Of a stretch of 64,000 nt of DNA, positions 1-64,000 are shown piece by piece. Under the pieces are notes generated by a model. The model did no database searches and had not been told where the DNA came from. It worked only from the letters and a program-made list of their open reading frames with translations. Both the position numbers and the translations under genes were made by a program. Location of the stretch: contig NZ_BRCF01000002.1 of assembly GCF_023707985.1 (NCBI RefSeq), forward strand, positions 288,388 through 352,387, written 5' to 3'. Each line of letters opens with the position of its first letter. Within the stretch, counting starts at the first letter, position 1. Source of the DNA: Sporosarcina sp. NCCP-2716 (GTDB taxonomy: Bacteria; Bacillota; Bacilli; Bacillales_A; Planococcaceae).

Positions 1-3000
1 CTGGTTCCCCTTGTCGTAGCTGAATGTCTTGTTGCCGGTCGTTGACGTAACGGTCTGAAGGAGACCGAGCACATCATAGCCGATCTTCTCTTCAAGCAAT
101 ACGGAAGTCCCTTTGGTCACTTTCAGACTGTCCATTTGCTGGTTGGCGTCGTAAGTGTACGTTGTATGCACGCCATTGACATAACGGCGTTGCTGCGGCT
201 CACCGGTTGGCAGGTAATCGTATGCCCCCATGATGCCGCCATTTCGGTACATCGATTTCAGCTGATCGCCAGCGTCAAAGGCGAAACGCTGTGTGAAGGA
301 CACCGTTTTGGACGTACCTTTGATATCCGTCAGTGTTTCTGTCGGTGAATAGCCATATTCAATCTTTTGGGCACCTGACGTAATGGATTTGAGCTTGTCT
401 GTGGTATCGTACGTAAAGCTAGCAACTGCATTGGTTTCTCCATTTGTGATGGTCGACACGTTGCCATTGACATCATACGTATACATCCACTTCAAGTAGT
501 TATTGATGCGGATCTTGGTCAATTGATCATTGGCGTTATACTCATTTTTCAAGACACTGCCACTTGGCATGGTTTCCGTTTCTATATTGCCAAGTGCATC
601 ATACGTGTAGATGCTTTTCCCGTGTAGCGGCTCCTCTCTTGAGACCAGCTGGTTTTGCGCGTTGTAGTCAAATACTGTCTGGAATTTACGAGGGTTCAGG
701 ATGGTCTTGAGGTTTCCGTTTTTGTCATACGTATAGAACGTTTGGTTGCCGTTTTCGTCGGTCATCGACTTCAGCTGTTCGAGCTCGTTATATTCGTAGG
801 AAACTTTGTTTCCTTTCGGATCTGTCACTTCCGTGGTATTTCCATATTTATCATTGACAATGGAAGTCTTTCGACCGAGCGCGTCAGCAAACTTCGTCTG
901 GTAATTCTGCATGGCATCGTATTCATATGTCTCCGGGACGCCCCCAGGCGGTGTCATACTTTTTAAATTGCCATACGGTTCGTAATAGGTATACGTGGTT
1001 GTTTCGCCAAGCGGATTCGTTTCAGCAATGACATCTCCATATTGGTTATACTGAAACGTCGTAGTTCCGTCCGTATCTGTCACAGTCAGTGGCTGACTGA
1101 AATTGTTGTACGTGTAGGTTGTGCTCGCTTTCAGCGCATCTGTAGTTTTAATCAGATTCCCTTTGCTGTCATATTCATTTATAGTTTCGCTTCTGTTTGG
1201 TGCAAATTCGTTGGTGACATTATAATTATTGTCATACACGAAGGAGGAGGTTGCACCAGAAGGATCCGTAATCGAATGGATGCTATATTGGTTTGTCAAC
1301 GCGTATTTAGTTTCGGCTCCATTGGCGTTAAATTCACTTGCACTGAAATTGCGGGTATCATAGGTGTAGGTTGTGCTGGATGCCTTTGGTGCAATTGCCG
1401 GCTGAATAACCCTTCTCAAAAAACCGGCATCGTACTCATATTGTGTTAGCTGGCTCTTCGAATCCACAATGCCTGTTAATTCTTGGTTCGTATTATAATT
1501 GTAGGTGGTGGTTAAGCCTGTAATTCCATCCTCGAAAAGTGTGGAGGACTTCAATCGTCCATCCGGACTGTAAGTGAAAGCGAATTTTTTCACGCCCCCG
1601 AAGACGCCAGATTCGATTCGCCCACCCGCATAATTGAGTGTCAATGTCCGACCAGTTGCATCCGTGATTCCGGTCAAGCGCCCGTCTGCCGAGCGTGTAT
1701 AGGTCACTTTGTTTTTATTCCGATCTTCTGCATAGTCGATTCTGTAAATACGCGATTGGACTTCAGGATCTTTGATCAGATCTCTGTAGACGACGCGATT
1801 GCCATTAAAATCCGTTAGGACAAATGCGTCTGCGTTCGCTTTTGTCAATGTCAAGTATGTTCCTGGAGGAGCCAGGTACGCACCTGTAACCGCATTGTAC
1901 GTGAAATGATGAGTGGTTCCATCGCTGTCTTGATAAACAACGTCCCGATTAGGAAACTCAGAAACCGTTTCACTTCCCGTAAAGGACCACCCATAACCGA
2001 CCGGAGAATCCTCGACCGCTTTCGAGTTATACGTCCGAGCAAACTCAAATCCCGAGTTGCCTCGTCCGGATATTGCAAAATCCGTAAAATCGAGAACCAA
2101 GTTGCCTGTCCCTAAGTTGACATAGCCTAGACCTTCCGAAAGATCGTGTTCGGTATAAGACCAGTAACTTTCCAGCCCGAGACGGCTAACCGGATAGTAG
2201 GTGATCGTCAGCTTCGGTGAGTACTGCAGCTTCCCGGAGTAGTCCCCTGAGTAGAACTTTTTATATGTGGCTGTCTTTTCATTTGTCGCTTTTAGCATGA
2301 CGCCGAGATTGCTGGATGGGTTAGCCATCCAATTCTGTACGATCTCCGGTGAAATTGCCCATTTAAATAGCTGGGGCTCACTAGCAGTAGTATCCAGTGC
2401 ACCGATGGTTTGTGATGAAAGCAGCGCCGGACTGATGTCTCCTCCTTTAGCTGTCCATAAAGCCGCCAGTGTCCTGCGCTGCCACGTCGCACGGTTTTCT
2501 TCCCATGGACTATTCACTTCATACAGACCGATGGAACTCGCCGTATCGTTCCAGACAGAGGATAATCGCATATTCAGCTGTGCGTTCATAATTTTGGAAC
2601 CTGCCGGCAGTTGCCCTACATCGAACTTCAGTAAGGACCGGACCGTATTACCAGAAGTACTGTGCAGGCCTGCTCCGAGTTCCAAGTCCGCCCCGCCCGT
2701 TTGATCTGGCAACGCACTACGAATCGTTGTGTCATGGAGATCATTCTTTGGCTGGAACACTTTCACCGTCGGATCAATGATGACAGGGTAGGTCCGCTCT
2801 GCCGCAGTGATCCATTCCATATCGGGCTTCAACGTAATCTGAACGGTTGTCCCTGTTTGCGTAACTTCCATGTGGATTTGATCACTCACGGAACCTTCCG
2901 GCATTGGGTTGTCTAAACGGGATGCGAACCCTTCTGGTAGATAAGAATCCATCATGACAGGCTTTTCAATTGTAAACAGCTTTTCTCTTGTCGAGGAATC

Positions 3001-3645
3001 GACGAAAAAAAGTTCACCATCTTCAGTCTTTTCAAAGGTCAGTCCTGTAACGTCAAATTCAAACACGTATTCTAACGGGTCATTGCTCGTCGGCTTTTCA
3101 TGAAGGATGATGTCTTCTTTAAGCGAACTATTCCCGATCGTATAGTTGATATCCGTCTTCGGGTAGATTTCGTTGTACTCTACTGTGTTATCTGTGACAT
3201 GTGCAGCCACTTGCTTCGCGGGTTGTGCATTTTTTCGCAGCCCCCGAATAGAGATTTTTTTACCTTCCTTCTCAATAGCGACAAGTGGCTCGTTTGGCTG
3301 AGCTGTAGAAGAAGAAAAAGAAGCGTCGAATTGACTCTTTTTGTTATGATATCTACCGTTTTTTCCCTTAACAATCGTATTGTCGATCTTCTCCCATTTT
3401 TTCGTTTCCTTATTTTTCACATGGATCGGTTCAGGCGAAATTTCCAGTCGGTATGCGCCATCCTTTTGTTTGAACACTTGGGATGTAGCAGTACGTTCGT
3501 CCTGTAACTCCACTTCTTTTTGAACAGCTTTCACATTCTCTTTCTGTTGAACAGGTTCGTTCGCACTCGCTTCCGACGAGACAAACGGCAACACCTGGTT
3601 TCCTAACATGAAAACAACAACTAACGACGCAATAAACTTCTTCAA
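1..3645 (-). CDS. WapA-like secreted DNRLRE and YD-repeat (RHS) protein, C-terminus outside window
   Basis: The reading frame is open from a TTG start at 3645 to the window edge, giving 1215 residues without a stop. The start is preceded by GGGGGAACAGG and followed by a signal peptide (KKFIASLVVVFMLG, then small residues to about residue 30). Residues about 290-465 look like a DNRLRE domain (NDLHDTTIRS, RSLLKFDVG, SPWEENRATWQRR). Around residue 538 comes the RHS entry motif (ARTYNSKAVEDSPVGYGWSF). From about residue 680 onwards there are many YD repeats of the type YTYDxxGNL and VTDPxGNxVSYEYN. This is the architecture of Bacillus WapA and other polymorphic contact-dependent toxins, where a variable C-terminal toxin follows the repeats and an immunity gene lies downstream. 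Both would lie to the left of base 1 and cannot be seen. Export is certain from the signal peptide; the toxin role is inference from the family. Confidence 0.9.
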   Translation of the reverse strand, partial: MKKFIASLVVVFMLGNQVLPFVSSEASANEPVQQKENVKAVQKEVELQDERTATSQVFKQKDGAYRLEISPEPIHVKNKETKKWEKIDNTIVKGKNGRYHNKKSQFDASFSSSTAQPNEPLVAIEKEGKKISIRGLRKNAQPAKQVAAHVTDNTVEYNEIYPKTDINYTIGNSSLKEDIILHEKPTSNDPLEYVFEFDVTGLTFEKTEDGELFFVDSSTREKLFTIEKPVMMDSYLPEGFASRLDNPMPEGSVSDQIHMEVTQTGTTVQITLKPDMEWITAAERTYPVIIDPTVKVFQPKNDLHDTTIRSALPDQTGGADLELGAGLHSTSGNTVRSLLKFDVGQLPAGSKIMNAQLNMRLSSVWNDTASSIGLYEVNSPWEENRATWQRRTLAALWTAKGGDISPALLSSQTIGALDTTASEPQLFKWAISPEIVQNWMANPSSNLGVMLKATNEKTATYKKFYSGDYSGKLQYSPKLTITYYPVSRLGLESYWSYTEHDLSEGLGYVNLGTGNLVLDFTDFAISGRGNSGFEFARTYNSKAVEDSPVGYGWSFTGSETVSEFPNRDVVYQDSDGTTHHFTYNAVTGAYLAPPGTYLTLTKANADAFVLTDFNGNRVVYRDLIKDPEVQSRIYRIDYAEDRNKNKVTYTRSADGRLTGITDATGRTLTLNYAGGRIESGVFGGVKKFAFTYSPDGRLKSSTLFEDGITGLTTTYNYNTNQELTGIVDSKSQLTQYEYDAGFLRRVIQPAIAPKASSTTYTYDTRNFSASEFNANGAETKYALTNQYSIHSITDPSGATSSFVYDNNYNVTNEFAPNRSETINEYDSKGNLIKTTDALKASTTYTYNNFSQPLTVTDTDGTTTFQYNQYGDVIAETNPLGETTTYTYYEPYGNLKSMTPPGGVPETYEYDAMQNYQTKFADALGRKTSIVNDKYGNTTEVTDPKGNKVSYEYNELEQLKSMTDENGNQTFYTYDKNGNLKTILNPRKFQTVFDYNAQNQLVSREEPLHGKSIYTYDALGNIETETMPSGSVLKNEYNANDQLTKIRINNYLKWMYTYDVNGNVSTITNGETNAVASFTYDTTDKLKSITSGAQKIEYGYSPTETLTDIKGTSKTVSFTQRFAFDAGDQLKSMYRNGGIMGAYDYLPTGEPQQRRYVNGVHTTYTYDANQQMDSLKVTKGTSVLLEEKIGYDVLGLLQTVTSTTGNKTFSYDKGNQ

Positions 3646-3675
3646 TCCTGTTCCCCCTACTGATTTTATAAAAGA

Positions 3676-3704
3676 ATAATAGCAGGGTGATTCGGATAAT
3701 ACAA
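3676..3704 (-). promoter_or_regulatory. Sigma-A-type promoter of the WapA-like gene
   Basis: On the minus strand TTGTAT is followed after 17 bp by TATTAT, about 30 bp upstream of the TTG start at 3645. Further upstream (about 3726-3754) a 13-base motif, AAAAAAATTCAAC read on the plus strand, occurs twice in tandem. Confidence 0.55.
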
Positions 3705-3772
3705 TCTATTTTTTCTAAAATGAGTAAAAAAATTCAACCTAAAAAAATTCAACTACATGACCGCGCTTCTTT

Positions 3773-4531
3773 TCAATCCGTCTCCACCTTCAACAGCTGC
3801 ATCCGTTCATTGAAGAAACTCCGGTACGACAAGTAGCCGAGGATGACACTCGTCATCGCGGCCGTCGCCAGCAGCAGGAAGACGATGAGCAGCTGGAACT
3901 GCACCGCCTGGATCGGATCTGCGCCGGCGATGATCTGGCCGCTCATCATACCGGGCAGCTGGACGAGGCCGATCGTCTTCTGGCTTTCGATCGTCGGGAT
4001 CATGCTCGCCTGGATCGCCTTCAGCAGCTGCCGGTTGATCGACTGTTTTGGGGTTCCGCCGAGCGAGAGGATCAGTTCCGTCTCATCCCGATGGCTTTCG
4101 ACTTCGGACGTGAACCGGTTCAGGAACAGGATGGCCAATACCATCGAGTTGCCGATCAGCATGCCGCTGATCGAAATGATGTATTGCGCGGTGGCCGGCA
4201 CGATATGCAGGCTGAGCAGCACGCCCTGCGTGATCAGTTCGATCGCCGCAAATGTCACGAACAGCTTCCACGTGATGCCTTTCACGGCTTTCCCTTTGCG
4301 CCGCGCATTCTGGACAGCCGCCCCGATCATTAACAGCACCATCAGGACGATGAACACCGCCTGCTCCGACTCGAAGACGAACTTCAGCACGAATCCAACC
4401 GCGATCAGCTGGACGGCCGAGCGTACGGTCGCAATGAGCGTGTCCTTCTCCAGCCCAAGATTTAGCGTCTTCGATAACAACAGCGGGATGAGCACGAATA
4501 TCAGCGTCAGACTCAGTGTCAGCCAGCTCAC
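3773..4531 (-). CDS. fetB: FetB/YbbM-type ABC transporter permease
   Basis: 252 residues with about seven hydrophobic segments, matching the UPF0014/FetB family in length and in the conserved central stretch GMLIGNSMVLAILFLNRF and the motif LPGMMSGQIIAGADP. Family members form the membrane part of a small ABC exporter linked in Escherichia coli to iron export and oxidative stress resistance. The start overlaps the stop of the ATPase gene by 4 bp (ATGA), so the two are translationally coupled. Substrate is not shown by the sequence; iron is taken from the family. Confidence 0.88.
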   Translation of the reverse strand: MSWLTLSLTLIFVLIPLLLSKTLNLGLEKDTLIATVRSAVQLIAVGFVLKFVFESEQAVFIVLMVLLMIGAAVQNARRKGKAVKGITWKLFVTFAAIELITQGVLLSLHIVPATAQYIISISGMLIGNSMVLAILFLNRFTSEVESHRDETELILSLGGTPKQSINRQLLKAIQASMIPTIESQKTIGLVQLPGMMSGQIIAGADPIQAVQFQLLIVFLLLATAAMTSVILGYLSYRSFFNERMQLLKVETD

Positions 4532-5274
4532 GACAGCACCCCTTTCACGAACCGCTGAACTTCCTCGTCCTCCGACGCATGGATCTGTTCCTTCGTGCCG
4601 GCCGCGCGTATGACTCCGTCCGCCATCACCCAGAAATTCTCCCCGACACGGGCCGCCTGCGCCAAATTGTGTGTGATCCAGACGACTGTCACCGACTCGG
4701 CGCGGTTCAGGCCGACGATGAGTTCCTCGATTTCCTGCAGCGATTCCGGATCCAAGGACGCCGTGATTTCATCCAGCAGCAAGATCTTCGAATTGTTGAC
4801 GAGTGTCCGGGCGATCGACACTTTCTGGCGCTGACCGCCTGAAAGCTCCCGTGCATCCTGCGTAAGCACAGCCGCCGGCAGCCCGACCCGTTCCACCAGT
4901 TCGGCCGCCTGCTGATCAGACAGTGTCTTCCCCTGCAATCGCAGCGGCAGTTCCAAGTTATCATACACGGTCCCTTTCACCATTGGCGAACTTTGCAGCA
5001 CGATGCCGACGCGGCGCCGGAGGGTGATCGGCGAAAGATCCCCGATCAGCTTCCCTTCTATGTAGATCTCCCCTGCTGTCGGACTGATAAGCCCATTGCA
5101 CAGCTTCAACAGCGTCGTCTTCCCCGCGCCGGACGGTCCGATCAGTGCAGTGATCTGACCGTCCGGTATACTGCCCGTCGCATCGGTGATAATCTGTTTT
5201 CCATTGACTCCATACTGAACCCCTTCCAGACGAAGGGAGTTCACAACCTGATTCTCTTCTATATTCATCTCCAC
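4528..5274 (-). CDS. fetA: FetA/YbbL-type ABC transporter ATP-binding protein
   Basis: 248 residues with a complete nucleotide-binding domain: Walker A GPSGAGKTT, signature LSGGQRQKVSIA, Walker B LLLDEITASLD and the switch His in WITHN. It pairs with the permease downstream. A GTG at 5274 and an ATG at 5268 both lie behind GGGAG; the ATG has the better spacing (10 bp against 4), so the protein may be two residues shorter. Note DEITASLD rather than the usual DEPTSALD, which is common in this subfamily. A role in metal homeostasis is inferred from the FetAB family. Confidence 0.87.
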   Translation of the reverse strand: MEMNIEENQVVNSLRLEGVQYGVNGKQIITDATGSIPDGQITALIGPSGAGKTTLLKLCNGLISPTAGEIYIEGKLIGDLSPITLRRRVGIVLQSSPMVKGTVYDNLELPLRLQGKTLSDQQAAELVERVGLPAAVLTQDARELSGGQRQKVSIARTLVNNSKILLLDEITASLDPESLQEIEELIVGLNRAESVTVVWITHNLAQAARVGENFWVMADGVIRAAGTKEQIHASEDEEVQRFVKGVLS

Positions 5275-5421
5275 TGAGCTCCCATCACGTCAACTTTTAT
5301 GCACTTGTTCCAAGCTGCAAAAACAGGTCTGACAATAAACATATTGGCCTATTGTTTTTATACCTTTTCGATCAATAATCAAACAATACCATATTTCATC
5401 TGCAAAGGAGCCTGAACACCC

Positions 5422-6753
5422 ATGAATCTTCCGTTTCTTCATAAGAAAAGACGGAGCACCCCGCCGCTTCTGATTGCCGGCAGTTTCCTTTTCACCATTG
5501 CCGTCGGTACTGTGCTGCTGAAACTGCCCGCTGCGACCACGGTTCCGATCACCTGGACGGATGCCATGTTCACCGCGGCCTCCGCCACAACCGTTACGGG
5601 ACTCTCCGTGTTCGATATCGCCTCGACACTGACCCTGTTCGGCGAGCTCGTCCTGCTGGCGCTCATCCAAATCGGGGGTGTCGGCCTCATGGCGTTCGCC
5701 GTTGCTGTGCTGATCCTGCTCGGACGGAAAGTCGGCATGAAAAATCGGCTGTTCCTGCAGGAGTCCTTCAGCCAGCAGTCGATCGGCGGCACCGTCAAGT
5801 TCCTGCGCAGCATCTTTGCCTTCGTATTCATAACGGAGGGCATTGCGTTCGTCCTGCTTTCCATTGTATGGGTGCCGAAGTTCGGCTGGACACACGGTCT
5901 GTACTACAGTCTGTTCCACGTCGTATCGGCGTTCAACAATGCAGGGTTCTCGCTGTTCCCGGACAACCTGATCGGATTTGCAGGGGACTGGCCAGTGACA
6001 CTCATCATTTCGTCACTGTTCATTATCGGCGGGCTCGGGTTCACGGTTGTGCTCGACCTGCTAACAGTCCGCCGGCCGAGAAGTTGGTCGCTCCATACGA
6101 AAATGATGGTTTACGGCACGCTTCTGATGAATGCAGCCACCATGGTCATCTGGTTCCTGCTGGAATTCCAGAACGCCAAGACGATCGGCGGCATGCCAGT
6201 TGGTGATCAGCTGCTGACGTCCTACTTCCAGGCGGTCACCCCTCGGACGGCAGGGTTCAACATGGTGCCGATCGGCGAGATGACGGACAGCTCGATGCTT
6301 CTGACGCTTGTCCTGATGTTTATCGGCGGGGGGAGCGCCTCGACAGCGTCCGGTATTAAACTGACGACATTCCTCGTCATCGTGCTGTCGACCATCGCCT
6401 ATTTCCGCGGCACCAGCGAACCGCACCTGTTCAACCGGACCATCAAGACCGAGATCATCGTCCGGTCGCTCGCGATCGCGGCCATCAGCTCGATGGTCGT
6501 CTTCCTCGCCGTTTTCCTGCTGACGGTGACCGAGCCATTCGGCTTCATGCCGCTTATGATGGAAACCGTCTCCGCCTTCGGGACGGTCGGCTTATCCGTC
6601 GGTATTACGGGGGACTTGAGCCCGGCCGGCGAGTGGATCATCAGTCTCGTCATGTTTCTCGGTCGGATCGGTCCGCTGACGCTGTTCTTCCTGCTGATCC
6701 GCCAAAAGAAAGAAACGTTCCGTTACACGTATGACCGCGTGCATACCGGATAA
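5422..6753 (+). CDS. Ktr/Trk-type potassium uptake membrane subunit (KtrB or KtrD)
   Basis: 443 residues, the usual size of KtrB/KtrD. The four pore-loop selectivity motifs are visible: TTVTGLS near residue 58, NNAGFS near 172, RTAGFN near 276 and GTVGLS near 391, each with the filter glycine. The gating-loop region GGGSASTASGIK follows the third pore. These proteins carry potassium inward and normally pair with a cytosolic RCK subunit (KtrA or KtrC); none is encoded nearby, so the partner must be elsewhere. The ATG follows CAAAGGAGCC. Transcription runs divergently from fetAB and ends at a strong hairpin. Confidence 0.9.
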   Translation: MNLPFLHKKRRSTPPLLIAGSFLFTIAVGTVLLKLPAATTVPITWTDAMFTAASATTVTGLSVFDIASTLTLFGELVLLALIQIGGVGLMAFAVAVLILLGRKVGMKNRLFLQESFSQQSIGGTVKFLRSIFAFVFITEGIAFVLLSIVWVPKFGWTHGLYYSLFHVVSAFNNAGFSLFPDNLIGFAGDWPVTLIISSLFIIGGLGFTVVLDLLTVRRPRSWSLHTKMMVYGTLLMNAATMVIWFLLEFQNAKTIGGMPVGDQLLTSYFQAVTPRTAGFNMVPIGEMTDSSMLLTLVLMFIGGGSASTASGIKLTTFLVIVLSTIAYFRGTSEPHLFNRTIKTEIIVRSLAIAAISSMVVFLAVFLLTVTEPFGFMPLMMETVSAFGTVGLSVGITGDLSPAGEWIISLVMFLGRIGPLTLFFLLIRQKKETFRYTYDRVHTG

Positions 6754-6757
6754 CGAA

Positions 6758-6802
6758 AAAAAGCTGCACACCCCTTGCTCATAGAGGGGTGTGCAGCTTT
6801 TT
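6758..6802. terminator. Bidirectional rho-independent terminator
   Basis: A 17-bp perfect stem (6758-6774 with 6786-6802) with an 11-base loop, flanked by A and T runs, between the convergent potassium channel gene and the CBS gene. It can serve both. Confidence 0.9.
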
Positions 6803-6876
6803 GCTTTGGACAGCTTTCTCGGAAGCAGCGGTACAGCTTGCTTAGGTCAATTCCATCTTGCATCGCAGGCCGGAGG

Positions 6877-7581
6877 TCACTGGATCTTCAGCAGATCGAA
6901 CGGGGTAATGATACCGATCAGCGGTTCCTCGGGATTGGCGGTCTCCGTAATGAGCAGGGCTTCCAAGCGGGTCCCTTTCGAGATGGCACGTTTGAAGTAG
7001 TCTTCCGCTTCATACACGGATAGATCGCGTCTGACAAATTCAAACGATTCTTTCCTTTTTTCGTAATTGTAGACGTCAGATAATGTCGGTATTTCCCGGG
7101 GAATATCGCCTGACGTCGAATGGCCGGCGAGCCAGTAAGTGATGCCCGCTGCAGTGATCAGCCCGAGGAACTTGCCGTCTTCGTAGAATGGCACCTGGCT
7201 GAACTTGTTCTCGTGCATGAGGCTCAGGGCGGCCGTCAGCTTGTCGGATGCCTGCAGACTATGTACCTTGCAGCCGAACAGGGCGCCCACGTTCAGCGGA
7301 TTGCTCAGTTTCTGCTCCAGCTCTTCAATCCGCTCCACGATATCGTCATGCGGCTCAGCAATGACATAATCGACCCCCGTCCGGTGATGGACGATGGCGT
7401 TCCGCAAATCGCCGAATTCCCGCAAGTCCTCTTCGTTGTTGCGGACAATGGAGTTCTTTACTTTCGCTTTGTCGAGCAACCGGTAGAACGGCAAGTAACT
7501 GCTCTCGCCCACTTTACGGACAAGCGTTTTTTCCAGCCGGTTGTACGCCGCAATGAAGCGTTCTGAGTTTTTGACAGTCAT
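6877..7581 (-). CDS. HEPN-like domain fused to a CBS pair
   Basis: The ATG at 7581 gives 234 residues; a longer frame to 7647 exists, but AAGGAG lies 12 bp before this ATG and the extra N-terminus looks non-coding. Residues 1-95 are helical and carry DLRNAIVHHR, with R60, N61 and H65 in the R-N-x3-H spacing of HEPN domains. Residues about 100-234 form two CBS motifs (CKVHSLQASDKLTAALSLMHENKFSQVPF and the last 45 residues ending LLIGIITPFDLL-like). CBS pairs bind adenine nucleotides or related ligands. HEPN domains are often RNases or RNA-binding. The fusion suggests a nucleotide-controlled RNA-directed activity, but that is inference. The gene stands alone, convergent with the potassium channel gene. 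Confidence 0.75.
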   Translation of the reverse strand: MTVKNSERFIAAYNRLEKTLVRKVGESSYLPFYRLLDKAKVKNSIVRNNEEDLREFGDLRNAIVHHRTGVDYVIAEPHDDIVERIEELEQKLSNPLNVGALFGCKVHSLQASDKLTAALSLMHENKFSQVPFYEDGKFLGLITAAGITYWLAGHSTSGDIPREIPTLSDVYNYEKRKESFEFVRRDLSVYEAEDYFKRAISKGTRLEALLITETANPEEPLIGIITPFDLLKIQ

Positions 7582-7730
7582 ACGAATAGTCAGCTCCTTT
7601 GTGGAAGTATACCCTTCTTCGGATGCAAACAACAAAAAAGAAAGCATCTCTCTTGATACGATAACGTACCAAGAGAAATGCCATAGCAGTTCTTTAAAAT
7701 TGAGTTATCCCAAATACCGCATTGTAAAAT

Positions 7731-7928
7731 TTATCTTCTTCCGGGTTTAGGCTTCTCGCCACCACCTCCGGCGCCTCCCCCAATACCTTTTCCATTACCA
7801 CTGCCATCACCGTAATGATCCTGATAGGGAGGTGTGTATGCAATTGCGCTAGGTATATTCATACCTATGATTGCCAAAGCCAATGCCAAAGGAAGAGATA
7901 ATTTTAAAAGGCTTTTAAAGTTACGCAT
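7731..7928 (-). CDS. Small secreted glycine-rich peptide
   Basis: 65 residues. A clear signal peptide (KSLLKLSLPLALALAIIGMN, cleavage likely after AIA at about residue 30) is followed by a mature part of about 35 residues: an aromatic start (YTPPYQDHYGD), a glycine run (GIGGGAGGGG) and a basic proline tail (EKPKPGRR). A good ribosome binding site (AAGGTGGTGA, 9 bp before ATG) and a near-consensus promoter argue that it is expressed. No cysteine or LPxTG is present. I do not recognise a family. A secreted signal or bacteriocin-like peptide is possible, but nothing here proves it. Confidence 0.6.
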   Translation of the reverse strand: MRNFKSLLKLSLPLALALAIIGMNIPSAIAYTPPYQDHYGDGSGNGKGIGGGAGGGGEKPKPGRR

Positions 7929-7957
7929 ATAATTAGCTCACCACCTTTCCAAATTTA

Positions 7958-7986
7958 ATTGTATAATTTATTCCATTTATTGTCAA
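7958..7986 (-). promoter_or_regulatory. Near-consensus sigma-A promoter of the secreted peptide gene
   Basis: TTGACA, 17-bp spacer, TACAAT on the minus strand, about 30 bp upstream of the ATG at 7928. This is among the closest matches to consensus in the window. Confidence 0.75.
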
Positions 7987-8313
7987 TATAATGTTTAGTT
8001 TAATATGTTTTAATACTCCAGTAAAAAGGAAAATTGTTTTGGAGAGAAGCTTTGATATGATTCGTAGCTTATGAAAAGTCAACAGGATCTTGCTCGTCTA
8101 GCAACAATCAATAATTAATATAACAATACGTAAATTAATTCATCTTTCCTATGTTGAAGTGTTTAATCCTGAGATAATACTCGTACATACCAAGTGTATT
8201 TATACACTTTCTTAGGTTTTTTCCCGTACACTTCCTATCTAAAGTAAGTTTATGATTATTTAAAATTATTTAAAATATAAATTTTCCATCACCAGATATT
8301 ACAGGAATTTTTG
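7987..8313. other. AT-rich gene-free gap
   Basis: About 330 bases much richer in A and T than the flanking genes. I find no open frame with a ribosome binding site and no RNA gene signature in it. It separates the secreted peptide promoter from the terminator of the opp operon. Confidence 0.5.
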
Positions 8314-8359
8314 AAAAAGACTACAGATCAATCCAAACTTCCGGATCTTTCTGTAGTCT
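8314..8359 (-). terminator. Terminator of the opp-type operon
   Basis: Minus-strand stem AGACTACAGA/TCTGTAGTCT (8350-8359 with 8318-8327), with further pairing inside the loop (GATCCGG against the GGATTGAT side), followed by a T run, 80 bp after the substrate-binding protein stop. Confidence 0.75.
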
Positions 8360-8439
8360 AATTCAATTATTAAATAGCTTACTACCCTTTAAAGTTATCT
8401 TTCTTTTTTAAACTCATCTCAATACAGACTTATTATTGG

Positions 8440-10257
8440 TTACTCGCTTACACCCATTTCATACAAACGCAAATCAGAACCCGGGTCTTTTGTATAGTTT
8501 ACTACACGCTTGTTCGCACTTGTAAGCTCATAGCGGTATAGTGTCGGTGCAACCGGAACTTCGTCAAACATCAGTTCCTGCCATTCATTATAGATTTTTT
8601 TACGGTAGTCCAAGTCGAATGCTTTCTCAGAAGTACCTTGTTTCAACAGCTCATCATTCTTTTCACTAGTCCAGCGAGTGTAGTTGAATGAAGCGGTACG
8701 GCCGTAAAGACCGGATGGATCTGGGTCAGACCCAGTACCCCAAGCACCTTGGTAGATATCGATCTTCGGATCGTCGTTTTCAACCATGTCATAGAATGCG
8801 TTGAAGTCGTGCAGACGGCCGTCAACAAGTTCTACTTTCAAGCCGATATCTGCCCAGTTCTGCATGTAGGCTTTCGCGATTGGCTCAGCTGTTTCTCCGC
8901 CAGACATAGAAGCGAAGTTGATGACCAACTTTTCACCTTTCTGATCTTCACGGAATCCATCACCATCCGTGTCTTTGAAGCCCGCATCGTCAAGAAGCTG
9001 CTTCGCTTTTTCAGGGTCGTACGGACGTCCTTCGATGCTTTTATCATGGAAAGTATCGAATACAGGGATGATCAGAGAGGTTCCCGGGAAACGAAGACCG
9101 TGATACAATTTCTCTCCGATTGTTGCGTTATCCATTGCATACCACATTGCCTGACGCAATTCTTTGCTAGCCATTTTTGCATTTGGATCAGTTACGTTCT
9201 CTTTTTTCTTCGCATCCCACTTACCTTGTTTGAATCCAATGTACGTGTATGCATAGTCAACGTTCGCCAACAACTCAACATTGTCTACGTTTTTTACAGT
9301 GTCATACTGGTCAGTTGGAATTGTTGCCAGGTCAATCTCACCATTTTTAACAGCCTCGACGATTGTCGCTGGGCTCACTACTTTTTGTACCATTGACTTC
9401 AGAGCCGGCTTGCCTCTCCAGTAGTCGTCGTTACGAGCGTAAAGGACGGACTCGCCTGGTACGATCTTTTCGATTTTGTAAGGTCCGAAACCAATTGGAT
9501 TAACACGGATCTTGTCTGAAGACTCAAGGTCTTTGATTGTTGTTTCACCAGTCATTACATCACCTACGTAGTGACGCGGAGTCGCATATGACCAGAATCC
9601 GGAAAGAATTGATGGTGATGCTTCAGTGAAATGGAATTCCATGTTCTTGTCGTCGATGATTTTAATTCCCGAAATTTCTTTTGTTTTACCTTCGTGGTAA
9701 GCGGGCATTCCTTCAACGTTCTCAATATTGAAGTCGTAGCGGTTGCCTGCATAGTCCGGGTGTCCAAGCAATTCATACGAGTAAAGAAGGTCAGTAGTCT
9801 TAACCGGCTCACCGTCGTGCCAGTTAACATTATCTTTAATTGTCAATTTTAGCACTTTGTTGTCTTCCGAAAGCTCGTATGTTGCAGCTCCGTTGTTTGT
9901 GATCAAATAGTCGCCGTCTGTGTCCAGTAATCCTTCATCAAAGTACTGGAGAATTTCAGCGTCATACTGCCCAGAGTAGAAGTTGCGGTTCAAAGTTCCT
10001 TCAAATGGTTCACTTGCCACCATAGCAATTGTCATTTCCCCGTCTTCCATCGGTTCTTTGTCATTCGATGTTTCCAATGGGAAATCAAGTTCCGCAGCAT
10101 TTTCGTCGCCGCCCTTACCTGTTTCAGAGCCACCGTCCTTGCCGCCGTCTTTACCATTGTCTTTTCCACCCGCGCCATCTTTTCCGTTACATGCTGCAAG
10201 GAAAATGCTGAGGACGAGCATGAGACTTGCCAGAAGCATGAATCTTTTCTTTGTCAA
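8440..10257 (-). CDS. oppA: Oligopeptide ABC transporter substrate-binding lipoprotein (OppA/AppA type)
   Basis: 605 residues from a TTG at 10257 behind GGGGAGGT; frames extended further upstream overlap the permease gene. The signal peptide ends in a lipobox (SIFLAAC), so the mature protein is a diacylglyceryl-cysteine lipoprotein on the outer face of the membrane. A Gly/Lys/Asp-rich linker follows (NGKDGAGGKDNGKDGGKDG). The remainder is an SBP_bac_5 peptide-binding fold: NVNWHDGEPVKTTDLLYSYE, RNDDYWRGKP, LRQAMWYAMD and DPEKAKQLLDDAGFKDTDGDGFRE. Its place as last gene of the operon, next to a terminator, is typical for a binding protein needed in excess. Peptide specificity cannot be read from the sequence. 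Confidence 0.92.
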   Translation of the reverse strand: MTKKRFMLLASLMLVLSIFLAACNGKDGAGGKDNGKDGGKDGGSETGKGGDENAAELDFPLETSNDKEPMEDGEMTIAMVASEPFEGTLNRNFYSGQYDAEILQYFDEGLLDTDGDYLITNNGAATYELSEDNKVLKLTIKDNVNWHDGEPVKTTDLLYSYELLGHPDYAGNRYDFNIENVEGMPAYHEGKTKEISGIKIIDDKNMEFHFTEASPSILSGFWSYATPRHYVGDVMTGETTIKDLESSDKIRVNPIGFGPYKIEKIVPGESVLYARNDDYWRGKPALKSMVQKVVSPATIVEAVKNGEIDLATIPTDQYDTVKNVDNVELLANVDYAYTYIGFKQGKWDAKKKENVTDPNAKMASKELRQAMWYAMDNATIGEKLYHGLRFPGTSLIIPVFDTFHDKSIEGRPYDPEKAKQLLDDAGFKDTDGDGFREDQKGEKLVINFASMSGGETAEPIAKAYMQNWADIGLKVELVDGRLHDFNAFYDMVENDDPKIDIYQGAWGTGSDPDPSGLYGRTASFNYTRWTSEKNDELLKQGTSEKAFDLDYRKKIYNEWQELMFDEVPVAPTLYRYELTSANKRVVNYTKDPGSDLRLYEMGVSE

Positions 10258-10277
10258 TTGTCTTACCTCCCCTTTTT

Positions 10278-11183
10278 TTAGGCCAATCTTTGTCTTGCAT
10301 CCGACGCGCGTTTGACCGCTTGCCCGATGTAATTTATACACAGCATCATTACTAAGATCAGCAATGCTGCAGGTAACCATACCCATGATTTGTTTTGCAC
10401 GATATCAGGATTCGTTGCAAATGCAATCAGTGTCCCGAGGGACGGTGTACTTGCTGGAAGACCGAAGCCCAAGAAGGTTAACCCGGTTTCCAAGCCAATG
10501 TTCCCCGCCAAGCTTAGTGTCATGTTAACGATGACGAGTGAACTTAAATTCGGGAACATTTCAAAAAACATGATTTTCCAGTTCGGGGTGCCGAGTGTCT
10601 TCGATGCATTGATATAATCGAGTTCTCGTTCCGCCAGTCCTTTTGACCGGATAAGCCGGGCTTTTCCAAACCAGGCAAATGCACTCATAATAAGCACAAA
10701 CGAAAAAATCGAGTAGTTCGGCACGATGACAACGAATACGATGATGAACATCAAGTTCGGCAACACCATAAGGAAATCTATAATTCGCATGATCACATTA
10801 TCGACCCATCCACCGAAGAAACCAGAAATCAGTCCTACGGTAAGTCCAAACAGGCCAGCGATCAGCGTGACGCTAAGTCCAATGGTAAATGAGTTGCGTG
10901 TACCGATCAGAAGCTGTCCAAATACGTCCCTTCCGCCATCATCGGTTCCGAGTAAGTGTTCCGATGATGGAGCTTCCCAAGTTTCGAGAAAGTTGACCCG
11001 CTGCAGTTGTTCTTGGTCGATAAACAACGGTGAGCTGTAAGCGGTTATCAGAAGAGCAAGCAGTAAAACCAAGGAAATGAGCGCCATTTTGTCATGTTTT
11101 ATCTCTCGCCAGATCGTCTTTGCAAACGATGGATTGTTCACTTTCTCATCGGCAATCAGTTTTTTATCATCAATTGTTACCAT
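10278..11183 (-). CDS. oppC: Oligopeptide ABC transporter permease (OppC type)
   Basis: 301 residues, with one N-terminal membrane segment followed by the BPD_transp_1 core of five segments. It contains the OppC-type entry HLLGTDDGGRDVFGQLLIGTRNSF and the EAA loop YINASKTLGTPNWKIMFFEMFPN that contacts the ATPases. It lies 20 bp upstream of the binding-protein gene and 26 bp downstream of the OppB-type permease, in one operon. Together with OppB it forms the membrane channel. Confidence 0.92.
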   Translation of the reverse strand: MVTIDDKKLIADEKVNNPSFAKTIWREIKHDKMALISLVLLLALLITAYSSPLFIDQEQLQRVNFLETWEAPSSEHLLGTDDGGRDVFGQLLIGTRNSFTIGLSVTLIAGLFGLTVGLISGFFGGWVDNVIMRIIDFLMVLPNLMFIIVFVVIVPNYSIFSFVLIMSAFAWFGKARLIRSKGLAERELDYINASKTLGTPNWKIMFFEMFPNLSSLVIVNMTLSLAGNIGLETGLTFLGFGLPASTPSLGTLIAFATNPDIVQNKSWVWLPAALLILVMMLCINYIGQAVKRASDARQRLA

Positions 11184-11209
11184 CTATGATTCCTCCTCAT
11201 TCGCTTTTC

Positions 11210-12178
11210 CTATTCAATCCGGATGCGCGGGTCTATAATGCTTAGAATTATATCTGAGAGCATTGTACCCACAATTACAGCTGCGCCAGAAATCATGACG
11301 ATGGCTGTTGTGACGGTGAAGTCACGTCCTGTAATCGATTGAATGAAAAGCTGGCCGAGGCCCGGGTAACTGAAGATCATTTCCAAGAAGATCGATCCGG
11401 CAATCAGCCCGGTGATCTCATAGCCGAGGAATGCAGCGATCGGCAGCAGCGAGTTGCGTAAAATGTGGCGTGTGTACACTTTGCCTTCCGGCACACCTTT
11501 GGCCCGTGCTGTCTTAACAAAGTCCTTCAATTTCGTATCGATAATATCATTCCGCAAATACTGGATCGTACCGAATGTTGCTAGGATTGCTCCTGACATA
11601 CCCGGCAGTACCAGGTGCTTAAATTTGCTGACATAGTACTCCCATGATCCGGCATCCAACCGGACGTCCACACTATTCCCGGTCGGGAACCATCCCAGCA
11701 CAAATCCGAAGAAATACAGCATGAGTAGTGCGAAGACGAACAGCGGTGTCGCAAACGAAAAGTAGTTATACAGGACAATCAGCTTATCAGCCCACGTATC
11801 CGTCCACCTGCCCGCTATAATTCCGAGCGGGATGGCGATAATGTACGAGACAATTAGGATGAACAGTCCTAAAGTGACAGTCGTGGTAACACGGCCGGCA
11901 AGAAGAGATGTTACCGGCTGCTTGTGCGTATACGAGCTTCCAAGATCACCTTTCACTGCCTTGCCGATCCAATGACCATACTGCACATACCAGGGATCGT
12001 TCAGTCCATATTCCTCCCGTATTTTCTCCATTTGTTCGTCTGAGACGTTCGGGTTGCCCATGAAGGCACCAGTGACGGCGTCCCCCGGCATCTGTTTCGC
12101 GAGGACGAAGATGATCAAGCTTAGCAGGAACAACTGCGGAATCATGATGAGTACCCGGCGAATGATGAATTTGACCAT
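11210..12178 (-). CDS. oppB: Oligopeptide ABC transporter permease (OppB type)
   Basis: 322 residues with the classical OppB N-terminus (FIIRRVLIMIPQLFLLSLIIFVLAKQMPGDA), six membrane segments and an EAA loop (DFVKTARAKGVPEGKVYTRHILRNSLLP). It starts 3 bp after the stop of the upstream ATPase gene, so it is tightly coupled. It pairs with the OppC-type permease. Confidence 0.92.
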   Translation of the reverse strand: MVKFIIRRVLIMIPQLFLLSLIIFVLAKQMPGDAVTGAFMGNPNVSDEQMEKIREEYGLNDPWYVQYGHWIGKAVKGDLGSSYTHKQPVTSLLAGRVTTTVTLGLFILIVSYIIAIPLGIIAGRWTDTWADKLIVLYNYFSFATPLFVFALLMLYFFGFVLGWFPTGNSVDVRLDAGSWEYYVSKFKHLVLPGMSGAILATFGTIQYLRNDIIDTKLKDFVKTARAKGVPEGKVYTRHILRNSLLPIAAFLGYEITGLIAGSIFLEMIFSYPGLGQLFIQSITGRDFTVTTAIVMISGAAVIVGTMLSDIILSIIDPRIRIE

Positions 12179-12181
12179 CGG

Positions 12182-13120
12182 TTACATGCCCCCTTGCTGG
12201 ATCGCAACGGAATGTGTCGGGGAGATTGGCTTCAAGTCAAACATCCGGCCATCCTTGTCAAAATAGCTATCGTATTCGGTACGGTATGCTGCATTGATCT
12301 CTTTGCGCATTTCCATTTTTTCGAATTTTTTTGCTGGATCCATTTCAGGGATCGCTGAGATGAGACGCTTTGTGTATAGATGCTGCGGATCCATGTAGAC
12401 ATCTTCCGCTGTTCCTTCTTCGACGAAACGGCCTTTGTACATGATACCGATCCGGTCGCAGATGTGTTTGATGACCCCCAAATCGTGGGAGATGAATAAG
12501 TAGGTGAGACCGAAGTCTTTTTGGATCTCCTGCATGAAGTTGAGCACTTGCGCCTGGACGGATACGTCGAGGGCGGAGACCGGCTCATCCGCAATGATCA
12601 GTTTCGGGTTGAGCATGAGCGCCCGGGCGATGCCGATCCGCTGACGCTGTCCGCCGGAGAACTGGTGCGGGTACTTATAGATCGATTCCGGGTTCAGACC
12701 GACACGCTCGATCATGTTCTGCACGCGGCTCAGCTCTTCTTTCGGTGACAGCCGTTCGAAGTTGCGGAGCGGTTCGGCGATGATGTTGAGAACGTTCTTC
12801 CGGCCGTTCAGCGAGGAGTACGGATCCTGGAAGATCATCTGGATGTCGCGCATATGCTTCTTGCGCTCATGGGCGTTCATCGTGGCGAGGTTCTCTCCAT
12901 TGAAGAGCACTTCACCACCGGTCACTTTGTTGAGACCGATGATCGCACGTCCTGTCGTCGTCTTGCCGCAGCCCGATTCGCCGACGAGTCCGTATGTTTC
13001 CCCGGGTTCGAGTTCGAAACTGACGCCGTCGACTGCCCGGACTTGGTCGACGACCGACCGGAAGAATCCTCCGCGGATCGGGAAATGGACTTTCAAGTCT
13101 TTTACGTTAAGTAGTGACAT
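12182..13120 (-). CDS. oppF: Oligopeptide ABC transporter ATP-binding protein (OppF type)
   Basis: 312 residues from the ATG at 13120, which has GGAGG 9 bp upstream and overlaps the oppD stop by 14 bp. The frame stays open further upstream, but that part lies inside oppD. Walker A is GESGCGKTTTGRA, the signature [15 protein letters not shown], Walker B IIADEPVSALDVS. The C-terminal oligopeptide-transporter extension is short and has no clear cysteine cluster, unlike the D subunit. It couples ATP hydrolysis to peptide import together with OppD. Confidence 0.92.
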   Translation of the reverse strand: MSLLNVKDLKVHFPIRGGFFRSVVDQVRAVDGVSFELEPGETYGLVGESGCGKTTTGRAIIGLNKVTGGEVLFNGENLATMNAHERKKHMRDIQMIFQDPYSSLNGRKNVLNIIAEPLRNFERLSPKEELSRVQNMIERVGLNPESIYKYPHQFSGGQRQRIGIARALMLNPKLIIADEPVSALDVSVQAQVLNFMQEIQKDFGLTYLFISHDLGVIKHICDRIGIMYKGRFVEEGTAEDVYMDPQHLYTKRLISAIPEMDPAKKFEKMEMRKEINAAYRTEYDSYFDKDGRMFDLKPISPTHSVAIQQGGM

Positions 13121-14126
13121 AATGTTCATCCTCCACTCGTTCTTCCGGGAAGTGGAAGTCTTTGTAGCACGTACAGCGTACATAATGACCAGGTTCCACT
13201 TCATGGAGTTTCGGATTCTTTTCATGCGCCTCTGCAGAAATCCATGGAATCCGCGGGGCGAACCGGCATCCTTCCCTGTCCAGGTTCTGGATGGACGGGA
13301 CGATCCCTTCGATGACATGCAGCTTTTCCTTGTCTGACATGTTGGACGGGATCGAGTTCAGCAGTGACCGGGTGTATGGATGGAGCGGATTGTCGAACAG
13401 CGACTGGACGTCTGCGATTTCGACGAATTCGCCTGCATACATGACGGCGACACGGTCCGCCATCTCCGCGACGACACCGAGGTCGTGGGTGATGAGGATG
13501 ATGCCCGAGTCCGTGATGCGCTGCAGTTCTTTCATAAGGTCCATGATCTGTGCCTGGATCGTCACGTCGAGAGCGGTAGTAGGCTCATCGGCGATCAGCA
13601 TGACCGGGTTGCACGCAAGCGCGATTGCTATGACGACACGCTGGCGCATACCGCCCGACAGTTCATGGGGGTATTGTTTGTAGATCCGGTTGACGTCTTT
13701 GATGCCGACTTGTTCGAGCAGCTCCATGACGCGTATTCTCTTCGCAGCCTTCGACAGCTTCATGTGGTAGTCCATCGGCTCTTCGATCTGGCGGCCGATC
13801 GTTGCAAGCGGATTCAGAGCTGTCATCGGATCTTGGAAGATCATGCCCAGGTCCTTACCGCGTATTTTGTTCAGTTTGTCGACTGGCAGACCGATCAGAT
13901 TCTGCCCTTTCAAGTTCGCTTGACCTTCCAGTTTTGTCGTCTTCGCATTATGAAGACCCATGATGGAGAGTGCCAGTGCACTTTTTCCACATCCTGATTC
14001 ACCGACAATCGCTACGACTTCATTTTTATGGACAGTCAGTGACACTCCATCCACAGCTGCGTAATAGTTCCCTTTGATGTTGAATGATGTTCGCAGGTTC
14101 TCAATTTCCAAAACTGACTCAGCCAA
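13107..14126 (-). CDS. oppD: Oligopeptide ABC transporter ATP-binding protein (OppD type)
   Basis: 339 residues from a TTG start with AAGGAGG 7 bp upstream. Walker [14 protein letters not shown], signature [15 protein letters not shown], Walker [14 protein letters not shown], switch His ITHDLGVV. The C-terminal oligo_HPY extension carries a cysteine cluster (GCRFAPR and [10 protein letters not shown]) that in some relatives holds an iron-sulphur cluster. First gene of the D-F-B-C-A operon, with its own promoter. Bacillus subtilis app uses the order D-F-A-B-C, so the binding-protein gene sits at a different place here. Confidence 0.92.
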
Positions 14127-14207
14127 CGCGGTTCCTCCTTGCCTTCCGTGATACGTAAAATCAGTGCAGCTTCATACTCAATTTTCAGATTTCATAATCT
14201 TTTTTCA

Positions 14208-14236
14208 ACTATACTACACAATAAAACCAATGGCAA
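14208..14236 (-). promoter_or_regulatory. Sigma-A promoter of the opp-type operon
   Basis: TTGCCA, 17-bp spacer, TATAGT on the minus strand, about 80 bp before the TTG of oppD. A half-match to the CodY box (AATTTTCAGA on the plus strand from about 14181) lies just after the likely transcription start; the other half does not match. Confidence 0.65.
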
Positions 14237-14531
14237 TACTATTTTTCCAGAATATCAAATACATAGACTATTTCAAACATGACAAAACCGTGACAAATCC
14301 TGTAACAAAGGGGATTGTCCGCTTCTTGAGGTCCCCAAAAATTTTTATGTATATTCCGGAAGCCCATTCCTTCTGACTTCAAGCTAACTTCCATACAAAT
14401 CAGGCAAAACGGACTTCCATTGTTTTTCTCTCAGCTTTTCAAAAGAATGCCTCGTCAGGTTTTGATTCCCTTCAAGACGCTGTATTGTTTTCCCGACATT
14501 TCGCGACACGAATATACACAACACAATAACA
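14237..14531. other. Gene-free spacer between pcp and the opp operon promoter
   Basis: About 295 bases, AT-rich, with no convincing open frame. No clear terminator follows pcp on the minus strand, so read-through from the dpp operon into the opp operon cannot be excluded. Confidence 0.4.
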
Positions 14532-15149
14532 TTAAACGTGTTGTGCCTCTGACAAGACTGCTATACAGACTGTCACACCTTTCACCAGCTCATCAAGCGG
14601 CCATCCGGGGATTTTCCCATGCCGGACAGCTAGATCGAAGGAAGCCGGCATATGAAGGAACCCCGACGGCATATCGGGTTTGTGGCCGGCCGCCCAATGG
14701 AGGCCGGCATACATGACATTGTTGCAAAGATACAGGCCGGCGGTGTTCGAGATGTCCGCCGGCAAGTTCTCTTGTTTCAGCCGTTCGACCATCTGCCGGA
14801 TCGGCAGCGTGGAGAAATAGGCAGGCTGGCCCTCCAATTCGATCGGTTCGTCGACCGGACGGTTGCCTGCGTTATCAGGCGCTCCGTCCTTGACGTTCAG
14901 CGCCACCCGTTCCGGCGTCATCTTGGATCGTCCGCCCGCAAAGCCGAGGGAGAGGACGGCATCGGGTGTCTCCTGCTCGATATGTGCAAGTAAGACTTCT
15001 GCGGATCTGCTGAAATCGACAGGCAGGATCTTACCGCATATCGTATACTCCCCGATCGTTTTGCCGTCCAGCTGTTCGACGACTTGCATCGTCGGGTTGA
15101 CCGGATAGTCGAGGAACGGCTCAAACCCTGTCAGCAGTAATTTCTTCAT
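14532..15149 (-). CDS. pcp: Pyroglutamyl peptidase I (pyrrolidone-carboxylate peptidase)
   Basis: 205 residues from the ATG at 15149, which is preceded by GAGAGG. It removes N-terminal pyroglutamate from peptides in the cytoplasm. With this start the catalytic triad is at E80 (SKMTPERVALN), C142 (GLYLCNNVMY) and H166 (SGFLHMPASFD), the positions expected for the C15 peptidase family. An ATG 18 bp upstream overlaps the ykfD stop (ATGA) but has no ribosome binding site. The gene is last in the dpp-ykf operon, so peptides brought in by Dpp are its likely substrates. Confidence 0.92.
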   Translation of the reverse strand: MKKLLLTGFEPFLDYPVNPTMQVVEQLDGKTIGEYTICGKILPVDFSRSAEVLLAHIEQETPDAVLSLGFAGGRSKMTPERVALNVKDGAPDNAGNRPVDEPIELEGQPAYFSTLPIRQMVERLKQENLPADISNTAGLYLCNNVMYAGLHWAAGHKPDMPSGFLHMPASFDLAVRHGKIPGWPLDELVKGVTVCIAVLSEAQHV

Positions 15150-15163
15150 CTGCACCCTCTCTT

Positions 15164-16183
15164 TCATCGGACAGCGGCAGGTTCTGCTCTCACGCCTGCC
15201 TCCTGCATAATCTCTTCGTCATGAAGATGACACGCGACGAAATGGCCTTCGTCTTTCTCCAGCCACCTCGGTGTACGTTCAGCGCAGACACCCATCGCGT
15301 ATGGACAGCGGGTCCTGAAGACGCAGCCTGACGGCGGGTCGATCGGGCTCGGCAGCTCCCCTTCCAGCAGGATCCGCTCCCTCGCTTCCTCAATGTCCGG
15401 ATCGGGGATCGGGATGGCCGATAACAGCGCCTCTGTATAAGGATGAAGAGGCTTTTTGTACAGCTGATCGCTCGTCGTCAGTTCGACCAGGTGGCCGAGA
15501 TACATGACGCCGATCCGGTCGGAAATGTACTTGACCATCGACAGATCATGGGCGATGAACAGGTACGTCAGACCTTTTTCACGCTGGAGGCGCTGGAACA
15601 GCTTCACGACTTGGGCCTGGACGGATACATCGAGTGCGGAAATCGGCTCGTCCGCGATGATGAAGTCAGGGTCAAGTGCCAAGGCCCGGGCGATTCCGAT
15701 CCGCTGGCGCTGTCCGCCTGAGAATTCGTGCGGATATCGGTTGGCATGGTCCCGGTTCAGACCGACGTCTTCGAGCAGCTCATTCACCCGGTTGCGCAAG
15801 TCCTTCTTATTTTTATACATCCCATGGATCTCCATCGGTTCGGCGATGATTTCGTATACGGTCGACCGGGGATTGAGGGAAGCGTATGGATCCTGGAACA
15901 CCATCTGCATTTTTTTCAGGAATGTCTTGCGCTCCTTATCGGTCATCTGATGGATGTCCTGTCCTTCGAACAGCACTTCGCCGTCTGTATTATTGTACAG
16001 TCCGAGGATTGTCCGGCCGGCTGTGGATTTGCCGCAACCCGACTCCCCCACCAGACCGAACGTCTCCCCTTGGTAGACGTCGAAACTCAGGCCGTCGACC
16101 GCTTTCAGTGTCTTCCCTTTGCCGACGTCAAAATGCCGCTTCAGATTTCTGACGGATAACAGGACAGGCTTGGATTGTGTCAT
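15164..16183 (-). CDS. ykfD: Peptide ABC transporter ATP-binding protein (YkfD/OppF type)
   Basis: 339 residues from ATG 16183, with GAGGAGG just upstream. The open frame continues upstream only because it overlaps ykfB. Walker [14 protein letters not shown], signature [15 protein letters not shown], Walker [14 protein letters not shown]; the C-terminal extension has the cysteine pattern [15 protein letters not shown]. The dpp operon has only one other ATPase gene (dppD), so this supplies the second nucleotide-binding subunit, as in the Bacillus subtilis dpp-ykf region. It overlaps ykfB by 4 bp. Confidence 0.88.
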
Positions 16184-17304
16184 CGGAGTTCCTCCTCGTT
16201 GGTTGCATGTCTGAGTTGTGTTTGCCAGGAAGGTTCGATCTGTACGCCGAGTCCCGGCTGTTCGGACAGCCGTACGGTCTGTCCCGAGTAGAGGACGCCG
16301 CCAAGGATCGGGTCGCCGCTTAACATGAGCGGTGCGTCGAAATCGACACGTGTCACGTTCTTCTGGCTTGCGGCGAAATGGGCGGCTGCGGTTATGCCGA
16401 GTTTCGTTTCGATCATACTGCCGGTCATGCACTCGACGCCATAGCTTTCCGCGAGCGCGTTGATCTTGAGCGCTTCGTGGATGCCGCCGCATTTCATGAG
16501 TTTGATGTTGATGAGATCGGCAGCGCCTATCTGCAGGACGCGGAGCGCATCCCTCGGAGAGAAGACGCTTTCGTCCGCCATGATCGGCGTCAGTGTGTGC
16601 TGTGTGACATAGGCGAGGCCGTCCAGGTCCTCCGCATGGACAGGCTGTTCCACGAGCTCGATCGCAAGGCCTGCGTCTTCCATCGCGGCGATTGCTCGGA
16701 CCGCTTCCTTCGGCTTCCACCCTTGGTTGGCGTCCAGCCGGATCTTGACTGACGGCCCTACTGCGCGGCGGATCGCTTCGACCCGTTCGATATCGAGCGC
16801 CGGCGAGCCGGTGCCCACCTTTACTTTCAGCGTCGAGAAACCTTCCTCTTGATAACGTGCGGCGTCTTCCGCCATTTCCCGAGGCTCATTGACGCTGACA
16901 GTGAAATTCGAATCCAGCTCCTGCCTGCTGCCGCCAAGCAGCTGGTAGAGCGGCAGGCCTGCAAGTTTTCCAAGCAGATCATGCACAGCCATGTCGACAG
17001 CCGCTTTTGCACTCGTGTTGCGGATGATCGCTGTCTGGATGCGGCTGAACACATCGGCCCGGTTCCGGATGTCGGCACCGATCAATTTAGGGGTGATCAC
17101 CTCATTGACGGCATAGACGATGCTCGCCATCGAATCCCCGGTGATCACGTGGGTCGGCGGTGCTTCCCCCCAGCCCGTTTCGCCGGCTTCTGTCGTGATC
17201 TTCACGTAGACGGAATGGGCGGTATGGACTGTGCGCAAGGCGGTCTTGAACGGCTTCGTCAGCGGAACGGCAATACAGCTGCAGTCGATGGAACGGATTT
17301 TCAT
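16180..17304 (-). CDS. ykfB: L-Ala-D/L-Glu epimerase (dipeptide epimerase, enolase superfamily)
   Basis: 374 residues. It has the muconate-lactonizing subgroup layout: capping domain, then the barrel with the general base in STLKVKVG, metal ligands in [15 protein letters not shown] and IMADESVF, the second base in [11 protein letters not shown] and the family loop SMIETKLG. This matches L-Ala-D/L-Glu epimerases, which act on the dipeptide from murein degradation so that peptidases can split it. It sits between dppE and ykfD. The ykfA (LD-carboxypeptidase) and ykfC (endopeptidase) genes of the Bacillus subtilis operon are absent here. Confidence 0.88.
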
Positions 17305-17391
17305 AGTATGTACTTCCTTTCTTTCGGTACGGACTTCATCGTAAATGAAAAACCGTGTGCGTCGACGGATCGGCGCACACAGTTCCCCCCA

Positions 17392-19050
17392 TTATTCTTT
17401 GTCAGCATACTTCAAGTCGAGATAGCCGACCGGGTGACGGAGAATCCCTGTAACGCCAGGCTTTTCAAGTGTCGCCTGGTTGTAGAAGTAGAGCGGGAAT
17501 ACTGGCATTTCGTCCATCAGCATCATGTCTGCCTGCTGCAGGAGCGTCCAGCGGGTATTCGCATCGGTTTCGTTCTTAATATCTTCGATGAGTTTGTCAT
17601 AGTCTTTGTTCGACCATGTCGTCCGGTTCATGGACGAGTCGGTGATGAAACTTTCAAGAGCATTCACCGGGTCTGCGTAATCATACAAGAACGACGAACG
17701 GGACAGCTGGTATTTGAGCTCTTTCTGGTCGGCCAGGAACACGCTGCCTTCCACGTTCTGCAAGTCTACATCGACACCGAGGTTTTCCTTGAACATCGAC
17801 TGGAGAGCGACTGCAATCTTCTGGTGGGCTTCGTTTGTCGAGTACGTCAGTGTCACTTTCGGCAATTCCGTGTAGCCTTCTTCTTTCATGCCTTCTTCAA
17901 GAAGCTTTTTCGCGTTTTCCGGATCGAAGTTGATCAGATCGCCTGCGTCTTCACGGAATTCGTTGCCATCCGGGCCGATGAATCCGTACGACACGAAACC
18001 GTGTGCCGGTTTTTCACCGTTTTTCGTGACGAATTCCACGATGTCTTCCTGGTTGACCGCTTCACCGAATGCGCGGCGGATCTTCGTATTCGTAAATGGT
18101 TCCATGGATGTGTTGAAACGGAAGAAGTAGACGCCTGCCTGGTCTTCCGTCTTCACTTCCGGATCATCTTTCAAGTCTTCTGCAATTTCAGAAGGGACGT
18201 CTGTGCTGTCGAGCTCATCGGATTTGTACATCTGGTAAGCTGTCGTCGAATCGCTCACCATTTCCCAGTTCACTTTGTCGAGTTTCACATTGTCCGCATC
18301 CCAATAGTTTTCGTTCTTCTCGAATACGAACTTCACATCATGATCCCACGAAGCGAGCTTGAATGGTCCGTTAGCAACGAACGAATCCGCCTCTGTGAAC
18401 CACTTCGGATTCTCTTCAGCCGCTTTTTCGTTGATCGGGAAGAAGCTCGGGTTTGTGATGATATTCAGGAATGCTTCGTTCGGTGCGCCGAGTTTCACGA
18501 CGAATGTCTTCTCGTCCGGCGCATCGATGCCGATGTCTTCAGGTTTTCCTTCACCGTTGTTATACGCTTCCGCCCCTTCGATGAAGTACGCGAGGAACGC
18601 AGCAGGTGACGCTGTTTCCGGGTCGAGCATGTGCTTCCATGCATAGACGAAGTCGTTGGCAGTGACCGGGTCACCGTTCGACCATTTCGCATTGTCACGG
18701 ATCGTGAACGTATACGTCAGGCCGTCTTCGGAGACATCGATTTTCTCAGCTGTCGCTTCTTCCGCCTGGTGGTCCTTGTTCAGCCGTGTAAGACCTTCCA
18801 TCAAGTTGTTGAGTGCGCTCCAGGAAACTGCGTTGAACCCGACGGACGGGTCGAACGACGTCGGCTCTTCGCCGTTGTTCAAGTAGAGCACTTTTTCGCC
18901 GGATGAGGCTTGTTTGTCGCCGTCTTTTCCTTCAGTCGTCTTCGAACCCGTATCGCCTTCCGTTTTCTTGCCGGCGTCTTCGTTGGCTGTACAAGCCGCC
19001 AGTACGACGATCAGCGCCGTGAATAAGATGAACTTGATCCACTTCTTCAA
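17392..19050 (-). CDS. dppE: Dipeptide/murein-peptide ABC transporter substrate-binding lipoprotein
   Basis: 552 residues from a TTG at 19050 preceded by GGGGGAAA. The signal peptide ends at a lipobox (IVVLAAC), giving a membrane-anchored lipoprotein with an acidic linker (TANEDAGKKTEGDTGSKTTE). SBP_bac_5 motifs include EPTSFDPSVGFNAVSW, NAKWSNGDPVTANDFVYAWKH, NENYWDADNV and FDPENAKKLLEEGMKEEGY. It is 86 bp upstream of ykfB and follows dppD. By operon position it is the DppE counterpart and delivers peptides to DppBC. Confidence 0.9.
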   Translation of the reverse strand: MKKWIKFILFTALIVVLAACTANEDAGKKTEGDTGSKTTEGKDGDKQASSGEKVLYLNNGEEPTSFDPSVGFNAVSWSALNNLMEGLTRLNKDHQAEEATAEKIDVSEDGLTYTFTIRDNAKWSNGDPVTANDFVYAWKHMLDPETASPAAFLAYFIEGAEAYNNGEGKPEDIGIDAPDEKTFVVKLGAPNEAFLNIITNPSFFPINEKAAEENPKWFTEADSFVANGPFKLASWDHDVKFVFEKNENYWDADNVKLDKVNWEMVSDSTTAYQMYKSDELDSTDVPSEIAEDLKDDPEVKTEDQAGVYFFRFNTSMEPFTNTKIRRAFGEAVNQEDIVEFVTKNGEKPAHGFVSYGFIGPDGNEFREDAGDLINFDPENAKKLLEEGMKEEGYTELPKVTLTYSTNEAHQKIAVALQSMFKENLGVDVDLQNVEGSVFLADQKELKYQLSRSSFLYDYADPVNALESFITDSSMNRTTWSNKDYDKLIEDIKNETDANTRWTLLQQADMMLMDEMPVFPLYFYNQATLEKPGVTGILRHPVGYLDLKYADKE

Positions 19051-19093
19051 TTGGATTTCCCCCTTTTTTTGTAAGGTCTTTCCCGTTCCCTTT

Positions 19094-20203
<1,110 letters not shown>

Positions 20204-20208
20204 ATCCA

Positions 20209-21147
20209 TTACCCCCTCAATTTCGGATCGAGCGCGTCCTGCATCCCGTCGCCTAACACGTTAAACGCAAACATCGTGATGGAGATGAAGAATGCCGGGA
20301 AGAACAGCCGCCACCAGTCGCCCGATAAGATGACTGGCAGCGCGTCATTCGCCATGACGCCCCAGCTTGCGTGCGGTGCCTGGATGCCGAGCCCGAGGAA
20401 ACTCAGGAACGCTTCGGCAAAAATGGCACTTGGTACGGTAAGGGTCATCTGGACGATGATCGGCCCCATCGTGTTCGGCAGCAGGTTCTTGCGGATGATC
20501 CTCGGTGTCTGAGCGCCAAACGATTTGGACGCCGTGACAAATTCATAGTTTTTGATCTGCAGGACCTGGCCCCGGACAATCCGGGCCATTCCGACCCAGC
20601 CGGTGATCGTCAATGCGACGATGATCGTCGTCAGGCTCGGCCCCATGACGACCATCAGCAGGATAACGACAAGCAAGTGGGGCAGTCCGTACAGGATTTC
20701 GATGACCCGCATCATGATCGAGTCGGTGCGTCCGCCTTTGTAGCCGCTGACGCCTCCGTAGATGATGCCGATGAAAAAGTCAATCAATGCCGCCATGACG
20801 CCGACGAACAGCGAAATTCTTGCGCCATACCAAGTACGTGTGAAGACATCCCGTCCCATTTCGTCGGTCCCGAACCAATGGGCCGCACTCGGCGCCAGGT
20901 TCTGGCTCCGCAGATCGGTCGCCGTCACTTCATACGGAGACAGGATCGGTCCGAAGATCGCCATGAATGTCAGCAGGATCAGGAACACGAGACCGCTCAT
21001 CGCCAGCTTGTTCTTCCGCAGGCGGCGCCACGCATCTTTCCAATAGGACAGCGACGGCCGGACGACGGCTTCGGCCTGATCTCCGTCATCCGTTTTCTTC
21101 TTGAACCACTCATCAGGTACGGTCAGTCTTGGATCTTTTGCGACCAT
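20209..21147 (-). CDS. dppC: Dipeptide ABC transporter permease DppC
   Basis: 312 residues with an N-terminal cytosolic tail, one leading membrane segment and a BPD_transp_1 core. Typical motifs are HWFGTDEMGRDVFTRTWYGARISL and the EAA loop FVTASKSFGAQTPRIIRKNLLPN. It abuts dppB (one-base overlap at 21147) and its stop overlaps the start region of dppD. Forms the peptide channel with DppB. Confidence 0.92.
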   Translation of the reverse strand: MVAKDPRLTVPDEWFKKKTDDGDQAEAVVRPSLSYWKDAWRRLRKNKLAMSGLVFLILLTFMAIFGPILSPYEVTATDLRSQNLAPSAAHWFGTDEMGRDVFTRTWYGARISLFVGVMAALIDFFIGIIYGGVSGYKGGRTDSIMMRVIEILYGLPHLLVVILLMVVMGPSLTTIIVALTITGWVGMARIVRGQVLQIKNYEFVTASKSFGAQTPRIIRKNLLPNTMGPIIVQMTLTVPSAIFAEAFLSFLGLGIQAPHASWGVMANDALPVILSGDWWRLFFPAFFISITMFAFNVLGDGMQDALDPKLRG

Positions 21148-22082
21148 TACACTTCACCTTCCTTTTTGTGAAGCTTGATACGCGGATCCAGGAAGCCATA
21201 CAGGATGTCTACGACGAACAGCATGAAGACAAGGAATGCGCTGTAGAAGACGGTCGATCCCATGATGACCGGGTAATCGCGGTTGTTGATGCTCTCCACA
21301 AAGTATTTTCCCATGCCGGGAATTGCAAAGATCTTCTCGATGACGAACGTTCCGGTCAGGATCCCCGCGAGCATCGTCCCCATGATCGTGACGACAGGCA
21401 TGAGTGCATTGCGCAGTGCATGCCGGGCGACAATCCGGAACGGCGTGAGCCCTTTCGCACGCGCCATCTTAATGTAGTCCTGCGTCAGCACTTCAAGCAT
21501 GCTGGCACGCGTGAGGCGCGCGATGATCGCAGTCGGGCCGGTCGCAAGCGCGATCACTGGCAGGATCATATGCTTCGGACTGCTCCACGTCGCCGGCGGC
21601 AGCCATCCCCAGTTGACCGCCACTTGCTGGATGAGGAGCGTCGCCAAGACGAAGTTCGGGATTGAGATCCCGATAACTGCGAACGTCATCGCCCCGTAAT
21701 CGATGATGCCATTATGCCGCAATGCCGCAAATGTGCCGAGGACGATGCCTGACAGCACGGCGACGATCATCGTGGCGATCCCGAGCTCAAATGAAATCGG
21801 GAAGCCCCGTGACAGCAGCGTATTGACCGACTCGTTCGGTTTTTTGATGGACGGGCCATAATCGAACGTGACAATGGATTTCAGGTAGTTCAAATACTGG
21901 ATGGGCATCGGCTGATCCAATTTGTAGAATTTCTCCAAGTTCGCCTGGATGGTCGGATTAGACGTCCGTTCTTCATCGAACGGCGAACCCGGAATTGCGC
22001 GCATGAGTACAAATGTCAGCGTGGCAATAATCAGTATGGTGACAATCATCATGATGAAACGCTTCAATATGTATAGCGGCAC
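21147..22082 (-). CDS. dppB: Dipeptide ABC transporter permease DppB
   Basis: 311 residues. The N-terminus LKRFIMMIVTILIIATLTFVLMRAIPGSPF and the EAA loop YIKMARAKGLTPFRIVARHALRNALMP are characteristic of OppB/DppB permeases; six membrane segments. It starts 12 bp after dppA. Confidence 0.92.
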   Translation of the reverse strand: MPLYILKRFIMMIVTILIIATLTFVLMRAIPGSPFDEERTSNPTIQANLEKFYKLDQPMPIQYLNYLKSIVTFDYGPSIKKPNESVNTLLSRGFPISFELGIATMIVAVLSGIVLGTFAALRHNGIIDYGAMTFAVIGISIPNFVLATLLIQQVAVNWGWLPPATWSSPKHMILPVIALATGPTAIIARLTRASMLEVLTQDYIKMARAKGLTPFRIVARHALRNALMPVVTIMGTMLAGILTGTFVIEKIFAIPGMGKYFVESINNRDYPVIMGSTVFYSAFLVFMLFVVDILYGFLDPRIKLHKKEGEV

Positions 22083-22094
22083 TCTCGTTCCCCC

Positions 22095-22919
22095 TTAACA
22101 AAATTTGGTCTGCATCGCCAGTTCCGTCATGACGAGCATCGCTCTGTATGCTTCGATGATATCTTTTGCTTCGTACCGCACGATGGTTGTCCCTTCCTCG
22201 ATCCGGCAGCCCGGCATCATGGCAGCCCATTCGGCTTCCCCGTAATTGGTGAACTCGATGCGCATCACCGGATTCTCAGGAGCAACGAGCGGCTGGATGA
22301 GATCCCGCTTCTCAAGCGCTTCCGCCATCTTCTGCTTCAGCAGCTCCTGGGCTTTCAGCGGATGCAGCGTGCGCACACAGGAACGGGAGATCGACTGTTT
22401 GACAGCCGCGGTCACGACGTGCGGGATGAGCAGCTCGGCTTCCCGGCAGGCACCGTCGTCTCCAGCGACCATCAGGACCGGCACACCGTAATGTCCCGCG
22501 ACATATGCGTTGAACCCAAGTTCGCCGACAGCCGTGTCGTTAATGTAAATATTGCGCACACCGTAGATCATCGTGTGACTCATGACGCCGGGCTGGCCGG
22601 CGCGTGCATGGTAGCCGGCGAACACGGCGCCGGTATATGTACTGTCCAGCGACTGCACCATTGAAAGCGGTTTCACACTGCCAGTGATCAGTTCCGCGTC
22701 AGGATGGAGCTCTTCCGCCAGCAGATTGTTCATGCTCGAGTGGCTGTCGTTGACGAGCACTTCGTCCGCACCCTTTTCGAGTGCTGCTGACACGATTGCA
22801 TTCGCTTCCTGCGTCATGATCCGGCGGGCGCGCTCATAGTTCAGCCGCTGAGAATCGACAAACGTTTCATCCGGCAGTGCAGTGATCCCTTCCATGTCTA
22901 CTGATACAAATATCTTCAT
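22095..22919 (-). CDS. dppA: D-aminopeptidase DppA (peptidase family M55)
   Basis: 274 residues. A cytoplasmic zinc-dependent aminopeptidase acting on peptides with N-terminal D-amino acids such as D-Ala-D-Ala. Zinc ligands are all at the positions known from the family: D8 and E10 (SVDMEG), H60 (NDSHSS), H104 (GYHARAG) and E133 (AVGELGF); the catalytic H115 is in GVMSHT. It is the first gene of the dppABCDE-ykfBD-pcp operon, which links peptide uptake with release of D-amino acids from cell-wall fragments. Confidence 0.94.
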   Translation of the reverse strand: MKIFVSVDMEGITALPDETFVDSQRLNYERARRIMTQEANAIVSAALEKGADEVLVNDSHSSMNNLLAEELHPDAELITGSVKPLSMVQSLDSTYTGAVFAGYHARAGQPGVMSHTMIYGVRNIYINDTAVGELGFNAYVAGHYGVPVLMVAGDDGACREAELLIPHVVTAAVKQSISRSCVRTLHPLKAQELLKQKMAEALEKRDLIQPLVAPENPVMRIEFTNYGEAEWAAMMPGCRIEEGTTIVRYEAKDIIEAYRAMLVMTELAMQTKFC

Positions 22920-22971
22920 AATGATCCCCCTACAGACGACAGAAAAATCTGCTTATTTTACTTGTTATCTA

Positions 22972-23000
22972 ACAATACCAAATATTTTTTGAAATAACAA
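22972..23000 (-). promoter_or_regulatory. dppA: Promoter of the dpp operon
   Basis: TTGTTA, 17-bp spacer, TATTGT on the minus strand, about 55 bp before dppA. The promoter lies within an inverted repeat with CTTGTTAT and ATAACAAG arms about 24 bp apart (22961-23001). A weak CodY-like sequence (10 of 15 matches) sits just upstream of the -35 at 23004-23018. Confidence 0.5.
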
Positions 23001-23198
23001 GATAATTTGAGGAAATCTGACCGGAATATTTCATCTAATTTCTCATTGTCATCAAATTTGCGTGAAACTTAATTTCATGAAGCTCATTTTTGATTCTTTG
23101 CTCCCTTTCCTATTCCTCTTATTGCATTCCGCAGTCTCCCTTATCAATATGGCAAATTGCCCATTCAAATCAGAAGTTTTAATCTTAAATAATTTTTA

Positions 23199-23227
23199 TT
23201 GACACAAACTTTTCGATTTTGTATGCT
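23199..23227 (+). promoter_or_regulatory. Sigma-A promoter before the MFS gene at 23409
   Basis: TTGACA, 17-bp spacer, TATGCT. It would give a leader of about 175 bases before the ATG, containing the inverted repeat at 23291-23314. Confidence 0.7.
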
Positions 23228-23290
23228 TTTATTACGGTTGATTTTTCAATATAACTCTGCTATCTGCTTCTGCAGCAGCATTCCTTTCCG

Positions 23291-23314
23291 ACTGACCATT
23301 GACAGATGGTCAGT
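23291..23314. promoter_or_regulatory. Perfect 9-bp inverted repeat, likely repressor operator
   Basis: ACTGACCAT, six bases, ATGGTCAGT. The symmetry, arm length and place between promoter and gene resemble operators of TetR-type or similar dimeric repressors. No repressor gene lies next to it. Confidence 0.55.
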
Positions 23315-23408
23315 TATTTCTGGGTTGACTGCGCGCAGACAATGGGTCTCCAGTGCTGCAGAGACAGGAAAAGTGAACTGAAAAAAACACAGAAAGCAGT
23401 GGGGCATT

Positions 23409-24689
23409 ATGGCGAAGGCCAAGAAGAAGATACACTATGCTTGGTGGACACTGGTTGCACTATGTATTATTGTCGGCATCGGGAAAGGTGCTTTAAATAA
23501 CTCGGCTGGTCTGTTCATCCCCGGTGCTACATCGGACTTGGGCATTTCAATCGGGAACTTAACGATTTACTTCAGTATCGCGTCGATCGTGACGATGATC
23601 TTCCTGCCGATCGGCGGTAAGATCCTGGCGAAGTATGATACACGTGCTGTACTCATCACAGCGATGATTTTGCAGGCAGGCGCTTTCGTGGCGTTCGGCT
23701 TCAGTAATTCCGTGTGGGGCTGGTACATCTTCTCGATTCCGCTCGCAGTGGGCGGTGTCTTCACGACCGTTATCGCAGGACCTGTACTCGTCAACCAATG
23801 GTTCAAGAAGAAAAACGGGATGGCTCTCGGTCTGATCGGGGCTTCGCAAGGTCTCCTCGGCGCGCTCGCACAGCCGCTCGTAGGACGCACGATTGCGGAT
23901 TCAGGCTGGCGGACGGGTTATATCTCATTAGGACTGGCTGCGATTATCATCGTCGTGCCGACCATCCTATTCTTGATCCGTAAATCGCCGCAAGCTGTCG
24001 GCGTCATGCCGTACGGAGCTGAAGAGGAAACAGCTGTCGAGCAGAGAGACAGCTCAGCGAACAGTGATGCTGACAAAGGGATTACGCTTGCGGTTGCCCG
24101 GAAGTCGGGCGCATTCTATGCCTTGTTCCTGTTCTTCCTGATGGCCGTATCGATTGCCAGCTTCTCCATTCACATCCCATCGTACATCCAGTCACTTCCT
24201 GAGCATTACGATGCGATCTTTGCAGGGAATGCGATGGCCGGTTATATGATCGGAGTCCTTCTCGGCGCGCTTGCTCTCGGTTATCTTGTCGACAAGATCG
24301 GCTCCCGGAATACGATTTACCTGGCAATGGTGCTGGCAATCGTCGCCGTCTTCGGTCTGCTGTACGGCACACACAGCGAAATGATGATCATCCTTTCGAC
24401 TACTTTGTTCGGATTCACAGTATCGAATGCTGTCGGTACGCTAGCACCTGCATTGACGACGAGCCTGTTCGGCAGCCGGGAATACAGCCAGATCTACTCG
24501 ACGGCTTCCCTTGGTCTGGCCATTGCAGGGATTGTCGCACTCCCTGCCTATGGATATATTTTCGATATTACGAAGAGCTACACGCCCGCACTCTATGCGC
24601 TGATCGTCATGCTCGTCCTGAATATCGTCTTTGTGACGTATGCTTTCGTCGGCAAGAAGAAATTGGTCGATGGCGGTCACTGGAACTGA
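23409..24689 (+). CDS. MFS transporter, monocarboxylate/oxalate-formate (OFA-like) type
   Basis: 426 residues with twelve predicted membrane segments. The start HYAWWTLVALCIIVGIGKGALNNSAGLF, the motif-A-like GGKILAKYDTRAV in loop 2-3 and NQWFKKKNGMALGL after segment 4 fit the OFA/monocarboxylate branch of the major facilitator superfamily. The central cytosolic loop is long and acidic (EEETAVEQRDSSANSDADKG). Substrate is not determined; small organic anions are usual for the branch. It is transcribed alone and divergently from dpp, with a promoter, an inverted repeat and its own terminator. Confidence 0.8.
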   Translation: MAKAKKKIHYAWWTLVALCIIVGIGKGALNNSAGLFIPGATSDLGISIGNLTIYFSIASIVTMIFLPIGGKILAKYDTRAVLITAMILQAGAFVAFGFSNSVWGWYIFSIPLAVGGVFTTVIAGPVLVNQWFKKKNGMALGLIGASQGLLGALAQPLVGRTIADSGWRTGYISLGLAAIIIVVPTILFLIRKSPQAVGVMPYGAEEETAVEQRDSSANSDADKGITLAVARKSGAFYALFLFFLMAVSIASFSIHIPSYIQSLPEHYDAIFAGNAMAGYMIGVLLGALALGYLVDKIGSRNTIYLAMVLAIVAVFGLLYGTHSEMMIILSTTLFGFTVSNAVGTLAPALTTSLFGSREYSQIYSTASLGLAIAGIVALPAYGYIFDITKSYTPALYALIVMLVLNIVFVTYAFVGKKKLVDGGHWN

Positions 24690-24701
24690 TAGAGGCAATT
24701 C

Positions 24702-24750
24702 AAAAAAGCTGTACCGCTGCGAGGGATTCCTCGGCGGTACAGCTTTTTTT
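24702..24750. terminator. Bidirectional terminator
   Basis: Perfect stem AAAAAGCTGTACCGC/GCGGTACAGCTTTTT with a 16-base interval that itself pairs (CGAGG with CCTCG), between the convergent MFS and P1 peptidase genes. Confidence 0.9.
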
Positions 24751-24768
24751 AGTTTGTCGGATTATGTT

Positions 24769-25854
24769 TCACATGGAACATGGAAGCAACGGGGCTGGGA
24801 CGACTGTCAGTCCATTTCGTCCTGTTGTTTCTTCTGACTGGGACAAGGAATTCAAAATCGCTTCTTCCGTCACCTCGGCCGCTGCCTGGAAGAGTGTATT
24901 CATGACAGGGTGTTCATCACGCAGGACCCGCACCTGTTCGTCGGGCACCTCTGACTGGTGTGCGAACCGATGTGCTGTCGAAAATACGATAACGATATCC
25001 CCGCTGCCGTTGCTATAGTGGCTGCCAGTGCACGCAAGTCCGGCGCCGGCCCGCTTGGCGATGCGCTTCAGCTGACGGCTGTCGAGCGGTGCGTCCGTGG
25101 CCAGGATGATCATGATCGAGCCGTCAGCAGGTTCCGGCAAATCGTTCATGGACGTCTTTTCGCCCCGGCAGTACCGGTCCGCTGCGAAGTCCTCCCGCCT
25201 GCCGAAGTTGCTCAGCACGAGACAGCCGAGCGTGAATGTCTCTGTTTCCAGTTCAATTCGGCGGGAAGCACTCCCGATGCCCCCTTTGTACCCGAAGCAG
25301 ATCATCCCTTTACCTGCACCGACTGCCCCTTCAGCGGCTGGTGCAGCGGAAGCGGCATCGATCGCCTGGCGGGCATGCTCCTCGGTAACAGCGAGCAGCC
25401 GGATGGAGTTGAGACGGCCGTCGTTGCATTCTCCTGTGACGACATTGAGCGTACCTGTCGTATCGCCGATTTCAGGAGTCTGCCCGAGCATCCAGCGCAA
25501 GGCGCCTTGCGTGACAGCCGGGACACTGAACGTATTCGTCAGCATGATCGGAGACTCGAGCATGCCGAGTTCGTCCAGCTGGATCAGCCCTGTCGTTTTA
25601 CCGAAGCCGTTGATGACATAACTGGCCGCTGCCACCTTTTCCCGGAACAGGTTGCCGGAATGCGGCAGGATAGCGGTGACGCCGGTTGCGATGTATTCAC
25701 CGTCAGGCATGGGTTTGTCGAGCGTGACATGGCCGACCTGCACACCCGCTACGTCCGTAATGCAGTTGTTTACACCTGTCGGCAATGTCCCGATGATCAT
25801 TCCTAATTCCCGCACTTTCATTGGCTGCTGTGTCATCTCCATCTCTCCATTCAT
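24769..25854 (-). CDS. P1-family aminopeptidase (DmpA/BapA-like, peptidase family S58)
   Basis: 361 residues from ATG 25854 (GAGAGG 10 bp upstream; a second ATG at 25842 is also possible). The N-terminus GTLPTGVNNCITDVAGVQVGHVTL and the self-cleavage site region GAVGAGKGMICFGYKGGIGSASR are hallmarks of the DmpA fold, in which the precursor cleaves itself into two chains before the nucleophile. Here the residue in the usual G-[ST] nucleophile place appears to lie in GGIGSASR. Members cut L- or D-aminoacyl amides and beta-aminopeptides. Function in this cell is unknown; peptide-related genes surround it. Confidence 0.85.
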   Translation of the reverse strand: MNGEMEMTQQPMKVRELGMIIGTLPTGVNNCITDVAGVQVGHVTLDKPMPDGEYIATGVTAILPHSGNLFREKVAAASYVINGFGKTTGLIQLDELGMLESPIMLTNTFSVPAVTQGALRWMLGQTPEIGDTTGTLNVVTGECNDGRLNSIRLLAVTEEHARQAIDAASAAPAAEGAVGAGKGMICFGYKGGIGSASRRIELETETFTLGCLVLSNFGRREDFAADRYCRGEKTSMNDLPEPADGSIMIILATDAPLDSRQLKRIAKRAGAGLACTGSHYSNGSGDIVIVFSTAHRFAHQSEVPDEQVRVLRDEHPVMNTLFQAAAEVTEEAILNSLSQSEETTGRNGLTVVPAPLLPCSM

Positions 25855-25906
25855 CGTATAGTGACCTCTCAACTATCCCATACTGTGTGAAAAAGGAGGA
25901 TCTGCA

Positions 25907-26185
25907 ATGCTCACTGAATTTCCAACTATCCACACGAACGTCTGGGACGCGTTCTGGGCGGTCCCCGTCACGATTGCAATCGTCCTGGCCGCCCGATGGC
26001 TTTTCCGCGTAAAGCCGTCCTGGCTGTCCACTGTGGCGACGGCCACGGCACTCATTCTCTCGGTTTTCATCAGCCACCCGCACAGCTTATCCGCCGGCAT
26101 CTTCATGGGATTCTTCTACAGCGGCGCGGCAATGGGCGCCTTGTATTCCATGAAGCAATCATACATTGCGTTCCGTTCCAAATGA
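25907..26185 (+). CDS. Small membrane protein of unknown function
   Basis: 92 residues with three hydrophobic segments (about residues 15-30, 40-57 and 62-82) and a short basic end (AFRSK). AAAAAGGAGGATCTGCA precedes the ATG, an excellent ribosome binding site. It runs divergently from the P1 peptidase gene and ends 6 bp before the convergent FhuF-like gene. I do not recognise the family. Confidence 0.7.
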   Translation: MLTEFPTIHTNVWDAFWAVPVTIAIVLAARWLFRVKPSWLSTVATATALILSVFISHPHSLSAGIFMGFFYSGAAMGALYSMKQSYIAFRSK

Positions 26186-26191
26186 GCCCCC

Positions 26192-26902
26192 TTATCTCTT
26201 GAGCGGGCAGAACCCGCACTGCATCAGGCCGGGGACGTCCTTGGACAGGCAGCACGTCTTCCGGACGACCGTATTCAGCAGCTGGGACGGCTCACATCCC
26301 TGCAGGTAGCGGGCAAACTCTGAACAGCCGGCAACCCCTTCCCAGGAGGCATCCTCCTTCAGACAATCCAATACGAGGCGGGCGTCTTTGGCGGTCTCCG
26401 GAGACTGCATCAGGACGTGGAACTGCCAGAGCCAGAAACCGAAGACGTTCTCCCATAAGACTTTTGCGGATATCGACGAAACGGAACGGAGGCTCTCGAT
26501 GACCGAATGGATTTGCTGCAGCAAACCGCGGACAACCGAATTCCGTTCGCCCATAGTGGTTTCCCCCCATGCTTCCGGCAGCGGAAAGGCACTGACTGTC
26601 CGATTGCCGAATTCCTCGACTGCGCCAAAAACGAGCTCTTCGGGACGGCCGTGCCACAGCTCCTCATACGAGATGAACTGCCAGAGCTGCATCGCCGTGA
26701 ACATGCCATATCGTCTCATGAAGAACGAAGCGGCGACGGTCTTGTTCGGACTGCCGCTGACCGCCTGCACGACAGTTAGGAATTCATCCACATGCTCCTG
26801 ATTCTGCAGTGCAGCCAGCGTGATGAGCGGATGCTCAGGCACCGTCGTATAGACACCGTTGCTATGCAACTGAGTGAGTTGGTACGCAGTTAAGTTCGTC
26901 AT
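26192..26902 (-). CDS. FhuF-like ferric siderophore reductase with C-terminal 2Fe-2S motif
   Basis: 236 residues. The N-terminal part (ASFFMRRYGMFTAMQLWQFIS) resembles the FhuF/IucA-C-terminal fold. The last 20 residues hold C217, C218, C229 and C232, the CC-x10-C-x2-C pattern that binds the unusual 2Fe-2S cluster of FhuF proteins, which reduce ferric siderophores in the cytoplasm. No Fur box is visible upstream; a TATACT -10 lies about 35 bp before the ATG. No siderophore transporter is adjacent. Confidence 0.8.
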   Translation of the reverse strand: MTNLTAYQLTQLHSNGVYTTVPEHPLITLAALQNQEHVDEFLTVVQAVSGSPNKTVAASFFMRRYGMFTAMQLWQFISYEELWHGRPEELVFGAVEEFGNRTVSAFPLPEAWGETTMGERNSVVRGLLQQIHSVIESLRSVSSISAKVLWENVFGFWLWQFHVLMQSPETAKDARLVLDCLKEDASWEGVAGCSEFARYLQGCEPSQLLNTVVRKTCCLSKDVPGLMQCGFCPLKR

Positions 26903-26951
26903 ACGTCCAGTATAGCAAAGAACGCTTGGCTGTGAATAATAGAGGGAAACA

Positions 26952-26983
26952 GAAAAAACCGCCCCCTATGAAAGGGACGGTCC
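26952..26983 (-). terminator. Terminator of the MFS gene at 26996
   Basis: On the minus strand ACCGTCCC pairs with GGGGCGGT (one G-U pair), followed by TTTTTT. Confidence 0.75.
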
Positions 26984-26995
26984 TGCGCTCGGGGA

Positions 26996-28255
26996 TCAGC
27001 CCCCAGCGACAGCTTTCTCGCCTTCTACGTTCGGACGGTTGTCTTCGCGGATCAAAGATGCTGAAATCGTACCGATCACGAGCAGGAAGCCTGCGAAGTA
27101 GAAGCCCATGTTGAGACTGCCTGTAACGTCAGTCAGGAAACCAGTGATGTATGGAGCCAAGATGGATCCGCACATCCCGATGAAGTTATAGACACCGAAT
27201 GATGTGGAGTATGCATTTTTCGGTGCGTTGTCAGCAACGACAGCTACAAGTACTGGGTTAGTACTGATCTTACCGAAGATACCGTAACCGATCAATGCTG
27301 CGTAAAGAACATACATATTGTCGAACAATACGATCGACACGAGTGAAATCAGTGACAATGGAAGCATGACGAGCAATACCGGACGGCGTTTACCAAGACG
27401 GTCAGCAATCCAGCTGAACAAGATGGAGCCTGGGATCGCTGCCCAAGGAACGAGTGAAGATACTGTCGCAACAGCGCTTCCTTCGATGCCGCGGGCGTGC
27501 TGCAAGTAGTACGGCATCCATGTAACAACTACGAAGAATCCGTAGATCGCACAGAAGATGGTGATATACGACATGACCAAGTTGCGGTTCTTGAACAATG
27601 CACTCAATTTCAGTTTTTCCTGATTGTCGAGCATTGCCTTTTCTTCCTTGCCTTTCGGGTTTTCCTTCACGAGCCACCACATCAGGAGACCGACGATGAC
27701 GACCGGGATCGCGACGATGTAGAACGGCGCTCTCCAGCTCATGCCAGCTTCAAGTGTATAACTTGAAAGGAAGTAACCTGCAGAAAGACCGAATGCCATC
27801 CCGCTGTTGATGATCGCGGAGCCGACAGTCAAATGTTTCGCCGGAATCGCTTCAGACGACAGTCCGTATTGAGGACCGTAGTAGAATCCTTGGAACACAC
27901 CTACCATGAGCCACATGAGTACGAAGAGAACGAAGTTCGGCATCGTACCAGCGATTGCTGCAAACAGACCGAAAAGAATAATACCTGGGACCAACACTTT
28001 CTTTTTACCGATTTTGTCACCCAAAATTCCTGATGGGATGTTCAATCCGGCGTAACCGATGAAGAATATACTGCTGATCATACCGAGCTGGCCGGCAGAC
28101 AGACTGAACTCGTTCTGAATATCATCCATGACCGGGTTCAAGATTGCGCGGGTGCCGTAAATGGCGACCCAACCTAAGAAGAATACGATAACGGCTTTGA
28201 CCCAATACGGAATCAGTTCTTTTTTCTCGCCGGTATCATGCACTTGCTTTGCCAT
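26996..28255 (-). CDS. MFS transporter of the anion:cation symporter type, co-regulated with the ureide genes
   Basis: 419 residues with twelve membrane segments and the motif GILGDKIGKKKVL in loop 2-3, as in sugar-phosphate/organic-anion ACS carriers (FFLGWVAIYGTRAILNPVMDDIQNEF, GVFQGFYYGPQYGLSSEAIPAKH). The promoter region carries a 19-bp sequence identical to one in front of fdrA, at the same distance from its -10. That makes it the best candidate for uptake of allantoate, ureidoglycolate or a related ureide, or for oxamate export. The family identity is firm; the substrate is inference from the shared box. Confidence 0.85.
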   Translation of the reverse strand: MAKQVHDTGEKKELIPYWVKAVIVFFLGWVAIYGTRAILNPVMDDIQNEFSLSAGQLGMISSIFFIGYAGLNIPSGILGDKIGKKKVLVPGIILFGLFAAIAGTMPNFVLFVLMWLMVGVFQGFYYGPQYGLSSEAIPAKHLTVGSAIINSGMAFGLSAGYFLSSYTLEAGMSWRAPFYIVAIPVVIVGLLMWWLVKENPKGKEEKAMLDNQEKLKLSALFKNRNLVMSYITIFCAIYGFFVVVTWMPYYLQHARGIEGSAVATVSSLVPWAAIPGSILFSWIADRLGKRRPVLLVMLPLSLISLVSIVLFDNMYVLYAALIGYGIFGKISTNPVLVAVVADNAPKNAYSTSFGVYNFIGMCGSILAPYITGFLTDVTGSLNMGFYFAGFLLVIGTISASLIREDNRPNVEGEKAVAGG

Positions 28256-28321
28256 CGAGAGTTCCTCCTCTTTTTTCTATAATTGGTACTTCAGTAAAAT
28301 GATCATTTACCTTACATTGGT

Positions 28322-28357
28322 ATCATACGGCAGACCGCATTGCAGACGAATAAAATC
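28322..28357 (-). promoter_or_regulatory. Promoter with shared 19-bp box, copy 1
   Basis: The plus strand reads ATTGCAGACGAATAAAATC at 28339-28357. On the minus strand the box is followed after 11 bp by a TATGAT -10 hexamer (28322-28327). The box covers the place where a -35 would be (TTCGTC there, a poor match), which is what an activator-dependent promoter looks like. An identical box with identical spacing lies upstream of fdrA. Confidence 0.7.
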
Positions 28358-28505
28358 AAATACGGGAACCTTGCCAAAACATTAAATTTCGACAATTACT
28401 TTTTGACCTTGCGTCCCGGCAGGACAGAATCCCATTCTCCTCTGCCTAGCTTATCCCGCTGCCCGCCTTTCATGTATGATGACGGGATATAAACGGCGGT
28501 GCCGC

Positions 28506-29219
28506 TCACTTAGGGGCTGCGACGCTCTTCAGCATATAGCCGAGACCGGGATAGGTGATGATATACTCCTCCGGTTCCTTCAGCCGCTCTTTGATCTTCC
28601 GGCGGATCCGGGCAATGCCTACCCGCAAATACTCGACGTCATCGCGGTACTGGGGACCCCACACTTCAGACAGCAGCGTTTCGTGCTGGACGACTTTATC
28701 GAGGTTGAGCGCAAGAATCTCAAGGAGTGAGAATTCCGTCTGGGTCAGCTTCAGCTCTTCCTCTTCGATCCAGATCCGCTTGCTGCCGACATCGACCTGC
28801 AGGGAGCCGGTCTCGATGACGGAAGAGGCGCCGGATGCCCCTTCCGAAAGGGCGGGCTGGCTCCTCCGTAAGACGGCGTTCACCCGTGCAAACAGTTCGT
28901 CGAGGGAGAACGGCTTCGTCAAGTAATCGTCAGCACCCAGGTTCAGGCCGTTCACTTTGTCTTTCGGGTTGCTCCGCGCGGTCAGCATGATGATCGGCGT
29001 GTGGGAGAACTTGCGCAGCTCTTCCAGTACGTAGAAACCGTCTTTCCCCGGCATCATGATGTCAAGCAGGATCAAATCTGGAGAGATGAGGTCATACTTC
29101 TCCAGCAGTTCTTCTCCGGAATCTGCAGTCACGACCTCATACCCGACCGAGCGCAAATTCGCCGAGATGAAACGTAAGATCTTCGCTTCATCATCCACCA
29201 CACATATTTTCTGCTTCAT
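28506..29219 (-). CDS. OmpR/PhoB-family response regulator
   Basis: 237 residues. The receiver domain (1-120) has the acid pocket in CVVDDE, the phospho-acceptor in DLILLDIMMPG, the conserved Thr in MLTAR and Lys in LTKPFS. The C-terminal winged helix (about 140-232) contains LTQTEFSLLEILALNLDKVV and YLRVGIARIRRKI. It begins 3 bp after the kinase stop, so it is translated with it. It is the only DNA-binding regulator I can find in the ureide block and is a candidate activator of the two box promoters. Confidence 0.92.
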   Translation of the reverse strand: MKQKICVVDDEAKILRFISANLRSVGYEVVTADSGEELLEKYDLISPDLILLDIMMPGKDGFYVLEELRKFSHTPIIMLTARSNPKDKVNGLNLGADDYLTKPFSLDELFARVNAVLRRSQPALSEGASGASSVIETGSLQVDVGSKRIWIEEEELKLTQTEFSLLEILALNLDKVVQHETLLSEVWGPQYRDDVEYLRVGIARIRRKIKERLKEPEEYIITYPGLGYMLKSVAAPK

Positions 29220-29222
29220 CCC

Positions 29223-31844
29223 TTACGACCCCTCTCTTAACGGAAAGTAAAGTGTAAACGTACTGCCTTCCCCCGGCGTGCTCCTGACTTCGATCTTCCC
29301 TTCGTGCGCCTCCATGATCCCTTCGCAGATCGACAGGCCGAGACCCGTGCCTCCTGAGCGGCGTGTTGCTGTGACATCGACTTGGTAGAAACGGTTGAAG
29401 ATCTTCTGCAGATGTTCTCTCGAGATGCCGATGCCGTTGTCAGAGACGGCGATCGTCAGATAGTCCTCCTGCTTTTCAAGCACGATATCGATCCGCTTAT
29501 GCGCCGAGTCATTATACCGCAGGGCGTTCGTGAACAGGTTGACAAGCACCTGCTGGACACGCGTTTTGTCGGCATAGAAGAACAGATACTCCGCCGCTTT
29601 GTTGTGGAACTCGAGCACGGCATCCTCTTTCAGCGCCAGCGGCACGAGTTCGATCGATTTCTCGATGACGTGATTGGCCCTGACCATGTTGCGTTCGATA
29701 TACATCGAGCCGGACTCGATCTTCGAAATGTCCATCCAGTCATCGACGAGATGCTGGATCCGTTCGATGTCTTCGTGCACCCCTTCCAGCAGTTCATGCT
29801 GGAATTCCGCTTCCCACTCAACATCGTCGCGAAGCAGTGTCTCGACGCTTCCCCGGATGTTCGTGATCGGCGTCTTGAACTCATGGGACGTCAGGGAGAT
29901 CAGGTTGTTTTTCAGCGTGTCGATCTCTTCTTCCTTCGTGATGTCCCGGATGAGCAGGCCGAGTCCGATTTTATTATCGTCCGAAACGACGGAAAACTTA
30001 TGCAGCATGTAGAAATCCGTGTCCCCGGCGTTCGTTTTGTACTCCAGTTTCAAGTCGCTCTTGTCTTCCTCGAAGAAAGCAGTCAGTTCTTCTGCACTCA
30101 CTTCGAACAGCTCGTTGATGCGGCGGAAGACGTCGGAGAGCAGCTGCAGCGGGATGCCGGTCTCTTCCCCGTCGATGACATTGAGGAAGAATTCGTTCAC
30201 GTAGTCGATCTCGTAATTGTTGTTCAGGAGCATGATCCCTTCCGACATGCTTTCCAGCACGGCATCGAGTTCCGCGTGTTTGTTTCTGTACTGCTCGAAC
30301 AGCAGCTTGTTCTGCAGCATGATGGCGAGTGACCGCGAGAACGTCTGAAGGAACGACTGCTCTTTCGCTTCGATCGTCTGCCCTTCCTGAAGATCGATGA
30401 TCAGATACCCGTTCGGCAGGCCGTCGAGGACGATCGGCTCCATATGATGGTTCGATCCCTGGACGTGCTGCTCCAAGTATTGCTGGAGGCTTTCATCCGT
30501 ATAGATCTCTTCCTTTGTGACAGCGAGCTCACGGAACCAGATGTGCACGGAAAACGGAACGGTCGGTTCGATGTTTTTCAAGCACAGCTGGATGAAGTGC
30601 GAGACATCCATTTTCGACGAAACCGGGGTGATGAGCTGGTTCACGGCCTGCAGTTCGGCATTGCGCCGTTCGAGGTCGGCTGTACGTTCCTGCACCCGCC
30701 CTTCGAGCCGTGTGTTCAGTTCGATCAGCTGGTCGCGGTTCGTGCCGATCTCATACAGCATGTCATTGAAGTGGGACAGCAGATCGGTCATTTCCTGCGG
30801 CCCTTCGATCCGTTCCGCAATTTTGACAGGCTGATTCGTCTTATAGCTGGCGGAATAGCGCTTGATGGTGTCCAGCAGGTTGCGGATCGTCCGTTCCAGC
30901 CGGGTCGTCAGGAAAAGGCTCGCCAGGACGACAAAAAGGGCTGTCAGCGGGATGAACCACAAAATGGTGCCTGCCGCTTCCCGGAGCGGTTTGGTGATAT
31001 GTGTGGACGGATTGGCGATCCAGACCGTCCAGCCGAGATCGGGCGTCTTCGCATACGTGATGAACTCTTTCTCCCGGCCTTCTTCTTGAATCGACAAACT
31101 CTTGACAGTGTCTCCGTCATTCGCATTGATAGACTGGACGATTTTGGAGTCCGTCATGTTGACCATGTCGGTCCTCGTGTCGACGTCCGGATGGACAATG
31201 ACATTGTTATCCTGATCCAGCAGGACCGCATAGCTCGCTTCGCCCGAGATACGGGTCGAAATATACTTTTCCAGTACATGCAGATCGATGGCACCGAGAA
31301 TGTACCCCTGCATCTTCCCTTCCGTGTTGAATATCGGGGACACGATGGCGACGAGAAGGGTGTCCGTCCCACCTCTTCCGTGGAAGACGTGGGAGACGAC
31401 CTGCTGATTCGTATCGAGCAGTTCCTTGTAGTAGGACCGGTCACTGAAGTCCAGATGCTCCCGGGTCACCCCGTCCGTATAGACGGACGGGTAGAACACG
31501 AGCGACTTCCCATTCTTGTCTCCGACGTACAAATTCACGAATCCGGGGTAGTTGACTTTGATGTCCCTCAGACTTTCTTCGATCTTTTGCGTGTCTCCCT
31601 GCTCGAGGTAAGGGGCGATTGCGGCGGACATCGTCTCGATGACGCGGCCATGCTGTTCCATATAGCTGTCAATGTTGTCTTCCAGGAACTCCGTCACTTT
31701 CGTCTGGCTTTCCTTGTTGTCCTTAATGAGGGAAGAGAGCTGGAAAAACTGGAAAATCCCAAGAGAAATGATGGTTGCCAGGCCGATTGTCAAAAACGAA
31801 TAGATGAGTTCTTTACGAAATGAACGGGATTTTCTTTTTTTCAT
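29223..31844 (-). CDS. Sensor histidine kinase: dCache, HAMP, GAF-like, PAS, HisKA, HATPase
   Basis: 873 residues. Order: membrane segment at about 13-35; extracellular double-Cache sensor to about 290 (YPGFVNLYVGDKNG, SDRSYYKELLDTNQQVVSHVF, GWTVWIANPS); second membrane segment at about 295-315; HAMP; a coiled-coil and GAF-like part (about 400-530); PAS (about 540-660); HisKA with the phospho-acceptor in LTSHEFKTPITNIRG; HATPase with NALRYN, DNGIGI and GGTGLGLS. dCache domains often bind small amino acids, carboxylates or purine-related compounds outside the cell. A terminator separates it from the carbamate kinase gene, so it has its own promoter or depends on read-through. Confidence 0.92.
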   Translation of the reverse strand: MKKRKSRSFRKELIYSFLTIGLATIISLGIFQFFQLSSLIKDNKESQTKVTEFLEDNIDSYMEQHGRVIETMSAAIAPYLEQGDTQKIEESLRDIKVNYPGFVNLYVGDKNGKSLVFYPSVYTDGVTREHLDFSDRSYYKELLDTNQQVVSHVFHGRGGTDTLLVAIVSPIFNTEGKMQGYILGAIDLHVLEKYISTRISGEASYAVLLDQDNNVIVHPDVDTRTDMVNMTDSKIVQSINANDGDTVKSLSIQEEGREKEFITYAKTPDLGWTVWIANPSTHITKPLREAAGTILWFIPLTALFVVLASLFLTTRLERTIRNLLDTIKRYSASYKTNQPVKIAERIEGPQEMTDLLSHFNDMLYEIGTNRDQLIELNTRLEGRVQERTADLERRNAELQAVNQLITPVSSKMDVSHFIQLCLKNIEPTVPFSVHIWFRELAVTKEEIYTDESLQQYLEQHVQGSNHHMEPIVLDGLPNGYLIIDLQEGQTIEAKEQSFLQTFSRSLAIMLQNKLLFEQYRNKHAELDAVLESMSEGIMLLNNNYEIDYVNEFFLNVIDGEETGIPLQLLSDVFRRINELFEVSAEELTAFFEEDKSDLKLEYKTNAGDTDFYMLHKFSVVSDDNKIGLGLLIRDITKEEEIDTLKNNLISLTSHEFKTPITNIRGSVETLLRDDVEWEAEFQHELLEGVHEDIERIQHLVDDWMDISKIESGSMYIERNMVRANHVIEKSIELVPLALKEDAVLEFHNKAAEYLFFYADKTRVQQVLVNLFTNALRYNDSAHKRIDIVLEKQEDYLTIAVSDNGIGISREHLQKIFNRFYQVDVTATRRSGGTGLGLSICEGIMEAHEGKIEVRSTPGEGSTFTLYFPLREGS

Positions 31845-31910
31845 CCAGTCTCCCCTCCTTCCTCTTCACTTCCGGCGCCTTATGTAAACATGAATTGGAG
31901 CAGGAATAGT

Positions 31911-31950
31911 AAAAGGGTATTGGCCTCGTCTTGCGACGCCGGCCAATACC
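31911..31950 (-). terminator. Terminator after the fdrA-arcC operon
   Basis: Perfect 10-bp stem GGTATTGGCC/GGCCAATACC (31916-31925 with 31941-31950), followed on the minus strand by CTTTTAC. It lies between the carbamate kinase stop and the histidine kinase start. Confidence 0.75.
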
Positions 31951-31960
31951 TCGGATTGCA

Positions 31961-32899
31961 TTATTTTGTAATCTGCGTGCCTGCTTTTCCTTCGACAGCC
32001 AAATCTGCCTGTCCGAGTGAACAGATGATCGCACGGCCGCCCATTTCAGCGAACTTCATGGCCGCTTCCATTTTAGGTCCCATGCTGCCTGCAGAGAATT
32101 GACCTTCGTCTGCATATTTCTTCGCTTCTTCGAGCTTGATGGATCCGAGTGCTTTCTGATCCGGTTTGCCATAGTTCACGTAAACGTTATCGACGTCCGT
32201 CAAGATCATCAGGACGTCCGCTTTCGCTTCTTCCGCCAGACGGAAGGCGCTGCGGTCTTTGTCGATGACTGCTTCGATGCCTGTCAGGCTGCCGTCTTCT
32301 TCGCGCACGACAGGAATCCCGCCGCCGCCCGAAGCGATGACGATGACTTCGTTGTCTGTCAGCATCTTAATAGTCTCGGAGCTGAGGATCGACTTCGGAT
32401 TCGGTGAAGCGACGACACGTCTCCAGCCGCGGCCAGCATCTTCTTTGACGTCCCAGCCTTTTTCCTTGGCGAGTTCTTTCGCTTCTTCTTCCGAGTAGAA
32501 TACGCCGATAGGCTTGGAAGGGTCTTCGAAAGCAGGGTCGTTGCGGTCCACTTCTGTCTGTGTAAGCATACTGACGACTTGGCGGTCCTGGCCGAGTTTC
32601 GTCAGTTCGTTCTTCAGTGTCTGTTCCATCATGTAACCGATGAACCCTTGGGATTCCGCGCTGCACACATCCAGCGGTAGGGCAGGGACGACATCTTTCG
32701 CTTCCTCGTTCTGACGGAGGATGTTGCCGACTTGCGGGCCGTTGCCGTGTGTCACGATAACTGTATGCCCGTTCGCTACGATCTTGGAGATGATTTCCGT
32801 GCTGATCCGTACATTTTCACGCTGGTTTTCATATGTCGCTTCCTGTTTAGGCTGAAGGATGGCATTTCCCCCAAGTGCGATTACTACTTTTTCTGACAT
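31961..32899 (-). CDS. arcC: Carbamate kinase (ArcC/AllK)
   Basis: 312 residues. It converts carbamoyl phosphate and ADP to ATP, CO2 and ammonia. Motifs: VVIALGGNAI at the start, VTHGNGPQVG, DVCSAESQGFIGY, ASGGGGIPVV, AVIDKDRSAFRLAEE and FSAGSMGPKMEAA. AAGGAGGAAACAGGA precedes the ATG; the start overlaps the allH stop by 16 bp. No arginine deiminase genes are present. As the last gene of the fdrA-allG-allH cluster it fits the oxamate route, where carbamoyl phosphate comes from oxalurate. Confidence 0.93.
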   Translation of the reverse strand: MSEKVVIALGGNAILQPKQEATYENQRENVRISTEIISKIVANGHTVIVTHGNGPQVGNILRQNEEAKDVVPALPLDVCSAESQGFIGYMMEQTLKNELTKLGQDRQVVSMLTQTEVDRNDPAFEDPSKPIGVFYSEEEAKELAKEKGWDVKEDAGRGWRRVVASPNPKSILSSETIKMLTDNEVIVIASGGGGIPVVREEDGSLTGIEAVIDKDRSAFRLAEEAKADVLMILTDVDNVYVNYGKPDQKALGSIKLEEAKKYADEGQFSAGSMGPKMEAAMKFAEMGGRAIICSLGQADLAVEGKAGTQITK

Positions 32900-33816
32900 T
32901 CCTGTTTCCTCCTTAGCGCTAATAATCCAAGCAACATGCCGAAAACTGTATCGATACCAGAACTGTGTCCCATATCGATCAGTTCCGACAGCAGTGGTTT
33001 CAGCATATAAATATCCGTCTTCTCTGTCAATGCGGAAGCCGCCCTGACGACTGTCGAGGTGAAATCCCCGTCCAGTGCGTACAGCAGATACTCCCGTCCG
33101 ATATCCGTCGTCAGCTGTTCGATCTCCACGAGACTGCGGAGGACACTGCGCATTTCTCCCGACAGGATATCCGCTGCTTTGTCGATCGACAGAAGGCCGA
33201 CAAGGTGGTCGTCTCCTGACGGGGTGAGTCCCTGTCCCCGTCCTAAAAAGAACCGGAGGACCGCTTCGATGCCGGTTTCGTCAGCTGACTGCACGGCTGC
33301 AATCAGTTCCCGTATGCGCTGATCGGTCTTCCCGGCAGGCGGGGCGTCCTCCAGATAGGCAGACAAAAACTCCCCGACTTCGATGCCGAGCCCGGTCGTC
33401 ATCGGCTGGGCCAGAAGGATGGACGCGAGCATCGTCAAGTTGTCCCTCAATACATCCGCCGGAACCGGTCGTCCGGTGAGCGGCCATTGAAAGGGAGTTG
33501 ACTCTGCAAGCGTTACTGCCCATCCTGTGCTGCCGAAAATGAGTTTCCGGGATTCAGGCTTCCAAGTGACCCGGTCGTCCTGATCGATCGTTTGCAAAAG
33601 TCCATACAAGTCACCGCCGGAGAGATGGACACCGAAGGGCAGCTGGCCGTTCTTCGCAGTTCCTATGAAGAACAGCCAGTCCCCCATCCGGATATTGGCT
33701 CCGTTCTGGAAGACGCTGTGCACAGTGCCCTCCGTATGCGCAGAAAGCAGCAGAGGAATGCGCTGTTCGTATCCCTCTGCCTGCAAAACGGATCCTGTTC
33801 CTGACGGCCGGTTCAT
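32884..33816 (-). CDS. allH: AllH-like DUF2877 subunit of oxamate carbamoyltransferase
   Basis: 310 residues from the ATG that overlaps the allG stop (TGATG at 33814-33818). A GTG 51 bp upstream lies inside allG. Family motifs: FFLGRGQGLTPSGDDHLVGLL and MGHSSGIDTVFGMLLGL. DUF2877 proteins occur with FdrA and DUF1116 proteins in allantoin clusters, and the three are reported to form the long-missing oxamate carbamoyltransferase (AllFGH) in Escherichia coli. The individual role of this subunit is not visible from sequence. Confidence 0.85.
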   Translation of the reverse strand: MNRPSGTGSVLQAEGYEQRIPLLLSAHTEGTVHSVFQNGANIRMGDWLFFIGTAKNGQLPFGVHLSGGDLYGLLQTIDQDDRVTWKPESRKLIFGSTGWAVTLAESTPFQWPLTGRPVPADVLRDNLTMLASILLAQPMTTGLGIEVGEFLSAYLEDAPPAGKTDQRIRELIAAVQSADETGIEAVLRFFLGRGQGLTPSGDDHLVGLLSIDKAADILSGEMRSVLRSLVEIEQLTTDIGREYLLYALDGDFTSTVVRAASALTEKTDIYMLKPLLSELIDMGHSSGIDTVFGMLLGLLALRRKQECQKK

Positions 33817-35078
33817 CAGATCAAGCCAAGCTTCACGGCATAGGCTTCCAATGCTTTTTCGAAACACTCTTTCGGTGCACGGACAGTTCCTGCGCCCACT
33901 TGTCCCAATCCTGCTTTTTTGTTGGCGATTCCTGTGTTGATGACCGGTTCGATGCCTGTTTCGACGACTTTACGGGCGTCGATGCCGAGGCATGCCCCTT
34001 GGAAGTCCCATGTAGGGATCGTGAAGTTGCTGTTATGGGAAATACAGATTTCCGCCATCTCATTGCTTGTTGCCAGTGCGTCGTCGAAGCCGCCCGCACC
34101 TACAAAACGGGTAACACCTGGTGCTGCGATCATTGCCATACCGCCGACACCGAATGTTTCCGTGATTGCGCTGTCACCGATGTCCGGGTTAGCGTCTTCT
34201 TGAGAGAAGCCGGTGAAGAACAGACCTTGCGGCGTGTTGACAGGTGCAGTGAACCACTCGTCGCCCATTCCGCTGATGCGGATCCCGAAGTCTTTACCGT
34301 TCCGGCACATTGCTGTTACGACAGTACCGTCCTGAATCTGACGCGCAGCATCCATGACCGCTTTACTAGTCGCCATCATGACGTTCAGGAAGAACTGGTC
34401 CGTATCCGCAAGGAACTGGATGACGTCCTTGCGTTCTTTTTCGTCCATATCCAACTGGACGATGTACGGACTGATCTCTTTCAGGAAAATGAGGGACGCC
34501 GCGATGTTACGCTGGTGGAACTCATCGCCCATCGTGATCGCTTTAGCGATCATGACGTTCAGGTTCAAGCCGTCTTCCGTCAATTTCAATGCGTTGGCGA
34601 TTGTTGGTCCGAGGACGTTCTGCATCCATTTCAGACGGTCGATGACTTCTTGGGAGTTCGCACCGAAACGCAGTACTTTCCCGATTCCTTCGTTCATGAT
34701 GCAGTATGCTTCGTTGCCGTCTGTGCGGTTTTCTACGACAAATACCGGCATGTTGGCAGACGTGATCCCGCCCATCGGCCCGACAGCATTCACATGGTGG
34801 CAGGGGATGAATGTCACTTCTCCGCCAGCGAGCTGCTTTTCAGCTTCTTCCGGAGAAGATGCCCAGCCTTCGTAAAGGGATGCACCGATACAAGAACCTT
34901 GCATCGGGCCTGTCATGTCTTCCCACTTGATAGGAGGACCTGCATGCAGCAGGACTTTGCCATCGTTCAGTTCTTTGATCTTGTCTTTTGCAGGGACAAC
35001 GTCCACCAGGAATGGTGCCGATCCCGTGATTTTGTCGATGACTGCTTTGTTCGCTTCATCCATTGACTTGTAATTCAT
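33816..35078 (-). CDS. allG: AllG-like DUF1116 subunit of oxamate carbamoyltransferase
   Basis: 420 residues, full length for DUF1116 (YlbE of Escherichia coli). Conserved stretches: LLHAGPPIKWEDMTGPMQGSC-type opening at about residue 43, VTFIPCHHVNAVGPMGGIT, LRFGANSQEVIDRLKWM, GDEFHQRNIAAS, ETFGVGGMAMIAAPGVTRFVG and QGACLGIDARKVVETGI. It follows fdrA after a 103-bp gap that holds a hairpin. Works with FdrA and AllH on oxalurate. Confidence 0.88.
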   Translation of the reverse strand: MNYKSMDEANKAVIDKITGSAPFLVDVVPAKDKIKELNDGKVLLHAGPPIKWEDMTGPMQGSCIGASLYEGWASSPEEAEKQLAGGEVTFIPCHHVNAVGPMGGITSANMPVFVVENRTDGNEAYCIMNEGIGKVLRFGANSQEVIDRLKWMQNVLGPTIANALKLTEDGLNLNVMIAKAITMGDEFHQRNIAASLIFLKEISPYIVQLDMDEKERKDVIQFLADTDQFFLNVMMATSKAVMDAARQIQDGTVVTAMCRNGKDFGIRISGMGDEWFTAPVNTPQGLFFTGFSQEDANPDIGDSAITETFGVGGMAMIAAPGVTRFVGAGGFDDALATSNEMAEICISHNSNFTIPTWDFQGACLGIDARKVVETGIEPVINTGIANKKAGLGQVGAGTVRAPKECFEKALEAYAVKLGLI

Positions 35079-35130
35079 AACCGTTCCACCTCATTCATCG
35101 TATTTACAGATGTCTCCATCTGCATGGAGA

Positions 35131-35160
35131 AGGTCCAGTCCGGAAAACGGAACCGGACCT
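35131..35160 (-). other. Intercistronic hairpin between fdrA and allG
   Basis: In the minus-strand RNA an 11-bp stem (two G-U pairs) with an 8-base loop. No U run follows, so it is not a normal terminator. It may set mRNA processing or relative expression of FdrA and AllG. Confidence 0.45.
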
Positions 35161-35181
35161 CACATTCACTTGACGCGGGCA

Positions 35182-36930
35182 TTACTTCAGCAAGCTGAGG
35201 ATTTTCGCCATGCGGGCATTCCCGCCGGCAACCGGACGCCAGTCGTACTGGACGAACTGTGTTCCTGTGTCTTCCAATGCTTCCGTGAAGCCTTTCAAGC
35301 CGACGTTGATGACACGCGGGCGTTCCGATACGAGAGATGCAATGTCGTCAGATACGGAAAGGTCGAATTTCTTGTCAGACTTTCCGCCTTCCACGTGTTT
35401 CTTCTCGTTATCTTCAACGTGCAGGCCGACAATGTTAAGTGCTGTGCGGACGGCTTCGTTGTTTGTTTCTTTGACGATGACACCGGCTTCTTTCAGCTCT
35501 TTGACATGGCCGTCGTAGCTTTGCGGATCATTCTTCGTACCGCAGACAGTTGCCACGACATGGAGTGTGCGGCCGTCTTCTTCCGCTGCAGCCACCGCCT
35601 TCTTAATGGAAGGGAGCAGTGCGCTTGCCATGTCGTCGTGCGAACCGTAGCCGAGTACGAAGTCGAGCAGGATGACCGCTGTCGATGCATCTGCACCGGC
35701 CTGTTCGATGAATTTCGAGCGGGTTTCCGGATCGATCATCGGGTGCGGCTTGCCTTGTGTATATTTATCGTCACCGAGGTCGACGATTTCGTGACCTTCG
35801 TGTTTCAGGACGTACCCTTCTTCGTTCTTGATATGTGTGCCGAGGCCGAGAGCGTCCGAAATGAGGACTGCCGCTTCTGATGCGAGCGTACCGCCTGAAT
35901 AGAGACCTTTCAGTGTCTTCTGGCCGTCTTTCAAGTTCGTGTTCTCCACTGTGAAGTCACCTGAGTTGTAATCCGGCTTCACTTCGTTGCCGCGTGCCAG
36001 GTCCACTGCGATATGGGCAGTTTCAGCAAGCGTATACGCCTGGTAGACGTTGCCGACGTATTCAGTCGGTTTTTCACCGAGGAATACGGCTACAACCGGC
36101 TTCGAGAGGCTCTGGAGCAATTCCATCACTTCGTTCCGCACATGCTCTGCAGGCGGCTTCGAGATGATCGTGATGATTTCCGTCTGGCTGTGGTTCTCGA
36201 GCGCACGGATGCTGTCCATCATCGTGATCGCACCGATCGGATCCTTCAGGTCGCGTCCGCCTGTACCGATGGCGTGGCTGACCCCTTCACCCAGATGGTC
36301 GATGATCGTCGATACTTCCTGGATCCCTGTACCGGATGCACCGACAAGACCGATGCGCCCTTTGCTGACGACGTTCGCGAACGCGAATGGCACGCCGTCC
36401 AGAATTCCTGTTCCGCAGTCCGGCCCCATGACGAGCAGACCTTTTTCGTGCGCTTTCTTTTTCAGGCGGAGTTCGTCTTCGACTGATACGTTATCACTGA
36501 ACATGAACACATGAAGACCGCGGTCCAATGCCTTGTCCGCTTCGTCTGCTGCATATTGTCCAGGTACGGAGATCATCGCAACGTTTGCATTCGGCAGTGC
36601 GTCGACTGCTTTGTCCCATGTACGGACAGTTTCGAATCCTTGTTTCTTGTTGCTGATCGACTGGTCCTTCAAGTACTGATCGACTTTTTCGAGCACTTTG
36701 TCCACCATGCCAGCGTCGTCCGTATCCATGACAATCGCCATGTCGTTCGATTCCGCTGCTTCCAGCTCATCAGTGTGGAGACCGGCATCCTTGAAGATGT
36801 CTTTGTTCGCTGGTGTAGCCATCATGATCTGCACTTTGTTGAGACCTTCCATCGTCGATACCGAGTTCGTCAGCAGCATCAGGTTGATGGAGTCTTGGTA
36901 CGAGTTCTTCTTGATAATCGTATGAAGCAC
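35182..36930 (-). CDS. fdrA: FdrA/AllF, acyl-CoA-synthetase-like subunit of oxamate carbamoyltransferase
   Basis: 582 residues from the GTG at 36930 (AGGGGTG 6 bp upstream), giving the usual family start HTIIKKNSYQDSINLMLLTN. Residues about 35-130 carry MMATPANKDIFKDAGL. A succinyl-CoA-synthetase-alpha-like nucleotide/CoA-binding part follows: VMGPDCGTGILDG, GLVGASGTGIQEVS and GVSHAIGTGGRDL. The second half contains GLYSGGTLASEA, KPHPMIDPETRS and LDFVLGYGSHDDMA. FdrA acts with the DUF1116 and DUF2877 proteins in phosphorolysis of oxalurate to oxamate and carbamoyl phosphate. First gene of the fdrA-allG-allH-arcC operon, under the shared box promoter. Confidence 0.9.
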   Translation of the reverse strand: MLHTIIKKNSYQDSINLMLLTNSVSTMEGLNKVQIMMATPANKDIFKDAGLHTDELEAAESNDMAIVMDTDDAGMVDKVLEKVDQYLKDQSISNKKQGFETVRTWDKAVDALPNANVAMISVPGQYAADEADKALDRGLHVFMFSDNVSVEDELRLKKKAHEKGLLVMGPDCGTGILDGVPFAFANVVSKGRIGLVGASGTGIQEVSTIIDHLGEGVSHAIGTGGRDLKDPIGAITMMDSIRALENHSQTEIITIISKPPAEHVRNEVMELLQSLSKPVVAVFLGEKPTEYVGNVYQAYTLAETAHIAVDLARGNEVKPDYNSGDFTVENTNLKDGQKTLKGLYSGGTLASEAAVLISDALGLGTHIKNEEGYVLKHEGHEIVDLGDDKYTQGKPHPMIDPETRSKFIEQAGADASTAVILLDFVLGYGSHDDMASALLPSIKKAVAAAEEDGRTLHVVATVCGTKNDPQSYDGHVKELKEAGVIVKETNNEAVRTALNIVGLHVEDNEKKHVEGGKSDKKFDLSVSDDIASLVSERPRVINVGLKGFTEALEDTGTQFVQYDWRPVAGGNARMAKILSLLK

Positions 36931-37042
36931 AAAAATCACCCCTAAAGTAAATTTTTAAAATCAGCGCACCTACGTTAGAATGTGATTCCCTAAAAACCAA
37001 TCACAAAACTGTACGACAGCTGGTTTTATTATATCCATAACC

Positions 37043-37078
37043 ATTGTACTGTAACGCGTATTGCAGACGAATAAAATC
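37043..37078 (-). promoter_or_regulatory. Promoter with shared 19-bp box, copy 2
   Basis: ATTGCAGACGAATAAAATC (plus strand, 37060-37078) is followed on the minus strand after exactly 11 bp by a TACAAT -10 (37043-37048), about 110 bp before fdrA. The same box and spacing are found at 28322-28357. Flanking CGGGA also recurs, with slightly different spacing. Confidence 0.7.
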
Positions 37079-37226
37079 CGGGAGCCGAACATTACAAAAA
37101 CGTAAAAGATTGAATGGATTGCTGTATTCCTGCCGGTTCGTGTCGTAACATGGAGAGGAACTTACCGAAGAAGCAATGTAAAATGCACGTTAATTTGAAA
37201 GAACGAGTTGGAAAAGAGGATGCAGT

Positions 37227-38102
37227 ATGGCTGGAACATTTGTATACCGCGAAGCGGATGGATGCAGCATCGGAGCGGCCCTCCATCCGGCTTCGGCTCC
37301 GAAGGCTCCGCTGCTCGTGTATATCCACGGCGGCGGTCTGATCTGGGGGACGAAAGAAGACATGAACAAGCAGCAGATCGCCCGCTATAACGAAGCGGGT
37401 TTCAATGTGCTGTCCGTTGACTACCGGCTTGCGCCAGAGACGAAACTGCCGGGTATCCGGGAAGACATCGGGGAGTTGTTCAAATGGGTGAAAGGGGAAG
37501 CGGCCGCGCAGTTCGACTATGACACGGAACGCGTGGCTGCAGTCGGCGGCTCGGCAGGCGGGTATTTGGCTCTGCTCGCGGGCACGTTCGCCGTCAGACC
37601 GGATGCAATCGTGTCCTTCTATGGATACGGACAAGTGACCGGTGACTGGTACCGCAAGCCGAGCCCTCACTTTACGGGTATGCCGGCTGTTCCGAAACTG
37701 CTCGCTGATCAGCTCGTGAAACCATCTGCGATCGCCGCCGCGCCGATCCAGCAGCGATATGCGATCTACCTATATTGCCGCCAGTCCGGTACGTGGCTGG
37801 ACTGGGTCGCAGGTGAGGAACTCGCTGGGGATGCAGCGGAACTCGGCAGCTATGCCCCTGTGCAGCTGGCCGATGCACAGTACCCCGCCACCCTCCTCAT
37901 CCACGGGGATGCAGATGAAGATGTGCCGTATAGTGAATCACTTGCCATGAAAGAAAAGCTGGACGCGCTCGGTGTGTACAATGAGCTGCTGACCATCCCG
38001 CGAGGACAGCACAACTTTGACGCGGATATGGACGACCCGGATTCTGTCCGTGCTGTCGAGAGAACGATTCAATTCCTGAAACAACGCTTTGCCATGAAGT
38101 GA
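37227..38102 (+). CDS. Alpha/beta hydrolase (HSL/esterase type), next to allD
   Basis: 291 residues; GAGG 7 bp before the ATG. The oxyanion loop is VYIHGGGLIWG, the nucleophile elbow VGGSAGGYLALL, the acid lies in LIHGDADEDVPY and the histidine in GQHNFDADM, so the catalytic triad is complete. No signal peptide. It is divergent from fdrA and lies 36 bp upstream of allD, so probably cotranscribed with it. The position suggests hydrolysis of an ester or amide in the ureide route, but the family does not define the substrate. Confidence 0.8.
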   Translation: MAGTFVYREADGCSIGAALHPASAPKAPLLVYIHGGGLIWGTKEDMNKQQIARYNEAGFNVLSVDYRLAPETKLPGIREDIGELFKWVKGEAAAQFDYDTERVAAVGGSAGGYLALLAGTFAVRPDAIVSFYGYGQVTGDWYRKPSPHFTGMPAVPKLLADQLVKPSAIAAAPIQQRYAIYLYCRQSGTWLDWVAGEELAGDAAELGSYAPVQLADAQYPATLLIHGDADEDVPYSESLAMKEKLDALGVYNELLTIPRGQHNFDADMDDPDSVRAVERTIQFLKQRFAMK

Positions 38103-38138
38103 ACGATCCGGCAGCTGATGCCAGAAGGAGTGTAGACA

Positions 38139-39188
38139 ATGATAGTGATGTATGAAGAATTGAAAGAACTGATGGCCCGTAAACTGGAGAAAGCCGGGCT
38201 CCAGCCGTCACACGCCGAAATCGTCGCGGACGTGCTGGCGCATGCCGACGCACGCGGCATCCACTCGCACGGCGCAATGCGGACGGAGTATTACGCGGAA
38301 CGCATCGCGAAAGGCGGTATCACGGTGGATCCGGACTTCAAATTCACGAAAACGACGCCGGGGACCGCGGTGCTCGATGCGGATAACGGTGCGGGACATG
38401 TGGCGGCGAAAGAAGCGATGGAGCATGCGATCGGCATGGCACGCGAAAACGGGACAGCCGTTGTCGGTATCCGCCGTATGAGCCACAGCGGTGCGATGTC
38501 GTATTTCGTCCAGCAGGCAGCGGAAGCCGGGATGATCGGCATCTCGCTCTGTCAATCAGATCCGATGGTCGTCCCGTTCGGCGGAGCGGAGCCCTATTTC
38601 GGTACGAATCCGCTTGCTTTCGCAGCTCCAGGCAAAGGGGATGACAAAATCATCTTCGACATGGCGACGAGCGTCCAGGCTTGGGGAAAGATCCTGCATG
38701 CGCGCTCGAAAGGCGAATCGATCCCCGACACATGGGCGGTCGACGCAGACGGCGTGCCGACGACCGATCCGTTCAAAGTGACCGGCCTGCTGCCGATCGC
38801 CGGTCCGAAAGGCTACGGCCTCATGATGATGGTCGATATCCTGTCAGGCGTCCTGCTCGGCCTGCCGTTCGGCAAGCACGTGTCGTCCATGTATCATGAC
38901 CTGACAGCCGGCCGTGAACTCGGGCAGCTGCATATCGTCATCGACCCGGGCGCCTTCACTAGTGCTGACCTGTTCCGACAAAATATATCCGGGATGATGA
39001 AGGAATTGAACGAAGTCAAACCGGCTCCCGGGTTCGACCAAGTGCTCTACCCGGGGCAGAACACGACGCTGCAGGAACAGGAATCGATGAAAAACGGCAT
39101 CGAGATCGTCGATGATATCCTTGCCTATCTCCGCAGCGATACCGTCCACAACAACCAGTATGATCATAAAGATCCGTTCGCAAAGTGA
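38139..39188 (+). CDS. allD: Ureidoglycolate dehydrogenase (AllD, LDH2/MDH2 family)
   Basis: 349 residues, the same length as Escherichia coli AllD. It oxidises ureidoglycolate to oxalurate with NAD+. Motifs: HADARGIHSHGAMRTEYYAERI, NGTAVVGIRRMSHSGAMSYFVQQ, FGTNPLAFAAPG, IIFDMATSVQAWGKI and GPKGYGLMMMVDILSGVL. AGAAGGAG precedes the ATG. Malate or lactate dehydrogenases of the same family are possible, but the neighbouring fdrA-allGH-arcC set makes AllD the best reading. Ends at a strong terminator. Confidence 0.88.
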   Translation: MIVMYEELKELMARKLEKAGLQPSHAEIVADVLAHADARGIHSHGAMRTEYYAERIAKGGITVDPDFKFTKTTPGTAVLDADNGAGHVAAKEAMEHAIGMARENGTAVVGIRRMSHSGAMSYFVQQAAEAGMIGISLCQSDPMVVPFGGAEPYFGTNPLAFAAPGKGDDKIIFDMATSVQAWGKILHARSKGESIPDTWAVDADGVPTTDPFKVTGLLPIAGPKGYGLMMMVDILSGVLLGLPFGKHVSSMYHDLTAGRELGQLHIVIDPGAFTSADLFRQNISGMMKELNEVKPAPGFDQVLYPGQNTTLQEQESMKNGIEIVDDILAYLRSDTVHNNQYDHKDPFAK

Positions 39189-39207
39189 GTTCATACAGAA
39201 TATAACG

Positions 39208-39242
39208 AAACCGGTCAGCATACGTGCGCTGACCGGTTTTTT
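39208..39242 (+). terminator. Terminator after allD
   Basis: AAACCGGTCAGC/GCTGACCGGTTT stem, 8-base loop, T run. It can also act on the convergent allC-like gene, 28 bp away. Confidence 0.88.
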
Positions 39243-39270
39243 CATGGGATCCTATTGAGTTCGCCGGTCT

Positions 39271-40503
39271 TCAGCAGACAACCGCCTGTTTCAGCAGCAG
39301 GTCGCGCAGCACTTCGGCGCCTGTCAACAGCTGTTCCATGGACGTATATTCTGCCGGGTTGTGGCTCAGACCGTCTTTCGACGGGACGAAGATCATGCAA
39401 GCCGGACAGAAGCGAGCCATGTTCATCGTGTCGTGTCCGGCGCCGCTCGCCATTTCCAGCCACGTAATTCCACGTTCCTCACAGACGGCTTTCAATTCCT
39501 CGACGAGATCCTCATCCATCTGTACAGGCTCCTCGCTGGAGATTTCATCCATCCAGATGTCCAGTCCGCGTGCTTCTGCAATCCGGCTGACCGCCTGCTC
39601 GAGGGCAGTGACAACCCGCTGCCGGGATTCCGTGTCGGTTCCTCGGATATCGACGTCAAGCTCCGCAGCACTCGGCACGACGTTCATGGCGCCGGGCTGT
39701 ATTGAGAACACACCGACCGTACCGACCGTACCATATTCCAGTTCAGCCAAGGCGGCCTGTTCGACGGCCAGCGCGATTTCCGCACCGCCGAGCAGGGCGT
39801 CATGGCGGTAGTCCATCGGCGTCGTGCCGGAGTGATCCGCCGTGCCGCCAACGTGGACGTGATACCGTGCCGGAGCCGCGATGGCCGATACGACTCCTAC
39901 CGCCGTCCCCTGCTTTTCGAGGACGGGGCCCTGTTCAATGTGGAGCTCGACGAACGCTTTGAATTCGTCCTGGAACCGCATCGCCAAGTGGACTTCCTCC
40001 AAGTTCAGGCCATTGTCTTCGAATGCCTGCATGAGCGTCACGCCGTTCTTGTCGGTCAGCGAGCGGGTATATGCCGGGTCGAGCCGGCCGGACATCGCTT
40101 TGCTGCCGAGGGTCGACGCGCCGAAGCGGGCGGATTCCTCGCAGGCGAAGATGATGACTTCGATCGGATGACGGGTCTCGATCCCTTCCTCCTGAAGCGA
40201 ACGCATGACTTCGAGGGCGGCAAGGACACCCGCCGTCCCGTCGAATTCCCCTGCTGCGTAGACAGAGTCGATGTGGGAACCGGTGGCGACGACGGGCAGT
40301 TCGTCCTGCTTTCCGTCACGCCGGGCGATCACATTGCCCGCATAGTCGGTCCGTACAGTCATGCCGATCTGTTCGAACTGCCGGATCATATGCTGACGGG
40401 CTCTGCGCTCCGTTTCCGTATAGGCGAGCCGGTTGATGCCTTCCCCTTTGTCTGTGAATGCACCGAGTTCTTTAAATGACTGACGCAGCCGATCGAGCTT
40501 CAT
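39271..40503 (-). CDS. allC: Allantoate/ureidoglycolate-type amidohydrolase (AllC-like, M20 hydantoinase/carbamoylase family)
   Basis: 410 residues; GGAAGGGGA before the ATG. Metal-site motifs: VATGSHIDSV, GEFDGTAGVLAALEV, IIFACEESARFG, HIEQGPVLE, the dimer-domain motif GGTADHSGTTPMDYRHDAL and the late His in KDGLSHNPAEYTS. Such enzymes hydrolyse N-carbamoyl groups: allantoate, ureidoglycine, ureidoglycolate, N-carbamoyl-L-amino acids or beta-ureidopropionate. Only context points to AllC. It follows the CynX-like transporter gene by 54 bp on the same strand and is convergent with allD. Confidence 0.8.
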   Translation of the reverse strand: MKLDRLRQSFKELGAFTDKGEGINRLAYTETERRARQHMIRQFEQIGMTVRTDYAGNVIARRDGKQDELPVVATGSHIDSVYAAGEFDGTAGVLAALEVMRSLQEEGIETRHPIEVIIFACEESARFGASTLGSKAMSGRLDPAYTRSLTDKNGVTLMQAFEDNGLNLEEVHLAMRFQDEFKAFVELHIEQGPVLEKQGTAVGVVSAIAAPARYHVHVGGTADHSGTTPMDYRHDALLGGAEIALAVEQAALAELEYGTVGTVGVFSIQPGAMNVVPSAAELDVDIRGTDTESRQRVVTALEQAVSRIAEARGLDIWMDEISSEEPVQMDEDLVEELKAVCEERGITWLEMASGAGHDTMNMARFCPACMIFVPSKDGLSHNPAEYTSMEQLLTGAEVLRDLLLKQAVVC

Positions 40504-40557
40504 GGCGATTCCCCTTCCCTGTCCTGTTAGTATGGATTCATTGGCAAACGTTCATTT

Positions 40558-41790
40558 TCAGGCTTCATCGGTGAACGGCTCGCTGACGTATTTGTCGCGT
40601 CCGGCCCCGATGCCGGCGATTGTCATCACGACACAGACGAAGACGAGGACAGCGAGCGGCACAGTCCAGCTGCCGGTCATGTCGTAGATCAGGCCAATCG
40701 CCAAAGGACCGGTCGCTGCCAGCAGATAGCCGACTGATTGGGCCATGCCCGACAGCTGCCCAGCTTGGCGGCCGTCTCTCGACCGCATGCCTAGAAGTGC
40801 GAGGGACAGACTGATGGTGGCCCCTGACGCCAGTCCGATCAGCATGCTGGACCCGACCAGGAAGGCGGAAGAGCCTCCGATTAGCAGGCCTGCATAGCCG
40901 AGAGCATACATGAGTCCCGCCGCCCCGGCAATCCCAGACTGGTTGCGGAACTTCTCCGCAAGCAGCGGTGCGACGAATGTCGACGGGATGCTGACCATCT
41001 GTGCAACCGACAGCGTCCAGCCGGCAGCGGACGGGGAGAACCCGGCGTCGATCAGGATCTGGGGCAGCCACGAGACCAGCGTGTAGAACCCGAACGACTG
41101 CAGTCCCATGAACAGCGTCACCTGCCAGGCGAGCAGCGAACCGAACAACCCTTTCCGTTTGGCAGCGACGAACACTTTCATCTCGTCTTCAGGCGCCGGC
41201 TGCTCTTTCTCCATGACGATGATCCAAAGTACCGCACCACCGGCCGACAGCAGCACCCATGAGCTGAGGGAGAGTTCCCATCCGAGACCGGCACCGGTCG
41301 CAAGCGGGATCGACACACCCGATGCAGCCGCTGCAAATACACACATCGCCGTCGAATAGATGCTCGTCATCCGTCCGACTTTGCGAGGGAATTTCTCTTT
41401 CAGGAACGCCGGGAGAAGCACGTTCATCAGCGCGATGCCGACCCCAATCAGCGCTGTACCGATGAACAGCAGCGGCATATAGGGCACCGAGCGCAGGATG
41501 ATGCCGGCTGTCAGGAAGAACAGCCCCGACAGGATCATCCTCATGTTGCCGTATTTATTGCCGAAGCGGGCAGCGACAGTGGACATCGCTGCGAATGCGA
41601 TGAGCGGCAGGCTCGTGATCATTCCGGCGCTCCAGTTGGACAGTCCGAGTTCGTCGCGGATCGTTCCGAGCAGCGGTCCGACCGACGTGATCGCCGGCCG
41701 TAAGTTGAAACCGATAACAATGATGGCAATGAGCAAAAGCGTCCGTTCTGCCGAAGATGGACGTTCTGTCTTTGTCGTGCTTGTATTCAT
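40558..41790 (-). CDS. CynX/NimT-family MFS transporter
   Basis: 410 residues from ATG 41790, which has GAGGAGGACAG upstream. Twelve membrane segments; the start IIVIGFNLRPAITSVGPLLGTIRDELGLS is the signature of the cyanate-permease-like (CynX/NimT/YeaN) branch of MFS. It is cotranscribed with the AllC-like gene and so is a candidate carrier of a ureide or carbamoyl compound. An imperfect inverted repeat (TTCAACAG, 9 bp, CTGTTCAA; one mismatch) lies about 65 bp upstream and could be an operator. Confidence 0.83.
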   Translation of the reverse strand: MNTSTTKTERPSSAERTLLLIAIIVIGFNLRPAITSVGPLLGTIRDELGLSNWSAGMITSLPLIAFAAMSTVAARFGNKYGNMRMILSGLFFLTAGIILRSVPYMPLLFIGTALIGVGIALMNVLLPAFLKEKFPRKVGRMTSIYSTAMCVFAAAASGVSIPLATGAGLGWELSLSSWVLLSAGGAVLWIIVMEKEQPAPEDEMKVFVAAKRKGLFGSLLAWQVTLFMGLQSFGFYTLVSWLPQILIDAGFSPSAAGWTLSVAQMVSIPSTFVAPLLAEKFRNQSGIAGAAGLMYALGYAGLLIGGSSAFLVGSSMLIGLASGATISLSLALLGMRSRDGRQAGQLSGMAQSVGYLLAATGPLAIGLIYDMTGSWTVPLAVLVFVCVVMTIAGIGAGRDKYVSEPFTDEA

Positions 41791-41908
41791 AAGAACTGTC
41801 CTCCTCACCTTTTGTCTCAGTTGCTGAGCAGCCGTCTGACTGCACGTTCAACAGGATATGACTCTGTTCAATTTTCTGCCATAGATTGAGTGAAGTCAAG
41901 GACAGCAG

Positions 41909-41961
41909 CAAAAAAAGCGGCCGCGGGAATGCGTATTGCACACCCTGCTGCCGCTCTTTTT
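41909..41961. terminator. Bidirectional terminator after the dicarboxylate symporter gene
   Basis: AAAAAGCGGC(C)GC pairs with GC(T)GCCGCT(C)TTTTT, long stem with small mismatches, flanked by A and T runs. It lies between the symporter stop and the CynX-like promoter region. Confidence 0.75.
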
Positions 41962-41971
41962 CCGTACGAGG

Positions 41972-43225
41972 TCACGTGCGGATGTTTCCTTGTCCTTCCT
42001 CCGCAAATGCCCTCTTCTTTTCCTCTGATTTTCCGATCAATGACGTGCCGACGAGGTCCCCTGTCACGTTAAGCGCGGTGGCTCCCATCCCTACCAGCGC
42101 ATCGATGGACGTCAGCAGCGCAACCGCTTCGATCGGCAGGCCGAGCTGGACGAAGACAGTCGCGATCATGACGATTCCCGCTCCCGGCACACCAGCTGTA
42201 CCGATGGACGCGAGCGTGCCGATCAGCACGACCATCATCATATCGGTCAGTGACAGCGGGGTGCCGGCGATATTCGCTGCGAATACGGCCGACACGGCAA
42301 TCCGGATCGCCGCCCCGTCCATATTGACCGTGGCACCGAGCGGCAGGCTGAACCCGTACAGGCTGCGCGGAATGCCCATGTCACGGGCCGCTTTCAGCGA
42401 CAGCGGCAGCGTCCCGGCACTGCTCTGTGTGACGAACGCAGTAGCGATCGGCGTCCTCGTATGCTTGAAGAAGTTCAGAGGGTTGACTTTGAACAGCAAC
42501 ATGGCCACGGTGTACAGGATGATTTGCGCAATCAGGGCGACGTAGAACACGCCGATCATGCCGCCGAGCTCCACTAATGTATGGATTCCCTGGCTGCCGA
42601 CCGTTTTCGCCATGATTGCAAACACGCCGATCGGGACATACTGGAGAATCGCTTTCAGGATGAGGAGCGATGCTTCATTCAGCGCTGTGACCGATTTCAG
42701 CAGGTGTTCACCAAGCCCTTCCGTCTTCTCCGAACTGCGCAAAGCGGAAATTGCGATGCCGAACGCAAGCGCCGTGAAGATGATACCAAGCAGGTTCATC
42801 TCCGTGAAAGCGGTCACGATGTTCGACGGAACGATATTCAGGAGCACGTTCACGATGCCGGGGTTGTCCGGCACGTCGAACGACTCATTGCCGCCGAGCT
42901 GCATCCCCTGCCCCGGCTGGAAAAGCGAAGCGACCGCGAGACCGACCGTGATGGCGACAGCGGAACTGAGCGTGTAGTAGAGAAAGACCTTGCCTCCCAT
43001 CCGGCCCAGATTGCTGATGGTCGTCTGGTTCACACCGACGATGAGGGTGAACAGGATGAGCGGGATGATGAGGAAGGTGAGCAGCCGGATGAGAAGATCG
43101 CCGAAAGGTGCCAGCACCTTTGCCTGTTCACCGAGAAGCAGACCCGCTGGAATCCCGAGGATCAGGGCGATCGTAATTTTTAAGATCAATGATGCGGATG
43201 CATACCGTTTCCAGATCGCTTTCAT
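41972..43225 (-). CDS. Sodium/proton:dicarboxylate symporter (DAACS family)
   Basis: 417 residues. Hallmarks of GltP/GltT/DctA-type carriers: LIPLILFTLIVGV, the hairpin-1 serine motif FVTQSSAGTLPLSL, the NMDG motif GATVNMDGAAI, hairpin 2 IGTAGVPGAG and the final segment SIDALVGMGATALNVTGDLVGT. The terminal arginine of glutamate/aspartate carriers is not obvious in the last segment. It imports dicarboxylates, glutamate/aspartate or neutral relatives; the exact substrate is open. Single gene with its own promoter. Confidence 0.88.
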   Translation of the reverse strand: MKAIWKRYASASLILKITIALILGIPAGLLLGEQAKVLAPFGDLLIRLLTFLIIPLILFTLIVGVNQTTISNLGRMGGKVFLYYTLSSAVAITVGLAVASLFQPGQGMQLGGNESFDVPDNPGIVNVLLNIVPSNIVTAFTEMNLLGIIFTALAFGIAISALRSSEKTEGLGEHLLKSVTALNEASLLILKAILQYVPIGVFAIMAKTVGSQGIHTLVELGGMIGVFYVALIAQIILYTVAMLLFKVNPLNFFKHTRTPIATAFVTQSSAGTLPLSLKAARDMGIPRSLYGFSLPLGATVNMDGAAIRIAVSAVFAANIAGTPLSLTDMMMVVLIGTLASIGTAGVPGAGIVMIATVFVQLGLPIEAVALLTSIDALVGMGATALNVTGDLVGTSLIGKSEEKKRAFAEEGQGNIRT

Positions 43226-43291
43226 TTATCAGCATCCCCTTTTTCAGTTATCGAATAATCCCTATAAGCTTAGTAGGAAATATATTATCTT

Positions 43292-43320
43292 ACAATAGTA
43301 CAGTGCACTATCTCTGTCAA
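43292..43320 (-). promoter_or_regulatory. Promoter of the dicarboxylate symporter gene
   Basis: TTGACA, 17-bp spacer, TATTGT on the minus strand. The spacer holds a near-palindrome (ATAGTACAGTGCACTAT on the plus strand, 7 of 8 pairs), a good place for a repressor. Confidence 0.65.
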
Positions 43321-43473
43321 TTCCCTTGCTCTCTTTCCTCTATTCTTCCCCTCGCCCGTACAAATACACCCTTTCCATTCTATTTTCCAAAGAATTGTTA
43401 GAATAGTTGTTTATCTGATTTTAGGAGTGGTACTACTAATACTAATTGACTTTTTTCAAAAGGAGGATTTCCA

Positions 43474-43914
43474 TTGTCCAATCAAGTGGATAACTTATTC
43501 CGCGACTCGGAGTCTGCGAACGCACAGGCGATCGAACTGATCGGCACGTATGATCATCCATTGCTCGTATTGCTGAAGCAGACGCTGACAGACCAGCAGT
43601 CCGCACTCCGCACCCTCGTCTCGGAAACGGAAGGACAGGATCACCCGCCCATTGCCTCGTTCAAGAATGCCTGCACCCATGTCTATCATGCAAACGAGGT
43701 CTCCATGCCGTTCTACGAATCATGGGAGCGTGCTGTCACGTGGATGCCCGACCCCTCCCAAGCCATACAGGAGAAGCTCGGACCGCTGATGAAGAGCATG
43801 CATGGAAACCTGCAGGAAGCAGCACAACTGCTGGAATCCGCGTACGGCTACATGGCTGTCAAATATGTCATTCCGTCATTTTACTTACCCGCAGTACAAG
43901 AAGGAGGCGCATAA
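43474..43914 (+). CDS. Unknown helical protein, probable partner of the molybdopterin oxidoreductase
   Basis: 146 residues from a TTG start with AAAGGAGG 6-7 bp upstream. Mostly amphipathic helix (DSESANAQAIELIGTYD, LLKQTLTDQQSALRTLV, IQEKLGPLMKSMHGNLQEA), with a single cysteine (C67) and no signal peptide or membrane segment. It ends 1 bp before the ATG of the molybdoenzyme gene, so the two are surely coupled. Dedicated chaperones of molybdoenzymes are small helical proteins encoded next to them, and this could be one, but I see no NarJ/TorD signature. Confidence 0.7.
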   Translation: MSNQVDNLFRDSESANAQAIELIGTYDHPLLVLLKQTLTDQQSALRTLVSETEGQDHPPIASFKNACTHVYHANEVSMPFYESWERAVTWMPDPSQAIQEKLGPLMKSMHGNLQEAAQLLESAYGYMAVKYVIPSFYLPAVQEGGA

Positions 43915-43915
43915 C

Positions 43916-46342
43916 ATGGCTTGGCAAGAAGAACGGATCGACCAGAATGTCTACAGCCAGGGAGACCCTGACAAATGGGTGTACAGCACGTGCAACATAT
44001 GCTCGATCGGCTGCGGCTGCTACGTCGCGGTGAAAGACGACCAGATCGTCGGCATCAAAGGAAACGGGGCCCATCCGACGAACCGCGGGAGACTCGGGCC
44101 TAAAGGAGAGAACCAATGGCAGGCGAACCAGGCACCCGACCGGCTGACGTCCCCGATGATCCGGAACGCCAGCGGCCAGCTGGAGAAGGCTTCGTGGGAA
44201 GAGGCGATGGCACTGATCGCGGAAAAAGCGAGGGAGTCACTCGACAGACTCGGTCCGAACAGCATCAGCTTCTATTCGACCGGACAGGGCTTCCTGGAAG
44301 ATTACTATACGACAGCGAAGATTGGGCGTGCCGGCCTGCAGACCCATCTGCTCGACGCGAACACCCGTCTCTGTACGGCTACTACCGAGTTCTGCCTGCT
44401 GCAGTCATTCGGCGCCGACGGCACACCCGCCTCATTCGACGACGTGGACAAGACCGACGTGCTCATGCTGTTCGGCCATAATCCTGCCGAAACCGGAACC
44501 GTCTTCTTCGAGCGTATCATGGACCGGAAACAGCGGACGGGCAAGCCGTATCTGATAGTAGTGGATCCGCGGGAGACGATGACTGCGAGAGAAGCGGACC
44601 TTCACATCCCGCTGAAACCGGGTGCCAACCTCCCGCTCATGAACGGCATCGTCAATGCTGTGCTGCAAAACGGCGAACTGGACCGGGAATTCATCGAAAA
44701 CCATACAGTCGGCTTTGAGAAGATGAAAGAATCGGTCGACGGATGGACGCTCGAGCAGACGGCCGAACTGACAGGCGTGCCGCTCGACAAACTCCGCCAG
44801 CTGACGGACGTTCTCGGCTCGACATCGTCACTCGTCACGACGACTCTCCAAGGGGCCTACCAGAGCGGCAATGCGACCACCTCCTGTGTGGCCATCAACA
44901 ACCTGCACCTGATCCGCGGGCTGATCGGCAAGCCGGGAAGCGGACCGCTGCATATGGCCGGGCAGCCGAGTTCTTCCGCAAACCGGACGGCGGGCGGCGT
45001 CGGCACCTATCCGGCCCACCGCAATCCGACGAACCCCGTCCATTTGAAAGAGATGGCGGAGTTGTGGAATGTGGAGGAAGAGCGCCTGCCGGCAGGTCCG
45101 GAGAAATCGATCGAGGATATCATTTCACTCATCGAGAAAGGGAAAGTCGGGCTGTTCTGGAACATCGGAACGAATCCGATGGTCTCCCTGCCGAACAGGA
45201 AGCGTGCGAGGAAGGCATTGGAAAGTGTATTCGTCATCGTCCAAGATCCGTTCCTGACGGAGACCTCCGCCGTGGCGGACGTCATCCTGCCCGCAGCCCT
45301 GTGGGGAGAAAAGGAAGGGACGATGGAAAACGCGGACCGGACCATCAACGTCCTCCGGAAAGCGATCGAGCCGCCTGAAGGCGTGAAGAGCGACTTCGAA
45401 ATCCTGCTCGACTTTGCAGAACGGATGAAGTTCACGGACAAGGACGGCCAGCCGCTCATCCAGTACTCGACGCCCGAAGCGTGTTTCGAAGAGTTCAAAC
45501 GTGTCTCGAAAGGCCGGCCGTGTGATATGACCGGCATCACGTATGACCGTCTCGAGAATGAGAACGGCTTGCGCTGGCCTGTGCCGGATGAAAAATCGGA
45601 AGGCACGCCGCGGCTTTACTCGGATTTCAAGTTCCACACCAAACCGGACGACGCGCAGACATTCAGCAAAGACCAGCTGACAGGACGGGCGCTGACCAAA
45701 GAGGAATACACCGAAATCGGGGCGAACGGCCGGGCGATCCTCCAGCCGACCCGTTATATCCCGCCGTACGAACAGCCGAATGATGAGTACCCGACCTGGC
45801 TGACGACTGGCCGTCTCGTCTGGCACTGGCATACGCGGACGAAAACAGCCCGTTCACCGATCCTGCATATGGCCGCCCAGCACGGCTACGTGGAAATCAA
45901 CGAGCAGGACGCTGAAGAGATGGGCATCGTCGAAGGGGAAGTCGTCCGCATCACATCCCCGCGTGGTGAAATCGAAGTGCCCGCACGCGTAGGGACCGCC
46001 GTCCAGCCCGGACTCGTCTTCGTCCCGTTCCATTTCGGCAACTGGGATAAGAAAGAGGCGGCCAACGAACTGACCGTCGATCATGTAGATCCGCTCTCCA
46101 AGCAGCCGCTGTTCAAACAGGCAGCCTGCAGAGTCGAAAAAATCCGGACGAACCACCAAGTCGCAGCCGGTGACAGCCTGGAGTCGATTGCCGCCAATTA
46201 CGGCATCACGGCAGACGAACTGAGAGCGGCCAATCACATCGAGACCCCTTACGAAATCCAGATGGGGACCGCGCTCGAAGTACCGGTTTCAATCATTAAC
46301 ACCCCGATCCAGCCGTATCTGCCGTATCGGAACAACATGTAA
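43916..46342 (+). CDS. Molybdopterin (bis-MGD) oxidoreductase with C-terminal LysM domain
   Basis: 808 residues from ATG 43916 (AAGGAGG). N-terminal iron-sulphur motif C26-x2-C29-x3-C33 plus C35; the place of the usual fourth cysteine is G61 (NRGRLGPKG). A cysteine in DANTRLCTATTE is the likely Mo ligand, as in assimilatory nitrate reductases. Other family motifs are FGHNPAETG, VDPRETMTAREADLHIPLKPG, VADVILPAALWGEKEGTMENADRTI and the C-terminal MopB domain VWHWHTRTKTARSP to FVPFHFGNWD. Residues 746-791 form a LysM module (NHQVAAGDSLESIAANYGIT, ADELRAANHI). No Tat signal, so cytoplasmic. Substrate unknown; nitrate or formate chemistry is possible. Confidence 0.85.
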   Translation: MAWQEERIDQNVYSQGDPDKWVYSTCNICSIGCGCYVAVKDDQIVGIKGNGAHPTNRGRLGPKGENQWQANQAPDRLTSPMIRNASGQLEKASWEEAMALIAEKARESLDRLGPNSISFYSTGQGFLEDYYTTAKIGRAGLQTHLLDANTRLCTATTEFCLLQSFGADGTPASFDDVDKTDVLMLFGHNPAETGTVFFERIMDRKQRTGKPYLIVVDPRETMTAREADLHIPLKPGANLPLMNGIVNAVLQNGELDREFIENHTVGFEKMKESVDGWTLEQTAELTGVPLDKLRQLTDVLGSTSSLVTTTLQGAYQSGNATTSCVAINNLHLIRGLIGKPGSGPLHMAGQPSSSANRTAGGVGTYPAHRNPTNPVHLKEMAELWNVEEERLPAGPEKSIEDIISLIEKGKVGLFWNIGTNPMVSLPNRKRARKALESVFVIVQDPFLTETSAVADVILPAALWGEKEGTMENADRTINVLRKAIEPPEGVKSDFEILLDFAERMKFTDKDGQPLIQYSTPEACFEEFKRVSKGRPCDMTGITYDRLENENGLRWPVPDEKSEGTPRLYSDFKFHTKPDDAQTFSKDQLTGRALTKEEYTEIGANGRAILQPTRYIPPYEQPNDEYPTWLTTGRLVWHWHTRTKTARSPILHMAAQHGYVEINEQDAEEMGIVEGEVVRITSPRGEIEVPARVGTAVQPGLVFVPFHFGNWDKKEAANELTVDHVDPLSKQPLFKQAACRVEKIRTNHQVAAGDSLESIAANYGITADELRAANHIETPYEIQMGTALEVPVSIINTPIQPYLPYRNNM

Positions 46343-46348
46343 ACACCG

Positions 46349-46377
46349 GAAGACCGCGAGCCATGCGGTCTTCTTTT
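46349..46377 (+). terminator. Terminator of the molybdoenzyme operon
   Basis: GAAGACCGC/GCGGTCTTC stem, 7-base loop, then TTTT. Confidence 0.85.
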
Positions 46378-46462
46378 CCATTGTGTCATCCACGGAAAGT
46401 TAGGCACTTTTCCATCTGGCTGCGGCTGGTGGATTTCAGTATAGTGAAGATAGGTGATGATG

Positions 46463-47221
46463 ATGAAAACGAAAACAATCGAAACGGATAGGAACTGGTC
46501 CGGCGGCATTACGCTGCGGGACAGCACGTTCCCTGAAGAGAACAATATGGCGCTCCACGCCTGCATTTCGCCGTCCGACGTGCTCACAAATCGTGCGGAC
46601 CTTCTCAACTCGCTCGGCCGCCGCGCGCAAGATATGGTCTGTGCAAACCAGACGCACAGTGCGAACTTCTACAAAGTGACCGCAGCGGACCGCGGACGGG
46701 GGGCACTTTCGCAAGCCGATGCCATCCCCGACACGGACGCCCTGTACACAACTGAACCGGACATTGTCCTCGCTGGCTTCATGGCGGACTGTGTTCCGGT
46801 CATCCTTGTCAATGAAGAAGCCGGCATCGCAGCGGTCGTCCACTCCGGCTGGCAGGGGACAGTGAAGGAGATCACTCCGAAACTTCTCTGCCACCTGATC
46901 GGGAACGAACAGTGCCGGCCCGAAGCGTTCCATGTATACATCGGCCCAGCGCTCAGCCAGGGGAAGTTCGAAGTGGACCGCGACGTACGAGACCGCTTTC
47001 AGGCCCTCGGCTACGCGGAGGACTTCATCGAATACAACGAAGCGACCGGCAAGTACCATATCGACAACAAGCTGACGGTGAAGACCCAATGCGAACGTGC
47101 CGGCATCCCGTCCGGCTGTATTACGGTCGATCCGATGTGCACGTATTTGAGCGAAGACGGGTTCTCTTACCGCCAGGATAAGCAGGCCGGGCGCCATTTG
47201 GCGTATGTCATGCTGAAATAA
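46463..47221 (+). CDS. YlmD/YfiH-family multicopper-fold protein (purine nucleoside phosphorylase/laccase domain)
   Basis: 252 residues from the last ATG of a GTG-ATG-ATG-ATG series; AGGTG lies upstream and any of the ATGs is possible. Conserved metal and active-site residues: ANQTHSANFYKV, FMADCVPVILVNEEAGIAAVVHSGWQGTVKEI, IGPALSQGKFEVDRDV and the late TVDPMCTYLSEDGFSYRQDKQAGRHLAYV. Members (LACC1 relatives) have been shown to act on purine nucleosides (phosphorolysis, deamination). This is a second-type copy away from the usual division-gene cluster. A terminator precedes it. Confidence 0.85.
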   Translation: MKTKTIETDRNWSGGITLRDSTFPEENNMALHACISPSDVLTNRADLLNSLGRRAQDMVCANQTHSANFYKVTAADRGRGALSQADAIPDTDALYTTEPDIVLAGFMADCVPVILVNEEAGIAAVVHSGWQGTVKEITPKLLCHLIGNEQCRPEAFHVYIGPALSQGKFEVDRDVRDRFQALGYAEDFIEYNEATGKYHIDNKLTVKTQCERAGIPSGCITVDPMCTYLSEDGFSYRQDKQAGRHLAYVMLK

Positions 47222-47251
47222 AACCTTTTGCTTCTAGGAAGCAAACGTACG

Positions 47252-47301
47252 GGAACAAACGTTCCTTTTCGTTGGACATTCACGATCCGGCGTTATATAC
47301 T
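47252..47301 (+). promoter_or_regulatory. LexA-like box and promoter before the coiled-coil gene
   Basis: GGAACAAACGTTCC (47252-47265) matches 13 of 14 positions of the Bacillota LexA/DinR consensus CGAACRNRYGTTYC. Seven bases further comes TTGGAC, 18-bp spacer, TATACT (47272-47301), about 30 bp before the ATG. Confidence 0.55.
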
Positions 47302-47331
47302 GTGGGTACTAAGCGGTCGAAGGGAGCTGGC

Positions 47332-47715
47332 ATGATGGAGGAGAAAATTCTGCAATTGCTTGTGGATCTTACGGCGGATGTACGGGACGTAAAGAATGAC
47401 GTTGGTGGTTTGAAGAGTGACGTAGGCGCGTTAAAGGGTGACGTTGCTGATTTGAAAACAGGATTAACTGATCTGCGTGTTGAAATGAACGAACGGTTCC
47501 ATGAAGTTGATCAGCGTTTCAATAAGGTCGATCAGCGCTTTAACGAAGCCGACATGCGATTCGATAAAGTAGATCGCTCCCTGACAGGCATTGGTGGTTA
47601 ATTTGAGGTTCAGACGGAACAGCGGCTGAATGACAAGAAGGAGATCGAACAGGAATTCAGGGCTATTAAAGTAAGGCTCTTCGACTTGGAGACGAAAGTG
47701 AATCGGACCCATTGA
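47332..47715 (+). pseudogene. Coiled-coil protein gene interrupted by an in-frame TAA
   Basis: From ATG 47332 (AAGGGAG upstream) 89 codons run to TAA at 47599-47601. The same frame then continues for 37 sense codons to TGA at 47713-47715, with the same composition (FEVQTEQRLNDKKEIEQEF, RAIKVRLFDLETKVNRTH). The product is a heptad coiled coil: VKNDVGGLKSDVGALKGDVADL and then repeats of the form RFxxVDQ. A single C-to-T change in a CAA codon would explain the stop. Either the gene is broken, or the 89-residue product is the working form, or the stop is read through. Function unknown. Confidence 0.65.
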
Positions 47716-47754
47716 AAAAGGCAGACAGCCGCGTATAGCGGATTGTCTGCCTTT
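47715..47754 (+). terminator. Terminator between the coiled-coil gene and dacC
   Basis: AAAGGCAGACA/TGTCTGCCTTT stem with inner CCGC/GCGG pairing; it works in both directions. Confidence 0.85.
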
Positions 47755-47759
47755 CGTAT

Positions 47760-49304
47760 TTACAAATCGGATTCTGCGATGGCGCTCACAATTGCATCCT
47801 CAATCGGCGTAACCGGACCGGTGATGTAGTTATTGATCATGATCGAGAAGACGACCGGTGTCCCCTTTTTCGTCTCTGCATAGCCGGACAGTGTGGAGAC
47901 CCCTGTGATGGAGCCTGTCTTCGCTGCCACTTTCCCTTTGGTCATATCACCAGCCAGACGGTTCCGCAGCGTGCCGCCGACCATTCGATCGCTCTCGCCG
48001 GCAAGCGGGAGGGATTCACGGAAAGCCGGATACCACGGCTCCTTCTGGGCACGGATGAGAAGGCCGGTCAATGTGTCGGACGAGACGAGGTTCTTATGCG
48101 ACATGCCGGAGCCATCCCGCAGAACGACTGTATTCTTCGGGATTCCGAGACGTTCCAGCGTATCGGCCATGACCGCAAGGCCCGCCGACCAGCTGCCGTC
48201 CCCTTTCACCGCCCGGCCCATTTCCTTCACGAGCATTTCGGCGTGTCCGTTGTTGCTCAGCTTCATGAAAGGAATGTAGATTTCGTTCAGCGGCATGGAT
48301 TCCTTTACCGCAAGCACCTGCGCATCAGCCGGTGCTGTTCCGCGCTGCAGCCCTTTTTTTCCGAGCACTTGGATGCCTTCCGCTGTCAGTGCGTTCCGGA
48401 AGACGTCCAATGTCATTTCGGAAGGCTGCCAGACAGCCGTCCACGATCGCGAGCTGGACGCGCCGACGGGGATCGTCCCTTCCACGATGATCCGGTTCGT
48501 ACCGTGTTCCCGATGGATGGAGATCGACTTCTTGCCGTCCGCCGCGACGGTTTTCGCTTCGTTGACGATGACGGACGTTCCGGTGGCCGGGGTCAGCGTG
48601 ACCGCAGGCGCCGCCCCTGATTTCGCTCCCGGTTTCACTTCCACGATGACCGTCCCTGTGTCATAGTCCTCGTTCGGAGACAGGTTGAGCGCCGACACTT
48701 GGGCGCCGACGTAGTTGAATTCGTCGGACCAGTTCAGATCCTGCGAATACCGGTCATCGTCGAACCACGTGTCATCTGCATACAAATCGCCCTGGATTTT
48801 ACGGATCCCCTGCTGCTTCAGCTCTTTGGCGAAGCCGATGAGGTCCCGCTCCAGCAAGGTCGGATCCCCTTTCCCTTTCAAGTAGACGTCCCCTTTCAGG
48901 ACAGGGCCTTTCTGCTGGCCGGCCGTCACGACTTCCGTTGAGAACCGATGATCCGGTCCGAGGACGTCGAGCGCCGCTGCTCCTGTCAGCAGTTTCATGT
49001 TGGACGCCGGCCGCAGACGGATGTCCGCCATGTGCGAATAGAGCACATCTCCTGTATCCGCTTTCTTGACGCTTACTCCGGTGATGCCTCCCTTGAGTTT
49101 CGGATCGGCCAGCAGCACGTCCAGTTTTTTCGACAGCGCCACGTTCGGCTTGGCCGACGGCGTCACGAACGCAGCTGATGCAGTCAGTACGGGAATCGTC
49201 TGCTCATACGCAATCGGCAGGACCGCAATCCCGACTATCGCAGCTGCGAGAAATGCCTGTTTCACGAATCGTTTGGAACCCATTACAGCAGCACACCCTT
49301 TCAA
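47760..49304 (-). CDS. dacC: D-Ala-D-Ala carboxypeptidase/endopeptidase (PBP4 type, peptidase S13)
   Basis: 514 residues from TTG 49304 (GGAG 5 bp upstream); ATG 49283 is an alternative. Signal sequence at residues about 12-43. Active-site motifs: SxxK in RPASNMKLLTGAAAL, SxN in KLSNNGHAEML, KTG in KVAAKTGSITGVSTLSG. A large insert between the first two motifs (about 150-330) is typical of S13 enzymes. It trims or cuts murein peptides outside the membrane. Single gene, convergent with the coiled-coil gene. Confidence 0.92.
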   Translation of the reverse strand: MKGCAAVMGSKRFVKQAFLAAAIVGIAVLPIAYEQTIPVLTASAAFVTPSAKPNVALSKKLDVLLADPKLKGGITGVSVKKADTGDVLYSHMADIRLRPASNMKLLTGAAALDVLGPDHRFSTEVVTAGQQKGPVLKGDVYLKGKGDPTLLERDLIGFAKELKQQGIRKIQGDLYADDTWFDDDRYSQDLNWSDEFNYVGAQVSALNLSPNEDYDTGTVIVEVKPGAKSGAAPAVTLTPATGTSVIVNEAKTVAADGKKSISIHREHGTNRIIVEGTIPVGASSSRSWTAVWQPSEMTLDVFRNALTAEGIQVLGKKGLQRGTAPADAQVLAVKESMPLNEIYIPFMKLSNNGHAEMLVKEMGRAVKGDGSWSAGLAVMADTLERLGIPKNTVVLRDGSGMSHKNLVSSDTLTGLLIRAQKEPWYPAFRESLPLAGESDRMVGGTLRNRLAGDMTKGKVAAKTGSITGVSTLSGYAETKKGTPVVFSIMINNYITGPVTPIEDAIVSAIAESDL

Positions 49305-49438
49305 CTTTTCTCCAGTATAGCAAGTTTACGCCGGGGAACGAAGAAATAATGCCGAATAATCAGAATTAAAGAGTTAGACGGACAGCGAGTGGTGGGTCGC
49401 TTGTCCTATTAGTGTGATGGTTAGACGTTTCGCTATGT

Positions 49439-49584
49439 GAATTGAGCGGTCAGCCGCGGAAATTGATCGCTTGGCGGTACGAATTGAGCGGTCAGCCGCG
49501 GGAATTGATCGCTTAGCGGTACGAATCGAGCGGTCAGCCACGGGAATTGATCGCTTAGCGGCCGGAATTGAGCGGTTAGCCGCA
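49439..49584. repeat. Tandem repeat, 42-bp unit made of two 21-bp halves, about 3.5 copies
   Basis: Units start at 49439, 49481, 49523 and 49565 (partial). Each has a GAATTGAGCGGTCAGCCGCG half and an AAATTGATCGCTTGGCGGTAC-like half, with scattered single-base differences. The minus frame reads as 7-residue repeats (QFPRLTA, RFVPLSD), but no ribosome binding site or neighbouring gene makes it look coding. It lies between dacC and the luciferase-like gene, both on the minus strand. Confidence 0.8.
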
Positions 49585-49592
49585 AACTGCCT

Positions 49593-50645
49593 TCATATCC
49601 CCTTTCCGGGTGGGGACAGAACAGCCTCGCGCACCCGCGGAGCCACTTCCGCACCTAGCAGGCGGATGGCGCTCATCACGTCGTCGTGCGGCATGGAGCC
49701 GACCGGCACGTGCAGGAAAAAGCGGCTGATGCCGAGATCCCGCTGCAGCTTGATGATCTTCTTTGCCACGTATGGCGCGTCTCCGACGAACAGGGCGCCT
49801 TCCATGCTCCGGGCTTCGTCGAACGCTTCCCGGGTGTACGGTCCCCAGCCCCGCTCCCTGCCGAGGACATTCATCGCATACTCGGTGGACGGGAAGAACG
49901 CATCTGCGGCAGCCCGTGTCGTTTCCCCGACGAAGCCGTGGGAGTGGACAGCGATCGGCAGCTGGCGGCTGTCATGCCCGGCCGCTTCCGCCGACCGTCT
50001 GTACAGCTGCACGAGCGGTGCGAACCGGGACGGCTGTCCGCCGATGATGGCAAGGACGAGCGGCAGTCCGAGCTGGCCGGCACGCATGACGGACTCCGGA
50101 TTCCCACCGCTGCCGATCCAGACGGGCAGCGGATCCTGCACAGGCCGCGGGTACACACCGCGCCGGTCGATCGCCGGGCGGTGCCTGCCTGTCCATGATA
50201 CTTTCTCCTCATCCCGTATCTTCAGGAGCAGCTCCAGTTTCTCTTCGAACAGTTCATCGTAATCGGCCAGGTCCTGTCCGAACAGCGGAAACGACTCGAT
50301 GAACGAGCCCCGTCCCGCCATGATCTCCGCCCGGCCGTTCGAAATGCCGTCGAGTGTCGCGAATTCCTGGAAGACGCGGACAGGATCTGCGGATGACAAG
50401 ACCGACACAGCGCTCGTCAGCCGGATCGAAAACGTCTGCGGCGCCGCTGCTGCGAGCAGGACCGCCGGAGAGGATGATGCATAATCCGCCCGGTGATGCT
50501 CCCCGACACCGAATACGTCGAGTCCGACCCGGTCCGCCAGCACGATCTCCTCCACCACTTCCCGAAGCCGTTCCGCATGGCTCTTCGTTACACCGGTATG
50601 CGGGTCCGGTGTTGTCTCGACGAACGTACTTATTCCAATCTCCAT
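49593..50645 (-). CDS. LLM-class flavin-dependent oxidoreductase
   Basis: 350 residues from ATG 50645 (GAGGAGGAAGTAACA). Bacterial-luciferase-like fold: DRVGLDVFGVGEHHRADYASSSPAVLLAAAA, LTSAVSVLSSADPVRVFQEFATLDGISNGRAEIMAGRGSF, the flavin-site stretch PVWIGSGGNPESVMRAGQLGLPLVLAIIGG and FLHVPVGSMPHDDVMSAIRLLG. It uses FMNH2 or F420; in Bacillales FMN is expected. The substrate is unknown. No neighbouring monooxygenase reductase is seen. Confidence 0.88.
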   Translation of the reverse strand: MEIGISTFVETTPDPHTGVTKSHAERLREVVEEIVLADRVGLDVFGVGEHHRADYASSSPAVLLAAAAPQTFSIRLTSAVSVLSSADPVRVFQEFATLDGISNGRAEIMAGRGSFIESFPLFGQDLADYDELFEEKLELLLKIRDEEKVSWTGRHRPAIDRRGVYPRPVQDPLPVWIGSGGNPESVMRAGQLGLPLVLAIIGGQPSRFAPLVQLYRRSAEAAGHDSRQLPIAVHSHGFVGETTRAAADAFFPSTEYAMNVLGRERGWGPYTREAFDEARSMEGALFVGDAPYVAKKIIKLQRDLGISRFFLHVPVGSMPHDDVMSAIRLLGAEVAPRVREAVLSPPGKGI

Positions 50646-50853
50646 TGTTACTTCCTCCTCGTGCACGTTTGATTTCCTCCATTGTACGCCCTGTCCCTGC
50701 AAAACGGGAGATGAAACACTTTTTCAGGCAGACGTGATGCAACTGTTCATCAGCTCCGAAGAACATTCCTGTAAAAAAAGGGAACGTTCCTGCCCCTCGT
50801 CCGTATAGTCAGGGAGGAAGGCTATTGACATTACCTGAGGAGGGGACGTACAT

Positions 50854-51777
50854 ATGGAACGGACTCCGATTGTGGAGCTGAAGAATCTATCGAAAACCAT
50901 TCATGGAAAAAAGATCATCGACGACGTCAGTCTGCTGCTGTATCCCGGACAGATCACCGGGTTCCTCGGTCCGAACGGGGCCGGCAAGACGACGACGATC
51001 CGGATGATGGTCGGACTGATGAAGAAAAGCGGCGGCGATGTCGTTATCGACGGCCAGACACTCTCCGCCGACTTCGAAGAGGCGATGTCGAAAGTCGGCG
51101 TCATCGTGGAGAACCCCGAGATGTATAAATTCATGACGGGGTATAAGAACTTACTGCACTTCGCGCGGATGCACAAAGGCGTGACAAAAGAGCGGATCGA
51201 TGAAGTGGTCCGGCAGGTCGGCATGCAGAACCGGATCCACGAAAAGGTCGGGACGTATTCGCTCGGCATGCGGCAGCGGCTCGGTTTGGCGCAGGCCCTG
51301 CTGCACCGGCCGAAATTCCTGATCCTCGATGAACCGACGAACGGGCTCGATCCGGCCGGCATTCGGGAATTCCGGCAGTACTTGCGAATGATCGCGGAAA
51401 CGGAGGGCGTCTCGGTCTTCGTATCGAGCCACATGCTGTCCGAAATCGAGCTGATGTGCGACCGGATCGCCGTCATCCAGAACGGGAAGCTGGTCGATAT
51501 CCGGGATGTGCGGGAAACCCGGGAATCGCATTACTACATCGAAGCCGCTCCCGCTGAGAAGGCGGCCGTCCTTCTGCGGACAGCGGGCTTCGAAACCGAG
51601 CCGCTGGAGTCTGGCGTCGTGATCCAGGCGGAAAAAGCCCAGATCCCGGCAGTCGTCCAGGAGCTTTCGGCGGAAGGGCTCGATATATTCGCCATCCAGC
51701 CCCACCGTCGGACACTGGAAGACGAATTCCTCGAACTGACAGGAGGTGGCCAGCTTGCTGAAACTGCTGCAAAATGA
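50854..51777 (+). CDS. ABC transporter ATP-binding protein (BcrA/YxlF-like)
   Basis: 307 residues. Walker A GPNGAGKTTTIR, signature YSLGMRQRLGLAQAL, Walker B LILDEPTNGLDPAG, switch His in SSHMLSE. The last 80 residues form an accessory domain typical of BcrA-like exporters (drug, bacteriocin or lipid export). Ribosome binding site AGGAGGGG before ATG. Overlaps the permease gene. A GGAACGTTCC palindrome (50781-50790) lies about 65 bp upstream, followed by a TATAGT -10. Confidence 0.88.
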   Translation: MERTPIVELKNLSKTIHGKKIIDDVSLLLYPGQITGFLGPNGAGKTTTIRMMVGLMKKSGGDVVIDGQTLSADFEEAMSKVGVIVENPEMYKFMTGYKNLLHFARMHKGVTKERIDEVVRQVGMQNRIHEKVGTYSLGMRQRLGLAQALLHRPKFLILDEPTNGLDPAGIREFRQYLRMIAETEGVSVFVSSHMLSEIELMCDRIAVIQNGKLVDIRDVRETRESHYYIEAAPAEKAAVLLRTAGFETEPLESGVVIQAEKAQIPAVVQELSAEGLDIFAIQPHRRTLEDEFLELTGGGQLAETAAK

Positions 51778-52693
51778 ATGGATGAAACTGTGGTCGAAAA
51801 AAGGAACGTGGATCATGGCCGGTCTGATGGTCATCCTCATCCTGGGCCTGGCCGGGATCATGAAGTGGTCGGAAAGCCTGGCAGGGGATGAGCCGGACAA
51901 CTGGAAAGCAGCCGTGCAGGGGGAGCTGGAAGGCGATAAGGCCTCACTGGAATCCGGACTCTTGAAAGGCGAATCGAAACGCCTGGCGGAGGAGCGCGTT
52001 ATGGTGAACGACTACCGTCTGGCGAATGACACCGCTCCCCTGCAGGATATCAGCCGGGAGATGATGATTTACGATCCATCCGTCGGCAGCATCGCCCTGC
52101 TGCTCACCGTAATCGTCGCGGCAGGAATCGTCGCTTCAGAATTTTCACAAGGGACAATCAAAATGCTGCTGACGCGGCCGGTGAAGCGCTGGAAGATCAT
52201 GACGTCGAAGTATATCGCCGTGCTGCTGTTCGGCATTCTGCTCATGCTCATCGGGTTCGCCGTCACCATACTGAGTGCGTATGTTCTATTCTCGCCGGGC
52301 GGCGGCCAGGCACTCGCCGTTTCAGGCGGCAAGGTCGTTGAAGTTTCCGTCTGGAGCCACGGCCTCTACATGCTGCTACTGTCCTTCGCCAATGTGATCA
52401 TCACGGCGACCTTCGCGTTCATGATTGGAAGCGTGTTCCGTTCAAACGGGATGGCGATCGGGCTGTCGCTGTTCATCTACTTCACCGGCAGTATTGTCGT
52501 GGCGCTGCTCAGCCGGTTCGAGATTGTAAAATACTTGCTGTTCACCCACATGGACCTGACTATGTATGAGACGGATTTCAGGCTGAACGACGACATAACG
52601 CTGCCGTTCTCGCTCGCAGTCCTCGCTGTCTACCTGGTTATTTTCCTGATTGTCAGCTATTCGGTCTTCACGAAACGGGATATTACCGCATGA
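51755..52693 (+). CDS. ABC-2 type permease paired with the BcrA-like ATPase
   Basis: 312 residues from TTG 51755 (AGGAGGTGG 6 bp upstream); a GTG at 51746 overlaps the ribosome binding site. Six membrane segments with a large extracellular loop between the first two (EGDKASLESGLLKGESKRL) and the ABC-2 family stretch GIVASEFSQGTIKMLLTRPVKRWKIMTSKY. It overlaps the ATPase gene by 23 bp. The pair makes a complete exporter. No two-component system is next to it, unlike Bce-type modules. Confidence 0.86.
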   Translation: MLKLLQNEWMKLWSKKGTWIMAGLMVILILGLAGIMKWSESLAGDEPDNWKAAVQGELEGDKASLESGLLKGESKRLAEERVMVNDYRLANDTAPLQDISREMMIYDPSVGSIALLLTVIVAAGIVASEFSQGTIKMLLTRPVKRWKIMTSKYIAVLLFGILLMLIGFAVTILSAYVLFSPGGGQALAVSGGKVVEVSVWSHGLYMLLLSFANVIITATFAFMIGSVFRSNGMAIGLSLFIYFTGSIVVALLSRFEIVKYLLFTHMDLTMYETDFRLNDDITLPFSLAVLAVYLVIFLIVSYSVFTKRDITA

Positions 52694-52698
52694 TGCAG

Positions 52699-52743
52699 CC
52701 GCCTGCTCAGATTGGATCTTATTCCAGTCGAGCAGGCGGTTTT
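52699..52743 (+). terminator. Terminator of the ABC exporter operon
   Basis: Perfect CCGCCTGCTC/GAGCAGGCGG stem, then TTTT. Confidence 0.88.
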
Positions 52744-52822
52744 CAGTTGCGAAAATGCAGTTGAAGGAGAGAGGCATAATTACAATTACGTTACACGTTT
52801 GTAACAATCGTCACAAAAAATC

Positions 52823-52852
52823 TTGACAGGCTGAGCATATATTGTTTATAGG
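52823..52852 (+). promoter_or_regulatory. Promoter of the 54-residue gene
   Basis: TTGACA, 18-bp spacer, TATAGG, about 40 bp before the ATG at 52895. Confidence 0.55.
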
Positions 52853-52894
52853 CTAGGCACCGCGGGTAAAATGGCATAAGAGGAGGGACAGACT

Positions 52895-53059
52895 ATGCAG
52901 AACGAGTGCGAAAACTATGTGATGGTTCGTGAGTTACATCACCTCAACCGAGAATATCAACTTGCGCCCACCCAACTGAAGCCGGAAATCCTCACTGACA
53001 TTAACCTGATCCAAAATGCCCTCAGCCTTTTGAGAAACGATGTGTACCCCACCCTGTAA
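52895..53059 (+). CDS. Small protein of unknown function (54 residues)
   Basis: ATG behind AGAGGAGGGACAGACT, with its own promoter. The product begins QNECENYVMVRELHHLNREY and ends INLIQNALSLLRNDVYPTL. It is helical, with one cysteine and a mildly acidic charge, and has no signal peptide or membrane segment. The length and the HLNREYQ stretch recall small Spo0E-like helical regulators, but the SxxxD signature is missing, so I do not assign it. The strong ribosome binding site and promoter argue that it is real. Confidence 0.6.
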   Translation: MQNECENYVMVRELHHLNREYQLAPTQLKPEILTDINLIQNALSLLRNDVYPTL

Positions 53060-53123
53060 TGTATCCAGTCCTTTAGACACTAGCGAATGAACTCCATACA
53101 CGAACTCCTATATCAGAGACAGC

Positions 53124-53168
53124 AAAAAACCAGCCTCAGCAGGAAGACCTGCATGGATGCTGGTTTTT
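53124..53168. terminator. Bidirectional terminator
   Basis: AAAAACCAGC/GCTGGTTTTT outer stem with an inner GCAGG/CCTGC hairpin, between the small gene and the convergent efflux gene. Confidence 0.85.
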
Positions 53169-53173
53169 CAAGT

Positions 53174-54412
53174 TCAATTCTTTGCTGCTGCCTGCTGCTG
53201 TCCCGCCATGCCAGTCAAACTTCGCATCAGCGCCAGACAGATGACGAGGGCCAGCACACTGCACACCAAGATTGTGATGCCGAGCGGCCAGGCCGTCTGG
53301 TCGCCGGCGATACCGACGAGCGGTGACACAATCGCACCGCAGACAAACGGCAGCAGTCCGAGGAAGGCCGACGCACTTCCCGCTGACTGTTCCTGCTGCT
53401 GCATCGCAAGCGAAAATGCAGCTGGCGATACGAGACCGACGCTTGAGACGATGATGAAAAACGCGAAGGCGATGAGGGACAATGGGCTTTGCTGCCAAAC
53501 ACCAAACAGTAACAGCAATCCCCCGATTGTCGAAGTGATAACACCCATCAGCAGAAATCGGCTCTCTGAAATTTTATGGGACAGCCGCCCGGTGAGCTGG
53601 GCAGCTGCAATAATGCCGAGACCGTTCAGGGCGAAAAACAAGGAAAACTGCTGCGGCGACACACCGTACATCGTTTGCAGGACAAAGGGGGAACCTGCTA
53701 TATAGGCGAACATGGAAGCGGAGATGAACGCCTGCGTGAAAGCGATCCCCATGAATCGGCGGTCTTTGAGCAGACGTGAAAATGTTTTGAAGACGGACAG
53801 AAGCCCTTTTTCCGCACGGTTTTCCGCCGGCAGTGTATCAGGGAGAAAACCCGCTGTCCCGGCAAACATCAGCAGTCCGATACCGGCCAGCACGAAAAAC
53901 ACCACCGGCCATGATGCGTAGTTCAAAATCATCCCGCCTGCAATCGGCGCGAGAATAGGTGCCGCCCCATTGACAATCGACAGCAGGGCCATGAACTTCG
54001 TCAGCTCGTGGCCCGCATACAGATCCCGTGCGCATGCCCGTGCAATGACAATACCGGCTGCCCCGGTCAGCCCCTGGACGAACCGCAGGAGGATGAACAG
54101 CCAGATTGTCTCGGAAATCGCACATAGGATGGAAGCGATCGCATAGACCGCAAGCGTGAATACGAGCGGTTTCCGTCTCCCGTATATATCACTGAGCGGT
54201 CCGAACAGCAGCTGTCCCGCACCGAGCCCGACCAGGCACGCCGTCAGACTGAGCTGTACGAGCGAAGTGGAAGCAACCAGATCCGCGGCGACTGCCGGCA
54301 GCCCGGGTAAATACATATCCATCGACAGCGGCCCGAACGCCGTCAGTGAACCGAGCAGGACGACGAGCCAGAATGTCGGCAGCGCTTTTTTACCCGCTAC
54401 ATCATTTGCCAT
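53174..54412 (-). CDS. Bcr/CflA-family multidrug efflux MFS transporter
   Basis: 412 residues with twelve membrane segments. Family marks: GPLSMDMYLPGLPAVAADL in segment 1, GQLLFGPLSDIYGRRKPL (motif A), RFVQGLTGAAGIVIARACARDLY and the segment 5 motif NGAAPILAPIAGGMI. These pumps export drugs or metabolites by proton antiport. Single gene with its own terminator; the specific substrate is not visible. Confidence 0.9.
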   Translation of the reverse strand: MANDVAGKKALPTFWLVVLLGSLTAFGPLSMDMYLPGLPAVAADLVASTSLVQLSLTACLVGLGAGQLLFGPLSDIYGRRKPLVFTLAVYAIASILCAISETIWLFILLRFVQGLTGAAGIVIARACARDLYAGHELTKFMALLSIVNGAAPILAPIAGGMILNYASWPVVFFVLAGIGLLMFAGTAGFLPDTLPAENRAEKGLLSVFKTFSRLLKDRRFMGIAFTQAFISASMFAYIAGSPFVLQTMYGVSPQQFSLFFALNGLGIIAAAQLTGRLSHKISESRFLLMGVITSTIGGLLLLFGVWQQSPLSLIAFAFFIIVSSVGLVSPAAFSLAMQQQEQSAGSASAFLGLLPFVCGAIVSPLVGIAGDQTAWPLGITILVCSVLALVICLALMRSLTGMAGQQQAAAKN

Positions 54413-54532
54413 ATTTCCAAACCCTCTCTTGTAAACTCATAAAAGGGAGTATACCATACCGGACGATGACGATGTAAGCCATACAGACCGCTGTGCTCGA
54501 GCGGTCCTCTGACGGTGCCGCGGACACCGGGC

Positions 54533-54564
54533 AAAAAGAGGACCCTCCAACATACCCGTTGGAG
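54533..54564 (-). terminator. Possible terminator of the lipoprotein gene
   Basis: CTCCAA/TTGGAG stem on the minus strand; the T run starts 7 bp after it, so the fit is only fair. Confidence 0.4.
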
Positions 54565-54584
54565 ACAGCCCCCACATGCTGATC

Positions 54585-55307
54585 TTATAGTTCGCCGGCT
54601 TCGAAGTTATCCGGCGTGATCTCAGGGTCTTCCGCGTTGCCGATGACAAACTGCACAAAACCGGATCCATCCTCCGTCATCAAGTGATAACGCTCGGTTG
54701 TTGTGAAATGATACTCGTTGTCTTCGTCCGCGGGTCCATTGAGTTTCAGTTCGTCCATCCAGCTGTCCACTTCTTCAGGAGAAGCAGACGGCTCCACTGC
54801 GCGGATCAAGACGCGGATGAGCGGAATGGCCGCATCCCGGTCGCTGTAAGTGGAAAACATGACAGCTCTGGCTGCATCATCCCCTTTTTTCGCGAGCAGC
54901 TGCATCCGTCGGTCCTCATCGAATTGCACGTCGACAATCTGGTGGTCTCCTCCTGAACCGGACGACTTCCACTCGACCGGATCCATCCGTTCTTCAATGC
55001 CTTCCTCTTCTGCAAAATGGTTGAAGTTTGTCTGGAACTCTTCTGCCGTAAGCCCCAACTGCATTTCGGACATTGCGGAATCAGGCTCGACGGTACCTGC
55101 AGGTGCATCGCCTTCCGTCGCCCCCTCTTCTGCTTTTTCTTCACTATCAGCTGTTCCTTCGGCAGATTCCGTGTCATCCGCTTCGTCTTTTGCTGTTTCA
55201 GAAACCGTATCGTTTTTATCGTTCTCCTTCTCCGCCTCCCCGTTGCCGCAGGCAGCCAACAGGGCCATGAGACATGCACCCAATAAAAGTGCGATCCATT
55301 TCTTCAT
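54585..55307 (-). CDS. Lipoprotein of unknown function with acidic linker
   Basis: 240 residues. Signal peptide with lipobox (LMALLAAC, Cys at residue 20), then about 55 residues of very acidic low-complexity linker (KDEADDTESAEGTADSEEK), then a folded domain from about residue 80 (MSEMQLGLTAEEFQTNFNHFAEEEGIEER to the C-terminus). No close family is recognised. The folded part has no obvious catalytic motif. Anchored on the outer face of the membrane. Confidence 0.8.
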   Translation of the reverse strand: MKKWIALLLGACLMALLAACGNGEAEKENDKNDTVSETAKDEADDTESAEGTADSEEKAEEGATEGDAPAGTVEPDSAMSEMQLGLTAEEFQTNFNHFAEEEGIEERMDPVEWKSSGSGGDHQIVDVQFDEDRRMQLLAKKGDDAARAVMFSTYSDRDAAIPLIRVLIRAVEPSASPEEVDSWMDELKLNGPADEDNEYHFTTTERYHLMTEDGSGFVQFVIGNAEDPEITPDNFEAGEL

Positions 55308-55486
55308 ATATATCCAGCTCCAATCTCCGTTTTTACAACCTCCTTACTATAGCGCCTGCTTCATTTAGAATCAATTTAATATACTGATAATTTATCGAAA
55401 TGATCGGAAGCTACTAGATTCACTCGGTATGCCCTCAACTAATTTACTAACTGGTTGTAAGAGGAGGTTGAAAAATACGCATAGAC

Positions 55487-55517
55487 AAAAGGAGAGGGAC
55501 TGTTCGTTCTCCTCTCC
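55487..55517 (-). terminator. Terminator of selO
   Basis: GGAGAGG/CCTCTCC stem on the minus strand followed by TTTTG. Confidence 0.65.
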
Positions 55518-55533
55518 TTCTGTCCTCCCGTCT

Positions 55534-56976
55534 TCAAGTGCCGCAGTATGTCCGATACGGAACTTCCGGATCAGCAGGCGCCGTGTAGGCCCGATGCTTA
55601 TCGGAATAGGAATAAGGGGCAGCCAGCACTTCGTTCAGCAGACGCACTAGCTCCATGTCCCCTTCTTCAGCAGCAGCAATCGCTTCTTCGACGCGGTGGT
55701 TGCGTGGGATGACGGACGGATTGCTCCGCTGCATCACGAGACGCGACGCTTCGTCTGTCGCGGATTGTTGGGACCGGCGCGTTTCCCATCTCCGGCGCCA
55801 CTTTTGGAACGTCTCATTCTGGAACCATTCAGGCACACCGGTCCGGTCGTCTGTCAGCGAGCGGAACGTGTTGGTGAAGTCGGCTTTCGCCTCTTTCATC
55901 AGCAGCAAAAGCTCTTTCACAAGCGATTCGTCGTCGGATTGTTCGTCCAGCAGGCCCAGTTTGGCCCGCATGCCGGACAGCCATTCGTGTTCGAACAAGC
56001 CGCCGAACCGGGCCAGCTGGTCTTCCGCGATCCGGATCGCCGTCTCTTTATCTTCAGCCAGCAGCGGCAGCAGCGTTTCAGCAAAGCGTGCCAGGTTCCA
56101 TGAAGCGATCCCCGGCTGGTTGCCGAATTTGTAGCGTCCGTTTACATCGATCGAACTGAACACTGTCGCCGGATCATACGTGTCCAAGAACGCACACGGC
56201 CCGTAGTCGATCGTCTCCCCACTGATCGTCATGTTGTCCGTATTCATCACCCCGTGGACGAACCCGACCAGCTGCCACTTGGCGATCAATGCGGCCTGCC
56301 GCTCAATGACGCGCTGCAGCAGCTGCTCATACGGATTGTCGACTTCGGCCGCTTGCGGATAGTGCCGCTCGATGGCATAGTCTGCCAGCGCTTTCAGATT
56401 CTCCTCTTTTTGCAGGGCGGCAGCATATTGGAAAGTGCCGACCCGTACGTAACTGCCGGTCGTCCGGACGAGGACGGCGCCAGGCAGGACGGTTTCACGG
56501 ATGACGTCATGCCCGGTCAAAGTGACCGACAGACTGCGGGAAGTCGGGATACCGAGCGCGTGCATCGCTTCGCTGATGATGTACTCGCGGAGCATCGGAC
56601 CGAGTGCCGCCCGGCCGTCCCCTCCGCGGGAGAACGCAGTCCGCCCCGAGCCTTTCAGGCCGATATCCACCCGCATGCCGGAGGGCGTCATCTGTTCCCC
56701 CAGCAGAAGCGCCCGGCCATCGCCGAGCATCGTGAAATGGCCAAACTGGTGCCCCGCATAGGCTTGGGCGATCGGTGAGGCACCTTCCGGCAGTTCAGTG
56801 CCCGACAGGATTTCTGCCGTCAGCGCACCCGGATCCAGTCCGAGTTCTCCGGCAAGCCGTTCATTCAATACAACGATTTCCGGCGAAACCGCCTGTTCCG
56901 GAGGCTGCTCCGCGAAAAAAATGTCCGGCAGCCGGCAGTACGTGTTTTCAAAGTTCCATCCTGCTTGGGTTCCCAT
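55534..56976 (-). CDS. selO: SelO/YdiU protein adenylyltransferase (pseudokinase fold)
   Basis: 480 residues; AAGGAG before the ATG. It transfers AMP from ATP to Ser, Thr or Tyr of target proteins and is linked to redox stress. Motifs: QAYAGHQFGHFTMLGDGRALLLGE, the flipped-ATP-site Lys in DIGLKGSGRTAFSRGGDGRAALGPMLRE, GVMNTDNMTISGETIDYGPCAFLD (metal-binding Asn/Asp) and the C-terminal SDKHRAYTAPADPEVPYRTYCGT. The Cys three residues from the end is where eukaryotic SelO carries selenocysteine. Confidence 0.93.
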   Translation of the reverse strand: MGTQAGWNFENTYCRLPDIFFAEQPPEQAVSPEIVVLNERLAGELGLDPGALTAEILSGTELPEGASPIAQAYAGHQFGHFTMLGDGRALLLGEQMTPSGMRVDIGLKGSGRTAFSRGGDGRAALGPMLREYIISEAMHALGIPTSRSLSVTLTGHDVIRETVLPGAVLVRTTGSYVRVGTFQYAAALQKEENLKALADYAIERHYPQAAEVDNPYEQLLQRVIERQAALIAKWQLVGFVHGVMNTDNMTISGETIDYGPCAFLDTYDPATVFSSIDVNGRYKFGNQPGIASWNLARFAETLLPLLAEDKETAIRIAEDQLARFGGLFEHEWLSGMRAKLGLLDEQSDDESLVKELLLLMKEAKADFTNTFRSLTDDRTGVPEWFQNETFQKWRRRWETRRSQQSATDEASRLVMQRSNPSVIPRNHRVEEAIAAAEEGDMELVRLLNEVLAAPYSYSDKHRAYTAPADPEVPYRTYCGT

Positions 56977-57044
56977 CCAACCACTCCTTTTCGTTTCATC
57001 GTACAGTCAGCCACGGAAAATTACACGATTGGTGCTCACTCCCG

Positions 57045-57779
57045 TCAGAACAGCAGGAGAAGCACCGAATACCCGATCAGTCCGGCAAAGAACGCCGGAA
57101 AACTGCTTTCCCGCTCTTCCGGCAGCTCTTCTTTCATGACGTTCAGCACGACCCCGCCGGCCAGGAACGCCGACAGCACGGAGATTAGGACATCATTCAC
57201 TTCAAACAGGACACCGGCAAGCCAGCCGACCAGGATTGAGGCCGCCAGCAGCCAGCGGCCATACCGGTCATAATCCTCCTTATGCGTCACCCGGAGCCCC
57301 TTGTCGTTCGTGATGAAGTGCACACCCATCGCGACAAAGTAGAAAATCATGCCCCAGTGGGTGTGGTATTCCCCTTTCGGCAGCAAGTAGCCGATGATGG
57401 CATTGTAGACGGCGAACGAGCCGATATGGAGCCAGAAGACGCCCGCCGACGCTTTTGCTTCACGCCCCTCTTTTTCATTGCGCTTTTTCGAAGAAATCGC
57501 CAATTGCTCGAGCCCATAGAAGATCGCCAGACCGAGCATCGCGATAATATAGATGTGATGTTCGAGGAAATGCAGGCTCTCTCCCAGCTTGCCCTGCAGC
57601 TGCTCCTGATACTCACTCAGTTCCGGCAGCAGATGGAGGAATACATAAGCGGCCGCAATCCCACCCGCCACTGACAAAAACCGGCTGCGCGGCGTCTCTT
57701 TCAAGAACTTCATCTTTTTTGAAAGCAGATGGATGGTGATGAATCCTACCGTGAACACAAAACTGAGCCATACTTCCAT
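57045..57779 (-). CDS. ZIP-like multi-spanning membrane protein
   Basis: 244 residues from ATG 57779 (start uncertain; GAGAGG lies 13 bp upstream and the frame stays open to 57848). About seven or eight membrane segments; histidine and acidic residues within them (FLHLLPELSEY, HFLEHHIYIIAMLG, WLHIGSFAVYNAIIGYLL, YFVAMGVHFITNDKGL) resemble ZIP metal transporters, but the full HxxxE repeats of ZIP proteins are not clear. Transport of metal is a guess. It lies 68 bp upstream of selO on the same strand. Confidence 0.65.
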   Translation of the reverse strand: MEVWLSFVFTVGFITIHLLSKKMKFLKETPRSRFLSVAGGIAAAYVFLHLLPELSEYQEQLQGKLGESLHFLEHHIYIIAMLGLAIFYGLEQLAISSKKRNEKEGREAKASAGVFWLHIGSFAVYNAIIGYLLPKGEYHTHWGMIFYFVAMGVHFITNDKGLRVTHKEDYDRYGRWLLAASILVGWLAGVLFEVNDVLISVLSAFLAGGVVLNVMKEELPEERESSFPAFFAGLIGYSVLLLLF

Positions 57780-57886
57780 ACAGGAACGACCGCCTCTCCC
57801 TTGGATCTCTACTGACCTATACCCTGCCTTTCCTACATTCAAAAACAAGCAAGGAATCTCATATTCCCTGCTTGCCTGTTACATAA

Positions 57887-59560
57887 TTATCCCTTCAATT
57901 CCCGCAGCTGCCGGTTCAGGTCGTTGAACTGCCGGTCGAGTGCTGCGTAATCCGGGCTGCCTGCGGACAGCAGGCTCAGTTTCCCGAGTACGGCCTGAAG
58001 TTCGGTCTCCAGGCGCAGCCGGTTCTGTTCGCCATTTTGCACGGGCGTCTCCGCTATCCGGTCCTCCCATTCGGCCAGGCTGTACGGCACTTTCCGGATG
58101 GACCGGTTCCCGAACAGCAGCAGACCGTCCGCCATCTGCTCGGTGAAGTACCTATCATGGGAAGCGAACAGCAGCGTGCCGGGATAGGTCGCAAGCGTCC
58201 GCTCCAGTTCCTCACGGGACGGCAGATCGAGATGATTGGTCGGTTCGTCCAGCAGGAGGACATCTGTCTTCCTGCGGATGAAGTCTAACAGTTTGACTTT
58301 CAGCCGCTCACCTTGACTGAGCGCACCGAGCTTTAGCTGCCAGTGGCCGGCGGTGAACCCCAGATTCGTCAGCCGCCTGCGGATCGCTCCCTGTTCCTCG
58401 AAAGACGGTGTCTCGAAATATTCGGCCATCGTCAGCTCATCCGGCAAGTCGAATGCGGTCTGCCGCAAATAGCCGATCGTCATTCCTTCCGACAGCCAGA
58501 CGTCACCCTCATACGCCGTTTCTCCGAGGAGCATCCTGAACAGTGTCGTCTTGCCGCAGCCGTTCGGCCCGAGCAGTGCCAGCCGTTCACCTGTCTGGAC
58601 GGTGAAGGAGGCATTCCGGAACAGGACCCTGCTGCCATAGGACTTTCCGGCTTTCGTCAGTTCGAGCACCCTCTTCCCTTTTCCCCGTCCCCCTTCCACG
58701 TCAAAGGATACGGCCATCTCCTGTTCAGGTGCGTCTATCCTGTCCTGTTCCAGTTCCGCTGCCAGCCGCCGTTTTTTGGAACGGATCTGGACATCCTTCT
58801 TCTTAACCTTCTTCCGATAGTATTCCTTTGCGCCCATCGTTCTGCCGCCTTTTTTGCGGGAAGTCGCATGCCCCGTGGCAGACCATGCATCCAGCCGCTC
58901 AATCTGACTCTCCACTTCCTCGATGTGGCGCTGCTGTTCTTCGTAATGCTTCTGCTGGACATACCGTTGGTGTTCCTTCTGTTTGCGGTATTCCGTGTAA
59001 TTCCCTTCGTAGACGGTCAGCTTCCCGTGATCCAGTTCAAATATGCAGTTCGCCAGCTGATCGATGAAATACCGATCGTGGGAAACAAAAATGATCGTCC
59101 CTTCGTATGCTTGCAACGTGTCAACAAGCTGCTCTGTACTGCCGGTATCCAAGTGGTTGGTCGGTTCGTCCAGCAGAAGAAGTTCCGCTTCCTCCGCCAA
59201 GACGGCGGCAAGACGCAGTTTCACTCGCTCCCCGCCGCTTGCATGGGCATAGGCAGCTCCCGGAGGTACGTGCCAGCGGCTGTACTGATGGAAACGCTCC
59301 GTCTGTGTCCAGTCGGCAGCGCCTTCCGTTTCCGCCTCCTGCCGATAATAAGCGACGGACGGCGGACGGCCGATCCAGTCGAAACTCCCTGAAGATGGCT
59401 TCCGATCTCCCGCCATCATTGACAGAAAAGTTGTTTTGCCTGCCCCGTTCGGACCGACGACTGCGATTCGTGCATTCAGCTTCACTTCTGCCGACAGCCC
59501 TTTGAATATAGTGACATCCCCGTATTCCGCTGATACGTTATTTACAATTCCGCGGTTCAT
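57887..59560 (-). CDS. ABC-F ATPase of the antibiotic-resistance (Vga/VmlR-like) type
   Basis: 557 residues from ATG 59560 (GGAGGA upstream; ATG 59566 is alternative). Two nucleotide-binding domains without membrane segments: GPNGAGKTT, ASGGERVKLRLAAVL and LLLDEPTNHLD; then GPNGCGKTT, LSQGERLKVKLLDFI and LLLDEPTNHLD. The linker between them is long, basic and helical (about 190-310: RKKGGRTMGAKEYYRKKVKKKDVQIRS), the part that reaches into the ribosome in resistance ABC-F proteins. Such proteins displace macrolides, lincosamides, streptogramins A or pleuromutilins. The leader with a terminator and a tiny uORF supports drug-induced expression. Confidence 0.87.
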   Translation of the reverse strand: MNRGIVNNVSAEYGDVTIFKGLSAEVKLNARIAVVGPNGAGKTTFLSMMAGDRKPSSGSFDWIGRPPSVAYYRQEAETEGAADWTQTERFHQYSRWHVPPGAAYAHASGGERVKLRLAAVLAEEAELLLLDEPTNHLDTGSTEQLVDTLQAYEGTIIFVSHDRYFIDQLANCIFELDHGKLTVYEGNYTEYRKQKEHQRYVQQKHYEEQQRHIEEVESQIERLDAWSATGHATSRKKGGRTMGAKEYYRKKVKKKDVQIRSKKRRLAAELEQDRIDAPEQEMAVSFDVEGGRGKGKRVLELTKAGKSYGSRVLFRNASFTVQTGERLALLGPNGCGKTTLFRMLLGETAYEGDVWLSEGMTIGYLRQTAFDLPDELTMAEYFETPSFEEQGAIRRRLTNLGFTAGHWQLKLGALSQGERLKVKLLDFIRRKTDVLLLDEPTNHLDLPSREELERTLATYPGTLLFASHDRYFTEQMADGLLLFGNRSIRKVPYSLAEWEDRIAETPVQNGEQNRLRLETELQAVLGKLSLLSAGSPDYAALDRQFNDLNRQLRELKG

Positions 59561-59589
59561 AGCCATTCCTCCATTCGTGGAGGGAACAC

Positions 59590-59620
59590 AAAAAAGATCC
59601 CCCCGTTTTTCGGAAGGATC
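59590..59620 (-). terminator. Leader terminator of the ABC-F gene (attenuator)
   Basis: Minus-strand RNA: GAUCCUUCCG/CGGGGGGAUC, a 10-bp stem with two G-U pairs, then six U, ending about 30 bases before the ABC-F start. The G-U pairs exist only in this direction (they are C-A mismatches on the other strand), so it acts on the ABC-F transcript. Confidence 0.8.
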
Positions 59621-59767
59621 GGTTCTGCCGGCATTTCTAAAAAGCCGCAGCATATACGGAAGCCGGTGGAAGACCGGCAACGCAAAAGAGCTGGGACGGC
59701 AGTTAAAAATGGACAGACCAATCCTGTTTTTCAAACAAACAAATCATTTGTTTTACAAAGTCAGGAG

Positions 59768-59779
59768 TCAGTTGTCCAT
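59768..59779 (-). CDS. Three-codon leader uORF (Met-Asp-Asn)
   Basis: ATG GAC AAC TGA, with GAGGGTGG 3 bp upstream, about 38 bp after the likely start of transcription and about 150 bp before the leader terminator. Short uORFs of this kind, where a stalled ribosome stops terminator formation, are known in front of resistance ABC-F genes. Confidence 0.45.
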   Translation of the reverse strand: MDN

Positions 59780-59816
59780 CCGCCACCCTCAGCCCTTTCT
59801 GTCAGTTAGTCTTACC

Positions 59817-59844
59817 AGTATAACAAACTCTGAATCATTTGTAA
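59817..59844 (-). promoter_or_regulatory. Promoter of the ABC-F leader
   Basis: TTACAA, 16-bp spacer, TATACT on the minus strand, giving a leader of about 245 bases. Within the leader are also a GCCGG/CCGGC hairpin (about 59662-59678) and an ACAAAT/ATTTGT palindrome (about 59739-59752). Apart from the uORF and terminator I see nothing coding between 59561 and 59952. Confidence 0.55.
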
Positions 59845-59952
59845 TGCCAGTTTTTATTTCCCGACAGAAACTGATCATTTCCTGGGAAATATCCGCTACT
59901 CCGACAACTTATTTCCCGGGAAATCGACAAGAATACCGAATGCTGAAGCATA

Positions 59953-60300
59953 TCACCAAGCGCTCATTCCGCCTTTTACATTGACGACACGGGTGAACCC
60001 TTTCTTCCTCAGAAGGCTGGCTGCCCGCGCGCTTCTCATTCCGCTTTGGCAGATGACATAGGTCTCTTTTGCAGGATCCAATGTTTCCATCTTCTTCGGC
60101 AGATCATTCAGCGGAATGTTTTTGAATTCCTTCACATGTCCGCCTTTGTATTCAGCAGGTGTGCGTACATCCACGAACTGCTTATTCTTATCTTTCAACA
60201 ACGGTTTCACTTCCGCAGATGACACGGTCCGCACGCCTTTTGCAGGCTTAGTGCGCCAGACGATCAATGCAATCAGCACTAAGAAAATAATCCAGCCCAT
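59953..60300 (-). CDS. Membrane-anchored rhodanese-like sulfurtransferase
   Basis: 115 residues: an N-terminal membrane anchor (IIFLVLIALIVW), then a single rhodanese domain with DVRTPAEYKGGHV and the active-site loop CQSGMRS (Cys84). It transfers sulphane sulphur; the anchor holds the domain close to the membrane, probably on its inner side. Single gene. Confidence 0.9.
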   Translation of the reverse strand: MGWIIFLVLIALIVWRTKPAKGVRTVSSAEVKPLLKDKNKQFVDVRTPAEYKGGHVKEFKNIPLNDLPKKMETLDPAKETYVICQSGMRSARAASLLRKKGFTRVVNVKGGMSAW

Positions 60301-60373
60301 CCTCTATTCCTCCATTCATTTCTAGGAATAACCATACACCACGGGGTATAAATAAGTCGATATATCCGCTCAT

Positions 60374-60401
60374 AAAAGGACCTGACTGACCAGGTCCTTT
60401 T
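60374..60401. terminator. Bidirectional terminator
   Basis: AAAAGGACCTG/CAGGTCCTTTT perfect stem with a 6-base loop, just after the 51-residue gene. Confidence 0.85.
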
Positions 60402-60407
60402 CTTCTG

Positions 60408-60563
60408 CTATCGTTTGTCGGATAATGCCAGGAAAAAGGTTGCGACCGGTCCAAGCAATAATGAGAGCAGGAACCAGTTAAATCCTGATCGGTTCTTCCC
60501 TTGAGCCAGCACGGCGTTGATCAGCGCGAGGGTTCCCCAGCCGACGAAATATCCTTCATTCAT
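60408..60563 (-). CDS. Small membrane protein (51 residues)
   Basis: ATG behind AGAGGAGGCAATTACA. Two hydrophobic stretches (FVGWGTLALINAVLA and FNWFLLSLLLGPVATFFLAL) separated by QGKNRSG, ending SDKR. This is a compact two-helix membrane protein; the second half resembles small proteins of Bacillota that end in a LGP-A-FF motif. Function unknown. It ends next to a strong terminator. Confidence 0.75.
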   Translation of the reverse strand: MNEGYFVGWGTLALINAVLAQGKNRSGFNWFLLSLLLGPVATFFLALSDKR

Positions 60564-60774
60564 TGTAATTGCCTCCTCTTTCTTATACGGCGAACATCTT
60601 CCTTGTTTACGTTTCTTTCACTCAAAAGTTTCGGTTTTCAATCCTGGAGTGAAACAGTCTGATAAATTGTACAGTTTTTTCCTCGCTATGATAGTATAGC
60701 AACAGAAGGGGGTCCATTGCCCTCAGACCTGGATTTCCTCCTAATTATCGATTCGGTTAATTACCGGGAAGTTG

Positions 60775-60805
60775 CCGGAGCCTGTTTGAAGAAAACAGGC
60801 TCCGG
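60775..60805 (+). other. Perfect 13-bp hairpin upstream of the LOV-STAS gene
   Basis: CCGGAGCCTGTTT/AAACAGGCTCCGG with a 5-base loop, followed by only TTT. It is 40 bp before the GTG of the photoreceptor gene and after the likely promoter region, so either a weak terminator/attenuator or a leader structure. Confidence 0.65.
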
Positions 60806-60845
60806 TTTCATGGCCCATAGAAGACAACTTTACAGAGGACAGGAA

Positions 60846-61625
60846 GTGAACGAGCTGAACACATTGCCACAATCCATGCAGCGTAAATTACTGGAAGCAA
60901 TGCTCGACGGGAGTCGTGTTGCCGCTCTAGTTACGGATCCGGCTCAACCCGACAATCCGATCATCTATGCCAACCGGACATTCGAGAAGATGACCGGCTA
61001 TTCACTCGAGGAGACCCTCGGACGCAATTGCCGTTTCCTCCAAGGAGAGGGAACCGATCCGAAGACGGTAGCAAAATTACGTGAAGCCATCCACTCGGAA
61101 CAGCCTATCACCATCACGTTAAAAAATTATAAAAAAGACGGAACGATGTTCTGGAACCGTTTGACGGTCGAACCGTTTGAAGTGGAGAACAGGTCGTTTT
61201 TCATCGGAACACAGACCAATGTTTCCGTGGAATTCCAGCAGCGCAGAGAACTTGAGGATAAGGAATTGGAAATCGAACAGCTCATGCTGCCGATCATGAG
61301 GATCGATGATGGGTTGGCAGCCGTCTCATTGATCGGTGAGATGAGTCCACAGCGTTTTTCAGTCCTTACACAAAAACTGAGTGAATATGTACAGAGCAGC
61401 GGAGTGGATACGGTGATCATCGATATTACCGGTCTCTTTTGGGACCACGAGTCCCCTATCAGCAGCCTGCTCGCCGTACAGGACGTCTTGCGGCTGATGG
61501 GTACTCAATTATTCGTGACTGGAATTTCACCGAAAGTAGCCCGATCATTGACCGGATTGCAGAACGGTATGAGCGGATTGCGGACGTTCTCCAGCATTCA
61601 ACAGGCAATCCAGATGACACGCTGA
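60846..61625 (+). CDS. ytvA: Blue-light photoreceptor of the YtvA type (LOV-STAS)
   Basis: 259 residues from GTG 60846 (AGAGGACAGGAA). The frame is open further upstream to a TTG at 60717, but this start puts the flavin-adduct cysteine at residue 62 (GRNCRFLQG), exactly as in Bacillus subtilis YtvA. LOV motifs: ANRTFEKMTGYSLEE, NYKKDGTMFWNRL and FFIGTQTNVS. A linker helix follows, then a STAS domain (TVIIDITGLFWDHESPISSLL, VTGISPKVARSL). YtvA joins the sigma-B stressosome and signals blue light. Confidence 0.93.
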   Translation: MNELNTLPQSMQRKLLEAMLDGSRVAALVTDPAQPDNPIIYANRTFEKMTGYSLEETLGRNCRFLQGEGTDPKTVAKLREAIHSEQPITITLKNYKKDGTMFWNRLTVEPFEVENRSFFIGTQTNVSVEFQQRRELEDKELEIEQLMLPIMRIDDGLAAVSLIGEMSPQRFSVLTQKLSEYVQSSGVDTVIIDITGLFWDHESPISSLLAVQDVLRLMGTQLFVTGISPKVARSLTGLQNGMSGLRTFSSIQQAIQMTR

Positions 61626-61650
61626 GTCACTTGGTATTACTTTTTGCCAA

Positions 61651-61680
61651 TTGCCAATCCTTTAGTAGCTGTGCTAGACT
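61651..61680 (+). promoter_or_regulatory. Promoter of the riboflavin operon
   Basis: TTGCCA, 18-bp spacer, TAGACT, placed so that transcription begins just before the FMN aptamer. Confidence 0.6.
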
Positions 61681-61698
61681 GTGAGGCAATCGAATAGT

Positions 61699-61842
61699 TT
61701 CCTTCGGGGCAGGGTGAAATTCCCTACCGGCGGTGATGAGCGGTACGCTCTCAGTCCGTGACCCGACTGCAGTTGCTGCAGACGGTGGATTTGGTGAAAC
61801 TCCAAAGCCGACAGTGAAAGTCTGGATGGGAGAAGGAACTTC
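61699..61842 (+). promoter_or_regulatory. FMN riboswitch (RFN element)
   Basis: All conserved parts of the six-arm RFN aptamer are readable in order: TTCGGGGCAGGGTGAAATTC, CCTACCGGCGGTGATGAGCG, AGTCCGTGACCC, a variable arm (CTGCAGTTGCTGCAG), GGTGGATTTGGTGAAACTCC, AAAGCCGACAGTGAAAGTCT and GGATGGGAGAAGGAAC. It senses FMN and, with the terminator at 61893, switches off ribD-ribE-ribBA when flavin is plentiful. Confidence 0.97.
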
Positions 61843-61892
61843 GCGTTTTTCAAATTTTTGTTTGAATGACGCTTATTTTGTCATGCTTGTCC

Positions 61893-61920
61893 GCCCCGCA
61901 TTTTCATTGCGGGGCTTTTT
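61893..61920 (+). terminator. Expression-platform terminator of the FMN riboswitch
   Basis: GCCCCGCA/TGCGGGGC stem, 7-base loop, TTTTT, between the aptamer and ribD. Confidence 0.92.
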
Positions 61921-61961
61921 GTGTTCCATGAGGAATTGAATTAGCAGGAGTGGTATATCTA

Positions 61962-63077
61962 TTGGAGATTGAACAGTACATGCAGCTCGCTTTTTCACTG
62001 GCGCAAGCTGCAGTTGGGCAAACGTCACCCAATCCTCCGGTCGGCGCGGTCATCGTGAAAAATGGCCGAATCCTTGGAATGGGCGCCCATTTACGTGCGG
62101 GTGATCGGCATGCGGAACGGATTGCTTTGGACATGGCGGGAGCGGAAGCATACGGCGGAGACCTGTATGTCACACTCGAGCCGTGCTCGCATACCGGCAA
62201 GACGCCACCGTGTACCGAGGCGATCCTGGATGCTGGCGTGAAGCGCGTTTATATCGCAATTCAGGATCCGAATCCTCTCGTTGCCGGAACCGGGATCCGG
62301 CTGTTGGAAAATGCCGGACTCGGCGTCTTCACAGGTGCTTGCAAACGACTAGCCTTGGAGCTTTATCAACCAATTTTTCATTTTCTCAGAACGAACCAAC
62401 CTCATGTGACACTCAAGACAGCCATGACAATGGACGGCAAGATCGCTGCAGCGTCCGGCCACAGCAAATGGGTAACAAGTCCGGAATCCCGGCTTGACGT
62501 CCAGCGTCTTCGTCATGCCCACGATGCAATTTTGTGCGGCAGCGGAACGATCCTTCACGATGACCCCCTTCTTACCGCCAGACTGCCCCAAGGCGGACTT
62601 CATCCTATTCGAGTGATTTTAGATACACAGCTGAATACCCCTGTTGGAAGCCAGATAATTCGGAATGAGGAGGCCCCTGTCTGGATTTTTTGCGGACAGC
62701 CGGCTTCTGCTGAACGGGAAGCACAGCTCTCAGCTGCACCTCATACAGAAATCATCAGGCTGCCTGACAATACGATCACCATACCTGCCGTCTTGCAGGC
62801 ATTAGGCGCACGTGGTGTTGTCACCTTGCTCGTCGAAGGCGGCGCCGCAGTCAATGCCTCCTTCCTGCGTGCCGGCGCCGTGGATCGGATGATCACTTAT
62901 ATCGCTCCGAAACTGCTAGGCGGAGTTGGTTCACTCTCACCGATTGGCGGAACCGACCCTCTGCTAATGAGTGACGCGGAAGACTTTGCGTTCATAAAGA
63001 CCGAGCAGATCGGCCCAGATGTGAAACTGACAGCCGTACGGAAAGGAACTGACGGACATGTTTACAGGAATCATTGA
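61962..63077 (+). CDS. ribD: RibD: pyrimidine deaminase/reductase of riboflavin synthesis
   Basis: 371 residues from TTG 61962 (AGGAGT 10 bp upstream; ATG 61980 is possible). N-terminal deaminase: NPPVGAVIVKNGRILG, the zinc site HAERIALDMAG and EPCSHTGKTPPCTEAI. C-terminal reductase: LKTAMTMDGKIAAASGHSKWVTS, LCGSGTILHDDPLLTARL, LLVEGGAAVNASFL and YIAPKLLGG. It carries out the second and third steps after GTP. First gene of the operon; overlaps ribE by 20 bp. Confidence 0.96.
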   Translation: MEIEQYMQLAFSLAQAAVGQTSPNPPVGAVIVKNGRILGMGAHLRAGDRHAERIALDMAGAEAYGGDLYVTLEPCSHTGKTPPCTEAILDAGVKRVYIAIQDPNPLVAGTGIRLLENAGLGVFTGACKRLALELYQPIFHFLRTNQPHVTLKTAMTMDGKIAAASGHSKWVTSPESRLDVQRLRHAHDAILCGSGTILHDDPLLTARLPQGGLHPIRVILDTQLNTPVGSQIIRNEEAPVWIFCGQPASAEREAQLSAAPHTEIIRLPDNTITIPAVLQALGARGVVTLLVEGGAAVNASFLRAGAVDRMITYIAPKLLGGVGSLSPIGGTDPLLMSDAEDFAFIKTEQIGPDVKLTAVRKGTDGHVYRNH

Positions 63078-63705
63078 GGAAATCGGCACTGTCCAGCACG
63101 TCCGTACTTCCGGGCAATCGATGGAACTGATCATCACGGCCCAGCAAGTGCTGACCGATGTCCGGCTCGGCGACAGTATCGCCGTCAATGGCACGTGCCT
63201 GACTGTGACTGCTTTCACTGGAAGCACGTTCACGACCGACGTCATGCCGGAAACGTTCCGTGCCACTTCCCTGCACAATGCGCGCACCGGCACGCGGGTC
63301 AATCTGGAGAGGGCGATGCCGGCGGATGGCCGTTTTGGCGGCCATTTCGTGACGGGCCATGTGGATGGGACGGCGATCGTTGCGGAAAGCCGGCACATTG
63401 AGAACTCCCTCGTCATGCAGCTGACACTTCCGCCCGGCAACACTTCCTACGTCCTTCCGAAAGGATCGATCGCCCTGGACGGCACGTCACTGACAATTTT
63501 CAAAGTAGCAGGAGATATGATTTCCATTTCCCTCATCCCGCACACCCAAAAGTCGACCGTCCTGGCTGAACGGAAACCGGGAGACCGGGTCAATGTGGAG
63601 TTTGACCTGCTCGCGAAGTATACGGAAAAAATGCTGCTGTCTGCTGCATCGCCTGAAAAGAAACCGATAACCGCTTCGTTGCTGGAAGAGAACGGATTTT
63701 TGTGA
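63058..63705 (+). CDS. ribE: RibE: riboflavin synthase alpha subunit
   Basis: 215 residues, two lumazine-binding repeats: MFTGIIEEIGTV with GDSIAVNGTCLTV in the first, FGGHFVTGHVDGTA with GSIALDGTSLTIF in the second. It dismutates two molecules of dimethyl-ribityllumazine to riboflavin. The start lies inside the end of ribD, so translation is coupled. Full family length. Confidence 0.96.
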   Translation: MFTGIIEEIGTVQHVRTSGQSMELIITAQQVLTDVRLGDSIAVNGTCLTVTAFTGSTFTTDVMPETFRATSLHNARTGTRVNLERAMPADGRFGGHFVTGHVDGTAIVAESRHIENSLVMQLTLPPGNTSYVLPKGSIALDGTSLTIFKVAGDMISISLIPHTQKSTVLAERKPGDRVNVEFDLLAKYTEKMLLSAASPEKKPITASLLEENGFL

Positions 63706-63722
63706 GGAAAGGGTGAATCTGT

Positions 63723-64000
63723 ATGTTCGATACGATAGAAGAAGCGATTGAAGAGTTACGACAAGGCAGAGCCATCATCGTTGTGGACGATGAAAACCGG
63801 GAGAACGAAGGGGACTTCGTCTGTCTCGCGGAGCATGCCACGCCTGAGATGATCAACTTCATGGCGGCAAAAGGGCGCGGTCTCATCTGTACGCCGATCA
63901 CGGAGGAAAAAGCGGATCAGCTCGGCCTTCCGCTGATGACGGAACAGAACACGGACGCCCACGGGACGGCGTTTACAGTCAGTATCGACCACGCCGGCGC
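63723..64000 (+). CDS. ribBA: RibBA, N-terminal part: dihydroxybutanone phosphate synthase domain (cut by the window end)
   Basis: 92 complete codons before the window ends. [37 protein letters not shown] contains the acidic loop of DHBP synthase; [20 protein letters not shown] and [17 protein letters not shown] follow. In Bacillus-type operons this domain is fused to GTP cyclohydrolase II; that half is outside the window, so the fusion is expected but not seen. GAGGAAAGGGTG precedes the ATG, 17 bp after ribE. Confidence 0.92.

Follow-up and report, generated by a model that had tools for sequence, protein, structure and literature searches.

Oxalurate is a product of purine breakdown, and the locus described here raises the question of where a bacterium that carries a predicted oxalurate-splitting branch, with no recognisable genes for making the substrate from allantoin, obtains that substrate. 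The locus lies in a 64,000-nucleotide stretch of the genome of Sporosarcina sp. NCCP-2716, hereafter the window. In the original prediction it was an oxamate-forming ureide pathway that was partly incomplete, built around a gene set merely proposed to encode an oxamate carbamoyltransferase and a carbamate kinase. The set was rightly recognised, and all eight genes named at that time are open frames in the window at the positions given below; the word proposed is out of date, since AllFGH has been demonstrated as an oxamic transcarbamylase in E. coli (PMC11326118, available excerpt).

The oxamate-forming branch

The core of the locus is a string of four genes on the minus strand, divergent, as predicted, from an alpha/beta hydrolase gene and allD on the plus strand. 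The genes fdrA (allF; 35182..36930), allG (33816..35078) and allH (32884..33867) encode the three subunits of oxamic transcarbamylase (AllFGH, EC 2.1.3.5), and each product scores above its cut-off: 737 bits for FdrA against NF004760 (cut-off 433), 337 bits for AllG against PF06545 and 86 bits for AllH against PF11392. The probable fdrA start, judged from aligned 5' ends, is a GTG at 36930 behind AGGGGTGAT, the longest frame beginning at 36939. The carbamate kinase gene (arcC/allK; 31961..32899), which overlaps allH by 16 bp, belongs to the same string, and its product passes the equivalog TIGR00746 (428 bits, cut-off 358), as would be expected of a catabolic-type enzyme.

On the opposite strand, allD (38139..39188) starts 36 bp past the hydrolase gene (37227..38102), and the two are probably co-transcribed. 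AllD matches the ureidoglycolate dehydrogenase model TIGR03175 with 594 bits (cut-off 496) and is identical to the E. coli enzyme at 14 of 14 published substrate and NAD residues. A hairpin with a 13-pair stem (39208..39239), scored on the minus strand, separates allD from the convergent M20 hydrolase gene; because reading the plus strand directly reveals a T run there as well, the hairpin may end both transcripts.

A search of the whole genome returned a single AllG match, and none was found in 14 control genomes besides E. coli; B. subtilis was among them, in line with the earlier statement that it lacks this branch. The window AllG is orthologous to E. coli AllG (63% identity) rather than to YahG (44%), the two being split with support of 100/100 on long branches of the AllG tree; it falls on the YlbE/AllG side, YlbE itself being a long row whose exact place is unsure. 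Sequence comparison thus supports assignment of fdrA-allG-allH-arcC and allD to an oxamate-forming branch consisting of AllD, AllFGH and carbamate kinase.

A sensor, a regulator and a carrier in a recurrent cassette

The unit extends past arcC, partly below position 31961, where three further minus-strand genes and a second operator are found. A sensor histidine kinase (29223..31844) combines a dCache_1 sensor domain, a PAS-like domain (PAS_9 at its cut-off), HisKA and HATPase domains; it is followed by an OmpR/PhoB-type response regulator (28506..29219), which also adjoins the kinase in loci L011 to L032, and by an MFS carrier (26996..28255; Pfam MFS_1). The carrier distantly resembles galactonate and phosphoglycerate carriers (TIGR00893, 154 bits, cut-off 395) and lies far under both family cut-offs that it touches.

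Related loci were sorted by gene content. Those with an AllE homologue (cluster F5, one member scanned) were called type A, those with a histidine kinase and neither AllE nor F15 type B, and five loci with distant AllG-like genes were set apart as type D. The window is one of 25 type B loci, of which 12, the window included, carry AllD, and in most of which the carrier is conserved after the kinase and regulator genes. An AllG tree of 77 rows (40 type A, 24 type B, 6 other, 5 type D and 2 from E. coli), which left out frames outside 350-520 aa or labelled otherwise, L031 among type B, places 22 of the 24 type B rows in one group adjoining the complete allantoin clusters, with L039 and L089 outside it. 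In at least three genomes type A and type B copies occur together (L028/L036, L025/L061 and L032/L055). The type B cassette is therefore recurrent in many Bacillales and includes a dedicated sensor kinase, regulator, carrier and operator, and this is where calling the pathway partly incomplete falls short, even though matches to AllB and AllE are indeed missing.

Among proteins of solved structure, the sensor matches KinD best in sequence; KinD is available in complex with pyruvate, and the residue altered in the KinD R131A entries aligns with R136, which together with D135, Y138 and Y139 is invariant in 25 kinases, that of the window included. Structural matches to the modelled sensor domain (mean pLDDT 88) are mixed with respect to ligand, covering amino acids, uric acid and pyruvate at 12-19% identity. 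No described sensor for oxalurate was found in the literature searched.

A direct-repeat operator

The cassette contains two copies of one operator, a direct repeat of 19+11+19 bp that stands once before fdrA (copy 1, 37059..37107, minus strand; 36 of 38 consensus positions) and once 83 bp upstream of the carrier gene (copy 2, 28338..28386, minus strand; 32 of 38). A candidate -10 box lies 10 nt past each copy on the same strand, TACAAT (37043..37048) for the fdrA operon, with a second candidate, TATAAT, just downstream, and TATGAT (28322..28327) for the carrier gene.

The operator was found at a threshold of at least 29 of 38 consensus positions in 25/25 type B loci and in 0/56 other loci. 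The consensus was derived from 18 spacers, which include those of 16 type B loci; the scores of these loci are for that reason partly circular, while the other nine were not used to build it. Twenty permuted consensi gave no matches in the window and L011 to L032. By script, the operator precedes fdrA in 22 of the 25 loci, to which L029 is added, and the carrier gene in 21, to which L039 is added, with the caveat that ORF calls at times start too early (L016, L023, L032) and skew operator-to-gene distances. L023 and L025 have a carrier with no operator before it at threshold, and L026 has no carrier in its stretch. All 41 type A loci fall below threshold, variant sites scoring 27-28 being present in L056 and L062.

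Source of the transcarbamylase substrate

The absence of allB and allE, originally noted for the window, extends to the whole genome at the cut-offs used. The best allantoinase match, at 240 bits against a cut-off of 358, is pyrC, judging by its setting between pyrB- and pyrK-like genes, and the best match to AllE, ureidoglycine aminohydrolase, is an 80-column fragment of 24 bits (cut-off 200). A complete allantoin degradation pathway, with both AllB and AllE, was therefore not found; because the genome is 92% complete, the absence is likely rather than proven. With the oxamate branch present and no match to these upstream steps, the production of ATP from ureides by phosphorolysis, as originally suggested, would be the natural reading.

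The missing 8% leaves room for an ordinary allantoin pathway that is partly lost or unassembled, or in which AllB and AllE are replaced by enzymes that the models do not recognise, the M20 enzyme serving as allantoate amidohydrolase. The M20 protein (39271..40503, minus strand; labelled in 8 of 10 type B loci from Sporosarcina) does exceed the cut-off of a broad subfamily model named 'allantoate amidohydrolase' (478 vs 399 bits), and among the 10 type B genomes of Sporosarcina four (G002, G003, G008 and G009) have an amidohydrolase just under the allantoinase cut-off at 344-349 bits, although the window's own genome has no such near-cut-off protein. Against this, both AllE and AllB are over cut-off in 0/10 of these Sporosarcina genomes, and the two-component system and operator set type B clusters apart; AllD is over cut-off in 10/10. 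The M20 gene was rejected as allC, since its product fails the AllC equivalog TIGR03176 (289 vs 598 bits) and scores higher against PDB entries for an L-carbamoylase (291 bits) and plant ureidoglycolate hydrolase (280) than against that for E. coli AllC (225), so that an accessory role as a carbamoylase- or ureidoglycolate-hydrolase-like enzyme suits it better and an ordinary allantoin pathway appears unlikely. The earlier label AllC-like was apt, as was CynX-like for the neighbouring carrier (40558..41808, minus strand), which fails TIGR00896 (365 vs 406 bits); the latter was rejected as a core member, being labelled only in L011 and L016 among 80 loci. No link was found for a formate-dehydrogenase-like gene and an MFS gene at 23409 that were considered as completing an oxalate route.

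It is similarly improbable that the type B complex moves the carbamoyl group of some other N-carbamoyl acid, as yah-like paralogues may, with AllD and the hydrolase feeding something else. FdrA/AllG paralogues that group with YahG do occur in other contexts, the window AllH is merely 31% identical to E. coli AllH, and in five of 24 type B genomes (G016, G018, G019, G020 and G025) AllD, AllE and AllB are all below cut-off, so that the substrate there probably does not come from AllD. Yet the window AllG, besides its closeness to the characterised E. coli subunit, is 81% identical to its counterparts in clusters that include AllE, for example L036 and L038, and the AllD found in about half of the type B loci retains every published residue.

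Given that genes making the substrate from allantoin appear to be missing and that a sensor, a transporter and a DNA switch are predicted within the cassette itself, the substrate is probably scavenged from outside. We consider it probable (roughly 0.68) that the locus is a sensor-transporter-transcarbamylase cassette for exogenous oxalurate or ureidoglycolate. The dCache kinase would sense a ureide acid outside the cell, most probably oxalurate and in this organism (S)-ureidoglycolate as well, upon which the response regulator would bind the operators before fdrA and the carrier gene and switch both on. The MFS carrier, a putative importer of the ureide anion, would bring the substrate in, AllD would oxidise ureidoglycolate to oxalurate, and FdrA-AllG-AllH would split oxalurate by phosphorolysis into oxamate and carbamoyl phosphate, from which, with ADP, carbamate kinase would form ATP, ammonia and CO2. 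For the divergent hydrolase, the oxamate product, oxalurate or a cyclic precursor is the probable substrate.

The alpha/beta hydrolase

The hydrolase before allD, earlier described as unexplained, is present and turns out to accompany the transcarbamylase genes repeatedly. Among 150 genomes drawn across the order (threshold 1e-50) 17/17 carriers of the hydrolase are AllG-positive, and among 200 drawn across the class (1e-25) 7/9 are, the draws overlapping (at least G000 and G041) and the Fisher tests ignoring relatedness. The two exceptions, G253 and G325, have no AllG match and carry the gene in surroundings without a traceable link; another class-draw match, in G183, has an internal stop codon. 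Conversely, the order draw contains 27 AllG-positive genomes, and 10 of these, which belong to a single genus, are without the hydrolase. Co-inheritance with AllG argues against a random esterase, notwithstanding these deviations (2/9 and 10/27), and the protein is probably a pathway enzyme, a concrete candidate for a step in the oxamate branch.

The protein belongs to BD-FAE/Abhydrolase_3 by Pfam, with invariant HGGG, S109, R177, Y181, R185-Q186, D230 and H262. Its model (mean pLDDT 95.8) is closest to 3h04 and 2qru, both proteins of unknown function, and then to general esterases, matches so unspecific that the fold gives no substrate name. HpxW, the oxamate amidohydrolase, has an Ntn fold. 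Pfam and structural comparison both class the present protein as an alpha/beta hydrolase, a different fold, so any activity in common with HpxW would be convergent.

A bolder and more doubtful proposal is that the cassette holds two new functions jointly, a histidine kinase that detects oxalurate or oxamate outside the cell through a carboxylate-binding dCache domain like that of KinD, and an enzyme of the alpha/beta hydrolase fold that is new to the oxamate branch and might act as an oxamate amidohydrolase, open parabanate or cleave oxalurate by hydrolysis. Oxamate has been described as a metabolic dead end in the E. coli network (PMC3364942, available excerpt); were the proposal true, the hydrolase would resolve that dead end or widen the input to products of non-enzymatic urate oxidation. 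Because the cassette is compact and includes an operator and a carrier of its own, the fate of oxamate and the sensing of oxalurate can both be tested with few genes.

Relation to known systems

Both the chemistry and the scavenging of oxalurate by nitrifiers have been published, so the new part here is a regulated variant. The E. coli AllFGH and AllK genes (L137; PMC11326118, available excerpt) correspond to those of the window in identity, order and an adjacent divergent allD. However, the window lacks allB as well as the allC and allE that neighbour allD in E. coli. Its two-component system and hydrolase have no annotated counterpart in the E. coli stretch of 12 kb, and regulation in E. coli is via ArcA and AllS (PMC12535856, available excerpt). 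Nitrifier MAGs carry the same oxalurate module, allFGHK without upstream purine genes, which is explained by cross-feeding (PMC12625717, available excerpt); they belong to other phyla, have biuret/triuret gene neighbours, and no comparable sensor, operator or hydrolase is described in that excerpt. The type A clusters of Bacillales, mostly PucR, M20 (presumed AllC), AllE, AllD, FdrA, AllG, AllH and ArcC, have homologous AllD and transcarbamylase genes, but contain AllE, and in most of them PucR replaces the kinase and regulator. The E. coli yahDEFGHIJ genes (L138) likewise include a paralogous set of FdrA, AllG, AllH and carbamate kinase; that set lies on the opposite side of the long branch of the AllG tree from the window and is accompanied by an ankyrin protein and an amidohydrolase.

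Gene content and identity of the enzymes

Every gene listed in the original prediction is present as an open frame with a family match, and the closest relative of the window AllG in the species collection, that of S. koreensis (95%), lies in the same surrounding gene order (locus L011), which places the host close to Sporosarcina. Judged by ORF ends, arcC and allH overlap by 16 bp and allH and allG by 52 bp, and fdrA probably starts at the GTG at 36930, downstream of a conserved AGGGGTGAT. AllG has a single match genome-wide. Identities to the proteins of the E. coli K-12 all stretch are 66% for AllD, 43% for FdrA, 63% for AllG, 31% for AllH and 46% for ArcC; the window AllG and YahG are only 44% identical. 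A complex of FdrA, YlbE and YlbF was shown experimentally to be oxamic transcarbamylase, according to a 2024 report (PMC11326118). PMC3527362 describes nine mutated and five further cofactor residues of AllD, and 14/14 are kept in the window protein, as they are in 81/81 other AllD-like proteins of the loci examined.

The M20 enzyme, 36% identical to E. coli AllC, fails the AllC model, and its closest matches are an L-carbamoylase and a plant ureidoglycolate hydrolase. It may compete with AllD by hydrolysing ureidoglycolate, or may take another carbamoyl acid as substrate. CynX showed no conservation across the window and the loci of the best 80 of 312 AllG relatives.

Locus types and the AllG tree

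The loci were drawn from one scan that gave 312 AllG relatives, of which the best 80 were kept, so the set is biased to close relatives. By rule, the window and these 80 loci comprise 41 of type A (with an AllE homologue), 25 of type B (with the histidine kinase and neither AllE nor protein cluster F15), the window among them, and 15 others. Type A loci mostly contain PucR, an M20 enzyme, AllE, AllD, FdrA, AllG, AllH and ArcC. In the AllG tree (77 rows), YahG groups with five distant AllG-like proteins of other genomes, and the window AllG shares its side with E. coli AllG (YlbE), itself a long row. One starred group (98/86) takes in 22 of the 24 type B rows and adjoins type A rows, the two type B rows placed elsewhere being L039 and L089. 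The type A label requires six changes on this tree, at least five of them forced by starred branches. On one reading, with the tree rooted at its midpoint only, type B derived from a type A cluster whose upstream enzymes were swapped for a sensor and a carrier. Going by record titles, three genomes have a copy of each type (L028/L036, L025/L061 and L032/L055).

Upstream allantoin genes

We read the window cassette as probably one for scavenging external oxalurate or ureidoglycolate. The original prediction had noted that allB and allE are missing from the window, and this probably extends to the rest of the genome (92% complete), in which neither passes the cut-off and the top allantoinase match is pyrC. 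Among 27 genomes, every one selected for holding AllG, AllE exceeds its cut-off in 9, AllD in 21 and AllB in 9 (by less than 1 bit in G010). In ten Sporosarcina type B genomes (G000-G009, with the genome of L019 left out) AllD is over cut-off in 10/10, and AllE and AllB in 0/10; four of the ten have an amidohydrolase at 344-349 bits, slightly below the AllB cut-off of 358. None of the three passes in 5 of 24 type B genomes (G016, G018, G019, G020 and G025), where AllB-model matches reach 350 bits in G018 and 332 bits in G020, and an AllD-family match in G020 scores 277 bits against a cut-off of 496. These five probably take up the substrate of the transcarbamylase from outside or obtain it by another route.

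The 2012 CanOE study pointed to these E. coli genes while doubting fdrA, and its reference list includes a 1965 title on the enzyme's induction by parabanic acid in a streptococcus (PMC3364942). A 2025 study of nitrifier MAGs describes allFGHK without upstream genes in possible users of others' purine products (PMC12625717). In the literature covered, which takes in few subscription journals, no two-component system, operator or alpha/beta hydrolase is recognised with these genes in Bacillales.

Operator and transcription signals

Alignment of 18 divergent fdrA/hydrolase spacers (the window and 17 loci) yielded the direct repeat TTTTAYGTTTTTGTAATGT-N11-ATTTTATTCGTCTGYAATG, which has two copies in the window, both on the minus strand. 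One precedes fdrA (37059-37107, with a -10-like TACAAT 10 nt after) and the other the carrier gene (28338-28386, with a -10-like TATGAT 10 nt after). With a threshold of 29 matching positions out of 38, the operator occurs in 25/25 type B and 0/56 other loci of the window and best 80 of 312. The consensus was drawn from 16 of the 25 type B loci, outside which fall L021, L022, L023, L024, L025, L027, L032, L039 and L089, and the carrier-gene sites contributed nothing to it. By script, the operator precedes fdrA in 22/25 type B loci, plus L029, and the carrier gene in 21/25, plus L039, a short ORF call intervening in each added case; in L039 and L089 a single site lies between the regulator and carrier genes, with fdrA next after the carrier. 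Twenty permuted consensi gave 0 matches in the window and L011-L032. The mean score of 300 stretches of 450 bases, taken at random from these loci, was 20.5; two of them, which may contain true sites, scored 28 and 32.

In L053, L056, L062 and L082, fdrA is preceded by weaker sites (scores 26-28) whose spacer is likewise 11 nt; the regulators in these loci are 51-56% identical to that of the window. Variant sites stand beside diverged regulators, so that the operator tracks the regulator; the two have possibly co-evolved in these loci, and we infer that the regulator binds the operator. Hairpins follow the carrier gene (26955-26984) and separate allD from the M20 gene (39208-39239), in a scan that found 25 terminator-like sites against 13.8 in shuffles.

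The sensor kinase

The histidine kinase contains a dCache_1 domain (model mean pLDDT 88). Across 25 kinases, the window's included, D135, R136, Y138, Y139, G156 and R157 do not vary. Of the proteins with solved structures, the one it matches best by sequence is KinD of B. subtilis (E 3e-10), whose entries, by title, include pyruvate and R131A forms; R136 aligns with the residue changed in the latter. Oxamate is similar in shape to pyruvate. KinD is among the dCache domains listed as binding carboxylic acids in PMC8694187. Foldseek placed receptors for amino acids, uric acid and pyruvate at similar ranks (12-19% identity), so no one ligand is singled out.

The alpha/beta hydrolase

The hydrolase that the original prediction left unexplained does lie beside allD (37227-38102, plus strand), and it recurs with AllG across genome draws. 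Its HGGG, GxSxG, Asp and His set is intact, and R177, Y181, R185, Q186 and W190 are invariant in 37 copies (the window and others 24-73% identical). A match at 1e-15 occurs in 26 of the 27 AllG-bearing genomes. An order-wide draw of 150 genomes held AllG in 27 and the hydrolase (1e-50) in 17, all 17 AllG-positive, against 0/123 AllG-negative genomes (Fisher p 8e-16, relatedness ignored); the ten AllG-positive genomes without it all belong to a single genus. A class-wide draw of 200 genomes had AllG in 18 and the hydrolase (1e-25) in 9, seven AllG-positive and two AllG-negative (p 5e-7, relatedness likewise ignored). It is labelled in 17/25 type B, 10/41 type A and 11/15 other loci of the window and best 80 of 312. 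Its presence in AllE-bearing type A clusters, and in the genomes of L029, L030 and L031, where AllD is below cut-off, points to a substrate that would lie at or after oxalurate. The HpxW oxamate amidohydrolase presumably differs in fold from this alpha/beta hydrolase. That enzyme is known from Klebsiella, and YwrD has been suggested in B. subtilis (PMC5270733).

The hydrolase also adjoins yah-like FdrA/AllG clusters, and these contexts counsel caution, since its substrate may be more general. Such a cluster is a second one in L125, L129, L130, L131 and L132, with AllG-like proteins that group with YahG. Ankyrin-TPR proteins occur in those of L125 and L131 (the ones scanned), and TRZ/ATZ-like amidohydrolases in that of L125; the L129 cluster includes a deaminase and an allantoin-type carrier of the NCS1 group. 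In L134 the neighbours of the hydrolase are a pair of AllB homologues and a carrier resembling, by eye, the NCS1-type carrier of L129; in L125 and L127 it adjoins an M20 enzyme, and in L126 it lies beside a permease-like gene and a cytosine-deaminase-like gene. The annotation of the E. coli all and yah stretches shows no gene of this type.

Other observations

The permease-like family F14 (L088:2853-4241, L126:10441-11802) has a cytosine-deaminase-like gene as its neighbour in L126 and in 8 of the best 80 of 312 loci; its L088 member, the one scanned, matched nothing in Pfam at 1e-5 or in NCBIfam at 1e-20. A formate-dehydrogenase/nitrate-reductase-like molybdopterin enzyme (43802-46342, plus strand) has a LysM domain towards the C-terminus (residues 785-828), a fusion that seems unusual for such enzymes. 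Positions 10000-25872 of the window hold genes for peptide use, namely oligopeptide ABC parts, a pyroglutamyl peptidase, the D-aminopeptidase DppA and an S58 peptidase.
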